NCBI GenBank assembly: GCA_028554795.2
Contig: CM068841.1
Location: forward strand, 24,733,308 to 24,797,307
DNA: 64,000 bases
Reading direction: 5' to 3'
DNA from: Sinohyriopsis cumingii
Lineage: Eukaryota > Mollusca > Bivalvia > Unionida > Unionidae
Both the position numbers and the translations under genes were made by a program. The number at the start of each line of letters is the position of its first letter. The first letter of the stretch is position 1. Of this stretch, positions 1 through 64,000 are shown piece after piece. The notes under the pieces are model-generated. The model saw nothing but the letters and a program-made list of their open reading frames with translations. It ran no database searches and had not been told where the DNA came from.

Positions 1-840
1 TACGCACCATTGCCTTGAATGAGAATGTATAAGCCATTTGTGGTAAGATTATTTTCAAGTTCTTGATAAGTGGCAACATTTCTTTGAGTTCCAATTTCAT
101 TCTATATATAAAACAAAAACAAATTATGTCATTAGTTGGAATAACGTACAAGTGATAAATATTTTAAAATAAAATGTCAAAATGAAACTATGTTTGAATA
201 AAGTAGCAAACCCCTGCAAGACTAAAATTTATTTTTTGCACACACTGCAGTCCATCATCTGGAGTCTACAACATCTTTTGATATTGCAACACCAACCAGC
301 ATAATTGACACTCCCTCACAGCAATGCAGTAGAATGATCATTTTCTGTGCTGGGAAAAATTCAACAAGCTCTTTGGGGAAATTTGAACAACAGAACCGTC
401 CAGTCTCTGATGAGTGTAAAGATGAGCAAAGATGACACTTGTGTTACCTTTACCCCACCCCAGTCAAACTATTGTGAACAGCAAAGACAGCATCTAATTA
501 AGAAAATGTTATACTGTCCCATGTTTTTTAAAGTTGGAAATTTTGTGTATCTTTTATATTTGTAATGTCTGTCTAGTTGTGATTATGTGTTGGTACATGT
601 CTGTGTATATGTGTAGTGAAGGTATTGTACAGTGCTAAATCTACCAACTATTTTTGTTTGCAAGTGTATGAAGTGTTTCAGTGAAAATATATTCTTTCAC
701 TTTTGTATCAGATTTGAATTTCCACTAATTTTCTTAATACTGATATGGAAAAATATTGTGTTCTCAATTCGACAGTGTTGCTTTTACGGGTCATGTGGAT
801 TGATTTCCCTTGGGACCTCAGACCACACATTTTGAGTGTT
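1..840 (+). repeat. Diverged copy of the segment at 33790-34990
   Basis: Ordered matches in the same direction: 'cattgccttgaa...gagaa...taagccat' (near 8 and 33798), 'tatataaaa' and 'acaaa' runs, 'aacagcaaagacagcatctaa' like 'cagcagcaaagactgcatctaa' (near 478 and 34721), and 'caagtgt-t-aa-tg-tttca' (near 660 and 34918). The other copy is longer. The short open frames here look non-coding. Confidence 0.6.
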
Positions 841-1310
841 CAACCCCATCTCCCCAACACTATCTGGGTGTATTATATGTCACATATGACATTAGGGTAA
901 GTGTGCAGTAGCACCATGAAATGTTCATAAACAAATATTATCAGCACAGAAATAAAAAGAGAATTGATGTCAACAAGGTAAATCTATTTAACTATTATTC
1001 TTTATTTCCCTAAATGATAACCTTATTTAATGCCAAAACTGATTAGTCTTCAAATTTAAATAAAAATCATGAAGCTATTCAAGTTGTATTTATTCCAGAT
1101 GTTAAAGACATAATGCAGTTTTAAGGCCATTCTGTATAGGGACAGAGTAATAACTTTCATATCTTCTTAAATTGTGCTGTAATAAAAAAGCAAATTTATA
1201 AAATGCAAAAGACCACAGTGAAGCTTCAGTTGAAATCAGTGTAATAATAACAAGAAGAATATTTGTCAGGAAATTTTATTTATTAATTTGTTTCAGTCAG
1301 ATAAAACATG

Positions 1311-1735
1311 AACAGGTACAATTACTAGTGATGATGTCATTAGTGTCATTTGTATGGGTACACTTACTAGTGATGATGTCATTAGTGTCATTTGTACAGG
1401 TACAATTACTAGTGATGATGTCATTAGTGTCATTTGTACAGGTACAATTACTAGTGATGATGTCATTAGTGTCATTTGTACAGGTACAATTACTAGTGAC
1501 TATGTCATTAGTGTCATTTGTATGGGTACACTTACTAGTGATGATGTCTTTAGTGTCATTTGTACAGGTACAATTACTAGTGATGATGTCATTAGTGTCA
1601 TTTGTACAGGTACAATTACTAGTGATGATGTCATTAGTGTCATTTGCACAGGTACAATTACTAGTGATGATGTTATTAGTGTCATTTGTACAGGAACAAT
1701 TTTAGTGATGATGTCATTAGTGTCATTTGTATGAG
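1311..1735 (+). repeat. Tandem array, 42-bp unit, about 10 copies
   Basis: Core attactagtgatgatgtcat starts every 42 nt from 1322. Units are near-identical apart from a 'tatgggtacac' variant in two of them. The period is a multiple of three and no frame is stopped, so open frames appear on both strands without coding meaning. Confidence 0.95.
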
Positions 1736-1739
1736 GTGA

Positions 1740-2600
1740 AGAATCAGTGGTAGAAAGAATCTGATTCTGCATATCATGTGAAAGGGCTTTTGCCTGTATA
1801 TATTTAGCAGGATCTGATTCTGGATAACGATGTGAAAGGGCTTTTGACTGTATACATTTAGCAGGATCTGATTCTGCATATCATGTGAAAGGGCTTTATT
1901 TTTTATCCTTTACATATTTAGCAGAATCTGATTCTGAATAATGATGTGAAAGGGCTTTTGACCGTATACATTTAGCAGAGTCTGATCCTGCATTATCATG
2001 TGAAAGGTTTTGTGGTGTTGACATTTATTGAATATGATCTTGAATTATCATGCAAAAGGGTTAGTGGAATTTGATCCTTGATTATCATGCAGAAGGGCTT
2101 TTGACTACACATCTAGCAGAATCTGCAGAATGGTTTTTGATTGTATACATTTAGCAGAATCTGATCCTGCATTATTACATGAAAGAGCTTTTGACTCTTC
2201 ACATTCATCAGAATCATGGATTATTACATGAAAGGGCTTTTGATTGTACACATTTATCAGAATCTTCGATAATTACATGAAAGGGCTTTTGACTGTACAC
2301 ATTTATCAGAATCCTAGATTATTACATGAAAGGGCTTTTGCTTTTGACTACACATTTAGCAGAATCTGACCCAGCATTATCATGTGAAAGATTTTCTGGT
2401 GTTGACATTTATTGAATCTGATCATGGATTATGACACAAAAGGGTTAGCAGAATTTGATCCTAGATTATCATGCAAAAGGGCTTTTGACTACACATTTAG
2501 AGGAATCTGGTCCTGGATATGATGTGAAAGGGCTTTCATCTGGAAACATGTAGAATCTAATCCTAGATTATCATACAAAAGTGCTTTCAACTGCCCAAAT
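1740..2600 (+). repeat. Degenerate tandem array, about 55-60 bp unit
   Basis: Some 14 diverged copies of 'catgtgaaagggcttttg' plus 'catttagcagaatctgat'. Units vary in length, so this array is older than the 42-bp one before it. Confidence 0.85.
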
Positions 2601-2898
2601 TTTACAATGACTTGAAAGTAATCAATGTTAAAATGCATTGCCATTTGATTCAGTTTTCAATCATTGTTCTGCATTTATGCTCTCAGTTTTCTTAAAAATA
2701 CATTCATCATTTTATGTGTGTTTCTTCTGCATTCTGTTTATGTTCATTTTTGCATTCATTCTGAATTACATTTTTATTAGATTCGTAAATTTGACATTTC
2801 ATGGTATGTAACTGAAACTTATGCTTTGAGAATAAATTTTGTTCCATCTATCCTGATGCCACATAATTCTGGAATTTTTGCTTTCTTTATTATTTAAG

Positions 2899-2992
2899 GA
2901 GAGAGGCTGCAGCAGTGAATACCAACAAACAAGTAAAAAAATTGCGGGATGAATTGTCAGAAGCTGACCAAAAATACGATGAGGTGATAAAG
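2899..2992 (+). CDS. BAP31-like, penultimate exon
   Basis: One base plus 31 codons between a pyrimidine-rich acceptor (ctttctttattatttaag) and donor AAG|gtaaat. The other two frames contain stops, and this one is rich in K, E, A and L. Confidence 0.65.
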
Positions 2993-4214
2993 GTAAATTT
3001 TAAGTTGATATAACAACATAATCAATAGTTCCCTCAGTTAGAACGATACCAGATTATAGCAACACCCAGGCTTTTGAAGTCATCACCTTTTAGAGGGAGC
3101 CTAAACAGCTTAGTAGAGTGTCAGACTGAAATCCAAGGGCCATGGGTTCACACCTACCCAGGCCAGCCTGGTTCAGCTGCATCATTGTGTATGTATGGGA
3201 AAAAGCACTTAGTTACCATTTCCTTGGCATGACATAGCCAGTAAGGTATTAAAAGTGTTGTTAAAACTGACAAAAACCAAAACTATGCTATTTAGAGGTG
3301 GGTACTTGAGACAAAATTGACTGTAACTTACCACCATACATAATTCATTAAGGATGCTATTGTGGGTTAAATATGAATGATTTTGAATGACTTTAAATCA
3401 TAATGCATTATTATAGAGATAATAATATAACAGAAGTCAGATCATCAACAAGATGATATTTTACTTCAGTATTTTGTGCCTCTGTTATTCAGCACCCAGC
3501 AGTCTCATGTATTAAGGATTTCTGTGTCATTAAACCTTGAGAATTACTGTGACTATGCAGATAAGGTATCACAAATATAGCAAAAACAGTGAGTTCTCAT
3601 TTGTAAAAAATAATCTTGTAAGTATGCTTTTTATTGAAATTGTTTCCGTTATGTTGTCTTGAAACCAAACTTGACCGTGCATGATGATTATCCACATCTA
3701 TTGGTTAATACAGAAAATTATGAGCTATTATATGCATGGAAATTATATCCAACCTGTCACAGTCCATGCATATTAGATAGGGCTTTAGTACACAGTTATA
3801 GCAGATATTTTCAGAGCTGACTGAAGAGACAATGAATGGCCATGGGTAGATTTTCACTTTCAACTGACATTTTATGGTTTCAGTTACATTCATGATCCCT
3901 CATCTTTGTGAGCTGAAGTCACTTTCAATGTTTATATTTAGCCTTGCACAATACATGTTGGAAATTTATTGGTGTCTCTTGCACAATACATGTTGGAAAT
4001 TTGTTGGTGTCTCTTTCACAATACATGTTGGAAATTTGTTGGTGTCTGTGTCATCAAACATGCAAAGCCATAAGCCACACATAAAATCACACCAAATGAA
4101 ATTTTACTTTATTTTGCTTATTGACAGGAATTTGAAGCATTCAAGAAGCACTCAAACAATCTTCTTACCAAAGAGAGAGAACTAAATGAAAGACTGCGGC
4201 ACTTAGTAGGGTGA
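2899..4214 (+). CDS. Coiled-coil protein, BAP29/BAP31-like C-terminus (last two exons)
   Basis: Two exons (2899-2992 and 4128-4214) join in phase 0 and give 59 residues ending in TGA: REAAAVNTNKQVKKLRDELS..., then EFEAFKKHSNNLLTKERELN...RLRHLVG. It is a charged coiled coil. The segments KKLRDELS...QK and FKKHSNNLLTKE line up with KLKDEL...QK and MRKQSEGLTKE near the C-terminus of BAP31, an ER membrane protein that retains and sorts membrane cargo. The transmembrane part and any caspase sites would lie upstream, outside the window. The usual dilysine ER-retrieval tail is absent (ends HLVG). Exon structure is well supported; the family name is a resemblance judged by eye and another coiled-coil protein remains possible. 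Confidence 0.6.
3092..3245 (+). mobile_element. tRNA-derived SINE, diverged
   Basis: A-box-like 'agcttagtagagtg' and B-box-like 'gggttcacacc' are spaced as in a tRNA, followed by a non-tRNA body. It sits in the last intron of the BAP31-like gene. No clear target-site duplication was found. Confidence 0.5.
3946..4047 (+). repeat. Tandem array, 35-bp unit, 3 copies
   Basis: 'acaatacatgttggaaattt' plus 'ttggtgtctctt' three times, 80 nt before the last BAP31-like exon. Confidence 0.9.
4128..4214 (+). CDS. BAP31-like, last exon with stop
   Basis: 28 codons plus TGA after the acceptor tgcttattgacag, phase 0 with the previous exon. A 3' UTR with an AATAAA 140 nt downstream follows. Confidence 0.65.
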   Translation, partial: EFEAFKKHSNNLLTKERELNERLRHLVG

Positions 4215-4353
4215 TGAAAGTGATGAAGAAGACATAGACATATAGCTGTCATCATTGCTTGACAAAGAAATCTCACGGTGTCGTCATTTCCGACATTTTT
4301 GGAGAAATCAACAGTTCGTATAACTTATGACATTGTGATATGTTGTTGGTGCA

Positions 4354-4359
4354 AATAAA
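4354..4359 (+). promoter_or_regulatory. Polyadenylation signal AATAAA, BAP31-like gene
   Basis: Exact hexamer 140 nt after the stop codon. Cleavage would fall near 4375-4385. Confidence 0.5.
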
Positions 4360-4639
4360 ATTAAGCAGAATTGACATGCTAGTCAGATTTCTTACATATT
4401 TTCTGATGTGTATTATATAAGGGAGCTGGACCTTTCAGCAGGTGGTAGAGAGAGGGAGTCCTTTAAAACTTGAAAATGTGTATATGCTTAGCTATGCCAC
4501 TGAACTTCAGAATGACAGAATGATCAACATACACATGTGTAAACATGTACATATGTCCTTTGTTGGCTTTACAGGTTATAGACTTGATGAGCTTCCAGAA
4601 TGGCATGTTGACTGTTGTCTGTCCATCTGTTAGCACAAG

Positions 4640-5480
4640 TTTGTTATTGTTTTTTCTGTACCACTAGGAATGATTACCATGAAACTTTACACATGCATGC
4701 ATCTCAAGGTCTGGTTGGTCCTAAATGAAAATGGTGCCAATTGGACATTTATTATGGCCTGTTTAGTGGCCATCTTGAAAATCTTGTTATTGCAACACAT
4801 CCTGAATGGATGGTCATAGCACATTGGGGTTTTGACTAAAAACTTGTGTTATTTTTAGTCCCAAAATTTAAATGATCCAGGATGGCTGCCATGGCTGTCA
4901 TTTTGAAAATCTTGTTATTACTACTTCTTATGAACTGAAATTTTTATCAACATGGGATACCTCGGAAGACTTATTTGCTGTCTAATTAGTCCTTATTGAA
5001 ATAGTACTGATTTAACTTCCAACATGGCCATTATTGATGGTAGTCTCTTAAAAGTCTTGTTTTCACTACTTCTCCTAATTTGAAAGTCATATTGGTTTAT
5101 GGTTTTTATCCTAAGACATTTTATGGCTTATACAGATCTGAAATGAAAATAATGTCAATCTATACAGCAATTATTATGAAAATCTTATCCCTCTAGAATG
5201 GATGGTCATATTGACATGGGGTTTGTAACAAAGGACTTCTTATGATATCTAGTTAGACCTAAATTGTGCAGATCTTATATTAATTAGTGACTGCAATGGC
5301 CAAGTTGAAACTGTTCTTATTGCTACTCTTCCTGAATGGATAATAATAATTGTCAACAACAATACAAATTCTTATGATATCTGGTAGGTCCTAAATGAAA
5401 ATGACGTTGATCTTGCATCTAAGATAGTCACCATGGCAGGATCTTAAAAATCTTTCAATAGCTCAAGAATGATAGAGATG
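4640..5480 (+). repeat. Diverged modular repeat, about 130-150 bp modules
   Basis: Recurring phrases 'ggtcctaaatgaaaatg', 'catcttgaaaatcttgttatt' and 'cctgaatggatggtcat' in the same order about six times with many differences. No coding signal. Confidence 0.65.
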
Positions 5481-8034
5481 TCAACACTCACCAGTTGAAA
5501 AGAAGAAACGGTCTTATCCTTTGATTCCTTGAAATTCTTTTCAGCAGTACAGCATTAGTCCCTTTGAGGGAGCTTTTTTTCAAACATGTATTTAGTTATG
5601 GTAACCAGTACATGACAATTTTTTGGATAAATTATTTTCTCTCTTTTTTCCATGTCCCATTTATATTTGCTATCCACCTCATGGAACTGTTTTCATTCAG
5701 AGAGTATTTTGGTAGAAAACACTTTCAGAAATAAAAGTTTTTGTATTCTCATTTGACAGATCTCATTTGATTCAGAAAGATATGCACTGGGTTCCTTCAA
5801 ATTCTTGAGGTCATAAGAAAATCCAGTTGAATGTGAATGAGTCAGTGTTTTTTCTTTTTATACACAATTATTTTTTATTGCAAATAGAATAAAAGTACTG
5901 TGGTAGGGTCATGGAATCATTCATATCAAAGAGAATAAAAAAAAATCTTAAGAGATCCTACAAAAACATCAAAACAGACACACAAATTATTTATGGTTCT
6001 GTACTTAAGCAATACATAGAAATACTAATATAATTTTATTATAAATTTCTAGATATAATGTACAGACACTCATACAATTTATAATAAATGCATACAATTT
6101 TATGAATTTAGAAGATATACAGGATGCTGGGGGAAAATGTATGCACTTTTTTTCCAACAGTTTCAAGTGTGTTTATGCTGTCCTGTCCGATATACTTAAA
6201 TGTTAATTAGCCTGCTAATGCGTGTTCCTAGAAAAATACATTATTGCAAGAAAATGGTGAATTTTGCCTGCTGTAGGTACTGTTGTGATAACATATAATT
6301 GTTTATCTATTGATTAAATGATATAAGGTATTTGTATGATTGTCTTGTACATGCCTTCATTACGATGCTGGATAATGAATGATATAGCTTTCAAATTGAC
6401 TTATTTTTTATCAAATTTCTAGTCTGTATTTTTACAGACTTCTTTTTATTCTTCATGTGTATATTTTATTGATTATTTACTATATAATGTTGTTACCATT
6501 TGCAAATACTGATACATAGCTTATATACACTGTTGATTCCTTAATTTCCTAAGAATGATCTTTATAATGTACTCATTTTTTTAAACATCTTTTTGCAAAT
6601 GTAATTGTTTCATTATATTTGACATAAAATCTGCTGTATTTGATGTAATATATGCTTGTACATTACTATGTGCACACCTCTTTTTGTGGTCAAAACTCTT
6701 TTAAAAAAATTCCTTTTCATAGCATATCAATGCCATTCACTGCGTGAGAGAAAAGCATTTCATAACATCCACCGAGAACATGACAGTCACTTTTGAACTT
6801 GCCACTTTGCCTGACTGACATTTCATGTATGTTTTATTCAGTATGAAGTGATAGTCAGTGTACCTCTTTAGTTGAGAGTTTGCAACTCAAAGGCAGCTGA
6901 CTCTTGTATGTACGTGCACTTGATTATGTCATTGCTTGTAATTTTGCAAATGTGCACTTATTTTGATGATCCTAAACCTCATATTTATCCAAATAATAGT
7001 TTCTTAACCACAGTGTGCAAGTATTACATTGAACACAGTATATATTTTTCCTCAGATTTTATATCCTCATTCTCATCTTGTTTAGTTCATAAAGTCAAAG
7101 ATTCCTGTATCTTTTGTAATTTCATAATATGGTGTCTTACTTCATGGTTTTATACCTAAATCTTAAAATCCTTGTAAGCCAACATTAATGAAGATTATAT
7201 TGACATTAAGAGAAGGGGTTAACATCTTAGAGTACTACATCACTTCCTAAAAAGGTCATTGTGATGTGTATTTCACATTGAATGTTTTCGTTTTCAAAGA
7301 TATGGCTTAGCTGATGCAGTTGCTCAGGTGCAGATATTGTTGTTTGCTCTGTCATTCTGCTTGGTATTATTGCACTCTAAAATTAAGTCACTGTGATGCA
7401 TAATTCACAATGGAATTTACAGATTAAATGTTGTGTAGCCATGAGGTTCTTGCTAAAGAACATGTTTACAGTAATAAACTTTGATTACCAGGAAAAACAT
7501 ATTTAGTGCATTTGCCCTTTATCAATATGGCATTCATTAAATGGTCGAGTTACTCTGTCCTGCCATAACTTGCATTCATATTTATGTGGTTATGTGAGAG
7601 CCCAAGTATTCTTGCCAGTAGCCATCATTGATTAAGTAAAATATTGCAGTTAACATTAAAATAATATAAATGGGAAAGTGTTAATCTAATTAAGAACAAG
7701 TCAATGGTAAATATTCATTGATTGTAATACTGACACTTCTTGGTAAAAATAAAAACAACTGAAAAAGCAACAAAAAAAAATCAAATGTTGTACCAGAATA
7801 TAAACAAAAAACTCATTTGCAAAAATTATGAAATTTTCCAGTTCTTGGCAAATGTTTTTATCAGGTATGTTAATAATTTTCAGTTGCCTGTTATACCTGA
7901 TATTTGATGACAATACATGAACCATTGGAAAAAAAATATTATATGGGACTATAGTCTGATAATACAAACCCGTTTGTTTGTACCCCTCTACTGATTTAAA
8001 TAATGGAAACCTTTAATGTTATAAAATGTCCAGG
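5481..8034. other. Unique AT-rich intergenic DNA
   Basis: I see no exon, repeat or RNA here. Short open frames (for example 6872-7159 and 7701-7967) lack splice context and recognisable protein. Confidence 0.5.
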
Positions 8035-8591
8035 GAACTTAGTCAATTCATTTATTGATTTATAGTTTCTAACCTGACTCTGAGTAGAGTGGCCCTAACA
8101 CCGTCATCTTATGCGCGTTTCGTGCTTAACGGAAGTTTTCAGTGCAATAGATGGACATGCTTGAATCCATTTCCAGTTTCTGGACAAGTCCATTTTCAGC
8201 AAAGAGGTGTATTACGACTACATGTGTACATACATAAGTCCTCTGCTTTTGATATTTACAATGTCAAATCAAGCAAAGGAAAATGACAGCTATGCTTTTC
8301 ATGTGGATTTAACACACGGTTTAATTTCTATGTTCTTGTATGCAGAGGGATATAATTCCAAACTCTCAAAGTTATGTAATTTACGCAATTATTCAGCATT
8401 GCCAAACAGGATGAACTACATCATTATGTTGTCTGATGGAAATAAACTAGCCTACGGTGTATGCAATATGGCGCCATGTTAGTATTGAAAGTCCGTTAAG
8501 CATGAAATGGTGCAGGGGATGCCAGCATTAGTGCCATTCTGATCACAGTCAGGTTAGAAATTATAAATCAGTGATTCAATTGACTTAGTTC
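8035..8591. mobile_element. MITE-like element with about 110-bp terminal inverted repeats
   Basis: The left arm 'gaacttagtcaatt...tttctaacctgact...gcttaacgga' matches the reverse complement of the right arm, 'gaactaagtcaatt...tttctaacctgact...gcttaacgga'. The middle of about 330 nt has no transposase motif. No certain target-site duplication, so no superfamily is assigned. Confidence 0.75.
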
Positions 8592-9360
8592 TGTGCACTT
8601 TTTATCACATTAAACGTTCTCATTTTTGAAATTGGTGGGGGGTGGTTTACAAACAAACCGGGATGTAGAGTCAGACTATAGCAGTTAAAACAAATGAGGC
8701 AGTTAAATGTCTTGGTCTCTATATGTTCAGGAGACTTCAATGAATTTTTGCATCTACAAAAATGCCCATATGCCAACTTTCCATTTTGTTTGTCCACATT
8801 ATATTCATACTTTTAGTAATATATTTTTTAATTGTATTGAATGACACTATTAGTTAGTGACTGTGATACTTGTGCATATTTGAAAATATTCTTTGTATAT
8901 ACCACATATTTGTTATTGGTGTAAAAGTTATGTTCATTCTGTTTCAGAGTTTCTTTCCTTAGGAAAGAATTCCAATTTATACATTGAAGTGACAATTTGT
9001 GTATTTCCTGGAATTTAAAATTTATATAGTATCCAGTCTAACCAGACTCAACCAGATTTAGAGTTATTATCCTCTTTTATTTCCAGATGTACACATTTCA
9101 TTTCTGCATGATAACTCCAGCTATTTTTCTATTATTATTATTAACATTATTATTATTATTATTATTATTATTTGATATAAAAAAATATGGATGAAGCATT
9201 GTTTCATGAAGTAATTAAGCTTTAGATCAAGAATGTATTCATGTCCTGATTGTAGTGTATAGTATATGTTGTTATTTATTTAATTAATTTTTTATAAGCC
9301 CATTCCCCCCACAACAAAACTTGGCATATATTTTACTTGACATGTTGAATGATTAGGGTT
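8592..9360. other. Unique intergenic DNA with an ATT run
   Basis: Contains a (ATT)n microsatellite near 9130-9172 and nothing else recognisable. Confidence 0.5.
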
Positions 9361-9714
9361 TGTTACATTATTTGATTAGTCCAGACACTACTACAGAAAG
9401 TCATCTGTTATCGGGGCCACCATTAATACTGACCACCATGTATAGCCTATCTTGTGCTTGTTTATTACATTATTTGATTAGTCCAGACACTACTACAGAA
9501 AGTCATCTGTTATCGGGGCCACCATTAATACTGACCACCATGTATAGCCTTTCTTGTGCTTGTTTATTACATTATTTGATTAGTCCAGACACTACTACAG
9601 AAAGTCATCTGTTATCGGGGCCACCATTAATACTGACCACCATGTATAGCCTATCTTGTGCTTGTTTATTACATTATTTGATTAGTCCAGACACTACTAC
9701 AGAAAGACACCTGT
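9361..9714 (+). repeat. Tandem array, 102-bp unit, 3.5 copies, with a SINE tail in each unit
   Basis: Units are almost identical. Each holds 'ccaccattaatactgaccac' then 'catgtatagcctatcttgtg', which is the 3' body of the SINE seen whole at 36822-37086. The rest of the unit ('tgattagtccagacactac') is not SINE. The period is divisible by three, hence a 126-codon open frame. Confidence 0.93.
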
Positions 9715-9734
9715 TATCTCTTCAGTCTGCAGCA

Positions 9735-10005
9735 GTGTAATAAGGTTTTATGGTGAGAGACCAAAGTAAAACCTATATGGAGTGAGGTGCCAATGTAAAC
9801 CTACATAGAGTGAGGGACCAACATAAAACCTACCTGGTGTGAGGAGATCAATGCAAAATCTATACGGGTGTGAGGGAAAAATGTAAAACCTGTATGGAGT
9901 GAGGGACCAGTGTAAAACCTACATGGAGTGAAGAGACCAGTGTAAAACCTACGAGGAGTATGATATCAATGTCAAATCTATATGGAGTGAGAATCCAATA
10001 TAGGA
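9735..10005 (+). repeat. Degenerate tandem array, about 28-30 bp unit
   Basis: 'gagtgagggaccaatgtaaa' plus 'acctatatg' about nine times, diverged. Same family as 10390-10885. Confidence 0.85.
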
Positions 10006-10389
10006 ATCAGATCATTAATTATTAATCAGGCAGGGTACCAGTCTCAAAGTGGCACAGCATTGAATACTGTACTTAATACTCAGAGCTGGGACCATTGGCT
10101 GTAATATCAGCATGAAATTTTCCTTGTTTTAATTTTCTGAGACTTTTGTCAGTGTTTTCAACTTCTATATAAATTCTGATGGCACATGTACATGATTCTG
10201 ATATTTTTTTTACCAAACAGATGACTTAGAGAGCATTTATTGGTATGCTGCTTTAAGGACATTTTTCTCAAGAAAATGCTGCTCCACATATTTTGTTTGT
10301 TCAGAAAATTTTTAATGAATTATATGTTGTGTACTGGGTCATCTAGTGCACAAAATACTTTTAGTTTCTAAAATGTAAACATTGCTATC

Positions 10390-10885
10390 CATAGAAAGTA
10401 ATTAGTGGTCCAAACCATGTATGGGTTGAGAGAATTTAATGACTAAATGAAGTGATGGACTAATGTATTGTCTGTATAGAGTGATGGACCAATATAATAC
10501 CTGTATGGGTTGAGGGACCAATGTAATGTCAATAAAGAGAGAGGGACCATTGAAATGTCTGTATGGAATGATGGACCAGTGTAATGCCTATATGAAGTAA
10601 CGGACCAGTGTAATGTTTATATAGAGTGATGGACCAATTTAACATTGATACAGAGTGATGGATCAGTGTAATGTCACTTTAGGTTGAGGGACCAATGTAA
10701 CGTCTGTGCATAGGGACCAGTATAATATCAGTATGGGTTGAGGGACCAATGAAATATCTATAGAGGGAGGGACCAATGAAATGCCTATATGGAGTGATGG
10801 ACCAGTGTAATGTAAATATAGGTTGAGGGACCAATATAATAGCTATATGGAGTGATGGACCAATGTAATGCTTATATAGGTAAAC
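10390..10885 (+). repeat. Second block of the 28-30 bp array
   Basis: About 17 diverged units of 'gagtgatggaccaatgtaat' plus 'gcctatat'. About 385 nt of ordinary sequence separates it from the first block. Confidence 0.85.
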
Positions 10886-11289
10886 TGTACAAGTCTTTAA
10901 ATTTTTGCCCATTCCTTTGATATAGCTTAAATACAATATATGTTACTGGTTATCTATAATTACCTGTTATTTTCTAGTTTGTCTTATAGATCTATTATTC
11001 TCTCCAGGCTTTTAACATTAATATATTTATTCTTAATAATTACTTCAAGAGTATCTTTGTTGCTCCAATCTACCACAACTGTCAGCATTTATCAATATTT
11101 ATTTTTTATAAAAAAAAAACAGTTTTTTCAGAAAGTATCTTGGTAGTGTTACAGAACAGCATTACAGGAGCAGTGTTTACTGGTATTGTATAATGCCAGT
11201 AACACAATATGTTCCTTTTGGGAAATTTGCTTCCATCATTTTTTCATCAATTTTTTTCATGAAAATACTTTCACTGCAAACAAATGTTT

Positions 11290-11545
11290 GCATCTTGGTA
11301 TTTTATACTATGGTAAATATTACAGTCATATACCTTGGAGTTTTGCCAGATTTACTAAAGAACACTTATTCCTTCATCACTGCTAGTCTATTATTTCTGA
11401 TATTTTCCTATTAAATATTACAATCATGTACCTTAGTTTTACCTGATTGACTTTAGAATGCTCATCCCTTCTTTGTCATTGCTGCAGTCTGTTATTCATG
11501 GTAGTTTGTATTGAATATGACAGTCATGTACCTTAGGATTTCTGC
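11290..11545 (+). repeat. Diverged tandem repeat, about 105 bp, 2-3 copies
   Basis: 'taaatattacagtcatatac' / 'aaatattacaatcatgtacc' / 'gaatatgacagtcatgtacc' recur, each followed by a 'tgcc/cctgattgactt' stretch and 'tcattgctgcagtctgttat'. Confidence 0.7.
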
Positions 11546-11944
11546 CTGACTGACCAAAGACACCTCTTATTAGTAGCATTCTGTGCATTGCACTATATAA
11601 TTACATCTTTGGATATGAAATCCTGATAGTCTTGTATGAGATTTTTAGCAAGAGTCCCTAACTGGTAAACCAGTGTAAATTCACTTTAATCTAGCAATAC
11701 CCATTATCATGGATTTTGTTTTGTTGCTATAAACACAAAAAAGGTATTGATAAGTAAAAAAAATGCTTATAAATGCTTTTTTCTTTACAAACAGATTGCA
11801 TCACATATTTAAGACAGTTTTATTGTGTCTTTTACCTACTAACACTATCTGCCTTTTTAATTATATGCTCCACTGTGATTGTCATTGGGCATATATTATT
11901 ATCCTTGTCTGTTTAATTTCTTTCTGTCTTTCCATTAAGGTCAC

Positions 11945-12212
11945 AGTGGAAGGGCATTTTTTTTCTTCATTAGGGCTGTTTAATTTAAACATACATGGAG
12001 GGGCATTTTGTTTTTCATTAGGGCTGTTCCAGTTAAACATACATGGTACCCAGGGAAGGCAGTTTTTAAAAAAATATATGCCAGGGTAGTTTGATTTTAC
12101 AGTGTTCATATTAAAATGAGAAGAAATTTTAAATTACATCCATCTGGGTGGGTACTCCACTTTAAAAGTGCTTCCCTGGGTCCCATGTATTTTTTAATGG
12201 AACAGCCCTTAA
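11945..12212. repeat. Inverted repeat (hairpin) with a partial direct copy
   Basis: 12020-12075 ('agggctgttccag', 'catacatggtacccaggga') pairs with 12160-12209 ('tccctgggtcccatgtat', 'tggaacagccct'). A further direct copy of the left arm lies at 11963-12002. Probably a small fold-back element. Confidence 0.7.
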
Positions 12213-12249
12213 CAAATTACTGGTTTTGTGATGAGTATTGTTGTTTTGT

Positions 12250-12480
12250 TTTGGAAATATGGATATTTGGGATTATGGTTGTCAGGAAATATGGATGTAT
12301 GGAATTATGAATGTCTGGAAATCAGGATATCTAAAATTATAGATGTCTGGGAATGTGCATACATGGAAGTATGGATGTCTTGGAATATGCTTATCTGGAA
12401 TTATGGATGTCTGGGAATATGCATATATGGAAGTATGGATGTCTGGGAATATGCATATCTGGAATTATGGATTTCCTGCT
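12250..12480 (+). repeat. Tandem array, about 21/42-bp unit
   Basis: 'ggaattatggatgtctggga' alternates with 'atatgcatatatggaagt'. About ten half-units. Confidence 0.88.
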
Positions 12481-12947
12481 GAATAGGTTTAAACATGATG
12501 TATGACTGGATGTTTTTTCTCCACATTATAAAATTATTCTAGTGCCATCTCTATTTTATATGTTATGTATATTTATCAATAATACAGATGTTTAGTTTTA
12601 TGCTTTATATGAATAGATCTTGAAGTGTCTTTAAGCAAATGCTGCTGTTTAGTGAAATAAAATTTTCAACCTGGAAAATAGTTGATTTTTTTTCCCACTC
12701 TTCCCTGAATTTTGTATTATAAAGGATGCAACTCTGCATCAAAACCTTTTTGATTTTATTTTTCTGATAATACCAACTTTACATACAGTGGGTGCCGCCA
12801 ATACTGAGCCCCATATTAGTGTGAAATAAGACACAGCAGCCACCTTTCTAGCACTGGTGTCTTCAACAGTTAAACTTAGGTTAAAGTTTTAATTAGCATA
12901 CCTTTCATGAATCGCTTAAAAAATTCTCATCACACTTGGTATAAATG

Positions 12948-13142
12948 TTGTTGTTGTTGTTGTTGTTGTGGGGTTTAACGCCATTTTTCAGCACACGATA
13001 GGCTATACATGGCGGCCAGTATTAATGGTGGAGGAAGAACCCGGGAAAACCCCGGAAAGAACCACCGACCCTCAAGAAGCTTCTGTCAAGCTTTCTCACA
13101 TACCCACATTGGCTGAATCTTAGACTCGAACCGCCGCAGACA
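12948..13142 (-). mobile_element. SINE (GTTAAACCC-AAC family), 5'-truncated
   Basis: Minus-strand copy with (GTT)n at the left edge, the shared 'ggtttaacgccatttttcag' tail and B-box-like 'ggttcgagtct'. It is cut just before the A box. An 11-bp duplication 'tggtataaatg' flanks it (12937-12947 and 13143-13153), so the truncation happened at insertion. Confidence 0.88.
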
Positions 13143-14069
13143 TGGTATAAATGATTATGACAGACAATTCATTCTGCAAAAAAGCTTATTTGTGTTTCTT
13201 TGTCCTTGGCTATTGTTTTTAGGTTGTCCAGAATACTAACAATAAAAAGAATTCTTTGCATTTTGCAAGAAATCATCATTTTTAACATATTTTGCCAAGA
13301 AGATTAGTTCAATTTCTTTTGCCTTTCATAACAAGACATTTATTCACAAGAGTTATTTCCCTTATTACAATGTGCATACAGGACTCACAGTACTAATTCA
13401 GTTCCCATAGTAAACCTATGCAAACACCATGATATTAAAAATTCAATAACTTAAAATTTGTGAGTGCTTATGATCAAACTTATATTTATCAGTACAGAGG
13501 AAACCTGGATGTCAGCTTCTGTGTAGCAGTAGAGATATGAGCTGCAGCAATTTCTGGACCTGCATGTGTTTGAAACATGTACTTTCAATTCCGCACCAAA
13601 GAGTCAGGTGCTAATTTTACTAATGAGTGTTCCAAACTCAAGACCGTTAAAGGACTGAAATTCCATCAATTAAACGTTTCTATATTTTTCACTTACAACT
13701 AGGATAAGCTCTCAAAAGTTTCTTTTTACTAAAACATAAGTTACATTATTAATCAATCCTGGTCAGCCTAACCAATATATACTCTATTTTATGTTCAGGC
13801 TGGTTCCCATTTTTCCATATCATTAGTACTGTGTGTCTTACAGAACAACAGAATTTTTTGATTAACAATATATAGGATTTATAAATAACATGAAGATACA
13901 AGGTACTGTGCATTCTATCATTTGTATGCTTTTATATAATATTTGACTAAAATGTTATAATTAAACTCAACAGAATGCACTAACTGTTTGAGCTCAGACT
14001 TAAGTATGTGTTAAAACTATTTGATCTTGAAGAGCTTAGTCAAAGTAATTTAACAGGGCTTCTGTGACA

Positions 14070-15711
14070 TTCTGTCGTATTGGGGTGGGGTTCTCCCAAT
14101 ATAATTTAATTAAATTAAATTGAAAGTTCCACCCTGGCTCGTTAGGTTAGAAAGTTAAATTAGTGATGATGTAGATTTACAGCTCTGAGCCCCCAGTCAG
14201 CAATGCCGACGGTTAAATGATAGAGAACACGAAGATGAAATTCAATCAATAACAATTTAATAAATGTGATAATTTAAAACAATAACTTCCAATCACTCGT
14301 CTTTCCCTCGACCAAGTGACAGCCTAATTCATCCCGTGATTTACAGTGTGAGTTCGATTTTCCCCCTGTCCTTGCATCTACTCATCTATTTCTTCCCGCT
14401 GATTCTTCCTTCTTTCCGTTCCTCTAACTCCTTCTTTGTCTCTGTTTCCTCTCTACTATCTCCTCCGGCTTCGCTCCAGACTTCAACTTCTCCTTTCCCT
14501 CTCTATTATCTCCTCCTCCAGTTCCGCTCCCAGACTTCAACTCCACCCTCTTCTTCCCTCCTTTCCTCCGTCTCTCTATCCGAGACAACGGGACCAAACT
14601 TTAACTGGTCTGTCCCTCAAAGCTTCCTGTGAAAAACCACAAGGCGTTAACAAATGTTTAATCGAACCTCACCTCACACTATAACGACAATTAACCAACA
14701 GACAGCTGTCACTGTTTCGGCCACACATGCATACACATCAAAATTCCCACACACTTCTTGCAGGGTAAACAATGGCGTAATAACACAGTATCAGCAAATT
14801 GCTATACAGACATCAATACATTGCGTCACGTCAGTATATACACATATATATTTAATCTCATCGTACTACAATCTGACAAAATCAGACGCATGTCTGTACA
14901 TTACAAATATTCAACAATGGCAAAATCTATAATCATATGAACATATGTGTTAGTCTACTATAAAATACCCACATAGTAAATTACAATATTAACTCTTACG
15001 ACAGCTGGCAAGCTATATAATTCTTTACAAATATCAACTCATTTCTTCAAAATATGCAAACATATTAACAAAACAAACAACTCATTCCTTCAAAATATGC
15101 AAACATATTAACAAAACAAAGTAATTCTTCGTACTACGATTCTAGTACTAATAAAGTATACATACGACCTACAATTAAAATGCAGTCGCATTCCACAAAG
15201 ACCGAACAAATATCTACTGACCTTTTGAAGCTTTCTGTACTTAGACCTTCCCGCTCTAAGATTTTCCCGCCAATAACGAATGGCTATTCGGAGTTACGCT
15301 AACCTCTTCTCTGGGTAATTTCTCTCAGCGAACTAACTTTTGCCGGAAAACTCAGGGATATCATTCTACCCAAATCAAGGTCTCCCCCCATCTCGATTCT
15401 GATTGGGTGGCGCTGTGCCCCTGTCCAATCGTCTTAGCGGCCAGTTCAACCTGTCTGTCTGTTTGCAGGGGAAAGAAGTTAGGACACTCCCACTTCTTCA
15501 GGCAATTTCTTTTGATCTTGGAAACATTTCGACACCTAGGTGATAATTGGCTGTGTGCAACTCCAATGTCCGGTCCTTCGATTCTAGCCACAACAATCTT
15601 ACGTAACGGATTAGTGCTAGCCTTCGGCAATGTTCAACATCAACAATGACCCGTCAGAATTACCTTGATTATACATGTTTCAAACTGGGTTACTCTGGGT
15701 CGGGGTAAACA
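14070..15711. mobile_element. Possible inserted element, class uncertain (LTR-like fossil?)
   Basis: A 1.64 kb block whose texture differs from its surroundings: GC-richer edges ('gtcgtattggggtgggg', 'gggtcggggtaaaca') and a CT-rich run at 14380-14590. It is bounded by a 5-bp duplication, TGACA (14065-14069, 15712-15716). Read on the minus strand it starts TG, as LTRs do, but the other end is not a clean CA. No enzyme domain is seen. Confidence 0.35.
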
Positions 15712-15942
15712 TGACACCCTCAAATTAGCAGCAGTCTGCTAGTCCAAAGCTAGTAAATTTCCTCTTCGACTAGTAGTTTTCATAATTGTAATAGTCCAGT
15801 GTCTAATAATGTTTCAGTTGTCACCAGTCAGCTTAATTGTATGCAGTCATATGTACTTTTTGAAAATCTGAATGATTGGACAATGTCCAAGTTGTTTCAG
15901 AGCTAGCCACATAGATTCCAAGATTCAGTTGCTCCTCTAATG

Positions 15943-16095
15943 CAGTGGTACCCAAATTTTTTTGGGCCACCCCCCCATGGTTATCCTCAGCACACCCCTA
16001 CCTTACCCCTTAACAAGCATTATTCAGCATTAACGACCCCCTCGGTAATCACACAGCCCCAAAGAGGGCAGTACCACACACTTTGGGAACCACTG
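15943..16095. mobile_element. hAT-like MITE, 153 bp
   Basis: Ends are CAGTGGTACCCAAA and, inverted, CAGTGGTTCCCAAAG, the CAGnGGTnCCC type of hAT termini. The 8-bp flanks ctctaatg and ctatacag agree at five positions, fitting an old 8-bp target duplication. No transposase. Confidence 0.75.
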
Positions 16096-16332
16096 CTATA
16101 CAGAGAACAAATGGGGATTTGACAAATTGTGTTTGAAAATGAGGCTGTATAAATCTTCACTTGTTTTGTTATATTTATATAAAGCTGTATATCAAAGACT
16201 AAGTTCAAGTTTCCTCTAACATTTCCTACACCACTCAAGATATTTTGACATTTATAATGGTACTGGAGTGTGAAGTCTGCATTTTGCCTTTGAAGAAGGT
16301 GGAATTTGCTGAAACTGACACCTTCATATACA

Positions 16333-16840
16333 GCATCCACTTATTGATGTGTCTAGCTATTTAAGTGACCTTACCTCAATAGCCACTTACTGATGGGTCT
16401 AGCTATTTAAGTGACCTTACCTCAATAGCCACTTACTGATGGGTCTAGCTATTTAAGTGACCTTACCTCAATAGCCACTTACTGATGGGTCTAGCTATTT
16501 AAGTGACCTTACCTCAATAGCCACTTACTGATGGGTCTAGCTATTTAAGTGACCTTACCTCAATAGCCACTTACTGATGGGTCTAGCTATTTAAGTGACC
16601 TTACCTCAATAGCCACTTACTGATGGGTCTAGCTATTTAAGTGGCCTTACCTCAATAACCACTTCCGATGGGTCTAGCTACTTAAGTGACCTTACCTCAA
16701 TAGCCACTTACTGATGGGTCTAGCTACTTCAGTGACCTTACCTCAATAGCCACTTACTGATGGGTCTAGCTATTTAAGTGACCTTACCTCAATAGCCACT
16801 TACTGAAGGGTCTAGCTATTTAAGTGAACTTACCTAAAAT
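16333..16840 (+). repeat. Tandem array, 46-bp unit, 11 copies
   Basis: 'cacttactgatgggtctagc' repeats every 46 nt, most units identical, with edge units slightly diverged. Confidence 0.97.
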
Positions 16841-18280
16841 CCTACCTGCATGAAATTAATAGGGAGATGATTTTTCTCAGAAATTGCAAATATAACATTT
16901 GTTATGTCTTTAATTCATTGACAGATGGGACGTAACTACTGCACTGACAAAATATGACCTGGTTCTTTTCATTACCTTTTAAAGTTTTTATGAATGATAT
17001 CTTCTTTTTCATTAGATATGGCTCTTTATATATGACTATTCTGACGATAACACTTTGTCATTTTCCTCGCTGGATTCTAACACTCTGATTAACACACTTG
17101 AAGCATAGTAAAATATTCTGATTGACTGGTTCGCTGTTAACAAATGCAAGCCAACACAGAAAAATTTCAAGCAATTGCTGTGGGTATAAAGACATTCAGT
17201 ATGAAGTACTGATGTCATAATTGTGAAGAAATTGATAAACTGCTTGGAACTGACATTATCAACTGCAATTCGATTTACATGTAAATAAACTTCTGTAGGA
17301 AAGCTTCCAGACAACTGTCTTGAAATGTATTGTCATAAGCTAACTAGACTCAACTAACTAACAATGGTATATACATTTATCCTCCTCAATTTCAATTTCT
17401 GTCCCTTGGCTTGGCATTTCTGCAGTGACACGAACACCACAAAACTTGAAAAGACACAAGAATTTTTTGTGTATGATGATTTTACAAGCAGCCATCATCA
17501 AATTTTACTTATGGCAAAAATGACGACTCTCAAGGTGCAAGAGTTATGGCTCTAGAGACTTTCAAAATACTGAATAAGCATGCTCCCAGTTATTTGGATA
17601 ATTTAATGTTTTAAATGTAATAAATATCATTTTAGATATTCAAATATTTTAGATATTGCAAGAATTAAAATCTCAACATTTGGCAAAAAATTGTTTGGAT
17701 ATGAAGTTTCCACTCTACGGAATGTCAGAACTACCAAACCACTTTAGAGAGCAATCGAGCTTTATTTTATTTAGATCTTGAATTCTATTCTGGAATGGTA
17801 AAGACTGTAAATGTAATATCTGTAAATAATACTCACCCCTCCCATGATGACGGCTAATGTTTGTGTTAGTATTTTGTTTCTTTATCTGCCCTTGTCTTAT
17901 ATACAAATCAAGTGCCCTTCTGTTTGTTACTTTTTAAGAAAGGCACAAATCGTCTGGATATGGAATTCTGATATATAACACACCCTGCTTTCACTTAGCA
18001 CAACAGGTACTGCCTTAAATTGTCTGTATATGGAGTTGTGATACATAATGACAAGCGAAAATAAAAAAATTCAGTTAATTTCTGTAGAATGATTATTTTT
18101 CTTGTGAATTTGTTTTAACTTTTTTCAAGTGACTTTCATGGTTTTATAAAGCAAGATTTATTTGTCTGAATTATGAATGATTGTGATATTTAAGAAATAA
18201 AGATGTTCTAATTGTAGATAAGTGGTGGACACTGTTTTGTGGGAAGGATTTGTGAAGATTTAGCAGGATTAGTAAATTTC
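16841..18280. other. Unique intergenic DNA
   Basis: I see no gene or repeat. Open frames of 60-90 codons lack splice or family support. Confidence 0.45.
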
Positions 18281-18281
18281 T

Positions 18282-18725
18282 GGCAGAATAATCCACAATA
18301 TACAGTAATTTCTGGCAGAATAATCCACAATATATAGTAATTTCTGGCAGAATAATCCACAATATATAGTAATTTCTGGCAGAATAATCCACAATATACA
18401 GTAATTTCTGGCAGAATAATCCACAATATACAGTAATTTCTGGCAGAATAATCCACAATATACAGTAATTTCTGGCAGAATAATCCACAATAAACAGTAA
18501 TTTCTGGCAGAATAATCCACAATATACAGTAATTTCTGGCTGAATCATCCACAATATACAGTAATTTCTGGCTGAATCATCCACAATATACAGTAATTTC
18601 TGGCAGAATAATCCACAATATACAGCAATTTCTGGCTGAATCATTCAAATTATACAGTAATTTCTGGCAGAATAATCGCAATATACAGTAATTTCTGGCA
18701 GTATAATCCATAATATATAGTAATT
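18282..18725 (+). repeat. Tandem array, 32-bp unit, about 14 copies
   Basis: 'agtaatttctggcagaataa' repeats every 32 nt with few changes ('ctgaatcat' variants at the right side). The minus strand is open in all frames, giving spurious 83-157 codon frames. Confidence 0.97.
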
Positions 18726-20219
18726 CAAATATTTTATGCCGTTTTGGCATCAAGACTCATCTGCTGGCAAGTTGGTATTGACTATGTGACCTTGATCTAC
18801 TATATTTCTAAAAATAATTACCTAGTGACAGACTAGTGATAACTATTTTTTAATTTAATGGCATATACTGTATCAATGGTTATGTGTAACAAATAAAACT
18901 AAATTTGTGACATACTAATTAACCAATATACAGTAATCCCTCTTTTGAATGGCCCTCCTCACCAGTGACCACTTGTTTCATGTAGCCAGAATCCCTTTGC
19001 ACAAAAAAGCTTGTTCAAAAGTAATCCACTATGATGGCCATACCACTAACATGGCCTGTGGCCAGCATATTAATGCAAAAATAGTCAAACTTATCTTGAA
19101 TGGTGGCCACCGATAGAAATGTCATAAAAGTTGCTGATTTCTAAATTCAACACATTGTCATTTGTTCCAACATGATGATAAGTAACTTACTTTGACCCAT
19201 ACCATGAGGTAAATAATTCAATAATTTGTACTATTTGTACTACTATGCATTTCTTAGATTTTGTCACTTTGATAATTACTGGCTTTTATTTACCACCAAT
19301 AATTGTACAGCTGATGACAAACATTAACTGCTATGATGAAAGTATTGCACAGCTCAAGTCAAGATGACACACAGTCAACATGACACCCAGACATTGTAAA
19401 GTAAAAATGGTATGTCTTTGTTTTGGCTTCTTTTTCACAGATTTCAAAATGAACTTGAATGGTTTTCTGATTAACACCATTCAATTACACTGAACATTTT
19501 GTTTAACAAATGATTGAGAAATAAGTTGTTGCAAAAGTGCAAATTGTCATCAGACATTCTCAGTCTATAAGGAAAAGCAATACAACTAAATGAAAACAAG
19601 GAGGGTACTTTGATCACTTTTGAGAAACGATGCCAGAAAGATGGAAAAAGAAAGATAATGATTATTCATTCTATAGCTGTGATTCAGTGGAATGGACACA
19701 CAATGATACCTACAGCCTGATGTTTGTGGTTTCTCATCATGACTGAAAACTAATTTTTTAAAATAACATTGATAATTTTGATCACACTGTTTCTATAACA
19801 TTCACATGTAATTTTTAAATGCAAATATTAAATGTTGAAAAATTAGTTACATTTTTCAAACTCTGCATGTACGATAATTATAACTTGCATTTGTGTGACA
19901 CCCATCTGGAAAGGCCATCTCTATTATAATACCACTTTATTGCTGCAGAAAGGGTGGCCTAATTTTAACCCTGTTTATCTCCATGCCAGTGTGATACAAT
20001 CACATTCATACAGGAAGGACTCTGGATCAATGAGATTGAGTTACACCAAATTTACATCTTTTGGGGACATGCATGTGATTCATAAGACTAATCATTCAGA
20101 AGACCAATGCATAGATAAATTATGATCTACTGTTACAGGACTTTAATAAGGCTGATCATCCCTTGGTTTATCATGTGACAAAAAATGTGCAGTGTACACA
20201 TATTACAAGACTAAGCAAT
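18726..20219. other. Unique intergenic DNA
   Basis: Nothing recognisable on either strand. Confidence 0.45.
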
Positions 20220-20280
20220 ATTTGAGAATCAAAAAGGGCGTTTCGATGCATTATTTGGAGTATCAAGAAGGGCATTTATA
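20220..20280 (+). repeat. Left part of the 33-bp array split by the LINE
   Basis: Two to three units of 'gagtatcaagaagggcattt'-type sequence. The rest lies at 22071-22335. Confidence 0.8.
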
Positions 20281-22070
20281 ATAATAATAATAATAATGAG
20301 GACTTTGTATAGCACCTAATCTTTAGAAGCTCTAAGTGCTTTACAACATTAGACAACACCTATAACATAAAATACATATATAATGATATTATTACAGAAA
20401 ACAAACACCATGAAATTAGAAAACATAAAAACATGCTGTAAATATTTAAGGTAGGGAACATTATTAGGTCTTTAAGTTTGTTCTTGCAGTTGAAATAAGT
20501 GAGTTTTAAGAGCACTCTTGAATGGGATTAGTGTGTATTTGTGTCTAAGTTCAGTGGGCAATTCATTCCACATTGCTGGGCCCTGATATGCAAAAGAACG
20601 TTGTCCATATGACTTTGTTTTCATAGTGGGAGTAATGAGTATATGATTGTCAGAAGAGGAGCATAAATATCTTGCTGGTGTGTACACATGGGTGAGATCG
20701 GAAAGGTATGTTGGACTGGAGTCTGTCAGTGAAACGTAGAACAGAGATCAAATTTTGTATTTGATTCTGGATTGAATGGATAGCCAGTGTAGGGTACAGA
20801 GTAGCGGGGAGGTGTGCTCTGATCGTGGTACTCTAAGTATGATCCAAGCAGCTGTGTTTTGAACTTTTTTGAAGTTTCTGGAGTAGATATTGAGATGAAC
20901 CAGACATAATTGAGTTACAATAGTCCAGTCTTGAAAGTACTAATGAACATAAAAGTGTTTTAGTGGCATCAACTGAAAGATATTTGCGAATTGAGCTGAT
21001 GCATCTCAGCTCAAGATATGCAGCCTTGCATATGTTCATGATATGTTGTTGCAATGTGAGAGTACTATCCAGAGTGACACCTAGGTTTTGAACTGACTGT
21101 GTGAATTTAATGTTGGTGTTACTGTTATTTATTGTTTGAGGTAAAGGATATGACTGAGAAAGTCTTTGTGTTGTGATCAGAATAGCCTCATTTTTATCAT
21201 CATTCATCTGCAGCTTGTTAAATGTCATCCATGATTTCACATCAGAAATGCACCTCTCTACACCTTGGATGGTAGCATCAAGTTCAGTTGGGTGGCTAGA
21301 TTTGTATATTTGGGTGTCATCAGCATACAATTGGTGAGAGCAGCTGAGTGTATAGAATGAAGAGAACAGGTCCAAGAACACACCCCTGTGGAATGCCACA
21401 ACATTGATTAACTGGGCTGGAGTGTATTCCATTTGCAGACACAATTTGTGTCCTGTTGACCAAGTAAGACTTGAACCACAGTAAGGCTGTATCATGAATG
21501 CCAAATACCTGCTGGAGATGGTGAAGTAATATATCATGGTCTGTTGTGTCAAATGCTGCAGATAAATCAAGGAGGGTGAGGACTGTGATCTTTCCACTAT
21601 GCAAAGCAGAGAGAATGTCATTAACTACTTTTAGAAGAGTACTTTCAGTACTGTGGCAAAGGCAATATGCAAATTGTACATTGTTAAAAAGACTGTTTGA
21701 ATTCAGATGAGATACAAGTTGGGATAAAACAACCTTTTCTAAGATTTTTGATATGAAATGGGAGATTAGAAACTGGGCGGGCATTCTTTAAATCATTATG
21801 GTCAAGTGACGGTTTCTTCAGCAGAGGCTTCACAATGATGAGTCAATTGAAATTGTGTTGTCAAGCTTATCTCTAATGGTTTGTACTTCGTCACGGAAGA
21901 AATTTGCAAACAGGTTTGGAACGTCGACTAGAGAGAAGGTAGTTGGAAGTTGTGTACATTTGTTCCTTAACATTAGCTTGCTAGTAATCTTGAAGAGCTC
22001 TTTGCAGCTGGAATTTTCCATGATCTTAGTACTGTAGTGAGCTGATTTTGCTGCATGGACTATGTTTGCA
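20281..22070 (-). mobile_element. Non-LTR retrotransposon (CR1/L2-like LINE), 5'-truncated and decayed
   Basis: Minus-strand element with reverse transcriptase motifs: LLDLSAAFDTTDHDILLHHL (palm motif A), GIPQGCVLGPVLFILYTQLL (motif B region), HQLYADDTQIY (motif C, YADD) and the family C-terminus YGQRSFAYQGPAMWNELPTE. A, B and C are not in one frame, an upstream part at 21830-22070 is in yet another frame, and pieces are missing between them, so it is dead. The 3' end is an (ATT)n tail at 20281-20297. A 19-bp duplication 'atcaagaagggcatttata' (20262-20280, 22071-22089) brackets it, though that sequence is also the local tandem repeat unit. Confidence 0.9.
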
Positions 22071-22335
22071 ATCAAGAAGGGCATTTATATGCAATATCTG
22101 AGGATCAAGGTTTTTATATGCAATAATTGAGTATCAAGAATGTTCTTTTTAATGCAATATTTTGAGTATTAAGAAGGGCATTTATATGCAATATTTGAGT
22201 ATCATGAACACTTTAATGCAATCAAGAAGGGCATTTATATGCAATATTTGAGTATCAAGAAGGATATTTATATGCAATATTTGAGTATCAAGAAGGGCAT
22301 TTATATGCAATATTTGAGTATCAGGAATGTTCATA
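22071..22335 (+). repeat. Right part of the 33-bp tandem array
   Basis: About eight units of 'tatcaagaagggcatttata' plus 'tgcaatatttgag', somewhat diverged near the LINE. Confidence 0.93.
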
Positions 22336-22380
22336 ATATTTTCAAATAAATAATATGGCTACCTCATTGAGTTTATCATG

Positions 22381-22386
<6 letters not shown>

Positions 22387-22413
<27 letters not shown>
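22387..22413 (+). repeat. (AAT)n microsatellite
   Basis: Pure run of about nine AAT units. Confidence 0.95.
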
Positions 22414-23673
22414 TATAACGTCTGTATAAATGATAGCTCACTTAGTGCAAAACTCTTTTCCCATGAGGCCCTCTGATGCAATGAAGCAATGAAAATATCA
22501 AAGATGTAATTTAAAACCTGGCAACAATCAGCTTTAATGAGGCTGAATTGATAGCCAAATTGAAAATATAGCTTTTTAGAAGATAATTTATTAATATCTA
22601 AAGAAAGGTGCATACATCATTTACAAATAATGTTGACAAGCCACTGATATGTTAGCATGTATTTCTTAGAACATTTTAAGGTCTAGTTATTTCACTAGCC
22701 TTACCAGAAACATATCTCAAATTCATGACATGTTTATAAATGCTGTTAATAACTCACTGATTCAAAGCATGTTGTTTCATAAAATGTGCATAATTACACT
22801 GAAAGCATATAAAACTTTCAACAAATTGCAAAGATAATTTTAAGCTGAAAAAATGACATCATTCAATACTTGGCAGTTTTTTGTCTTTCAATGATGATTT
22901 ATTTAGTTCCATACTATAACATGTGTATCATGAACTGCACATTATATACCCATCCCGTATTTAAGTCCTCTTTGTAGGAGCTAGTAATGCATGATTGATT
23001 TTGGGGATTACTGACCAACAGGTCTCCATAAATTTTCGACATGGATCTTTTGGCCAAGGTGTGATCTTAAAACTTGCTGTGAATAAACTATTGTTTTCTT
23101 ATTTGACTTAACTGACTATTTTTCTTGAGACCCCTAAATCCGAAGGATTCTTAATTCGTATAAGTGCATGATATCCACAAAGTCTGGTTAAGCAACTTTC
23201 TCTATAACAGAAATATTCTGAAAACCCTTTATTCTTTCAGCCATAATGACCCTGACTTGGGCTGACCAGACCACCCATCAATGTCTCTACTTTCCTTCAG
23301 TCAGCTGCTTTTTCTTCTTCCTTATGCCAAGTGCATGTGATCTAAAAAGTTCAGTACTGATGATCATGATGAATTTGAGTTAGAGTAACAAAAATATTAA
23401 ATGAATTCCTCAGGATCTAGATCAATCACTGGCCAAGTTGCTCAGAATGGAACATACCCAAACATTACTCCTCCAAATGGCATATGTGTACTATTGATGT
23501 TTTGGTTACCCATTTCAGAAATTTTTATTATGAGCAAAGCTTTCTGAAACAGAGAACCAGTCTAGAAATCCAAGAGTACACTCGCACCATCTGTGGCAAA
23601 CAAAATTGATGGGCAAGTTCAAATGTCTCTGAACAGCAATCCCCAAAAGAAAACTCAATACATAGAGGATATC
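22414..23673. other. Unique intergenic DNA
   Basis: Nothing recognisable; the part at 23230-23400 has weak likeness to the 'atgaccctgacttgg' modules seen at 46.8-47.9 kb. Confidence 0.45.
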
Positions 23674-23817
23674 TGCTTGACATGAGTGAATAACGGATGT
23701 ATTTCATCGAGTGGATGAAAAACTTAGTATTTTCACGAGTGGCGATGCCACGAGTGAAAATACTCGAGTTTTTCACCCACGAGATAAAATGTATCCATTA
23801 TTCACTCATTTCAAGCA
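23674..23817. mobile_element. Fold-back MITE, 144 bp
   Basis: Almost entirely two inverted arms: 'tgcttgacatgagtgaataa...gtattttcacgagtggc' against the reverse complement 'tgcttgaaatgagtgaataa...gtattttcactcgtggc', with only a few bases between. Confidence 0.85.
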
Positions 23818-24271
23818 AATATTCTTTTTATTTTATGCTCACATAAGTTGGCTACCTGAAGTTTGTGACACAGTGAATTAGCAGATTTCTTACAGTAATG
23901 TTGGCTGTTTACCGTAATGTTCTGCTGTGCTATGTGTACCTGTGCACAAAATTAGTTTACATCAGATTGATAAAAATTAACTGATATTTCCAGATAAACA
24001 AACTACAAGTTTCAAGGATAACAGACAGGGATTATTAATAATGACAATGACATGTATGTAAGGAAAAAGTAGTTCACTGACAGAAAATCAATGGGAGGTA
24101 AGTATGTTCTGACCCAAAAAAGTAGTTCCTGTAGTGAAAAAATAGTTATTTTTTCACTACAGTGAAATAAATATCAATATTATTTGAATTAGAAAATGAA
24201 GTAATTCACTGCTTACCATAAAATAAATAACAAATATTTAAAACAAAAAATTTAAAAGTAAAATTCATTCA

Positions 24272-25065
24272 TAATCCATTGTAATAAACACTTAAATAAA
24301 ATCTAGACACAATAAAAAACATTACCATTAACAAGAATGACATAGCAAACATTGTTAATGTCAAAATAAATGGGCACTGTATTAAGATGAGGTATATCTG
24401 CCAAAAAAACAACTCTAGTTTTCTGTGAGTGGTACTCGCTATTGATTCAAATTTTAGAAAATTCGCACAAATAAGAACCATATCCATAGTTAACAGTAAA
24501 ACCAAAACAACAAATTAATACATACCAAGCTAACTAATTTAAAAATCTTTCTGCTAAATTGTACACAAAAACTGAAAAAATTGGTAAAGTGATGATGTAA
24601 AATTGGTCCATAAAAAATATAATGAATCCAAAAGTGTAGTACAATATAACACACATATAAAAACCTTTATAATGATACTCCATGCATACATTTAAGTTAC
24701 TATGTCTCAGAATGTTGGGTTAGTATCTTGCATGATATGACCACACTCTAAACGTGTAATTAAAAGACGGGAAATGTGTATGTCATAACAATGGCAATAA
24801 AATCTAGACACGATAAGGAAAATTATCATTAACACGAAAAACATAACAAACCTCTTTAATATCAAATAAATTTGGTACTATATTTTCACCGGGTATTTGT
24901 ATAACTGGACTTTTCTATGAAATGGTTGAAAGGCAGAAAAGAGTGCCATATCAAGAGTTAATAGTACAAGCAAAACAAGAAATTAATATACACCAAGCTG
25001 ACTTGTTTAAAAACTTTCATTTAAATTGCACACTAAAACTGTCAAAATTAGCAACAACAAAGTAA
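24272..25065 (+). repeat. Diverged tandem duplication, about 500-bp period
   Basis: 24290-24600 and 24795-25065 share 'aataaaatctagacac', 'catta-ca-gaa', 'cataacaaac', 'aattaata-acaccaagct' and 'aattg-acac-aaaactg' in the same order. Two copies only. Confidence 0.8.
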
Positions 25066-25072
25066 ATGCCAC

Positions 25073-25318
25073 TGGTTGTTGTTGTTGGCTTAATGCCATT
25101 TTTCAGTAAATGATAGGCCATACATGGCAGCCATTATGACTGGTAGAGGAAGAACCCAGACAAATGTAGGTAAGAATCACTGACGAACAGGAAGCTACTG
25201 GCAAGCTTTGTCACATTCCCACATTGGCTGAACCCAAGATCAAACCCAAGCAGACTGAGGTGAGATGGCAGTGATCAGTAAAGGCAAGTGCTTTAGATCA
25301 TGTGGCCAAACAGGGCTC
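25073..25318 (-). mobile_element. SINE (GTTAAACCC-AAC family), near full length, diverged
   Basis: Minus-strand copy from (GTT)n and 'gccatttttcag' through the body to a tRNA-like head ('gtggccacatgatctaaagc' on the minus strand). Flanks 'taaatgcca' and 'taaatgtca' look like a decayed target duplication. Confidence 0.8.
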
Positions 25319-25327
25319 TAAATGTCA

Positions 25328-26550
25328 AAGAAAATAATGTCATGCAGAATTGCCAGGAACCTATAAATATCAACAGTTTTCTTTTGTTTTTATTATCACT
25401 CAAAGGATATTGTCAAATTTGATTTTACCTGTAACCTTTTGACAAACCACCAAACACTGTCATGTCCAAAGTTTGATGAAAATCTATCAAAATGAACAGG
25501 AAATGTAGGAACTTATTAAGGCTCATAGACAGACACATATGCAGTGGTGTGACCACTGTCCAAGCAATGACATGGTCATTACAGGCACAATAATAAGCAG
25601 CATAATTTCTGGATGATGGTCTTAGAATTGTGTGAAATTTCAAGTAACTGATATAAAACCTTTATTACATAAGCATGTTCATAAAATTAAGTAAATGTAT
25701 GAATGGAATAAATAATAAAATTTAAACTTTTAAAATCAATATTTTGGCCCTTAACAAATGCTATGACTTTAAAGTGGTATTTGCAAGAAAAGACAAAAGC
25801 ATAAAATTCAGTCTCAATTTGGGAAATTTTATATACAATGGCATTTTCAGTGCTGAAAACCAAAAAGTATTCAATATTTTTTAAAACCTTCATAAAATCT
25901 TGAAATTTCTTGCAAACTTTGGAATATGATATATCTTACTCTATCTAGCCTTTCTCCAAAACCTCTTGACCCTAGGAGAGTAAATGTGAATTCAACTTAA
26001 TCTGCAGTCGACAGATTTTGTGGAGATTTAGTGCTTTCCTCAGAATAAACAGTTTTCCCACTGAAGTTATTATAGTGATGTAGGTATCTGTTTACACAAG
26101 TGAATCAGGAATTCCTTGCACATCTACAAACGTTTTACCTATAGTAACATCAATATGAAGTTTCAGTTTGATACCAGAATTGATGATGTGGTCATATGAA
26201 TTCCAAAATAATTAACACAAAACATTTTTAAGAACAAAGCATCAAATTTTATGCTTATGTAAGCAAAACAAGAACTCCCATTGTACTGGGATTGAAATTT
26301 TAGACCTGAAGTTAATGTTATCCCTCTGTTTCAGCTGAATACAGCAGCTGATGTAGAAAACACAAAACCCTTAAAAAAACTCAAACACAAAACTTTAATA
26401 CAGTTGTGGATGATAAAACCATCACTTTCAAAAGCAAAACAAAACCCAATGTAAAATATGTTGTTATTTATGTCATTAGCATATTTAACAATTTATAAAC
26501 ATTCGTTACTTCTACTGATCACTCTTAACACCCTGCATAAATCCAGATCT
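25328..26550. other. Unique intergenic DNA downstream of the enzyme gene
   Basis: No exon or repeat seen. Confidence 0.45.
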
Positions 26551-26554
26551 GTCA

Positions 26555-26845
26555 GCACATTCTGCAATGGCAGATCTGGATTTGTTCAGTATGCAGTTGA
26601 TTCTGCAATGGCAGATCTGGATTTGTTCAGTATGCAGTTGATTCTGCAATGGCAGATCTGGATTTGTTCGGTATGCAGTTGATTCTGCAATGGCAGATCT
26701 GGATTTGTTCAGTATGCAGTTGATTCTGCAATGGCAGATCTGGATTTGTTCTGTATGCAGTTGATTCTGCAATGGCAGATCTGGATTTGTTCTGTATGCA
26801 GTTTATTCTGCGATGGAAGATCTGGATTTGTTCTGTATGCATTTT
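26555..26845 (+). repeat. Tandem array, 41-bp unit, 7 copies
   Basis: 'gcaatggcagatctggattt' repeats every 41 nt with very few changes. It falls where the 3' end of the enzyme gene is expected. Confidence 0.97.
26802..26807 (-). promoter_or_regulatory. Possible polyadenylation signal of the PEP synthase-like gene
   Basis: AATAAA on the minus strand (tttatt on plus), about 300 nt after the stop, and the first exact hexamer seen. It lies inside a 41-bp tandem array, in the only unit with this variant. Confidence 0.4.
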
Positions 26846-27105
26846 GGACTCAACTTATATGCAAGCATATATGGCATATAAATATCCTAAATGCATTTTC
26901 TCTGTATCTTGAATAAAATGATTGATTACAATGTCTTTTCTCTCAAATCTGATCATATATGGATCAATGTAGTGTTACCAAAATATGTAATATATTATTT
27001 ACAATTATAAGTTACAAAACAACCAATTATTTGGACAAACTCTGCATCTCTCTGAGTCCCAGTAATCAGCACTGACAGTATTTAATCTCCTTGTCCTCAG
27101 TTATA

Positions 27106-27197
27106 TCATTGTTCCCCAACAATGTCTGGCTTCTCTGCAGTCTGATCTTCCAGTTTGTGAACCAATCCCAAGGAACCATCAAGATGGACAAGATCAC
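27106..27197 (-). CDS. PEP synthase-like, exon 12 (C-terminus and stop)
   Basis: Two bases plus 29 codons plus TGA: G-DLVHLDGSLGLVHKLEDQ then TAEKPDIVGEQ and stop. The 'GD-V-LDG--G-V--L' ending is typical of the family's last strand and helix. Acceptor tttcaaatgtcag. Confidence 0.92.
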
Positions 27198-28757
27198 CTG
27201 ACATTTGAAATAAAGTAAAATTCCAATTAACAACATATAATGATTAAAGACATATCTTTTCTGTCCAATGACAATGGATACCCTGAACATATTACTGACA
27301 CAGAAAAGGGGGCTAAGGTACAGATTATTGACACAGAAAAATATAAATAAATAAATATAATTTTTGCTTAATGTCTGATTGTGTTTTATTAGAGTAACGG
27401 AAAAGGCAATGACTGCTTGATGAAATAATTAACTCAAAGGCCACAAATGCCTCATGTATAGTACCATATGTGGAAAGTGAAACAGTGAAATTATCCCTTT
27501 TCAGATGTCACTGGCAGCCATACTGGAGGATATCAGATGTATTTTTTCAGAAATAATACTAATTTAATAATTAAAATAAAAAATTAATGAGTAAAATAAA
27601 AACGTTTGAATTGTATCGAAAGAAGAATGTATGATTCTTGTCAGTTTCTATATTTTTGTATTGCTACTGCTGTGTTTCCCTATTTGTTGGTGGTCCTCCA
27701 GTTAAATTTATTTATCACATGACTTCTGTTTTATTTATATAATATATTTATATAACCAATTATAATTTCCCGATGTAACACATACACACCTCTTGATGTC
27801 ACAAATGATGTCATAATATTTTTCTTTATGCTATAAACAGAATCTTACATTTGTGCCCATTTCAAATAAAAGTAATGGAACTCTTTGAATATGCTCAAGC
27901 TATTGCTTGCGTTGGTTGACATAAAATAGAAATTATTTGATTTGCTTCACAAATTTCACCTGAAATGAGTATTCAAGCAAGATTTTCCATGTCTACCACG
28001 GTTAAATTGGTTACTGACTATAGTTTTAGAAAGGGTTCATAGATATAGGGTACCATTAGATAAATGGATACCAATATAATTCCTCTGTAAGTCTAACCTC
28101 TGGCTTTAACAACTATAGCATACATGCAACACAATCCAATAATAAATTACAGTGACAGATTCTCCAGATGTTTCATTCTAGCATCAAGTATTACTCTGAA
28201 AAATTTCATCATGAAACATACGTTTGAAGTAGATGAATTTCTGGTTGAAGGTCAACAGTTAACATTTTGTACATGGTAACCCCAGGTGGATTGGGGTGGG
28301 GGTGGAACATTCACATTGCAATGCTCGATAGGTTCAATGGAGGTTAACATATTGTACCAACAAAAATACCAAAATAATGTGCTGAAATAAAAATATTTTT
28401 AAAAAATACACAAACATGTACACTCCCTCCAAAATATACAAACATTTACACCTTCTCAAAAGAAGAAATTGTTTAAAACAAATTTCATTTCACTTATCAG
28501 TATGAACTTTTAATAGCATATGCAAAATGAATTATAAAGATCTCATCCTGGGTCACTTTTGTCTGGTTCAGTCAATGTGTATACCACGGCATGGTAGCTT
28601 CACTGCTGTTGTTTACTGGATAAAACAGGTTATAGCCATGTGACTTAATCTGAGGGTGAAACTGATATAGCACATACACAGTCCACATTAACATTTAAAA
28701 AAATTACTGCAGCACCTTCAGTAGATTTTATGGTCATTAAAAGTTTCACTAAACAAA

Positions 28758-28796
<39 letters not shown>

Positions 28797-31700
28797 AGTG
28801 TATAACTGAATGTATGAAGTACTGTGAGTACCAGTAAGAACATTTTACAATATACAGTTACTACTTTGCCACTGAAAGAAAATAAAAAGACAAGAAAGGG
28901 ACAAATAAGTGTATACATACCTTATTGAATTAGATGTGTGGCATGGATGTGTACACATACCTGACTGAATAATATGTGTGGCATGGATGTGTACACATAC
29001 CTGACTGAACAATATGTGTGGCATGGATGTGTACACATACCTGACTGAATAAGATGTGTGGCATGGATGTGTACACATACCTGACTGAACAATATGTGTG
29101 GCATGGATGTCTACACATACCTGACTGAATAAGTTGTGTGGCATGAATGTGTACACATACCTTACTGAAAAAGATGTTTGGCATGGATGTGTACACATAC
29201 CTGACTGAACAATATGTGTGGCATGGATGTGTACACATACCTGACTGAATAAGATGTGTGGCATGAATGTGTACACATACCTGACTGAATAATGTGTGTG
29301 GCATGGATGTGTATACATACCTGACTGAATGAGATGTGTGGAATGGAAATGTGTACACATACCTGACTGAATGAGATGTGTGGCATGGATGTGTATACAA
29401 ACCTGACTGAATAAGATGTGTGGCATGGATGTGTATGCATACCTGTCTGAATAAGATGTGTGGCATGGATGTGTATACATACCTGCCTGAATAAGATGTG
29501 TGGCATGGATGTGTATACATACCTGCCTGAATAAGGTGTGTGGCACGGATGTGTACACATACCTGACTGAATAAGATGTGTGGCATGGATGTGTACACAT
29601 ACCTTACTGAATAAGATGTGTGGCATGGATGTGTACACATACCTGTCTGAATAAGGTGTGTGGCACAGATGTGTACACATACCTGACTGAATAAGATGTG
29701 TGGCACGGATGTGTACACATACCTGACTGAAAAAGATGTGTGGCATGGATGTGTACACATACCTTACTGAATAAGATGTGTGGCATGGATGTGTACACAT
29801 ACCTGTCTGAATAAGATGTGTGGCATGGATGTGTATACATACCTGACTGAATAATATGTGTGGCCTGCGGTACATTAACAATACAAGGAAGACCATACTC
29901 TCTGGCAACTACAGCACCTGGAACAAGATACATTTTGAGTTAGGAGAGATTCCTGTTCTGAAGCAGAGTTAATTATTGCTGACAGATGAAAAGAGACGGA
30001 AAAAGGTGCAAACATAAGCAACAAGAGCTACCAGTGAATGACCCTGCTGACTACAGGTTGTTTGACAGGGCCTTAAAGAAAACAAATTCTGTAGGAAAAC
30101 CAAAGTTGGGAGAAGATGGGCATAACTCTTCTAAATGATGACATAAAATGCAGGGAATCAAACTAAATGAAGTCTCAACCATATAAAGCAGCATGCCAAA
30201 TTTGCATGATCTTAACAATGTTATGCTGTGGAAAGTAAAGTAAGGAAAGTGGCCAATCAGGCCAATGAAGGGCCATAACTCTTCTAAATGATGACATAAA
30301 ATGCAGGGAATCAAACTAAATGAAGTCTCAACCATATAAAGCAGCATGCCAAATTTGCATGATCTTAACAATGTTATGCTGTGGAAAGTAAAGTAAGGAA
30401 AGTGTCCAATCAGGCCAATGAAGGGCCATAACTCTTCTAAATGATGACATAAAATGCAGGGAATCAAACTAAATGAAGTCTCAACCATATAAAGCAGCAT
30501 GCCAAATTTGCATGATCTTAACAATGTTATGCTGTGGAAAGTAAAGTAAGGAAAGTGGCCAATCAGGCTAATGAAGGGCCATAACTCTTCTAAATGATGA
30601 CATAAAATGCAGGGAATCAAACTAAATGAAGTCTCAACCATATAAAGCAGCATGCCAAATTTGCATGATCTTAACAATGTTATGCTGTGGAAAGTAAAGT
30701 AAGGAAAGTGTCCAATCAGGCCAATGAAGGGCCATAACTCTTCTAAATGATGACATAAAATGCAGGGAATCAAACTAAATGAAGTCTCAACCATATAAAG
30801 CAGCATGCCAAATTTGCATGATCTTAACAATGTTATGCTGTGGAAAGTAAAGTAAGGAAAGTGGCCAATCAGGCCAATGAAGGGCCATAACTCTTCTAAA
30901 TGATGACATAAAATGCAGGGAATCAAACTAAATGAAGTCTCAACCATATAAAGCAGCATGCCAAATTTGCATGATCTTAACAATGTTATGCTGTGGAAAG
31001 TAAAGTAAGGAAAGTGGCCAATCAGGCCAATGAAGGGCAATAACTCTTCTAAATGATGACATAAAATGCAAGGAATCAAACTAAATCAAAATCTCAACCA
31101 TATAAAGCAGCATGCCAAATTTGCATGATCTTAACAATGTTATGCTGTGGAAAGTAAAGTAAGGAAAGTGACCAATGAGGCCAATGAAGGGCCATAACTC
31201 CTGTAAATGTGGAACTCTGGAAATCATTATCATTCAAGAACTCAATACAAAGCTGCATGCCAAATTTGAATAAGCTAAATGGTGTTTGGGCTATGCTAGA
31301 TTGCGAGCAGTATCCCATGTGAAGATATCACGGGCTATAACTTTAGTTCTCTGAGATGATGTACGCACCATAATGCATCAGAACATGTTTAATCGTTCCT
31401 GAGCTATGTTGATTACAATGAAATGGTGTGTGGAGATATGGAACTAATCAGAAAAGGGCAGCAACTCTGTCCAAAAATTGGCCCTGAACAGATGAGAACT
31501 TTAAATTGCACATCTATATGTAATAGGCAATTCGCCTAACAATGTGTGTATACATGTAGGGTCAATGACACTTATGGACAATATTGGCTACATGGTGCTG
31601 ATTACAAGTACAATTCAAAAGAAAATTAATTTATAAAACTGTAAAGATTTCTGATGATAAAGCCTCCCAAACAGACACAGACATTAAGTACTAAATGATA

Positions 31701-34700
31701 AAAATGGAAAGGTTGGTTCACCTAATAAATGGCATCCAGTTATTTATGGGGGTTGCATAGCTATTGTGATTACAGGAAGAATTAATGGACAAACAGGCTG
31801 ACATCATGCTAAAATGGTTATTATTAAAGGTCTCCTGCATCAAGATGTGGGAATTCTAATTAACAGTATCAAGAAGAAATAAACTTTAGGACTCATTGCA
31901 ACCTATTAAGTAAAAGAAATACATGTGGACAAACAAATGACTTACCATGTGAAACAAGTCCTCCCATTTCTGTCACCAGGCCTGAGATGAGAGGGAAGTA
32001 TGGGCTCCAGCCTACATCTGTATAGCATACAATCAGGATTTCTCCTTTCTATAAGGAGAAAAAGTACTGCTATAGACTGGTGTTAGAACATTATAGGAAC
32101 TAAATATCTGTTACTGTTACAAATTATTATAAACTCAGTACATTTTTCAAATTTACTGTAGAAACTTCTAGAGTGACTCATTAGCAATCAATCATAGCAT
32201 ACTGTACTACTAAAGTGAATATTTTAAACCATTGAAAAGTTAGCGATTTATAAGAGTTTCCTATCTGACAACAAGAGACTAATTAATCAGCTAATGCTCA
32301 CTCTATTTACTTTGTCTCACCTGCTTTAGTAAACAATGAGACATCAGTAATACTTACATAATAGTGTGACTAATTGCAGTATTAACAGCACTCGGCCACC
32401 AAGTTAAGTTTTTTGGAAAAATCACACAATATACCATCTTTTATTTAAATATCTAGAACTTAAAAATAAATTTCTTTCTATGTTATGTGTACTGATGCAC
32501 CTAGCAAGTTCAGTTCTGGTCAGTGGCAGGTTATATTGTCAGGGCTGTGTATTGCAAGTACAATTCTAATCAGAAGTGGGCTATATTGTCCAGGCTGTTT
32601 ATTGATGCACCCAGCAAGTACAATTCTGATCAGAAGTGGGCTATATTGTCTAGGCTGTGTACTGACGCATCCAGCAAGTTCAATTCTGATCAGAAGTGGG
32701 CTATATTGTCCAGGCTGTTTATTGATGCACCCAGCAAGTACAATTCTGATCAGAAGTGGGCTATATTGTCCAGGCTGTGTATTGATGCACCCAGCAAGTT
32801 CAATTCTGATCAGAAGTGGGCTATATTGTCCAGGCTGTGTATTGATGAACCCAGCAAGTTCAATTCTGATCAGAAGTGGGCTAGGTAAATTAGGTTATAT
32901 TAAAGTATTGCTTGCAGGTTAAAAAAAACACTAATATTAGTGTTTAGTTTTACAAATAAACAATTCTAGTTGCAGTTTTTATGTTTATTTTCATTATCTT
33001 TGTAAAACTAGGCCTATCTGATACATGTCAGTGTGTACAGAATACTTCCCACACACAATAATATCATTACATTAAAAGATTGTATATTGTGTGATTTTTC
33101 CAAAAAACCTTAACTTGGTGGATGAGTGCTGCTAATACTGCAATTCAGCAATCTAGGGACAAATTTACACACTGTGGCAGATAATCTTGTTGCTAATCTG
33201 TTTAAATGAACAAAAAGTACTCACAAAATCACTTAGAGACCAAAAGGTGTCAGTTGTCTTTAAAACTGTATTTTGAACCCTGACAATGACCCAGAATATA
33301 ATAATATATGCAGCAGCTAAGTGATGTGAGTTCTAATATCAAGCATGCTTCCCATAATGCAATGTACCATGATCAAAATGGGATACTTACTACCAAACCC
33401 CAAAATGACAACCTTAATATATGCCCATAACATGTTGTATATATCAAAGGTAAACTGTCTTGCTTACAACTCGTGTAAATATATCTTTGGGGCAGTTTAT
33501 ACTGCACATTGTCTTACAGGCAATTAATGAGTAAGTCAATCAGGTAAATACATCTTTGGGGCAGTTTATCCAGCAAATTGTCTCAATGGCAATTAAAGCA
33601 TAAGTCAATCAGGTAAGTGCATGAACATTTCACATCTGACTTATCTGGCTGACAACAGCTAGAGTTGTGTCCTCCTGAGTGTGCTTTATGAAAGCCCATT
33701 ATGTTAATCTGCATATTAACCAAGTGGAACAAACCAATTCAATTGAAGTTAGGTAAATCAAAGCAATGACTGTTGAAGAATAACAGTTTTTAAACATCAT
33801 TGCCTTGAAATTAATGAGAACATTTAAGCCATCTTTATTAAAGATTTTTGTAAAGTTTGTGAACAGCAGCAATTTTTCTTTGAAGTCAGATTTCACTACA
33901 TATATAAAATACAAAACAAATGTATCAGTAGTCAGACTAGTGCTTAAGTGTCATTCATTCTTGAAAGAAAAAGATCAAAACACAGCTGTGAGTCAGGAGA
34001 CATTGATCCATTAGCAAAGTGAGTTCACCAAATTTCAGAAGGCCTGGTTGATGGAGTAAAGCACAACAGCAAGGGGGAACATTTCATTCCTTGAAGATAC
34101 TACAGATACCATATCAACGTTAATCATTTTGGAGTGTATGATATCCATTGACATAGCAGCATCACCTGTAGGTAACAATGGGTTCAGCCAGAACATATTA
34201 GATATGCTGAATTGGACATTCAGCTTATTTCTCATCTTGATCTTGTTAAATACCATCTATTAATCAAGTGATGCTTTACATAATGATTCAGCCATCAAAT
34301 TGATTGAAAGACAATAATTACCCCATGCTCGTGTTTATACAGCTGATTTTTGTTGATAAAAAGATTCTGTTAACACTTGTACTGGATGGATGTGCTTATT
34401 ACTCTTTATTACTGCCGTATTAGGCTCCCATAAAACTTGAAAACATTATATTCCTTCCCCAACCCCCAATGAAATAGTCCATCCCTAATGTGATGTATAA
34501 TTTCTATAGAGAAAAGCATATCTGGTGGTCTAAATGCAACAGTCACAGATCTGACAATGACAGCATTAATGATTGGCAGGAAGAACTAATTTCTGACTAG
34601 GATTCACTCGGGAAATCAAGCAGGGATGTTTGAATAACAGCACCATCTTATCCCTAACTAGTACCATCTTGTCAACAAATGACACTTGCATTTTCTTCAA

Positions 34701-37700
34701 ACCCCTACTGAACTACTGACAGCAGCAAAGACTGCATCTAAATGAGACTACATTCCACTAGCCAATGACTTTAAAGGCAGAAAATTGGTGTATTTTTTAT
34801 TTTTTATGTAATGTCAGTATGGTTGAGATTATGTAAGTGTTTGCATATACATGTACATGTATGTGTGTGGTGATGATATCTGACAATGCTAAAATCTACA
34901 AACTATATTTTTTGTTGCAAGTGTGTTAAATGCTTTCAAGAAAACAGATTTAAATGCACACACATTTTCTTTAGGCTTATGGAACTCTTGTTTTTATTAC
35001 AGAGTCAGAGATAGTGTTTCATGGAACTCTTGTTTTTATTACAGAGTCAGTGGTAGTATTTCAGGGAACTCTTGTTTTTATTACAAAGTCAGTGATAGTG
35101 TTTCATGGAACTCTTGTTTTTATTACAGAGTCAGTGGTAGTATTTCAGGGAACTCTTGTTTTTATTACAGAGTCAGTGGTAGTGTTTCATGGAACTCTTG
35201 TTTTTATTACAGAGTCAGTGGTAGTGTTTCAGGGAACTCTTGTTTTTATTACAGAGTCAGTGGTAGTATTTCAGGGAACTCTTGTTTTTATTACAGAGTC
35301 AGTGGTAGTGTTTCATGGAATTCTTGTTTTTATTACAGAATCAGTGATAGTGTTTCATGGAACTCTTGTTTTTATTACAAAGTCAGTGGTAGTGTTTCAT
35401 GGAATTCTTGTTTTTATTACAGAGTCAGTGGTAGTGTTTCATGGAATTCTTGTTTTTATTACAGAGTCAGTGATAGTGTTTCATGGAACTCTTGTTTTTA
35501 TTACAGAGTCAGTGGTAGTGTTTCATGGAATTCTTGTTTTTATTACAGAGTCAGTGATAGTGTTTCATGGAACTCTTGTTTTTATTACAGAGTCAGAGAT
35601 AGTGTTTCATGGAACTCTTGTTTTTATTACAGAGTCAGTGGTAGTATTTCAGGGAACTCTTGTTTTTATTACAGAGTCAGTAATAGTGTTTCATGGAACT
35701 CTCGTTTTTATTACAGAGTCAGTGGTAGTATTTCAGGGAACTCTTGTTTTTATTACAGAGTCAGAGATAGTGTTTCATGGAACTCTTGTTTTTATTACAG
35801 AGTCAGTGGTAGTATTTCAGGGAACTCTTGTTTTTATTACAGAGTCAGTGGTAGTGTTTCATGGAATTCTTGTTTTTATTACAAAGTCAGTGATAGTGTT
35901 TCATGGAACTCTTGTTTTTATTACAAAGTCAGTGATAGTGTTTCATGGAACTCTTGTTTTTATTACAGAGTCAGTGGTAGTGTTTCATGGAACTCTTGTT
36001 TTTATTACAGAGTCAGTGGTAGTATTTCAGGGAACTCTTGTTTTTATTACAAAGTCAGTGGTAGTGTTTCATGGAACTCTTGTTTTTATTACAGAGTCAG
36101 TGATAGTGTTTCATGGAACTCTTGCTTTTATTTCAGAGTCAGTGGTAGTGTTTAGTGTTTCATGGAACTCTTGTTTTTATTACAGAGTCAGTGGTAGTGT
36201 TTCATGGAATTCTTGTTTTTATTAGAGCTGATTACACTGTTACGAAGCTCTAGTTTTTATTACAGAGTTGGTTATAGTGTTTCAGTGTGTTCTCATTTTA
36301 TTACCTGAACACGAGGCAAATGATAGGGTACAAACTATAATAATTTTTATTGAAATGTGACTTGGTATAAATGGTTTTTGCTAACAGAGAGTCACTCTAA
36401 ATTCCTGCAAACCATTGTTTCAGTTAATAATTCTCTGTTTACACTGAGGAAGCTTTAACATAAATCACTAACAAGATCTACCGGAAGAGACTGACACTCC
36501 ACTGACTGTAAACAATATCCTGAATTCAAAATACAACCATTTATTCTTTTTAGCTACTAAGTACTGAAGCCATCTTTGAATAGAAGATTGACACCATTTT
36601 TGGACCATCTAGACATTATTAGAAGTCTTCTGGTGAAAAACATTTCAAAAACTGCGAACATAAAATTCGAGCATGGCTGAGTGGCAGAGGTGCAGTGGCA
36701 CACAAAGTGAAAAGGTGAAGCAGAACATAGTGCAATCTGGTGTTCTTTGGTTATATTTGGGAATATAAAAGTCCTTAATATAAATGCATGTTGTACATAT
36801 TTTATTTTGACTTACCCTCATGCGGGGCCCCGAGTGGCCGAGTGGTCTAAAGCGCTCACCGTTCCGGATCACTACCATCTCACCTCTGTCTGCGTGGGTT
36901 TGAGTCCAAAGCTCGGCTAGCGTGGGTACGTGGGAAAGCCTGCCAGTAGCTTCTCGTGGGTCGGTGGTTCTTACCTGGGTTTTCCAGGGTTCTTCCTCCA
37001 CCATTAATACTGGCCGCCATGTATAGCCTATCTTGTGCTGAAAAATGGCGTTAAACCCTAGAACAACAACAACAACAACAACAACAACTTACCCTCATAC
37101 CACTTTGTTTATAGAGATGAATCTAGTGGTACCCTAAGTGGCACTTTTGGCTTTCATTAGCACTGCATCTAATAGTCCTGCAATACATCTACCCTGATAT
37201 GTTGACAACTTACTGCCTAAATAAACAGCATTGTGTAGTATGTTCCCCAGTTGACTGATGAGAGGCCAAATTTTCAGGAATATCTTGCACACTTGGCAGC
37301 CCATACCAACACTTTTCCACAAATTAAAGTCTAATTGCCTTAGTCATCCTATACTTACTCTGAGGTCTTTTTCCTAATGAATTCTAATTCTGACACAGGC
37401 AAATCAACATGTTTTCAAGTTCCACTGACACATTTCAGCCAGGCAAGAAATGTCCAAGTCAACTGAAGCTAAAGTATGTTTCTTTAATGAAACAAAAATA
37501 TACTGAAGAAAGCAATTAGATAGTTTTTTTTTTATTGAAGATACTTATCATCCCCATAACTGATTTCAACATTTCTGCGTTCCATTGCATTCCAGCAAAC
37601 AGAAATGTAGGAATTAGTTAATATTCTACTAATAGAAGTGAGGGCTATCCTTCTGCTCCATGACTCTGATGTTTATCTAATGGACAGACACATTATGGAG

Positions 37701-40700
37701 GAAATATGTCTTCTTCATGATAAAAATAACACAAAACGATTTCATGCATTTCTGAAAGGTTGAGATATTGGAGTCTTTCATGTTTTGATCAGAGCTCTTT
37801 CTCAGAAGGATTGCCTAATTCTCTGAGCTGCTCCAACCAAATCAGAGGAATTGGCATCTCAGCAAAATATGGCCCTCCATTCAGCAGTAGCTAAAACAAG
37901 CAAGCAGATTGGCATCATTTTCAATCAACTAGATACCTGATGAAATTCCATGTCAATAAGACTTTCTAAGTACCAGCTTATGTGACTCTGTGAATAACTG
38001 TGTCTGAGAAAATGACCTAAACACCAAGCACAGTGCTGATATCAGATGGTTGGATGAACGGATGAACAAACATCATCAATCCATAAGCTGGGGTAACACT
38101 GAAATCCAACCAAAGTTCATGGAACACAAATACCCTGCCACAGTGACCTAAACAAAAAACAACACATGACAGACAGACACATAATTTGACAATGGTATTT
38201 TGATATGCCTGCCACATTCCTGGAGGCACATACAAACAGCTTGGCCTTAATCCAATAATGTAATAACAAAACTGTAAGACAGTCAATAACAAACCTGTAA
38301 GACAGTTAATAACAAAACTGTAAGACAGTCGAAATCAAACCTGTAAGACATTCAATAACAAACCTGAATTTTATTGGCTTCCTCCAAGGAATGGACAACT
38401 CTGGCTTGTCCTTGCACTGACCCCTGACTCACAGGCATACCTAAAAACAAAGATGAACAACAATGTCCTAAATCATCTGTCTCTCTCTCTCAAGGATGGA
38501 AGTGTACATTATTCCGACATTAATGACTATTATTTATTTTTCATAGGAATAGTGACTGTGCATATAATAATAATCTTCACAGGAATAATCTTCATAGGAA
38601 TAGCAACTGTGCATATAAGAATAATCTTCATAAGAATAATCTTCATAGGAATAGCAACTGTGCATATAAGAATAATCTTCCAAGGAATAGCAACTGTGCA
38701 TAGAAGAATAATCTTCATAGGAATAGTGACTGTGCATATAAGAATAATCTTCACAGGAATAGCAACTGTGAATAGAAGAATAATCTTCATAGGAATAGTG
38801 ACTGTGCATATAAGAATAATCTTCATAGGAATAGCAACTGTGCATATAAGAATAATCTTCATAGGAATAGCAACTGTGCATATAAGAATAATCTTCATAG
38901 GAATAGCAACTGTGCATATAAGAATAATCTTCATAGGAATAGCAACTGTGCATATAAGAATAATCTTCCAAGGAATAGCAACTGTGCATATAAGAATAAT
39001 CTTCATAGGAATAGTGATTGTACATAGAAGAATAATCTTCCAAGGAACAGCAACTGTGCAAGAATAATCTTCATAGGAATAGTGACTGTGCATATAAGAA
39101 TAATCTTCATAGGAATAATCTTCCAAGGAATAGCAACTGTGCATATAAGAATAATCTTCATAGGAATAGCAACTGTGTATATAAGAATAATCTTCATAGG
39201 AATAGTGATTGTGCATATAAGAATAATCTTCATAGGAATAGTGACTGTGCATATAAGAATAATCTTCATAGGAATAATCTTCATAGGAATAGCAACTGTG
39301 CATATAAGAATAATCTTCCAAGGAATAGCAACTGTGCATATAAGAATAATCTTCAGAGGAATAGCAACTGTGTATATAAGAATAATCTTCATAGGAATAG
39401 CAACTGTGCATAGAAGAATAATCTTCATAGGAATAGTGATTGTGCATATAAGAATAATCTTCATAGGAATAGTGATTGTGCATATAAGAATAATCTTCAT
39501 AGGAATAGTGATTGTGCATATAAGAATAATCTTCATAGGAATAGCAACTGTGTATATAAGAATAATCTTCATAGGAATAGTGACTGTGTATATAAGAATA
39601 ATCTTCATAGGATTAGCAACTGTGCATATAAGAATAATCTTCAGAGGAATAGCAACTGTGTATATAAGAATAATCTTCATAGGAATAGCAACTGTGCATA
39701 GAAGAATAATCTTCATAGGAATAGTGATTGTGCATATAAGAATAATCTTCATAGGAATAGTGATTGTGCATATAAGAATAATCTTCATAGGAATAGTGAT
39801 TGTGCATATAAGAATAATCTTCATAGGAATAGCAACTGTGCATATAAGAATAATCTTCCAAGGAATAGCAACTGTGCATATAAGAATAATCTTCATAGGA
39901 ATAGTGATTGTGCATATAAGAATAATCTTCATAGGAATAGTGATTGTGCATATAAGAATAATCTTCATAGGAATAGCAACTGTGTATATAAGAATAATCT
40001 TCATAGGAATAGTGACTGTGTATATAAGAATAATCTTCATAGGATTAGCAACTGTGCATAGAAGAATAATCTTCACAGGAATAGCAACTGTGCATATAAG
40101 AATAATCTTCATAGGAATAGTGATTGTGCATATAAGAATAATCTTCATAGGAATAGCAACTGTGTATATAAGAATAATCTTCATAGGAATAGTGATTGTG
40201 AATAGAAGAATAATCTTCATAGGATTAGCAACTGTGCATATAAGAATAATCTTCATAGGAATAGCAACTGTGCATATAAGAATAATCTTCATAGGAATAG
40301 TGATTGTGCATAGAAGAATAATCTTCCAAGGAATAGCAACTGTGCATATAAGAATAATCTTCCAAGGAATAGCAACTGTGTATATAAGAATAATCTTCAT
40401 AGGAATAGCAACTGTGCATATAAGAATAATCTTCCAAGGAAAAGCAACTGTGTATATAAGAATAATCTTCATAGGAATAGTGATTGTGCATATAAGAATA
40501 ATCTTCATAGGAATAGCAACTGTGCATATAAGAATAATCTTCATAGGAATAATCTTCATAGGAATAGCAATTGTGCATATAAGAATAATCTTCATAGGAA
40601 TAGTGATTGTGCATATAAGAATAATCTTCATAGGAATAGCAACTGTGTATATAAGAATAATCTTCATAGGAATAGTGATTGTGCATAGAAGAATAATCTT

Positions 40701-43700
40701 CATAGGATTAGCAACTGTGCATATAAGAATAATCTTCATAGGAATAGCAACTGTGCATATAAGAATAATCTTCATAGGAATAGTGATTGTGCATAGAAGA
40801 ATAATCTTCCAAGGAATAGCAACTGTGCATATAAGAATAATCTTCCAAGGAATAGCAACTGTGTATATAAGAATAATCTTCATAGGAATAGCAACTGTGC
40901 ATATAAGAATAATCTTCCAAGGAAAAGCAACTGTGTATATAAGAATAATCTTCATAGGAATAGTGATTGTTCATAGAAGAATATTCTTCATGGGAATAGC
41001 AATTGTGCATATAAGAATAATCTTCATAGGAATAGCAACTGTGCATATAAGAATAATCTTCATAGGAATAATCTTCATAGGAATAGCAATTGTGCATATA
41101 AGAATAATCTTCATAGGAATAATCTTCATAGGAATAGCAATTGTGCATATAAGAATAATCTTCACAGGAATAGCAACTGTGTATATAAGAATAATCTTCA
41201 TAGGATTAGCAACTGTGCATATAAGAATAATCTTCATAGGATTAGCAACTGTGCATATAAGAATAATCTTCCAAGGAATAGCAACTGTGCATATAAGAAT
41301 AATCTTCATAGGAATAGCAACTGTGTATATAAGAATAATCTTCATAGGAATAGTGATTGTGCATAGAAGAATAATCTTCATAGGATTAGCAACTGTGCAT
41401 ATAAGAATAATCTTCCAAGGAATAGCAATTGTGCATATAAGAATAATCTTCATAGGAATAGCAACTGTGCATATAAGAATAATCTTCCAAGGAAAAGCAA
41501 CTGTGTATATAAGAATAATCTTCATAGGAATAGTGATTGTTCATAGAAGAATATTCTTCATAGGAATAGCAATTGTGCATATAAGAATAATCTTCATAGG
41601 AACAGCAACTGTGCATATAAGAATAATCTTCATAGGAATAATCTTCATAGGAATAGCAATTGTGCATATAAGAATAATCTTCATAGGAATAATCTTCATA
41701 GGAATAGCAATTGTGCATATAAGAATAATCTTCACAGGAATAGTGATTGTGCATATAGGAATAATCTTCATAGGAATAGCAATTGTGCATATAAGAATAA
41801 TCTTCATAGGAATAGCAATTGTGCATATAAGAATAATCTTCACAGGAATAGCAACTGTGTATATAAGAATAATCTTCATAGGAATAGTGATTGTGCATAG
41901 AAGAATAATCTTCATAGGATTAGCAATTGTGCATATAAGAATAATCTTCACAGGAATAGCAACTGTGTATATAAGAATAATCTTCATAGAAATAGTGACT
42001 GTGCATATAAGAATAATCTTCATAGGAATATTGACTGTGCATATAATAATAATCTTCCAGTTCAATGACAGATTATTTATGTTACATACATAAAACATTG
42101 CTATAAACTTTGTGATCTTGACCACAAGTCAAAATTGTGAGCAATTTGTGTTGCAATCTGTCTTCACTCCACAATATGACCTCACAGGTATTGACAGAAT
42201 TTACGAAAGGGTTAATGAATTATAAGCAAAAAAAACCTTGCCAATTACCTTAACATAAATCTTCGATCAAAATGTTACTGTGCGCTTGACCTTAATGTTA
42301 TCAGGTTGAGTGATTGTTTTGTGAACAATGAATTGTCCGAGCACATAGTAAGATTCCTTTGTGTCTGATCAGAATTAATTAATTAGTTAATTTCTGTACA
42401 TGAACACTAGCTCTCTTGATACAGATTATGCTAAATAACATGCCATAAAACAAGGTACTGTATATACTCACTTTTAAGTCCAGTCAATGTGCAACCTGCA
42501 CAGACCCTGATATGCCATCAAATAATGTGCCAGCAGATTTGGGTCTATGCAGTTTGTTAGGAGCCATCATTAGAAAAAGAAAGACCATGATCTGGTGGCA
42601 CATTGTGATGGCAAATCAGGGTCTATGCTGTCTGCAAGTGGACTGGACATGTAAGTGAGTAACTAAAGTAATTCAGTTTACAAGGAAATAAATCATACTC
42701 ATGGGTAACTGTCTTTGCTTCATAATTCAATCTACATATATAAAAAAACTAATGCAGGGTTTAGGAAATATATAAGCAAATGAAAACCAAAACACTAACA
42801 CAAATCTTCAAATGAGTGAACTTGACTCTACTGTCATATTAACATGATCAATTGTGTACAAGAGTTAACTGTCTTTGCTTAATATTGAAAACAGAATCAA
42901 TCAAGAGGTTAAAGAAATATAAGCAAAATAAGAATCAGCAAGTTATTGGAAGGCCCATGCTATGTCCTGCTGTCCCATTAGCATTGGTTTAACAAATATT
43001 CATCTGCATCCCTGCAATGATGTATGCCTCTTCTTGAAAAGTGATATGTCTCATAATGATTATACCTACGTCTCAGCATGCTTTAACTGTGTCTAACAAT
43101 CCTTATACTAATGTCTCAATATGCTTATACCCACGTCTCAGCATAATTAAACCTTGCTCTTCATGCTTATGACTATGTCTAACCTAACTTGTAGTCATGT
43201 TTCACATTGCTTATACCCATGCCACAGCATGCCTATACCTGTCTCATGATCCTTATACACATGTCTCAGCATCCTTACATCCATGTCTCCCTATGATCAT
43301 ACACATGTCTCAGCATCCTTACATCCATGTCTCCCTATGATCATACACATATCTCAGCATCCTTACATCCATGTCTCCCTATGATCATACACATGTCTCA
43401 GCATCCTTACATCCATGTCTCCCTATGATCATATATATGTATCAGCAAGCTTATATCCATGCTGCAGCATACTTATACCTACCTCTACTTCACCATTCTT
43501 GTACTAATTTCTCATCACTCTTATAGCCAGTCTCACCAGACTTAAAAATGAGACAGAATCATGCTCAATTAACAACTTAGTTTAATGAACCTGATTTAGA
43601 TTTATCTATCACTTAAATACAATGAAATGCATGGGAAATTTAACAAAAGTTGCATAAAGTTAAATCCATTCACCTAAATGTCAGGTATATTGTATCTTAC

Positions 43701-46700
43701 ACTTTTACATGTGCAGTCCAAGTATGTTTAAAGAGACTTATATATCATGAATTGAAATTGTAATAAGCTTACCTTTGAGTGTAAATTTTGTTTTTCTTTC
43801 ATGTTGTTGATCATCTTGTTTGATCTGCAATGGTAAAAGACCAGGACTAGTCCATCATTAAGGAACTGATTATTTTGTAGACATTGTATGCATCAATGAA
43901 CTGCATAATACACCTTCCCACATGCAAACAGCACGGATCCAAATCAGGGTCTATCCTGTTCTAATGAAATAAAGCGCAGACTGTAGAGAGTAGACCCTGA
44001 TCTTTGTCAAAGTTGTTTGTAAGTGGATGCATGTCATACGCAGATAAATATAATACATTTGAAGAAATTGATCCATTATCTTAAAGTATTGCCTTTTAAA
44101 AAATGTCACCATCTTTCAACTCCCTCCACAGTGACTATGACTTTTGAACATTTAGCCCCAAATCAACAATGATCTTTCCCGTCTCTTTGTAAATATATAA
44201 GTAAAGTATGATAACTCACCCATGATGAGTAAGAATGAAACTACTGTTACAATCATATTTAAAAACAAGAGTACCATGAACAGTACATTATATGCATCCA
44301 CCATATTTACTAGACCTCTACCAAGTATATAGTAGGGCATGGCCTACACTGTACATCATATGCATTCACCATATTTACTAGACCTCTACCAAGTATATAG
44401 TAGGGCATAGCTTACACTGTACATTATATGCATTCACCATATTTACTAGACCTCTACCAAGTATATAGTAGAGCATGGCTTACACTATACATTATATGCA
44501 TCCACCATATTTATAGACCTCTACAAAGTACATAGTAGAGCATGGCTTACACTGTACGTTATATGCATCCACCATATTTATAGACCTCTAAAAAGTACAT
44601 AGTAGAGCATGGCTTACACTGTACATTATATGCATCCACCATATTTATAGACCTCTACAAAGTACATAGTAGAGCATGGCTTCCACTGTACGTTATATGC
44701 ATCCACCATATTTATAGACCTCTACAAAGTACATAGTAGAGCATGGCTTACACTGTACGTTATATGCATCCACCATATTTACTAGACCTCTACCAAGTAC
44801 ATAGTAGGGCATGGCCTACACTGTACATCATATGCATTCACCATATTTACTAGACCTCTACCAAGTACATAGTAGGGCATGGCATACACTGTACATCATA
44901 TGCATTCACCATATTTACTAGACCTCTACCAAGTATATAGTAGGGCATGGCTTACACTGTACATTATATGCATCCACCATATTTACTAGACCTCTACCAA
45001 GTATATAGTAGGGCATGGTCTACACTGTACATCATATGCATTCACCATATTTACTAGACCTCTACCAAGTATATAGTAGGGCATGGCTTACACTGTACAT
45101 TATATGCATCCACCATATTTACTAGACCTCTACCAAGTACATAGTAGGGCATGGCTTACACTGTACGTTATATGCATCCACCATATTTACTAGACCTCTA
45201 CCAAGTACAAAGTAGGGCATGGCCTACACTGTACATCATATGCATTCACCATATTTACTAGACCTCTACCAAGTACATAGTAGGGCATGGCATACACTGT
45301 ACATTATATGCATCCACCATATTTACTAGACCTCTACCAAGTACATAGTAGGGCATGGCTTACACTGTACATTATATGCATCCACCATATTTACTAGACC
45401 TCTACCAAGTACATAGTAGGGCATGGCTTACACTGTACATTATATGCATCCACCATATTTACTAGACCTCTACCAAGTACATAGTAGGGCATGGCCTACA
45501 CTGTACATCATATGCATTCACCATATTTACTAGACCTCTACCAAGTATATAGTAGGGCATGGCTTACACTGTACATTATATGCATCCACCATATTTACTA
45601 GACCTCTACCAAGTATATAGTAGGGCATGGCCTACACTGTACATCATATGCATTCACCATATTTACTAGACCTCTACCAAGTATATAGTAGGGCATGGCT
45701 TACACTGTACATTATATGCATCCACCATATTTACTAGACCTCTACCAAGTACATAGTAGGGCATGGCATACACTGTACATTATATGCATCCACCATATTT
45801 ACTAGACCTCTACCAAGTACATAGTAGGGCATGGCTTACACTGTACATTATATGCATCCACCATATTTACTAGACCTCTACCAAGTACATAGCAGGGAAT
45901 GACCTACACTGTACATTATATGCATCCACCATATTTACTAGACCTCTACCAAGTACAAAGTAGGGCATGGCCTACACTGTACATCATATGCATTCACCAT
46001 ATTTACTAGACCTCTACCAAGTACATAGTAGGGCATGGCATACACTGTACATTATATGCATCCACCATATTTACTAGACCTCTACCAAGTACATAGTAGG
46101 GCATGGCTTACACTGTACATTATATGCATTCACCATATTTACTAGACCTCTACCAAGTACAAAGTAGGGCATGGCCTACACTGTACATCATATGCATTCA
46201 CCATATTTACTAGACCTCTACCAAGTATATAGTAGGGCATGGCATACACTGTACATTATATGCATCCACCATATTTACTAGACCTCTACCAAGTACATAG
46301 TAGGGCATGCTTACACTGTACATTATATGCATCCACCATATTTACTAGACCTCTACCAAGTACATAGCAGGGAATGACCTACACTGTACATTATATGCAT
46401 CCACCATATTTACTAGACCTCTACCAAGTACATAGTAGGGCATAGCTTACACTGTACATTATATGCATCCACCATATTTACTAGACCTCTACCAAGTACA
46501 TAGTAGGGCATGGCTTACACTGTACATTATATGCATCCACCATATTTACTAGACCTCTACCAAGTACATAGTAGGGCATGGCTTACACTGTACATTATAT
46601 GCATCCACCATATTTACTAGACCTCTACCAAGTACATAGCAGGGAATGGCCTACACTGTACATTATTAACTAATGCATTTAAAAAACTTTAACTTTGGTT

Positions 46701-49700
46701 AAGCTATGCAGTTTTGAACAATTTACTGTGCAGAAGCCATTAACTTCTTATTAGACTTGCCACAGCCATGATCTCAGGCCTTTCACACCCCAGAACCGAA
46801 AGGTCTCTTACCCTAAATACATTACATCCACAAAAACTGAACAAGGAATGTGCTCTACAACAGAAGTTATTCTGCAAAATCCATTTTTCTCTGAAACACA
46901 AAGACCTGAACTTTAACCTTTTGACCTTAATATCAACAGGCCTCTTCCATACCTTAAATGCAAACCCTCCACAAACTTAGGTCAAAGTACATGGTCTTGA
47001 AGAAAAGTTATTAAACAAGACCATATTTCTTCTTTTAGTCAGTGACATTGACCATTCATTTCAAAATGAATAGCTTTATAGTTTTTGCTTAAGGTGTATG
47101 TAATCCACAAACTTTGGTAAAGTTACATGGTCAAGAACAGAAGTATCTGTGGAGAAACCATTGTTCAATCAGTGACCTTGTCCTCTGATATTTTGTTCCA
47201 ATATTATTAGGCTTCTTCCTTACCCCAAGTGGAAGATATTCATAAAGTATGTGATAAAAAACTAAATTTATTGACAGGAAACTTATTTATCCTTCAATCA
47301 TAATAACCTCGACCTGTAACCTTTTTCACTCCCAAACCAATGGTCTTCTTTTTTACTCACTATGTAATTGAAAGTCATCAAGAAACTTTGGTAAAAGTTT
47401 TCATTTGATCTAGTTTGTTGCTTATGGTGCAGCAACACAAATGGGTTACTTAGTGCCAAGGCACCTGCAGTAAAGTGCCATTCCCATAGATGCACCTAAG
47501 TGGCCAACCCAGGCAGATCCAATGAAAGAATTCAAGCCCAGACCTTTTTGTCATGAGTCTGGCAAGCCAACCACTGAGCCACCATGGATCCTGTATCCAT
47601 TAGTCACTTCTTACAAAATGCAGGTGGGTGCATCAGGACTATTCTTCATTACCAAATCCATAGGGTGATGATTAAGGAATTTGTGCAGAAAGAACTTCTT
47701 TTGGTCATAGTGACCTTGACCTACTGATCCCAAAATCATTAGATTTCTTCTTTACCCCAAATACAAGCATTTCACAAAAATTGGTCGAGGTCTGTGATGT
47801 AAAACTAATGTTTATTGTGCTAAAACAACTTTTTCTGATCTGACCCTCAAATCAATATACTTCTACCTTTCTTCAGTTTTCTTCTTTTAGTCACAATGAC
47901 CCTGACCCGTGACAGTTTTATCCAGAAACAGATAACTTATTTATTACTTTATGTGAAAGCCTACGATAAAGTTTGGTTAACTGTAGATGGTGAACAACTC
48001 TAGTTATTGTTGTCTTGGTTACAGGTTTAATGCCATTTTTTCAGCACATGATAGGCTATACATGGCAAACCTGTATATCTGGTGAAGGAAGAACACCTGA
48101 GAACATCTTGAAGAAACACTGACCCACAGGAAGCTAAGGCAAGCTTTCTCACATACCCATATTGGCTGAGTTAAGTCTCAAATCTAAACAAACCGAGCTG
48201 ATATGTCACTGATCTGTAAAGGTAGCACCTTACAGTGTCTGCATGTGTGTGCATGCATTGAGGTCAGAACACTCTGGTCGAAATCTGAAATACTGTTAAG
48301 GTAATAAGTGCATGAGATATGAATACTTTCTCATTCATCTTACTGAAATTAAGGTAAATTCCTAATTTCACTTATTTGAGGTCTGGTATGATGAGTAATT
48401 AGCAAGAAAAGTTGGGTAGATCCATACATACAGGGACAGGTATTCCAACTGTCATCTTGGGAAACTGAATTTCTTCTTGGAGGTGGAATATCTTCCTACG
48501 TCTTACAGCTCTGAAACATGACATAAAATTATTTGACAGTAACGCCTGCAGATAAGGAACATGAATTAAATGAATTTCTATACTGGCACAGTGATGACTT
48601 AAAGAGTAAATACAATTATTTCTTCTCAGTTTAATGAATCTGGATTTAGTCAACAAATTTCTTTATAGTATGTGTGTGTGTGTGTGTGTGCATATACGAC
48701 TGTGTTTTGTGTTCGGGAGGCACATTGCAGTGTATGCAGTAGAGATATGTAACATAATTATATATTAACACATCAAAGAATAGTGACAAAAATACAAAGG
48801 CTGTAACAAAAATCTATTGTTTTGGCTTTGGTTTGGTGCTATAAGCCACAGGAACATATCAAGGTTATAATGTGCCAAGGCAAGTAAAGTAAAGTACCTA
48901 GCACACCTCTGTAGCTAATCATGTTTGGTCCAATCATGAGAATCAAACTGTTTCCTTCTCATCAACAGTACAATGCCTTAACCACTGAACCAATGTAGCT
49001 CCAAATGCAAACTGCTTGACAAATTTTTATGACAGGTTCTGCAGAACACTACATAATAAAATGTGAACAGTACTTTGATATACCTTCACTATATATGACT
49101 GTGAAAGCTTTAAAGTAAAATCTCCACAAAAAATATTTAACACTGATAAGATAAATTTCAAATTTACAAAAACACAAATTGACAATTATGTCACACTGTT
49201 TTGCTTAGGAAACAATAGTGAGGTGAAAAGGCAGAAAGGTGAAAAGGCAGAAAAATAGTGAGGTGAAATGGCAGAAAGGTGAAAAGGCAGAAAAACTGAC
49301 TGCAAGACTGGCAGATGGACAGACATAAAAAGTGACTTTACTTGGCAATTAACTTGGCTGATCTAGTTTGTATAAGCTTGCCAATTTCCTCCTGTGTCAG
49401 AAAGAACAGAAGCTCCTCCTCAGGAAGTCTGCCCTGTGTAGTAAATGATAATTTAATTAATTTAACTCTCTATCTCGCAATAGTACTTTTTTGAGCATGT
49501 GCTCTCCATATAAAGGCTAAAATGATTCTGAAATAAGTGTCCTTTATAACAGGTGTCATCTATATTGAGGTATCAACAGGGTTAAGGCAAGTTTCACTGT
49601 ATTAAATTAGTTTTCATATTTAATGTTAAATTTACAGCCATCTAACTCTTTCTCCATCCTTGCTTTCTACAAAAGAAAAAAAGAATACAAAACATTAAAA

Positions 49701-52700
49701 CGGACAAGAAATTATAATTTTTTCAGCTCATATCTTGACCACTCTGAGCAACTCCCACAGAGTTATGTCCAGTCTACTATTCATCTGTAGGTACAGAACA
49801 AAACCTCACTTTACAGTTTATTACATTAAAACCAAGTGATTTGCCATGACATGGAGTAGTATCCATGTTCCAGGAACTGTGACCCCATCTGAGTTTATGA
49901 CAGACCCTTTTGCATAGTATTTGTAAAACCGGCCAAACTTGCACTTTCTGAACATGTCGCCAAATGTTTACATTCTAAATATTTCACCAAATTCCAGTCA
50001 AACCAAGCATAAATTCTAAAACGCCATTTTTCAGAGAAAAAATATCTTATCAGGGTCAGACCATGTGTCTGGATTTCATACTTTTTCTCATAAAATCTAA
50101 ATCAGTTCAGACAGATTAAGTTGGGCAAAGAATAGGATAAGTTAGACAAATGTCTAATGGTAGGTCTGAAAGAGAAAACATAAACAAAAGAGAAAATGTT
50201 CATAAAAGGTGTGTGTGTGTGTGGGGGGGGGGTGCAATTTTATTTCTCTATGTATATACTGATTAAAAACAGGCAATTCCAAACAAAGTTTGACAAGTAT
50301 CCAACCAGTAATACAAAAAAGTTATTCACCATTAATCTTGATTGGATTTTCTAAACTGAAAGGAAGGATTATTATAATTTCCCTCTATCCACCTCTCAGG
50401 TAATGCTGTAAATGTGTCCTGAAACAAATGAGCACAAATTACAAGATGGACTAAGCATTTTTTTACCTGTATGTGGACAAATTGTGAGTCCATTGTATGT
50501 TACCAATACCCCAACCATCAACCTCCATTTCACCCCTAGTAACTTCACCCTGCTGTGACCTCGAGTTTTAAATCTGGCATCTTACGTTGAATGTCACCTA
50601 CTAATACTATAAAACAGGGTAAGTTTGATAAAATTATCTCCATGGAAACATGCATAAGAAACTCACCTCCAGTACCATCAACTCTGCTAGTTTCCAGTAG
50701 GCCTCTTTAAACTTGTCCACCATCCTGATTGCTGTAGACTAAATGCAAATAAAACAAGACTAATTTAGCAAGGTGCACTGGACAAAAACAAATGTGGCTA
50801 ATTTAACAATTCTGCAGAATACATGTATCATCTAATTGTAGGCACTATACTTTTGATATAGTGGCCCAAGTCAACCAATGTTGGCTGCCTCAGTGTGACT
50901 TTCCAAATGGAAACCAACCTTCCATCTACTGTATATGGCCTAAGCCGGCCTGGGTTGGCTGCACTGGTGTGTCTTTGTGAAATGAAAACCAACATTCCAT
51001 CTACTGTACATCTAGGCACTATGCTCTGATGTAATTCTACTCTAAATGACCAAGTGAACCAATGATGGCTGCCACAATGTGTCTTTCTGAAAAGAAACCA
51101 AACTTTCATCTATTGTATATGGCCTTGGCCTAGGCCAGTCCAATATGGCTGCTTTGGTGTGTCTTTGGGAAAGAAAACCATTCTTCCATCTACTGTATAT
51201 GACATGGAAAAACTTCCAAACAAAACTTTTAATGAATCTTAACAATGACCCGGAAAAAGTGACGTCCATATCTTGAATTCTGCCAAATGCTGGATTGACA
51301 ATTTGTAGTACTCATTACTGGGGTCATTTTAGTGCAATTACCATGCGTACCCATGAATAAGTCAGATCTAACTGCAAACTATACAGATTGCATAATAAGC
51401 AGGCAGATCTGGGTCTATGCAGTTTGTTCAGAGTAATCAGTACAACAAGCAACACTGATCCTGATCTGCCAATACATTATCTGATAACAGATCATGATCT
51501 ATATTATCTCAAGCTGGACCCATCCTATACAAAAAGTGGTAACCTTTTCTTCTTTTGGATGTTAACAAAATTCAGCATGACAGGCAATATTGTATCTTCC
51601 TATAAGTACACAATGCATGGCCATTCTACTGTACATTTATCTTTATTTAAAACTGCCATTTTTACCCTCAAGTAAAACTTGCACAACTGTAAACTGGGCA
51701 GACCCATATATGGAGGTCTGTACTGTTTACTTAAAATCTTTAAAACAAATTAAGTTTTTTCTTGTCTTTATCCCTCAATAAAGAATGTATAAAACACAAA
51801 ACTGTTTTTATTATCAAACACTGTAGCAATAATTTAGAGTTTCATAATGAAAGACTCTGATCATTTCAAGTACTATCAGATGTAAACCAAAGGAGGTAAC
51901 CATGCCATTCATATCTAGTTTTCTAATGAAAGTTTTTGCTATGATGTGAGCAGTAACACAAACTATGGAACTCTGTTACGCATATTTGATTTAATTTATA
52001 TTTGATTTAATTTAATTGTTTGTAGGCTTTAAAATCTTTTTTTATAAATTTCATTACACATTAAGTAATGTAATTTTCTTTAATGGAATTTGATACTTTC
52101 TAGAAATTAGTTTTACCTGACTTTTCAGTTGAAAACACCTAAAAATAGAACTTTGCATATTTTTGCTGACCTAGTTCCTGACCTTCATTAAGAATCAAGT
52201 AAACAACTTTTTTCAAATTTATTTTTATTGTGGGATACATAGAGTGAGATTGAGGCTGTACTGGAATACATGAACTTGGACATGTAAATAGCTTCTACAC
52301 TGTTCTGGAAGGTGATAATGACCCTCATACGGGCATCTATTTTGCGTTTTATTTGACTGTATAACCTTTGTCTACAGAGAAATTATTCAGTTGGGCCTTT
52401 ACACTGGGAAGTATTTGTTTCTGACCAGTTTTGAGTCGAAATTTTATTTTATTTTATGGAATTATTACTTCTTTTTCCTGGAAATATTTGAGTGCTCATA
52501 CAAAATTCTTGGAAAATACATTTCTTGAAATTTCATTCATAAATTCAAACACTGGAATATTGTTTGTGAATCAACAAAGAAATTTAGACATGAACTTGAA
52601 CTGTAGGCTTGAACTTGAATTCATTAGAACATTTCATTACTAGGAATTCTAAAATTTAATTCGTGGATTATTCTTGGATTATTTTTGGATCTGATTCTTA

Positions 52701-55700
52701 TAGCCGTAAGTTCTTATTTTGTCAATTTTACATTGTTCCAGGAAAATAAATTATTTGTTAAATTTTCCAAAGCTTGTTGTTTTCACTCCTTCTTTGTTAC
52801 TGTTTATTAGAGCCTAAAGACGTAACATAAGAAACTCTCAAGAACTGTAAGACTGTGGTCTAATTATTAACTGAAAGGTTTTGCAGTGATGTGAGCAGTA
52901 AAAATAGTTGTGAACTGTCAAAGGAGATAACGATATAAACGTCTAATTCAGTGCAAATTCTCTAGTGAAAAACATTTCTTTGCTGTGATTACTAGCAATA
53001 GCTATGGAAATATCAAGGGAGCTAACCACACACAGGACTATTTCACTGCTTGTTTTCTAGTGAAAGATTTTGTTTTATTCTGAGTACCAATGTTAGCTGT
53101 AGAACTAGCAAAGAATGTAACCACAGCAGGGTCTATCTTCTAGTGAAAAATGTTGCTTTGTTGTGAGTATTAATACTAAATGTGGAACTATCAAGGGAGG
53201 TAACCACATAAAAGTTTACTTCACTGTGTTTTCTAGTGCAAAATCCACTTCATCTCATTTTCTAGTGAAAGATTTTCTTTGCAGTGAGCAGTAATATTAC
53301 CTGTAGAATTATTAATTAAGGTAACCAATTTAGGTAACACTCAGGTTTTGGAAAATTCTGAAGGAAGCATCTGATTGCTGGTTCACTTCCTCTCCGATTG
53401 GATCAGACGTGAGTGCTAACAATGGCTTGTAACTATCAAAGGAGGTAACCACACAAAGGTCCAATAATGTTCCTCTGGAGCTTTTAATTTGGAAATGTAA
53501 AAAAAAAATAGTTCAATGAGTTCATAAATTATGAGCAGAAACAAAACAGTATTGAGGTAACAAAAAAACACTTTGGAGAGATAACAATTTTTCCAAACCA
53601 AGAATTCCTTCATCTACTCTTACCTTTCCCCATTCTCTTTCTCCAACTGCCTTACGGGCTTTGGGAACAATGAACTTTTTCAATAAAAACCTGGAAATAT
53701 ATTAATAAGTACTAGTATACAAAATAGGTAAACTAACTTTTCCCATATATTTCTAGGAAGACAAACATTTGAAAGATACTAAACAAAAACTGTATAAGAT
53801 GGGCATACATGAAAATAATTATAGAACTCAAATAAGTACATGCTAGCCCTCAAATATTGTTATCACTAACCTCTGTCCAAATACATTTTCACACATTTTT
53901 TTTATTTGTAATCTTATACTAATGTGTCACTGACAAAATGTTCAAAATGATTATTGCCAATTTTTCTGAAAGATTTGATCTTCATAGACTCAACTTGTGT
54001 TGCTGATAGAAATGTGTCCTTGACAAACTGTGTTCTGGATGACAAACCACTTCTCCAAAAGCTTTGTTCTTTAGAAACCAAGCTGATCAGATTTCACTTT
54101 GGAACAATTTTCATTTTTCACAAGCATTAAAGCACTGTAAGATGGACCTTGGCTACAGAAGTTTTACTGTATTTAATTTGTCAGACTTAAATCACCACAT
54201 AAAGAACAGTTCATATTTATTCTTGCCTAAAACTGACACTCACAAGACAACAGGGACTTATTTCATCTACTAACATGCAAATACAGTGAATCCCATCTTA
54301 TCAAGGTGATGTCAAAGAAGCTCAAAATAAAGTGATCTGTCTACGCCCTTAAAAAAATGCTGTAAAGTAAATGGGCAAACATGGAAAGTAACCATGTTTC
54401 ATTGTCCTATCTTAAACGTCATGAAAGGAAAAGTGCAAAAAAAGAAGTTGACAATAAAAAACAACTGATCAGTGCCATTGGCATCGAGGATAAAAAGAAA
54501 CAAAATGCCGTCAAACTGATATTGTTCCATGATTCAGCCATGTGCCTTAGAAACTGTATGATATGAAGCAGAAATGAAAGAAACTTCAAAATATTGAGTT
54601 GTGACCTTGACCTTGATTATCAACCCCAAAACATGCAATACAACACATTTTGTTACAGTATCTAAATATACTAAGCTCCATCCACTGATCTTAAGCAGCT
54701 GAAGGGGAAATGTGGCTAAAATATAAAAATTGTGACCTTGACCTTGAAAAAAGCAATGTGGCTCACAATACACCTTTTCATATAGTTATACCAAGTTTCT
54801 GCCCTTTAGCTCAAAATGGCTCTATAGAGTGAAAAGGAAAGTGTAATGCAAAATTCAACATATAGACACCTTGATTATATTCATCTTAAAAGATAAAACA
54901 CCAATTGTGTAGAAAAAATATCTGCCAAAGAAGATATACAAGTATACCAACTTGCATTCCTTTATCTTAAACAGCGCTAAAGTTCAAGCATGGACAGGAA
55001 ACTATGACAGAAAACTTAAAATACTGAGGAGCCATGACCTTGACTTTGAAGAAAGGAACCCTAAGGTGGTTGCATGTACATTATGAAAACAAGTTTTATC
55101 CATTATAGGGATTGATGCCTGCCAAATATATTCACTACTTCAGTACCTAGTGTTGGTTCAAAAATTACTAGTCTTTACAAGACTTTTTAAGTGCTTCTAA
55201 AACTAGTACCTGTAAATCTGTGGTAAATTCCAGTGGACAGTTCTTCATAATAATAATAATAATAATAAAGAGGACTTTGTATAGCGCCTAATCTTTAGAA
55301 GCTTTAAGCGCTTTACAGCATTAGCAACACCTATAACATAAAAAAATAAAAAAAAATAACAAAATAAAAAATAAAAAAAATAACAAACATATAATAATAT
55401 GATTACAAAAAACAAACACCATGAAATTAGAAAACATAAAAACACGCTGAAAATATTCAAGGTAGGAAACCTTATTAGGTCTTTAAGTTTGTTCTTGCAG
55501 TCACACAATAGTAATGCCAGATATATTAAATTTTATTTAATATTGGTAATCTGCATAACATAAAAACACCTGTTCTATATGAGCTATTTTACATACATTC
55601 TATATTCAAAATAGGTCCAGAATTATACATTGTTCCAAAAAGTACATTGGGATTTTGGCATCTATCAGGGTAAAGTTTGAATTCTAGGTACAATTTAAAG

Positions 55701-57851
55701 ATACAGCATGCTATTCCTGTGACCACAGCTACATTATATAAAAAAAACATGTGGTATATTGTGATGGCAGACATTTGCAATAGGCAACTGCGACTGGATC
55801 TTGTGTAATCTAGTCCTGACAAGCAAAACTTTTCACCATTATGTCAGTGTTCAAACGTCACACATCTTGATGACTAGGTACAAGTTGGTCATGTTTTGCG
55901 ATAGATGCTGCAACCACATGATAAATTTAATTCATTGTACAGTTTCTTGAAAATGACCAGATGAACAAAATAGTACCTCTTTCCTGTAACTTTTTTACTT
56001 TTTTTTTCTCACTACTCTGACTATTATGATACAAGCAAAACTCCACTAGTTCCCCAACAATTTTACTAGTCGTGGGTGACCAGTCTTGAGTAAATGTAAA
56101 CCCTACCTTAATCTAAACAAAGACTTTGGAAGGGAAAGGGGATGAATGAAACAAACAAAAATTAAAATACTGAGTTGCAACTCTGAGCTTCAAGACTAAA
56201 CCACAATGTGGTACAAATACATTCTAAAGATGGTGCACAGGTATACAAAGTTACCCATCTTAAATGACAACAGTTCTAAAGTTATAGAACAGAAAGGAAA
56301 TTGTAACGGAAAATTAAAATATTGAGCCACGACTTTGCCCTTGAAGATAGGAAACACACCATGGAACATGACGTGTCTTCTAGTGAAAATACCAATTTCA
56401 TCCCTTAATCTCAAATGGCACTAAAGTTATAGAGCTGATGTGAAAGTTTGATGAAAACCTTTAAATAATGAGATATTACATTGACCTTAATATAGTAACC
56501 ATGTGTAGAATGCAACCCACCTTCTAGTCATGATGTACAAGTATACCAACTTTCATCCCTTAATCTCAAATGGTTTTAACGTCACGGAGTGGTAGACAAT
56601 GTGTGAAGAAATAAAACAAAATTAAGCCTGAATTTAAGATAGCAACCCCAATGTGGTATGAATTACACCTTCTTGTGATGATTTTAAATATACTAGGTTT
56701 GATCCCTTGAACAGAACTGGCTTTAAACTTATGGGAAAGTGCTTATTTCTAAAGGCTTTACAGTTATGGCCTGGAAGTAAATGTGTGCAAAACAAATACA
56801 ACATTGAGCCATGACCTTGACTTTATGACAGCACCACCAATGTGGCATATGATATGCTTTCTGGCAATGAGGTATTAATGTTCCAAGTTTCAACCCTTGA
56901 TCTCAAATGGCTTTAATGTTTTCGAGTTGAAGGGAAAAGATGAAAATATAAAATATTGAACTATGACTTTGACCTTGAAGATATGATCCCTAATGAGGTA
57001 TGGAACACATCTTCTAGTGATGATGTACATGTACATCAAGTCATCCCTTAATCCTGAAGAGCTTTCAAGTTGCAGAGAAAAGGAAAAGGATGATGGAGAA
57101 CATTCAGATATGACCTTGACTTCAAAGACAGCATCTCCAATGTGGTACATAACACACCTTCTAATGATGATGTGCAAGTATACCAAGTTTCATTCTTTAA
57201 TCTCTGTTATTGAGTGGAAAAGACACGTGTGATATACATAAAGATGGAAATGCAGATATTATGTCTCTGTCCTTTCTGAAGACAATAAACAACGGAATGG
57301 ACTGAAATGGCTGTCAGAGTTCACATCAACAATGCCTCAATGTCAATACAGAGTTGCCCCATCTTTTGATGCCACATCTTCCACGCTAAAATAGTGACCT
57401 TGTAAGAGGAAGGGTCACACATGAAGGGAGACAATGTGAAAACATTACACTACTATGATGCATGAAAGTGATCTTTTGGAAAAGAGTTGTCTCTCTTCAC
57501 AGGGGTCAGCTTATAAGAGAGGGACCACTCTATGACAAACATTCATTACCTGCCAAAAAAAGACACTGCAGATTTGAGCTTGGATATAGTCTCCTCAATG
57601 CTGATCCCTTCTTGTTGTACATGATCATAGGCTCTTGTTTTCAGTATAGTCTAGAAAAGAATTTTGCTCTAGAATCATCAATGAACCATCAAAATAAAGT
57701 ATTTAAAGAAATAAAACTAACAAATTTTATGTTGACCAGTACTAATAACTGGAAAATGTCATGTACAGCTATTGATTAACTACGAGCATTATTTGCAAAA
57801 CATTGATAACCACAGAACAGTTCACTGTTCTACATAGGTCAATTATTATTA

Positions 57852-57882
<31 letters not shown>

Positions 57883-60876
57883 CATTATTATCATTATTAT
57901 TATTATTAGAAGCAATATTAATTTAATAATAATTGAAATGAAAGATAAAAAAGTCAGATTTTATAATTATGCCTGCCTGGTGAATTCATAAACAAAAAAT
58001 GTTTGAACTCTATTGTTAATTTTTCTCCCTCTGTTCACTATTTCTGTGATGAGTTATTACCTTTTTATTCATAAAATCCCAGGGTCATATGCAGAGGACA
58101 TTATTTATAGGTCTAACCTGCTTCCAAAATCCTCACTTAGTTGAAATAATAGAATAAATAAAATTAATAATAATAATAATAATGAGGACTTTTTATAGCA
58201 CCTAATCTTTAGAAGCTCTAAGTGCTTTAACAAAAGTAGACAACACCTATAACATAAAAAACATATATAATGATATGATTACAAAAACAAACACCATGAA
58301 ATCAGAAAACATAAAAAAATATATAACAAAACATGCTGAAAATACTTAAGGTAGGAAACATTATTAGGTCTTTAAGTTTTTTCTTGCAGTCTAAATAAGT
58401 GAGTTTTAAGAGCACTCTTGAATGGGATCACTGTGTCTTTGTGTCTAAGTTCAGTGGGTAATTCATTCCACGATGCTGGGCCCTGGCATGCAAAAGAACG
58501 CTGTCCATATGACTTTGTTTTCATAGTGGGAATAATGAGTATACGATTGTCAGAAGAGGAGCATAAGTATCTTGCTGGTGTGTACACATGGGTGAGGTCG
58601 GAAAGGTATGTTGGACTGGAGTCCATCAGTGAAACGTAGCGCAGAGAACAAATTTTGTGTTTGATCCTGGATCGAATGGATAGCCAGTGTAGGGTACAGA
58701 GCAGCGGGGAGGTGTGCTCTGATTGTGGTACTCTAAGTATGATCCGAGTAGCTGTGTTTTGAACTTTTTGAAGTTTCTGGAGTAGATACTGAGATGAACC
58801 AAACAGAATTTAGTTACGATAGTCCAGTCATGAAAGTACTAATGAACACACAAGTGTTTTAGTGGCATCAACTGAAAGATATTTGCGAATGGAGCTGATG
58901 CGTCTCAGCTCAAGATATGCAGCCCTGCATATGTTCATGACATGTTGGTGCAATGTGAGAGTACTGTCCAGAGTAACACCTAAGTTTCGTACTGATTGTA
59001 TGAATTTGATGTTGGTGTTGCTGATATTTATTGTTTAAGGTAAAGGATGTGAATGAGAAAGTCTTTGTGTTGTGATCAGAATGGCCTCTGTTTTATCATC
59101 ATAACCGACATCTTCTTAGGCATTGGAAAGTACACATTGAATTGCAAGACATTAGAAATAAATATGTTATTCAAGTCATGTGCTCATCATGTGACACATG
59201 CCTTATTCATATTTGTACACGGTCATTATCTGAATGTCATAAAAATGAAGTGGACTAAAATTACTTAGTTAAAAGTGGACGTTTAATCAGAGTTTGCAAT
59301 TTTGAAAAATCCATTGTAGTTCTGTCTCAAGAGACCAAAAACAAAGTTATGCAGAAGGACATGTGTAGTGGGTAGAATAATCTTTAAGACGTCAGGACAG
59401 GAAATCAGAAAAGGGGAGGATCAATTCTTAAGTCTATGAAGAGATTATGTGAAGTATGTCTGTCTCAGATTAAACTTAAAATGTGTTCTAAGGAGATGAA
59501 AATAAAGGCTTTCATTTTATGAAAGGTACATGACACCATAAAATTATTTCCATCCTTAAATAATGTCCGCAGTCCAAGATACCACTTTAAATTTAGTTAG
59601 CCCTTAATCGTTCAAATACTGTGTCTTATCATCAGTAGAACATACAATCATGAATGCAAAATCGATAATTTCTTAATAACTTAATAAAATTCCATATTTA
59701 GGTAAATTTCTTTCAGTGTATAATCTACATTTAACCTGTTTTGAATGCAAAATCTGTATAAATTTGTTTTATATGTGACATCTGTAAAATCTACATTTAA
59801 CTTGTTTTGCATGTGATATCTGTATGATCTACATTTAACTTGTTTTGCATGTGATATCTGTATGATCTACATTAAACTCGTTTTGTATGTGATATCTGTA
59901 TGATCTACATTTAACTTGTTTTGCATGTAATATCTGTACGATCTACACTTAACTTGTTTTTCATGTGATATCTGTATATCTACATTTAACTTGTTTTGCA
60001 TGTGATATCTGTATGATCTACATTTAACTTGTTTTGCATGTGATATCTGTATGATCTACATTTAACTTGTTTTGCATGTGATATCTGTATGATCTACAAT
60101 AAACTTGTTTTGTATGTGATATCTGTATGATCTACATTTAACTTGTTTTGCATGTGATATCTGTATGATCTATATTAAACTTGTTTTGTATATGATATCT
60201 GTATCTGGTGGAGCCAATAACATCAGTAATAATTCTGTCAGAATATTACTCAACAAAATAATATAACTTCCCGTGCCACAGCCTGCTTGGTAATAATTAG
60301 TCATCCCTTATACATAAATGTTTTGCATGCCATCTTATAATCTATGAGTTCAATATACTTTATTACTATAATAATTCCACCATAGTTACATTGATAGCTT
60401 ACAAAAATAATGTCCAAGTAGTATAATTTATGCTAAGGGGGGGGCGGGGAATGAAGAATAATATTAAATTACTGTACCGAGAAATGATAATGTGAATATT
60501 ATTCATAATAAGCATATTATAATGAACCCCTGTATAATTCTATTCTGACCCTACCCACTGTTAAAAGGGAATCTCTCCCCAAAGCATTTATACACTAATA
60601 AACATGCAAGATGTGCACAAGCATAACAAATATTTACATATTTCTCCTTCTCATTCTAACAAGGCAGCTTTCTGTCTTAGATGTATATACACAGGCTGAC
60701 ACACAAAACAATGCACAGATACTCATGGGAAGAGAAAACAAATCTCCACACAATTTAATTTGCAAAGATAATACAATGGGAGAAAAGTAAAAGACCAAAC
60801 TCTCATACACACAGATACACAAAAGTGACTATGTGTGTACACATGCACACATGCATGAACACACACACACACACAC

Positions 60877-60912
<36 letters not shown>

Positions 60913-63013
60913 CGTATCAAGTAGATTAGCTGTACCTTTAAAACATGAATCAAATTCTCTGGTTCCCTCCTCCAGGACTTGGTGATGAACTCTGCCTGTA
61001 AATAAAAGTAAGGAAAATATATTAGGCCCCCAACTAACACAATAAAGCAAGGTTTTTATCCTAGCTATATAAGTCTGCATATTTACTAGGTAAAGCAAGT
61101 TGTTGATTCCAAATTTGCTTTTCTCTGGCCACCTCACCATACCATATTGCATATGTGAATGAACCTTTGACCTTTATAGCTCAATATTTGATTGGTCACT
61201 GAGAAGAGTCAAGATAAGCAATGTGTTGACATGTTTCAGGCAAAGAAACTGAATCAAAATGCATAAAGAAATTGCTATTGCATTAAAAGTTGAAGCCACT
61301 CATTTTCATTTTAAATATTTAATCCACAGTTGCCTGTGAATAGATCCTTCATTCAGCATAGTCTATGTTTTATGATAGCTAACTGGGTCAATATAAACTT
61401 TGCCGTTGGGACAAGTTCCTTGTGTTCCACTCGCCTATGAATAACAGTACTTGATCACTTTGTGAATACACACAGAAGCATATCACTGAATACACACTGA
61501 ATTAGACTTGGACACTAAGCTGTTTGTTTGGAGTCTCAAAGGCATGATTAAAACCTGGACGATTATGATGCCTGTATCATAAGTTTGTGTTCTGCAGTGT
61601 TCAGAAAATAACCCCCCCCCATTGATTATAAAAACACACAAAAAATTTCAGAACTGAGATTAATATACCCAATTTATTAAATTCATATTTACATTACTGA
61701 AACAGCCAAGGTTTGTCAACCTTTATTGTTGAAAACAAGCCTGTTCTGTTTAAAAATTTTAAACCTAAAACACTATGTCTCATTAGAGCATTTCATTATA
61801 AACATACATGTAGTTCCTGTTATAAGGCTAATATGCTCAAAATTACCATTTTATTAAGTGATAGTAAATGTATGCACATCATGTACTTCTATAAGGTAAT
61901 ATACACTATAAAGTGGTATACACCATAAGGTGGTATACACAATAAGTTGGTTTACACTATAAGGTGGTATACACTACAAGGTGGTATACACTACAAGGTG
62001 GTATACACTACAAGGTGGTATACACAATAAGTCAGTTTACACAATAAGGTAGTATACACAATAGGGTAGTAGAGACTATAAGGCAGTATACACTATAAGG
62101 TGGTATACACTACAAGGCAGTATACACAATAAGTCAGTTTACACAATAGCGTAGTAGAGACTATAAGGTGGTATACACTATAATGTTGTATACACTACAA
62201 GGTGGTTTACATAATAAGTCAGTTTACACTATAAGGTGGTATACACAATAGGGTAGTAGAGACTATAAGGTGGTATACACTACATGGTGGTATACACTAC
62301 AAGGTGGTATACACCATTAGTCAGTTTACGCTATAAGGTGGTATACGCAATTGGGTAGTAGAGACTGTAAGGTGGTATACACCATAAGGTGGTTTACACT
62401 TTAAGGTGGTATACACATTATGGTCGTATAGCCTTGAAGGTGGAATACACTATAACGTGGTATGCATTAAAAGGTAGTATACACTACAACTCCAATGAAC
62501 AACCTTACAATGATGAGTTCTGTACAACTTCCACAAAGTTTATGTACAGAGTAGTCTGAGTAACTGCTACAGCCTGATCACTCAAACCTCTGCAGAATCT
62601 GGTGAATCAATTCTCAAGTCAACAAGGTTTATTAACAGTCATTTAGTCAGGTTAGAAATACCAGTTTGAGAGTTACCCAAATGTCCAAATCATGTTTGAG
62701 GCAACACGATTCTGCTGTGTGTACTGTAAAATCTGGATAATAACTGCATACTTGAAAATCAGCACATGCAGCAAATAAACCTATACGGAAAATAAATGTG
62801 CTGAACAGAAGATATGTGTACACAAAAATCAAGTGTAAACAAGTGCACACAAGCCTTCCAGTATTTTCTAAACAAAAATAGGTGCATATTCATGTTTAAA
62901 AAGGAAACAAATACCTCTTTGATACATCTATGGCCATGTCGCTCAATGAAAGTCCCATATTTCTGCCTCACTTCTGGAGGACACTCATCACTTGTTAAAA
63001 GCTGCACACACTC
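27106..63013 (-). CDS. PEP synthase / rifampicin phosphotransferase-like enzyme, 3' part of gene (12 exons)
   Basis: Twelve GT...AG exons with matching phases give 322 codons and a TGA at 27106-27108. Seen motifs, in local residues: HGHRCIKEAEF (about 26-36); LLFFLTQEEIGKL in exon 6; GMPVSQGSVQGQARVV (208-223); TDVGWSPYFPLISGLVTEMGG; and SHGAVVAREYGLP with His267, the residue that carries phosphate in this family. These match the C-terminal half of bacterial-type PEP synthases and rifampicin phosphotransferases (PPDK_N ATP-grasp domain followed by a swivelling PEP-utilizers domain), in which ATP phosphorylates the His and the phosphate moves to or from the second substrate. The ATP-grasp domain would lie upstream, outside the window. 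Introns range from 0.8 to 6.3 kb, most with their own tandem repeat. The substrate in animals is unknown to me. A bacterial origin by transfer is inference. The join of exons was made by eye. Confidence 0.9.
27198..28758. other. Last intron of the PEP synthase-like gene, unique part
   Basis: No further exon or repeat recognised. Confidence 0.6.
28759..28793 (+). repeat. (CA)n microsatellite
   Basis: About 17 CA units followed by GAGAGTG. Confidence 0.97.
28918..29862 (-). repeat. 40-bp array made of exon end plus 5' splice site, about 23 copies
   Basis: On the minus strand each unit reads gccacacatcttattcagtc then ag|gtatgtgtacacatccat. The first 22 nt equal the last 22 nt of exon 11 (gccacacatattattcagtc-ag, coding ATHIIQS-G), followed by the same GTATGT donor. 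The unit nearest the exon includes the real border. Units differ by one to three bases and one has a 2-nt insertion (near 29345). All three minus frames stay open for long stretches (250-276 codons). Confidence 0.97.
29843..29917 (-). CDS. PEP synthase-like, exon 11
   Basis: Two bases, 24 codons, one base: G-AVVAREYGLPCIVNVPQATH then IIQS-G. It completes the SHGAVVAREYGLP signature. Its last 22 nt and its donor (CAG TCA G|gtatgt) are the seed of the 40-bp array that fills the next 925 nt of intron. Acceptor cttgttccag. Confidence 0.94.
30100..31200 (+). repeat. Tandem array, 153-bp unit, 7 copies
   Basis: 'gggccataactcttctaaat' recurs every 153 nt, the inner units virtually identical and the outermost diverged. 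A 342-codon minus frame comes from the period being 3 x 51. 31200-31560 carries more distant relatives ('gggcagcaactctg'). Confidence 0.97.
31946..32048 (-). CDS. PEP synthase-like, exon 10 (catalytic His)
   Basis: 34 codons plus one base: KGEILIVCYTDVGWSPYFPL followed by ISGLVTEMGGLVSH-G. The catalytic His codon CAT is at 31947-31949, the last full codon before the donor gtaagt. Acceptor ccttatag. Confidence 0.95.
32372..33145. mobile_element. Inverted-repeat element with an internal minisatellite
   Basis: Arms of about 75 nt: 'aattgcagtattaacagcac...ttttttggaaaaatcacacaatata' (32372-32450) pairs with the complement of 33068-33145. Between them lies the 60-bp array at 32500-32884. It resembles the non-autonomous bivalve elements that carry core tandem repeats. 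No transposase. Confidence 0.75.
32500..32884 (+). repeat. Tandem array, 60-bp unit, about 6 copies
   Basis: 'caattctgatcagaagtggg' recurs every 60 nt. Units alternate gtgtat/gtttat and acgcat/gcaccc variants. Confidence 0.97.
33462..33612 (+). repeat. Tandem duplication, about 71-bp unit, 2 copies
   Basis: 'atctttggggcagtttat' and 'taagtcaatcaggtaa' occur twice in order. Confidence 0.9.
33790..34975 (+). repeat. Longer copy of the segment at 1-840
   Basis: See the matches given for 1-840. This copy lies in the intron between exons 9 and 10 and runs straight into a 42-bp array. Confidence 0.6.
34976..36290 (+). repeat. Tandem array, 42-bp unit, about 30 copies, each with an acceptor-like motif
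   Basis: Unit: ggaactcttgtttttattac then agagtcagtggtagtgtttcat. 'cttgtttttattacag' is a good 3' splice-site match on the plus strand, antisense to the surrounding gene. Variants: ggtagta/gatagtg, atgg/aggg. Both 400-codon open frames are by-products of the 42-nt period. Confidence 0.97.
36810..37098 (+). mobile_element. Full-length tRNA-derived SINE with 12-bp target duplication
   Basis: Body 36822-37086. The head is tRNA-like, with A box 'gtggccgagtggtctaaagc' and B box 'gggtttgagtcc'. The middle has 'ttcctccaccattaatactg' and the tail 'ggcgttaaacccta' then (AAC)n. A perfect duplication 'acttaccctcat' at 36810-36821 and 37087-37098 marks it as the youngest and most complete copy of four in the window. 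Confidence 0.95.
37099..38275. other. Intron sequence, unique
   Basis: Part of the intron between exons 9 and 10. No exon or repeat seen. Confidence 0.5.
38276..38363 (-). repeat. 23-bp array at the donor of exon 9, 4-5 copies
   Basis: On the minus strand the donor CAG|gtttgttattgaatgtctta is followed by cag|gtttgatttcgactgtctta, then cag and further copies. Each unit recreates ACAG(G)TTTGTTATT, so the exon border is the first repeat edge. Confidence 0.9.
38364..38440 (-). CDS. PEP synthase-like, exon 9 (start of phosphohistidine domain)
   Basis: Two bases plus 25 codons: GMPVSQGSVQGQARVVHSLE then EANKIQ. It opens the PEP-utilizers mobile domain (G-x-P-V-S-x-G...GxARVV). Acceptor tgtttttag, donor CAG|gtttgt. 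The donor is followed by four or five more copies of a 23-nt sequence ending ttacag(g)ttt. Confidence 0.94.
38545..42055 (+). repeat. Large tandem array, 36-bp unit, about 95 copies
   Basis: Unit: aagaataatcttcataggaa then tagcaactgtgcatat. Variants (caactg/tgattg/tgactg; catat/tatat/catag; cataggaat/ccaaggaat; 15-nt extended units) recur in blocks, for example 39330-39620 like 39630-40030 and 40220-40480 like 40700-40960, which shows amplification of multi-unit blocks. It fills most of the intron between exons 8 and 9. Confidence 0.98.
42465..42662. mobile_element. Hairpin MITE, 198 bp
   Basis: Arms of about 75 nt: 'tactcacttttaagtccagt...agaccctgatatgccatca' against the complement of 'gatggcaaatcagggtctat...ggacatgtaagtgagta'. 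Flanking TA on both sides hints at a TA target. Relatives at 43880-44040 and 51360-51500. Confidence 0.8.
43010..43480 (+). repeat. Tandem array, 44-bp unit, with degenerate 5' part
   Basis: Four close copies of 'tctcagcatccttacatcca' plus 'tgtctccctatgatcataca' at 43260-43440, preceded by diverged 'catgtctcagcatgcttata' pieces from 43010. Confidence 0.92.
43773..43824 (-). CDS. PEP synthase-like, exon 8
   Basis: 17 codons plus one base: IKQDDQQHERKTKFTLK-G, a hydrophilic linker. It is the least conserved piece; its support is the phase fit on both sides. Acceptor ccattgcag, donor AAAG|gtaagc. Confidence 0.8.
43880..44040. mobile_element. Relative of the hairpin MITE
   Basis: Inverted arms around 'aaatcagggtctat' (43943-43956) and 'tagaccctgatcttt' (43998-44012), with outer 'tatgcatc' / 'gatgcatg'. 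More diverged than the 42465 copy. Confidence 0.55.
44245..46665 (+). repeat. Tandem array, 68-bp unit, about 36 copies
   Basis: 'ccatatttactagacctcta' recurs every 67-68 nt. Subtypes (tatatag/acatag, ggcctac/ggcttac, catcat/cattat with ttcacc/tccacc) alternate in patches, and the left edge is diverged. In the intron between exons 7 and 8. Confidence 0.98.
46666..47395 (+). repeat. Diverged modules, about 130-150 bp
   Basis: Repeated order of 'gacctt-ac', 'taggcttcttcctta(c)cccaa', 'cacaaac(t)ttgg' and 'gtacatggtc'; continues weakly at 47690-47960 beyond the SINE. Confidence 0.55.
47400..47592 (-). mobile_element. tRNA-derived SINE, second family
   Basis: Minus strand: A box 'ggtggctcagtggttgg', B-box-like 'gggcttgaattc', then a body with 'caggtgccttggcac'. 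Same head type as 48815-49002 and 63865-64000. Confidence 0.65.
48006..48240 (-). mobile_element. SINE (GTTAAACCC-AAC family), diverged
   Basis: Minus-strand copy with 'ggtttaatgccattttttca', 'cacatgataggctatacatg' and 'aagctttctcacatacccat'. The tail is nearly lost and the head decayed. Confidence 0.75.
48432..48510 (-). CDS. PEP synthase-like, exon 7
   Basis: One base plus 26 codons: AVRRRKIFHLQEEIQFPKMT then VGIPVP. It forms the linker (basic RRRR helix, 'FP...VG-P-P') just before the swivelling domain. Acceptor catgtttcag, donor CCT|gtatgt. Confidence 0.9.
48815..49002 (-). mobile_element. tRNA-derived SINE, second family
   Basis: Minus strand: A box 'ttggttcagtggttaag', B box 'gtttgattctc', then 'cttgccttggcacattataa'. 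Between exons 6 and 7 lie 48511-49341, where this and a TG run at 48670-48690 are the only features. Confidence 0.65.
49208..49300 (+). repeat. Short tandem repeat, 'aggtgaaaaggcagaaa'
   Basis: Four copies in two larger blocks that begin 'aatagtgaggtgaaa', just downstream of the exon 6 donor on the minus strand. Confidence 0.9.
49342..49433 (-). CDS. PEP synthase-like, exon 6
   Basis: 30 codons plus two bases: GRLPEEELLFFLTQEEIGKL followed by IQTRSAKLIA. This is one of the best conserved blocks of the family. Acceptor tactacacag, donor AA|gtaaag. Confidence 0.92.
50667..50738 (-). CDS. PEP synthase-like, exon 5
   Basis: 24 codons, phase 0: STAIRMVDKFKEAYWKLAEL followed by MVLE. Acceptor tgcatttag (the nearer tctacag breaks the frame), donor GAG|gtgagt. 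Confidence 0.87.
50840..51205 (+). repeat. Diverged tandem repeat, about 80 bp, 4-5 copies
   Basis: 'tggctgc', 'tgtgtctttctgaaa', 'aaccaa--ttccatctactg' and 'tatatggcct' recur in order. Confidence 0.85.
51360..51500. mobile_element. Distant relative of the hairpin MITE
   Basis: Carries 'gcagatctgggtctatgcag' and 'gatcctgatctgcc' in opposite sense, as in the 42465 element. Arms are decayed. Confidence 0.4.
51840..53460 (+). repeat. Diverged modules, about 110 bp, interrupted by an insertion
   Basis: 'tctagtgaaagatttt', 'tgatgtgagcagtaa', 'tggaactatcaa' and 'ggaggtaaccaca' recur at 51840-51970 and again at 52835-53460 in the same order, around the block 51974-52828. Confidence 0.7.
51974..52828. 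mobile_element. Possible solo LTR (fossil)
   Basis: An 855-nt block interrupts the module array. It begins TGTTACGC and ends GACGTAACA, an LTR-like TG...CA pair with inverted ends, and has an AATAAA near its right end (52744). No coding part, and the target duplication is not clear. Confidence 0.4.
53624..53690 (-). CDS. PEP synthase-like, exon 4
   Basis: One base plus 22 codons: FLLKKFIVPKARKAVGEREW then GK. The basic helix resembles the family's LLP-RAR-AV-xRE segment. Acceptor atatttccag, donor AAG|gtaaga. Confidence 0.88.
54590..57240 (+). repeat. Modular repeat rich in 'tgaccttgacctt', about 120 bp modules
   Basis: Modules run 'atattgag(c/t)(c/t)atgaccttgac', 'aatgtggtac', 'caccttctagtgatgatgta' and 'ataccaa(c/g)ttt-atccctta', then 'aatctcaaatggc'. 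At least ten degenerate copies. A LINE fragment (55243-55500) sits inside. Confidence 0.75.
55243..55500 (-). mobile_element. LINE 3' fragment (same family as 20281-22070)
   Basis: (ATT)n tail, then the same 3' untranslated sequence, ending at 'ttaagtttgttcttgcag'. Strongly 5'-truncated, with A-rich expansion inside. Confidence 0.85.
57550..57650 (-). CDS. PEP synthase-like, exon 3
   Basis: 33 codons plus two bases, starting TILKTRAYDHVQQEGIS and ending SFFG-R across the border. The acceptor ttcttttctag was chosen over a nearer AG because only it keeps phase 0 with exon 2. Donor GGCAG|gtaatg. Confidence 0.85.
57843..57910 (+). repeat. (ATT)n microsatellite with ATC interruptions
   Basis: About 22 trinucleotide units. 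Downstream of exon 3, in its following sequence on the plus side. Confidence 0.95.
58165..59103 (-). mobile_element. LINE 3' half (same family as 20281-22070), 5'-truncated
   Basis: Collinear with the first copy from the (ATT)n tail to just before YADD. The frame at 58372-58626 keeps YGQRSFACQGPASWNELPTE-LRH and ends at the same place. Upstream coding parts are interrupted. It lies in the intron between exons 2 and 3. Confidence 0.9.
59720..60205 (+). repeat. Tandem array, 38-bp unit, about 12 copies
   Basis: 'gatctacatttaacttgttt' plus 'tgcatgtgatatctgtat' every 38 nt, the left edge diverged. Confidence 0.96.
60856..60910 (+). repeat. (CA)n microsatellite beside the exon 2 donor
   Basis: About 25 CA units, one CG, ending 25 nt from the donor at 60935. 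Confidence 0.97.
60936..60995 (-). CDS. PEP synthase-like, exon 2
   Basis: 20 codons, phase 0 at both ends: AEFITKSWRREPENLIHVLK. Acceptor cttttatttacag, donor AAG|gtacag. A CA/GT dinucleotide array starts about 25 nt past the donor. Confidence 0.9.
60996..61889. other. Intron between exons 1 and 2, unique part
   Basis: No exon or repeat seen apart from a short C run near 61612. Confidence 0.55.
61890..62490 (+). repeat. Irregular array of a 16-18 bp unit
   Basis: 'aaggtggtatacactata' and variants ('aagtcagtttacacaa', 'gggtagtagagactat') about 34 times. The latter two recur in fixed order, so there is a larger composite period. Confidence 0.95.
62915..63013 (-). CDS. PEP synthase-like, exon 1 of the visible twelve
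   Basis: 33 codons, phase 0 at both ends, acceptor tttccacag and donor GAG|gtattt. It encodes ECVQLLTSDECPPEV...YGTFIERHGHRCIKE. The HGHR block continues into exon 2 as CIKE-AEF, a conserved stretch of the family. The acceptor abuts a tandem array with no AG for 570 nt upstream. Confidence 0.92.
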
Positions 63014-63590
63014 CTGTGGAAATATCAGCAATGTGGAAAATATCAGTATTGTGGAACATGTCAGCAATGTGGAACATATCAGCAATATGGAATATATTAG
63101 CAATGTGGAATATATCAGCAAAGTGGAAATATCAGCATTGTGGAAGATATCAGCAATGTGGAACATATCAGCCATGTGGAACATAGCATTGTGGAACATA
63201 TCAGCAAAGTGGAAATATCAGCATTGTGAAACATATCAGCAATGTGGAACATATCAGCCATGTGGAACATAGCAATGTGGAATATATCAGCAAAGTGGAA
63301 ATATCAGCATTGTGGAAGATATCAGCAATGTGAAACATATCAGCCATGTGGAACATAGCATTGTGGAACATATCAGCAATGTGGAAGTATCAGCATTGTG
63401 GAACATATCAGCATTGTGGAACATATCATTGTGGAAATATCAGCATTGTGGAACATATCAGCAATGTGGAAATATCAGATTGTGGAACATATCAGCAATG
63501 TTGAAATATCAGTAATGTGAAACATAGCAAGGTGCAAGATATCAGCAATGTAGAAAATGTCAGCATTGTGGAAAGTATAAGTATTCTATA
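63014..63590 (+). repeat. Irregular array of a 15-20 bp unit abutting the exon 1 acceptor
   Basis: 'atcagcaatgtggaacat' and variants about 30 times. On the coding (minus) strand the last unit reads tgatatttccacag, that is the acceptor itself. No AG on that strand from 63585 to 63016. Confidence 0.95.
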
Positions 63591-63597
63591 CAGCATT

Positions 63598-63706
63598 GTT
63601 GACATAATCACCATCATGATAATCAATGTCATAATTGTCTTTATCATCATCACCATTATCATCTTGTGTTACTTCGTTACTACCATCATTAGCATCATCA
63701 TCATTA
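63598..63706 (+). repeat. ATC/ATT-rich low-complexity tract
   Basis: Runs of 'catcatcaccattatcatc' type. Confidence 0.9.
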
Positions 63707-63864
63707 TCCCAAAGGATTGGAATGGAATGTCCAAATAATTATTAAATACATGAAAAAAGATAAACACCAAACCCCACCCAACATTAATTTACTTTCTGGT
63801 CCTTAGAAGGATAACAGAACAATGTATAGAAGAAAATTTAGCATGTATTTTACCGTAATAAAGA

Positions 63865-64000
63865 AAACCATGGTGGTGGCTCAGTAGTAAAGGTGCTTAA
63901 TTCATGACCAGAAGGGTTCTTACCAACTAATCAGCCTGGATCAGTGCCAGCTGTGTGTCCTTCAGCAAGACACCTTGCCTTAATTGTCTCAAGACAATAT
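63865..64000 (+). mobile_element. tRNA-derived SINE, cut by the window edge
   Basis: A box 'ggtggctcagtagtaaagg', B-box-like 'gggttcttacc', body 'gtgtgtccttcagcaagaca', and more beyond the window. Confidence 0.7.

Follow-up and report, generated by a model that had tools for sequence, protein, structure and literature searches.

A 40-nt minisatellite across an exon-intron boundary of a PEP-synthase-like gene, probably a passive mirage repeat with 24 donor motifs

Turri et al. in 1995 reportedly described a minisatellite with multiple splice donors in human IFI6 (6-16), and the 31-bp VNTR of human CBS is said to have an effect on splicing. Minisatellites termed "mirages" are described in amphioxus Adh3 and in the amphioxus globin genes BflGb6 and BflGb9, where both 5' and 3' boundaries can be affected, haplotypes differ in copy number, and regular splicing was reported by RT-PCR to be undisturbed, according to excerpts of PMC3087553, which credit Canestro et al. 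2002 on mirages. The same excerpts hold that splice signals within the repeats could serve as cryptic sites. Units are 150-160 nt long in BflGb6 (6 or 3 units) and 10-72 bp long in Adh3. In IFI6, two downstream repeat units serve as donors (excerpts of PMC4526556, citing Turri et al. 1995), and the CBS repeat bears the name c.1444_1467+7(16_21) in an excerpt of PMC2630376. Excerpts of PMC2812944 describe human segmental duplications in which recently duplicated genes carry variable repeats where an exon meets an intron. Intron gain through tandem duplication of AGGT proto-splice sites is set out in part of PMC4974935, with the model also appearing in the excerpts of PMC3087553.

Here we describe an array of 40-nt units that carries 24 donors at the end of exon 11 of a phosphoenolpyruvate (PEP)-synthase-like gene. 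Relative to the amphioxus mirages and to IFI6, this array lies in a different gene, is built of a different unit, and is known from sequence alone, whereas use in RNA has been reported for IFI6; it shares with IFI6 minisatellite units that supply splice donors. The CBS VNTR likewise repeats across a donor, but its unit is 31 nt (24 exon nt and 7 intron nt, in 16-21 copies) and its polymorphism is known in people. Novel introns are said to have formed from the human repeats in the excerpts of PMC2812944, whereas an existing intron was lengthened here. The AGGT route to intron gain also starts from a tandem duplication with splice signals, but no new intron is apparent here. To the known boundary-spanning minisatellites the array adds one with 24 donors, from another animal with a large genome. 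In the two paralogs, whose compared exons remain constrained, such arrays sit at the same sites, and one gene holds both donor and acceptor versions. The array looks like the repeats already known from amphioxus and human genes and not like a new splicing device, and it offers a natural experiment on how the spliceosome picks one of two dozen near-identical donors. None of the papers that our searches turned up mentions this gene family.

The array and its host gene lie on the minus strand of the window, by which we mean the whole 64,000-nt stretch analyzed (G000:C18:24733308-24797307), within a 2.9-Gb genome of 1138 contigs. Exons were found as stop-free stretches and by tblastn with bacterial homologs, and we keep the exon numbers of an earlier note on this DNA; the model lacks some exons, both in the interval from exon 7 to exon 9 and in that from the upstream exons to exon 5. 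Bacterial homologs placed exons 7, 9, 10, and 11 and, weakly, exon 12. When joined, exons 9-12 matched PF00391 (PEP-utilising enzyme, mobile domain) with 77.2 bits (E 7.4e-22), above the curated profile cut-off of 23.1 bits by which we assigned the domain, and also matched solved phosphoenolpyruvate synthases, the best being 5fbs (E 4.1e-28). Features of the locus are collected in Table 1.

Table 1. Features of the PEP-synthase-like gene and its boundary arrays, in window coordinates and in the order of transcription; a slash marks a splice junction.
Feature	Position	Strand	Description	Basis
Third boundary array	63015..63578	-	18-nt unit, 32.7 copies; up to the acceptor of the upstream exon	TRF
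Upstream exon	62915..63013	-	ECVQLLTSDECPPEVRQKYGTFIERHGHRCIKE	
Exon 9	38364..38440	-	GMPVSQGSVQGQARVVHSLEEANKIQ	tblastn with bacterial homologs
Second boundary array	38262..38366	-	23-nt unit, 4.6 copies; starts at the exon 9 donor	TRF
Exon 10	31946..32048	-	end ..GGLVSHG, which we take to be the catalytic histidine motif	tblastn with bacterial homologs
Exon 11	29843..29917	-	GAVVAREYGLPCIVNVPQATHIIQS-G; seed of the array	gapless tblastn, PF00391 match of exons 9-12, junction reading
Last 22 nt of exon 11	29864-29843	-	first copy of the exon-like half	junction reading
40-nt minisatellite	28909..29864	-	23.9 copies, 91% matches, score 1572	TRF
Native 5' splice site	29837..29842	-	GTATGT, in frame with exon 12	junction reading
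In-frame TAA in unit 6	29604..29606	-	ends read-through from exon 11 and the products of donor +6 or later	translation
Sole 42-nt unit (unit 13)	29321..29362	-	breaks the every-third-donor frame rule	junction cutting
Exon 12	27106..27197	-	includes the stop codon; acceptor ..TCAG/GTGATC; GDLVHLDGSLGLVHKLEDQTAEKPDIVGEQ	acceptor and stop codon as given

Tandem repeat analysis returned a single array at exon 11, each unit of which joins 22 nt of exon end to 18 nt of intron start. The array enters the exon over exactly 22 nt (GCCACACATATTATTCAGTCAG, ATHIIQS-G), and one further intact copy of this 22-mer lies at 28982-28961; with up to 6 mismatches allowed, the 22-mer had no match outside the array on the minus strand of the window. 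Cutting the array at its junctions yielded 23 repeat donors besides the native one, for a total of 24. GT was present at all 24 junctions, and 22 of the 24 donors read GTATGT (18 as CAG/GTATGT and 4 as AAG/GTATGT), the remaining two being GTATGC and GTTTGT. In a simple count against CAG/GTAAGT, 22 of the 24 scored 8 of 9, which is the score of the native donor itself. Junction cutting and TRF together bear out the earlier note's description of about 23 units of some 40 nt that carry the last 22 nt of exon 11; its statement that every unit holds an intact GTATGT is true of all but the two variant donors, and its 40-nt period holds throughout the donor series apart from one 42-nt step. As in the amphioxus mirages, the repeat spans an exon-intron boundary and its units combine an exon-like part, a splice signal, and an intron-like part.

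Bacterial PEP-synthase-like proteins aligned across exon 11 without a gap in tblastn, which argues that the exon is ancestral and was not lengthened, and that the array is derived, having been copied from the exon. This alignment supports the earlier proposal that the end of exon 11 with its donor was the seed and that the copying ran from exon to intron. A whole-genome DNA search, which ignores very common words and scores its top candidates only, located the array in the window and at C17:78628293-78630021, the site of a paralog. The search also returned a weak match of 68-69% on C16, which has a different tandem unit (33 nt) and which we set aside.

The gene copy on C17 is collinear with most of the window's 24.8-64 kb, mostly at 87-94% identity by block; a single block falls to 76%. 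Its array (L019 226-1822) also begins 22 nt inside exon 11 and holds 40.8 copies with 78% matches, compared with 23.9 copies in the window, so that copy number is unstable between the paralogs as it is between mirage haplotypes. Between the paralogs, pS was 0.066 and pN 0.020 over exons 5, 6, 7, 9, 10, 11, and 12, which differ by 9 synonymous and 9 nonsynonymous changes; no amino-acid change fell in exon 5, 9, 10, or 11. Five of the 9 nonsynonymous differences lay in exon 12, just past the array, on 70 of the 454 nonsynonymous sites, an excess that could mean that our reading of exon 12 is unreliable. Two upstream exons outside the pS/pN count showed identities of 93.9% (33 residues) and 100% (20 residues). 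These patterns of substitution indicate that the compared exons of both gene copies are under coding constraint, implying that 23 or about 40 extra copies of the exon end are tolerated beside them.

In alignments against a single consensus, the donor motif CAG/GTATGT diverged by 0.028 in the window array, compared with 0.054 elsewhere in the unit, and by 0.096 in the paralog, compared with 0.119 elsewhere. Ranked from the least divergent among the 40 circular 9-nt windows of the unit, the donor came 4th in the window array and 16th in the paralog, where the G of GT was absent at 7 of 41 junctions (2 through a gap) and the T at none. These ranks give at most a weak sign that donors have been kept in the window copy and none in the paralog. 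The earlier note had named relatives lacking the exon-like half as an outcome that would leave only passive slippage; on this point the paralog went the other way, keeping the exon-like half in its more diverged array.

Taken together, these findings make it likely that the array is a passive mirage-type minisatellite and that the native donor is the one used. In the history that we favor, a 40-bp block consisting of the 22-nt end of exon 11 and the first 18 nt of the intron was duplicated in tandem and would have expanded through slippage or unequal exchange. Because the array occupies the same position in both gene copies, this expansion probably predates the gene duplication, after which copy number would have changed separately in each copy. 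The exon copy remains under protein-level selection, and the downstream copies would stay intronic while the spliceosome mainly takes the first donor, which leads into exon 12 in the normal reading frame. Occasional use of a later donor would be expected as noise, yielding mostly truncated or NMD-prone messages. Since 22 of the 24 donors score equally, the sequence by itself gives no reason for the spliceosome to prefer the first. Against the passive reading stand the low divergence rank of the donor in the window array, the concentration of nonsynonymous differences in exon 12, the donor use in IFI6 and the cryptic-site role that the cited excerpts of PMC4526556 and PMC3087553 describe or allow, and an excess of splice-site arrays in this gene over random placement.

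Two further boundary arrays contribute to this excess. The second covers the last 3 nt of exon 9, with a unit, GTTTGTTATTGACTGTCTTACAG, that spans GT to AG, and is also present in the paralog (L018 2530-2634). The third also has a counterpart in the paralog, at L025 8609-8811 with the exon starting at 8813, where it holds 11.6 copies compared with 32.7 in the window. As separate observations, the consensus unit of the 23-nt array runs from GT to TTACAG, like a tiny GT-AG block, with TT in place of GT in some copies, and the units of the 18-nt array contain CTGAT, which resembles a branch-point motif.

Three such arrays raise the possibility that minisatellites here are born preferentially at splice sites through a mutational bias, an idea about origin that is compatible with a passive array and that we regard as unlikely. 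Among 13 arrays, 3 lay within 25 nt of one of 17 splice sites, compared with 0.32 expected by exact calculation (P 0.0035), in a test that was post hoc, confined to one gene, and based on hand-picked TRF arrays. Two lay within 10 nt (0.134 expected, P 0.0077) and the same number within 3 nt (0.045 expected, P 0.0009), measured against a splice-site list that is incomplete and places a few sites 1-2 nt off. The choice of arrays omitted periods below 15 nt and arrays with a copy number near two (27564, 33475, 51982, and 53055), and nonetheless included those at 49209 (2.2 copies) and 55333 (2.7 copies).

An unrelated gene offers a parallel for such a bias: at a kinesin exon on C13 (L064, 1-128), a 44-nt repeat begins with the last exon nucleotides and the donor (..CAAATAAG/GTAATG..), and the donor is repeated at least three times. 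However, this was the only one of 64 edges with an array of score at least 50 in a survey of 32 stop-free kinesin exons taken from the top of 122 listed matches, with four stop-free ones passed over; the edges were alignment edges, unproven as splice sites, and flanks of 120 nt let long-period arrays escape. At scores of 35-38, TRF also reported repeats at the edge of L060 (1.9 copies), 18 nt from the edge of L062 (2.2 copies), inside the exon of L045, and in the flank of L066, none of which we counted. Elsewhere in the genome, 39 minisatellite arrays made up 16.6 kb, or 11%, of 150 kb sampled from 15 contigs, a density that by our own arithmetic predicts about 0.85 array-bearing edges per 64, close to the one seen. 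Donor motifs were likewise not enriched in repeat units, occurring in 1 of 28 in the window (shuffle mean 0.75) and in 0 of 39 in the 150 kb elsewhere (shuffle mean 1.0). With such a density of minisatellites, boundary arrays are plausibly a by-product of a minisatellite-rich genome. It is doubtful that minisatellites of this lineage arise preferentially at splice sites and that many genes carry competing donor or acceptor arrays whose length tunes splicing, as the three found here might suggest.

A further alternative is that the array works as an alternative-splicing module, in which several donors are used and yield C-terminal variants: the normal end, an end with 40 added residues, a 43-residue alternative tail, or truncation just after exon 11. 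The equal consensus score of 22 of the 24 donors is consistent with such a module, and IFI6 sets a precedent in its two downstream repeat donors (excerpts of PMC4526556). Translation through to exon 12 from all 24 donors left a module limited room. Donors 0 and +3 retain the normal C terminus, +3 with an insertion of 40 residues, and donors +2 and +5 open an alternative 43-residue tail through exon 12, both of which fit a module. With donors +1 and +4, the first full codon of exon 12 is a stop, and donors +6 and beyond stop within the array at the TAA in unit 6, so that +3 is the only one of 23 downstream donors to keep the normal end. In the paralog, where some donor sites have been lost, we translated the 27 junctions detected by pattern, including the native one: donor 0 gives the normal protein, +1 runs into a stop in exon 12, and the remaining 25 meet stops in the array. 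None of the 26 detected downstream donors therefore keeps the normal end there, and the alternative frame of exon 12 contains a stop.

The earlier note had reasoned that every third donor would preserve the frame and add multiples of 40 residues. For donor +3 in the window this is correct; beyond it, the rule fails at the in-frame TAA and the 42-nt unit, and in the paralog it fails altogether, leaving one lengthened form in one gene copy. Among the donors tested, donor 0 alone gives the normal protein in both gene copies. The idea that the array serves as a coding extension thus appears weak, and a working splicing module would be quite improbable.

We give still less weight to the proposal that the array binds many U1 snRNPs, whether as a local U1 sink or as a shield of the intron from premature cleavage and polyadenylation. 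The 24 U1-complementary sites inside 1 kb would suit such binding, and nothing speaks specifically against it, although the sites in the paralog are kept no better than other positions of the unit. Tandem arrays are often misassembled and the copy number may be off, but an assembly artefact is scarcely credible for units that bear individual substitutions and for an array that recurs, at a different length, at the paralogous locus.

Other repeats in and around the gene copies were noted in passing. An intronic minisatellite at 34979-36224 of the window has 29.5 copies, and its counterpart in the paralog (L018 4395-4550) has 3.7. By eye, the minus strand at 20472-22084 and 58375-59034 reads like pieces of a non-LTR reverse transcriptase. 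Elsewhere in the genome, kinase-like reading frames that closely resemble one another occur by the dozen at G000:C2:2639849-2792380, C193, and C603, mostly at spacings of about 7.7 kb.
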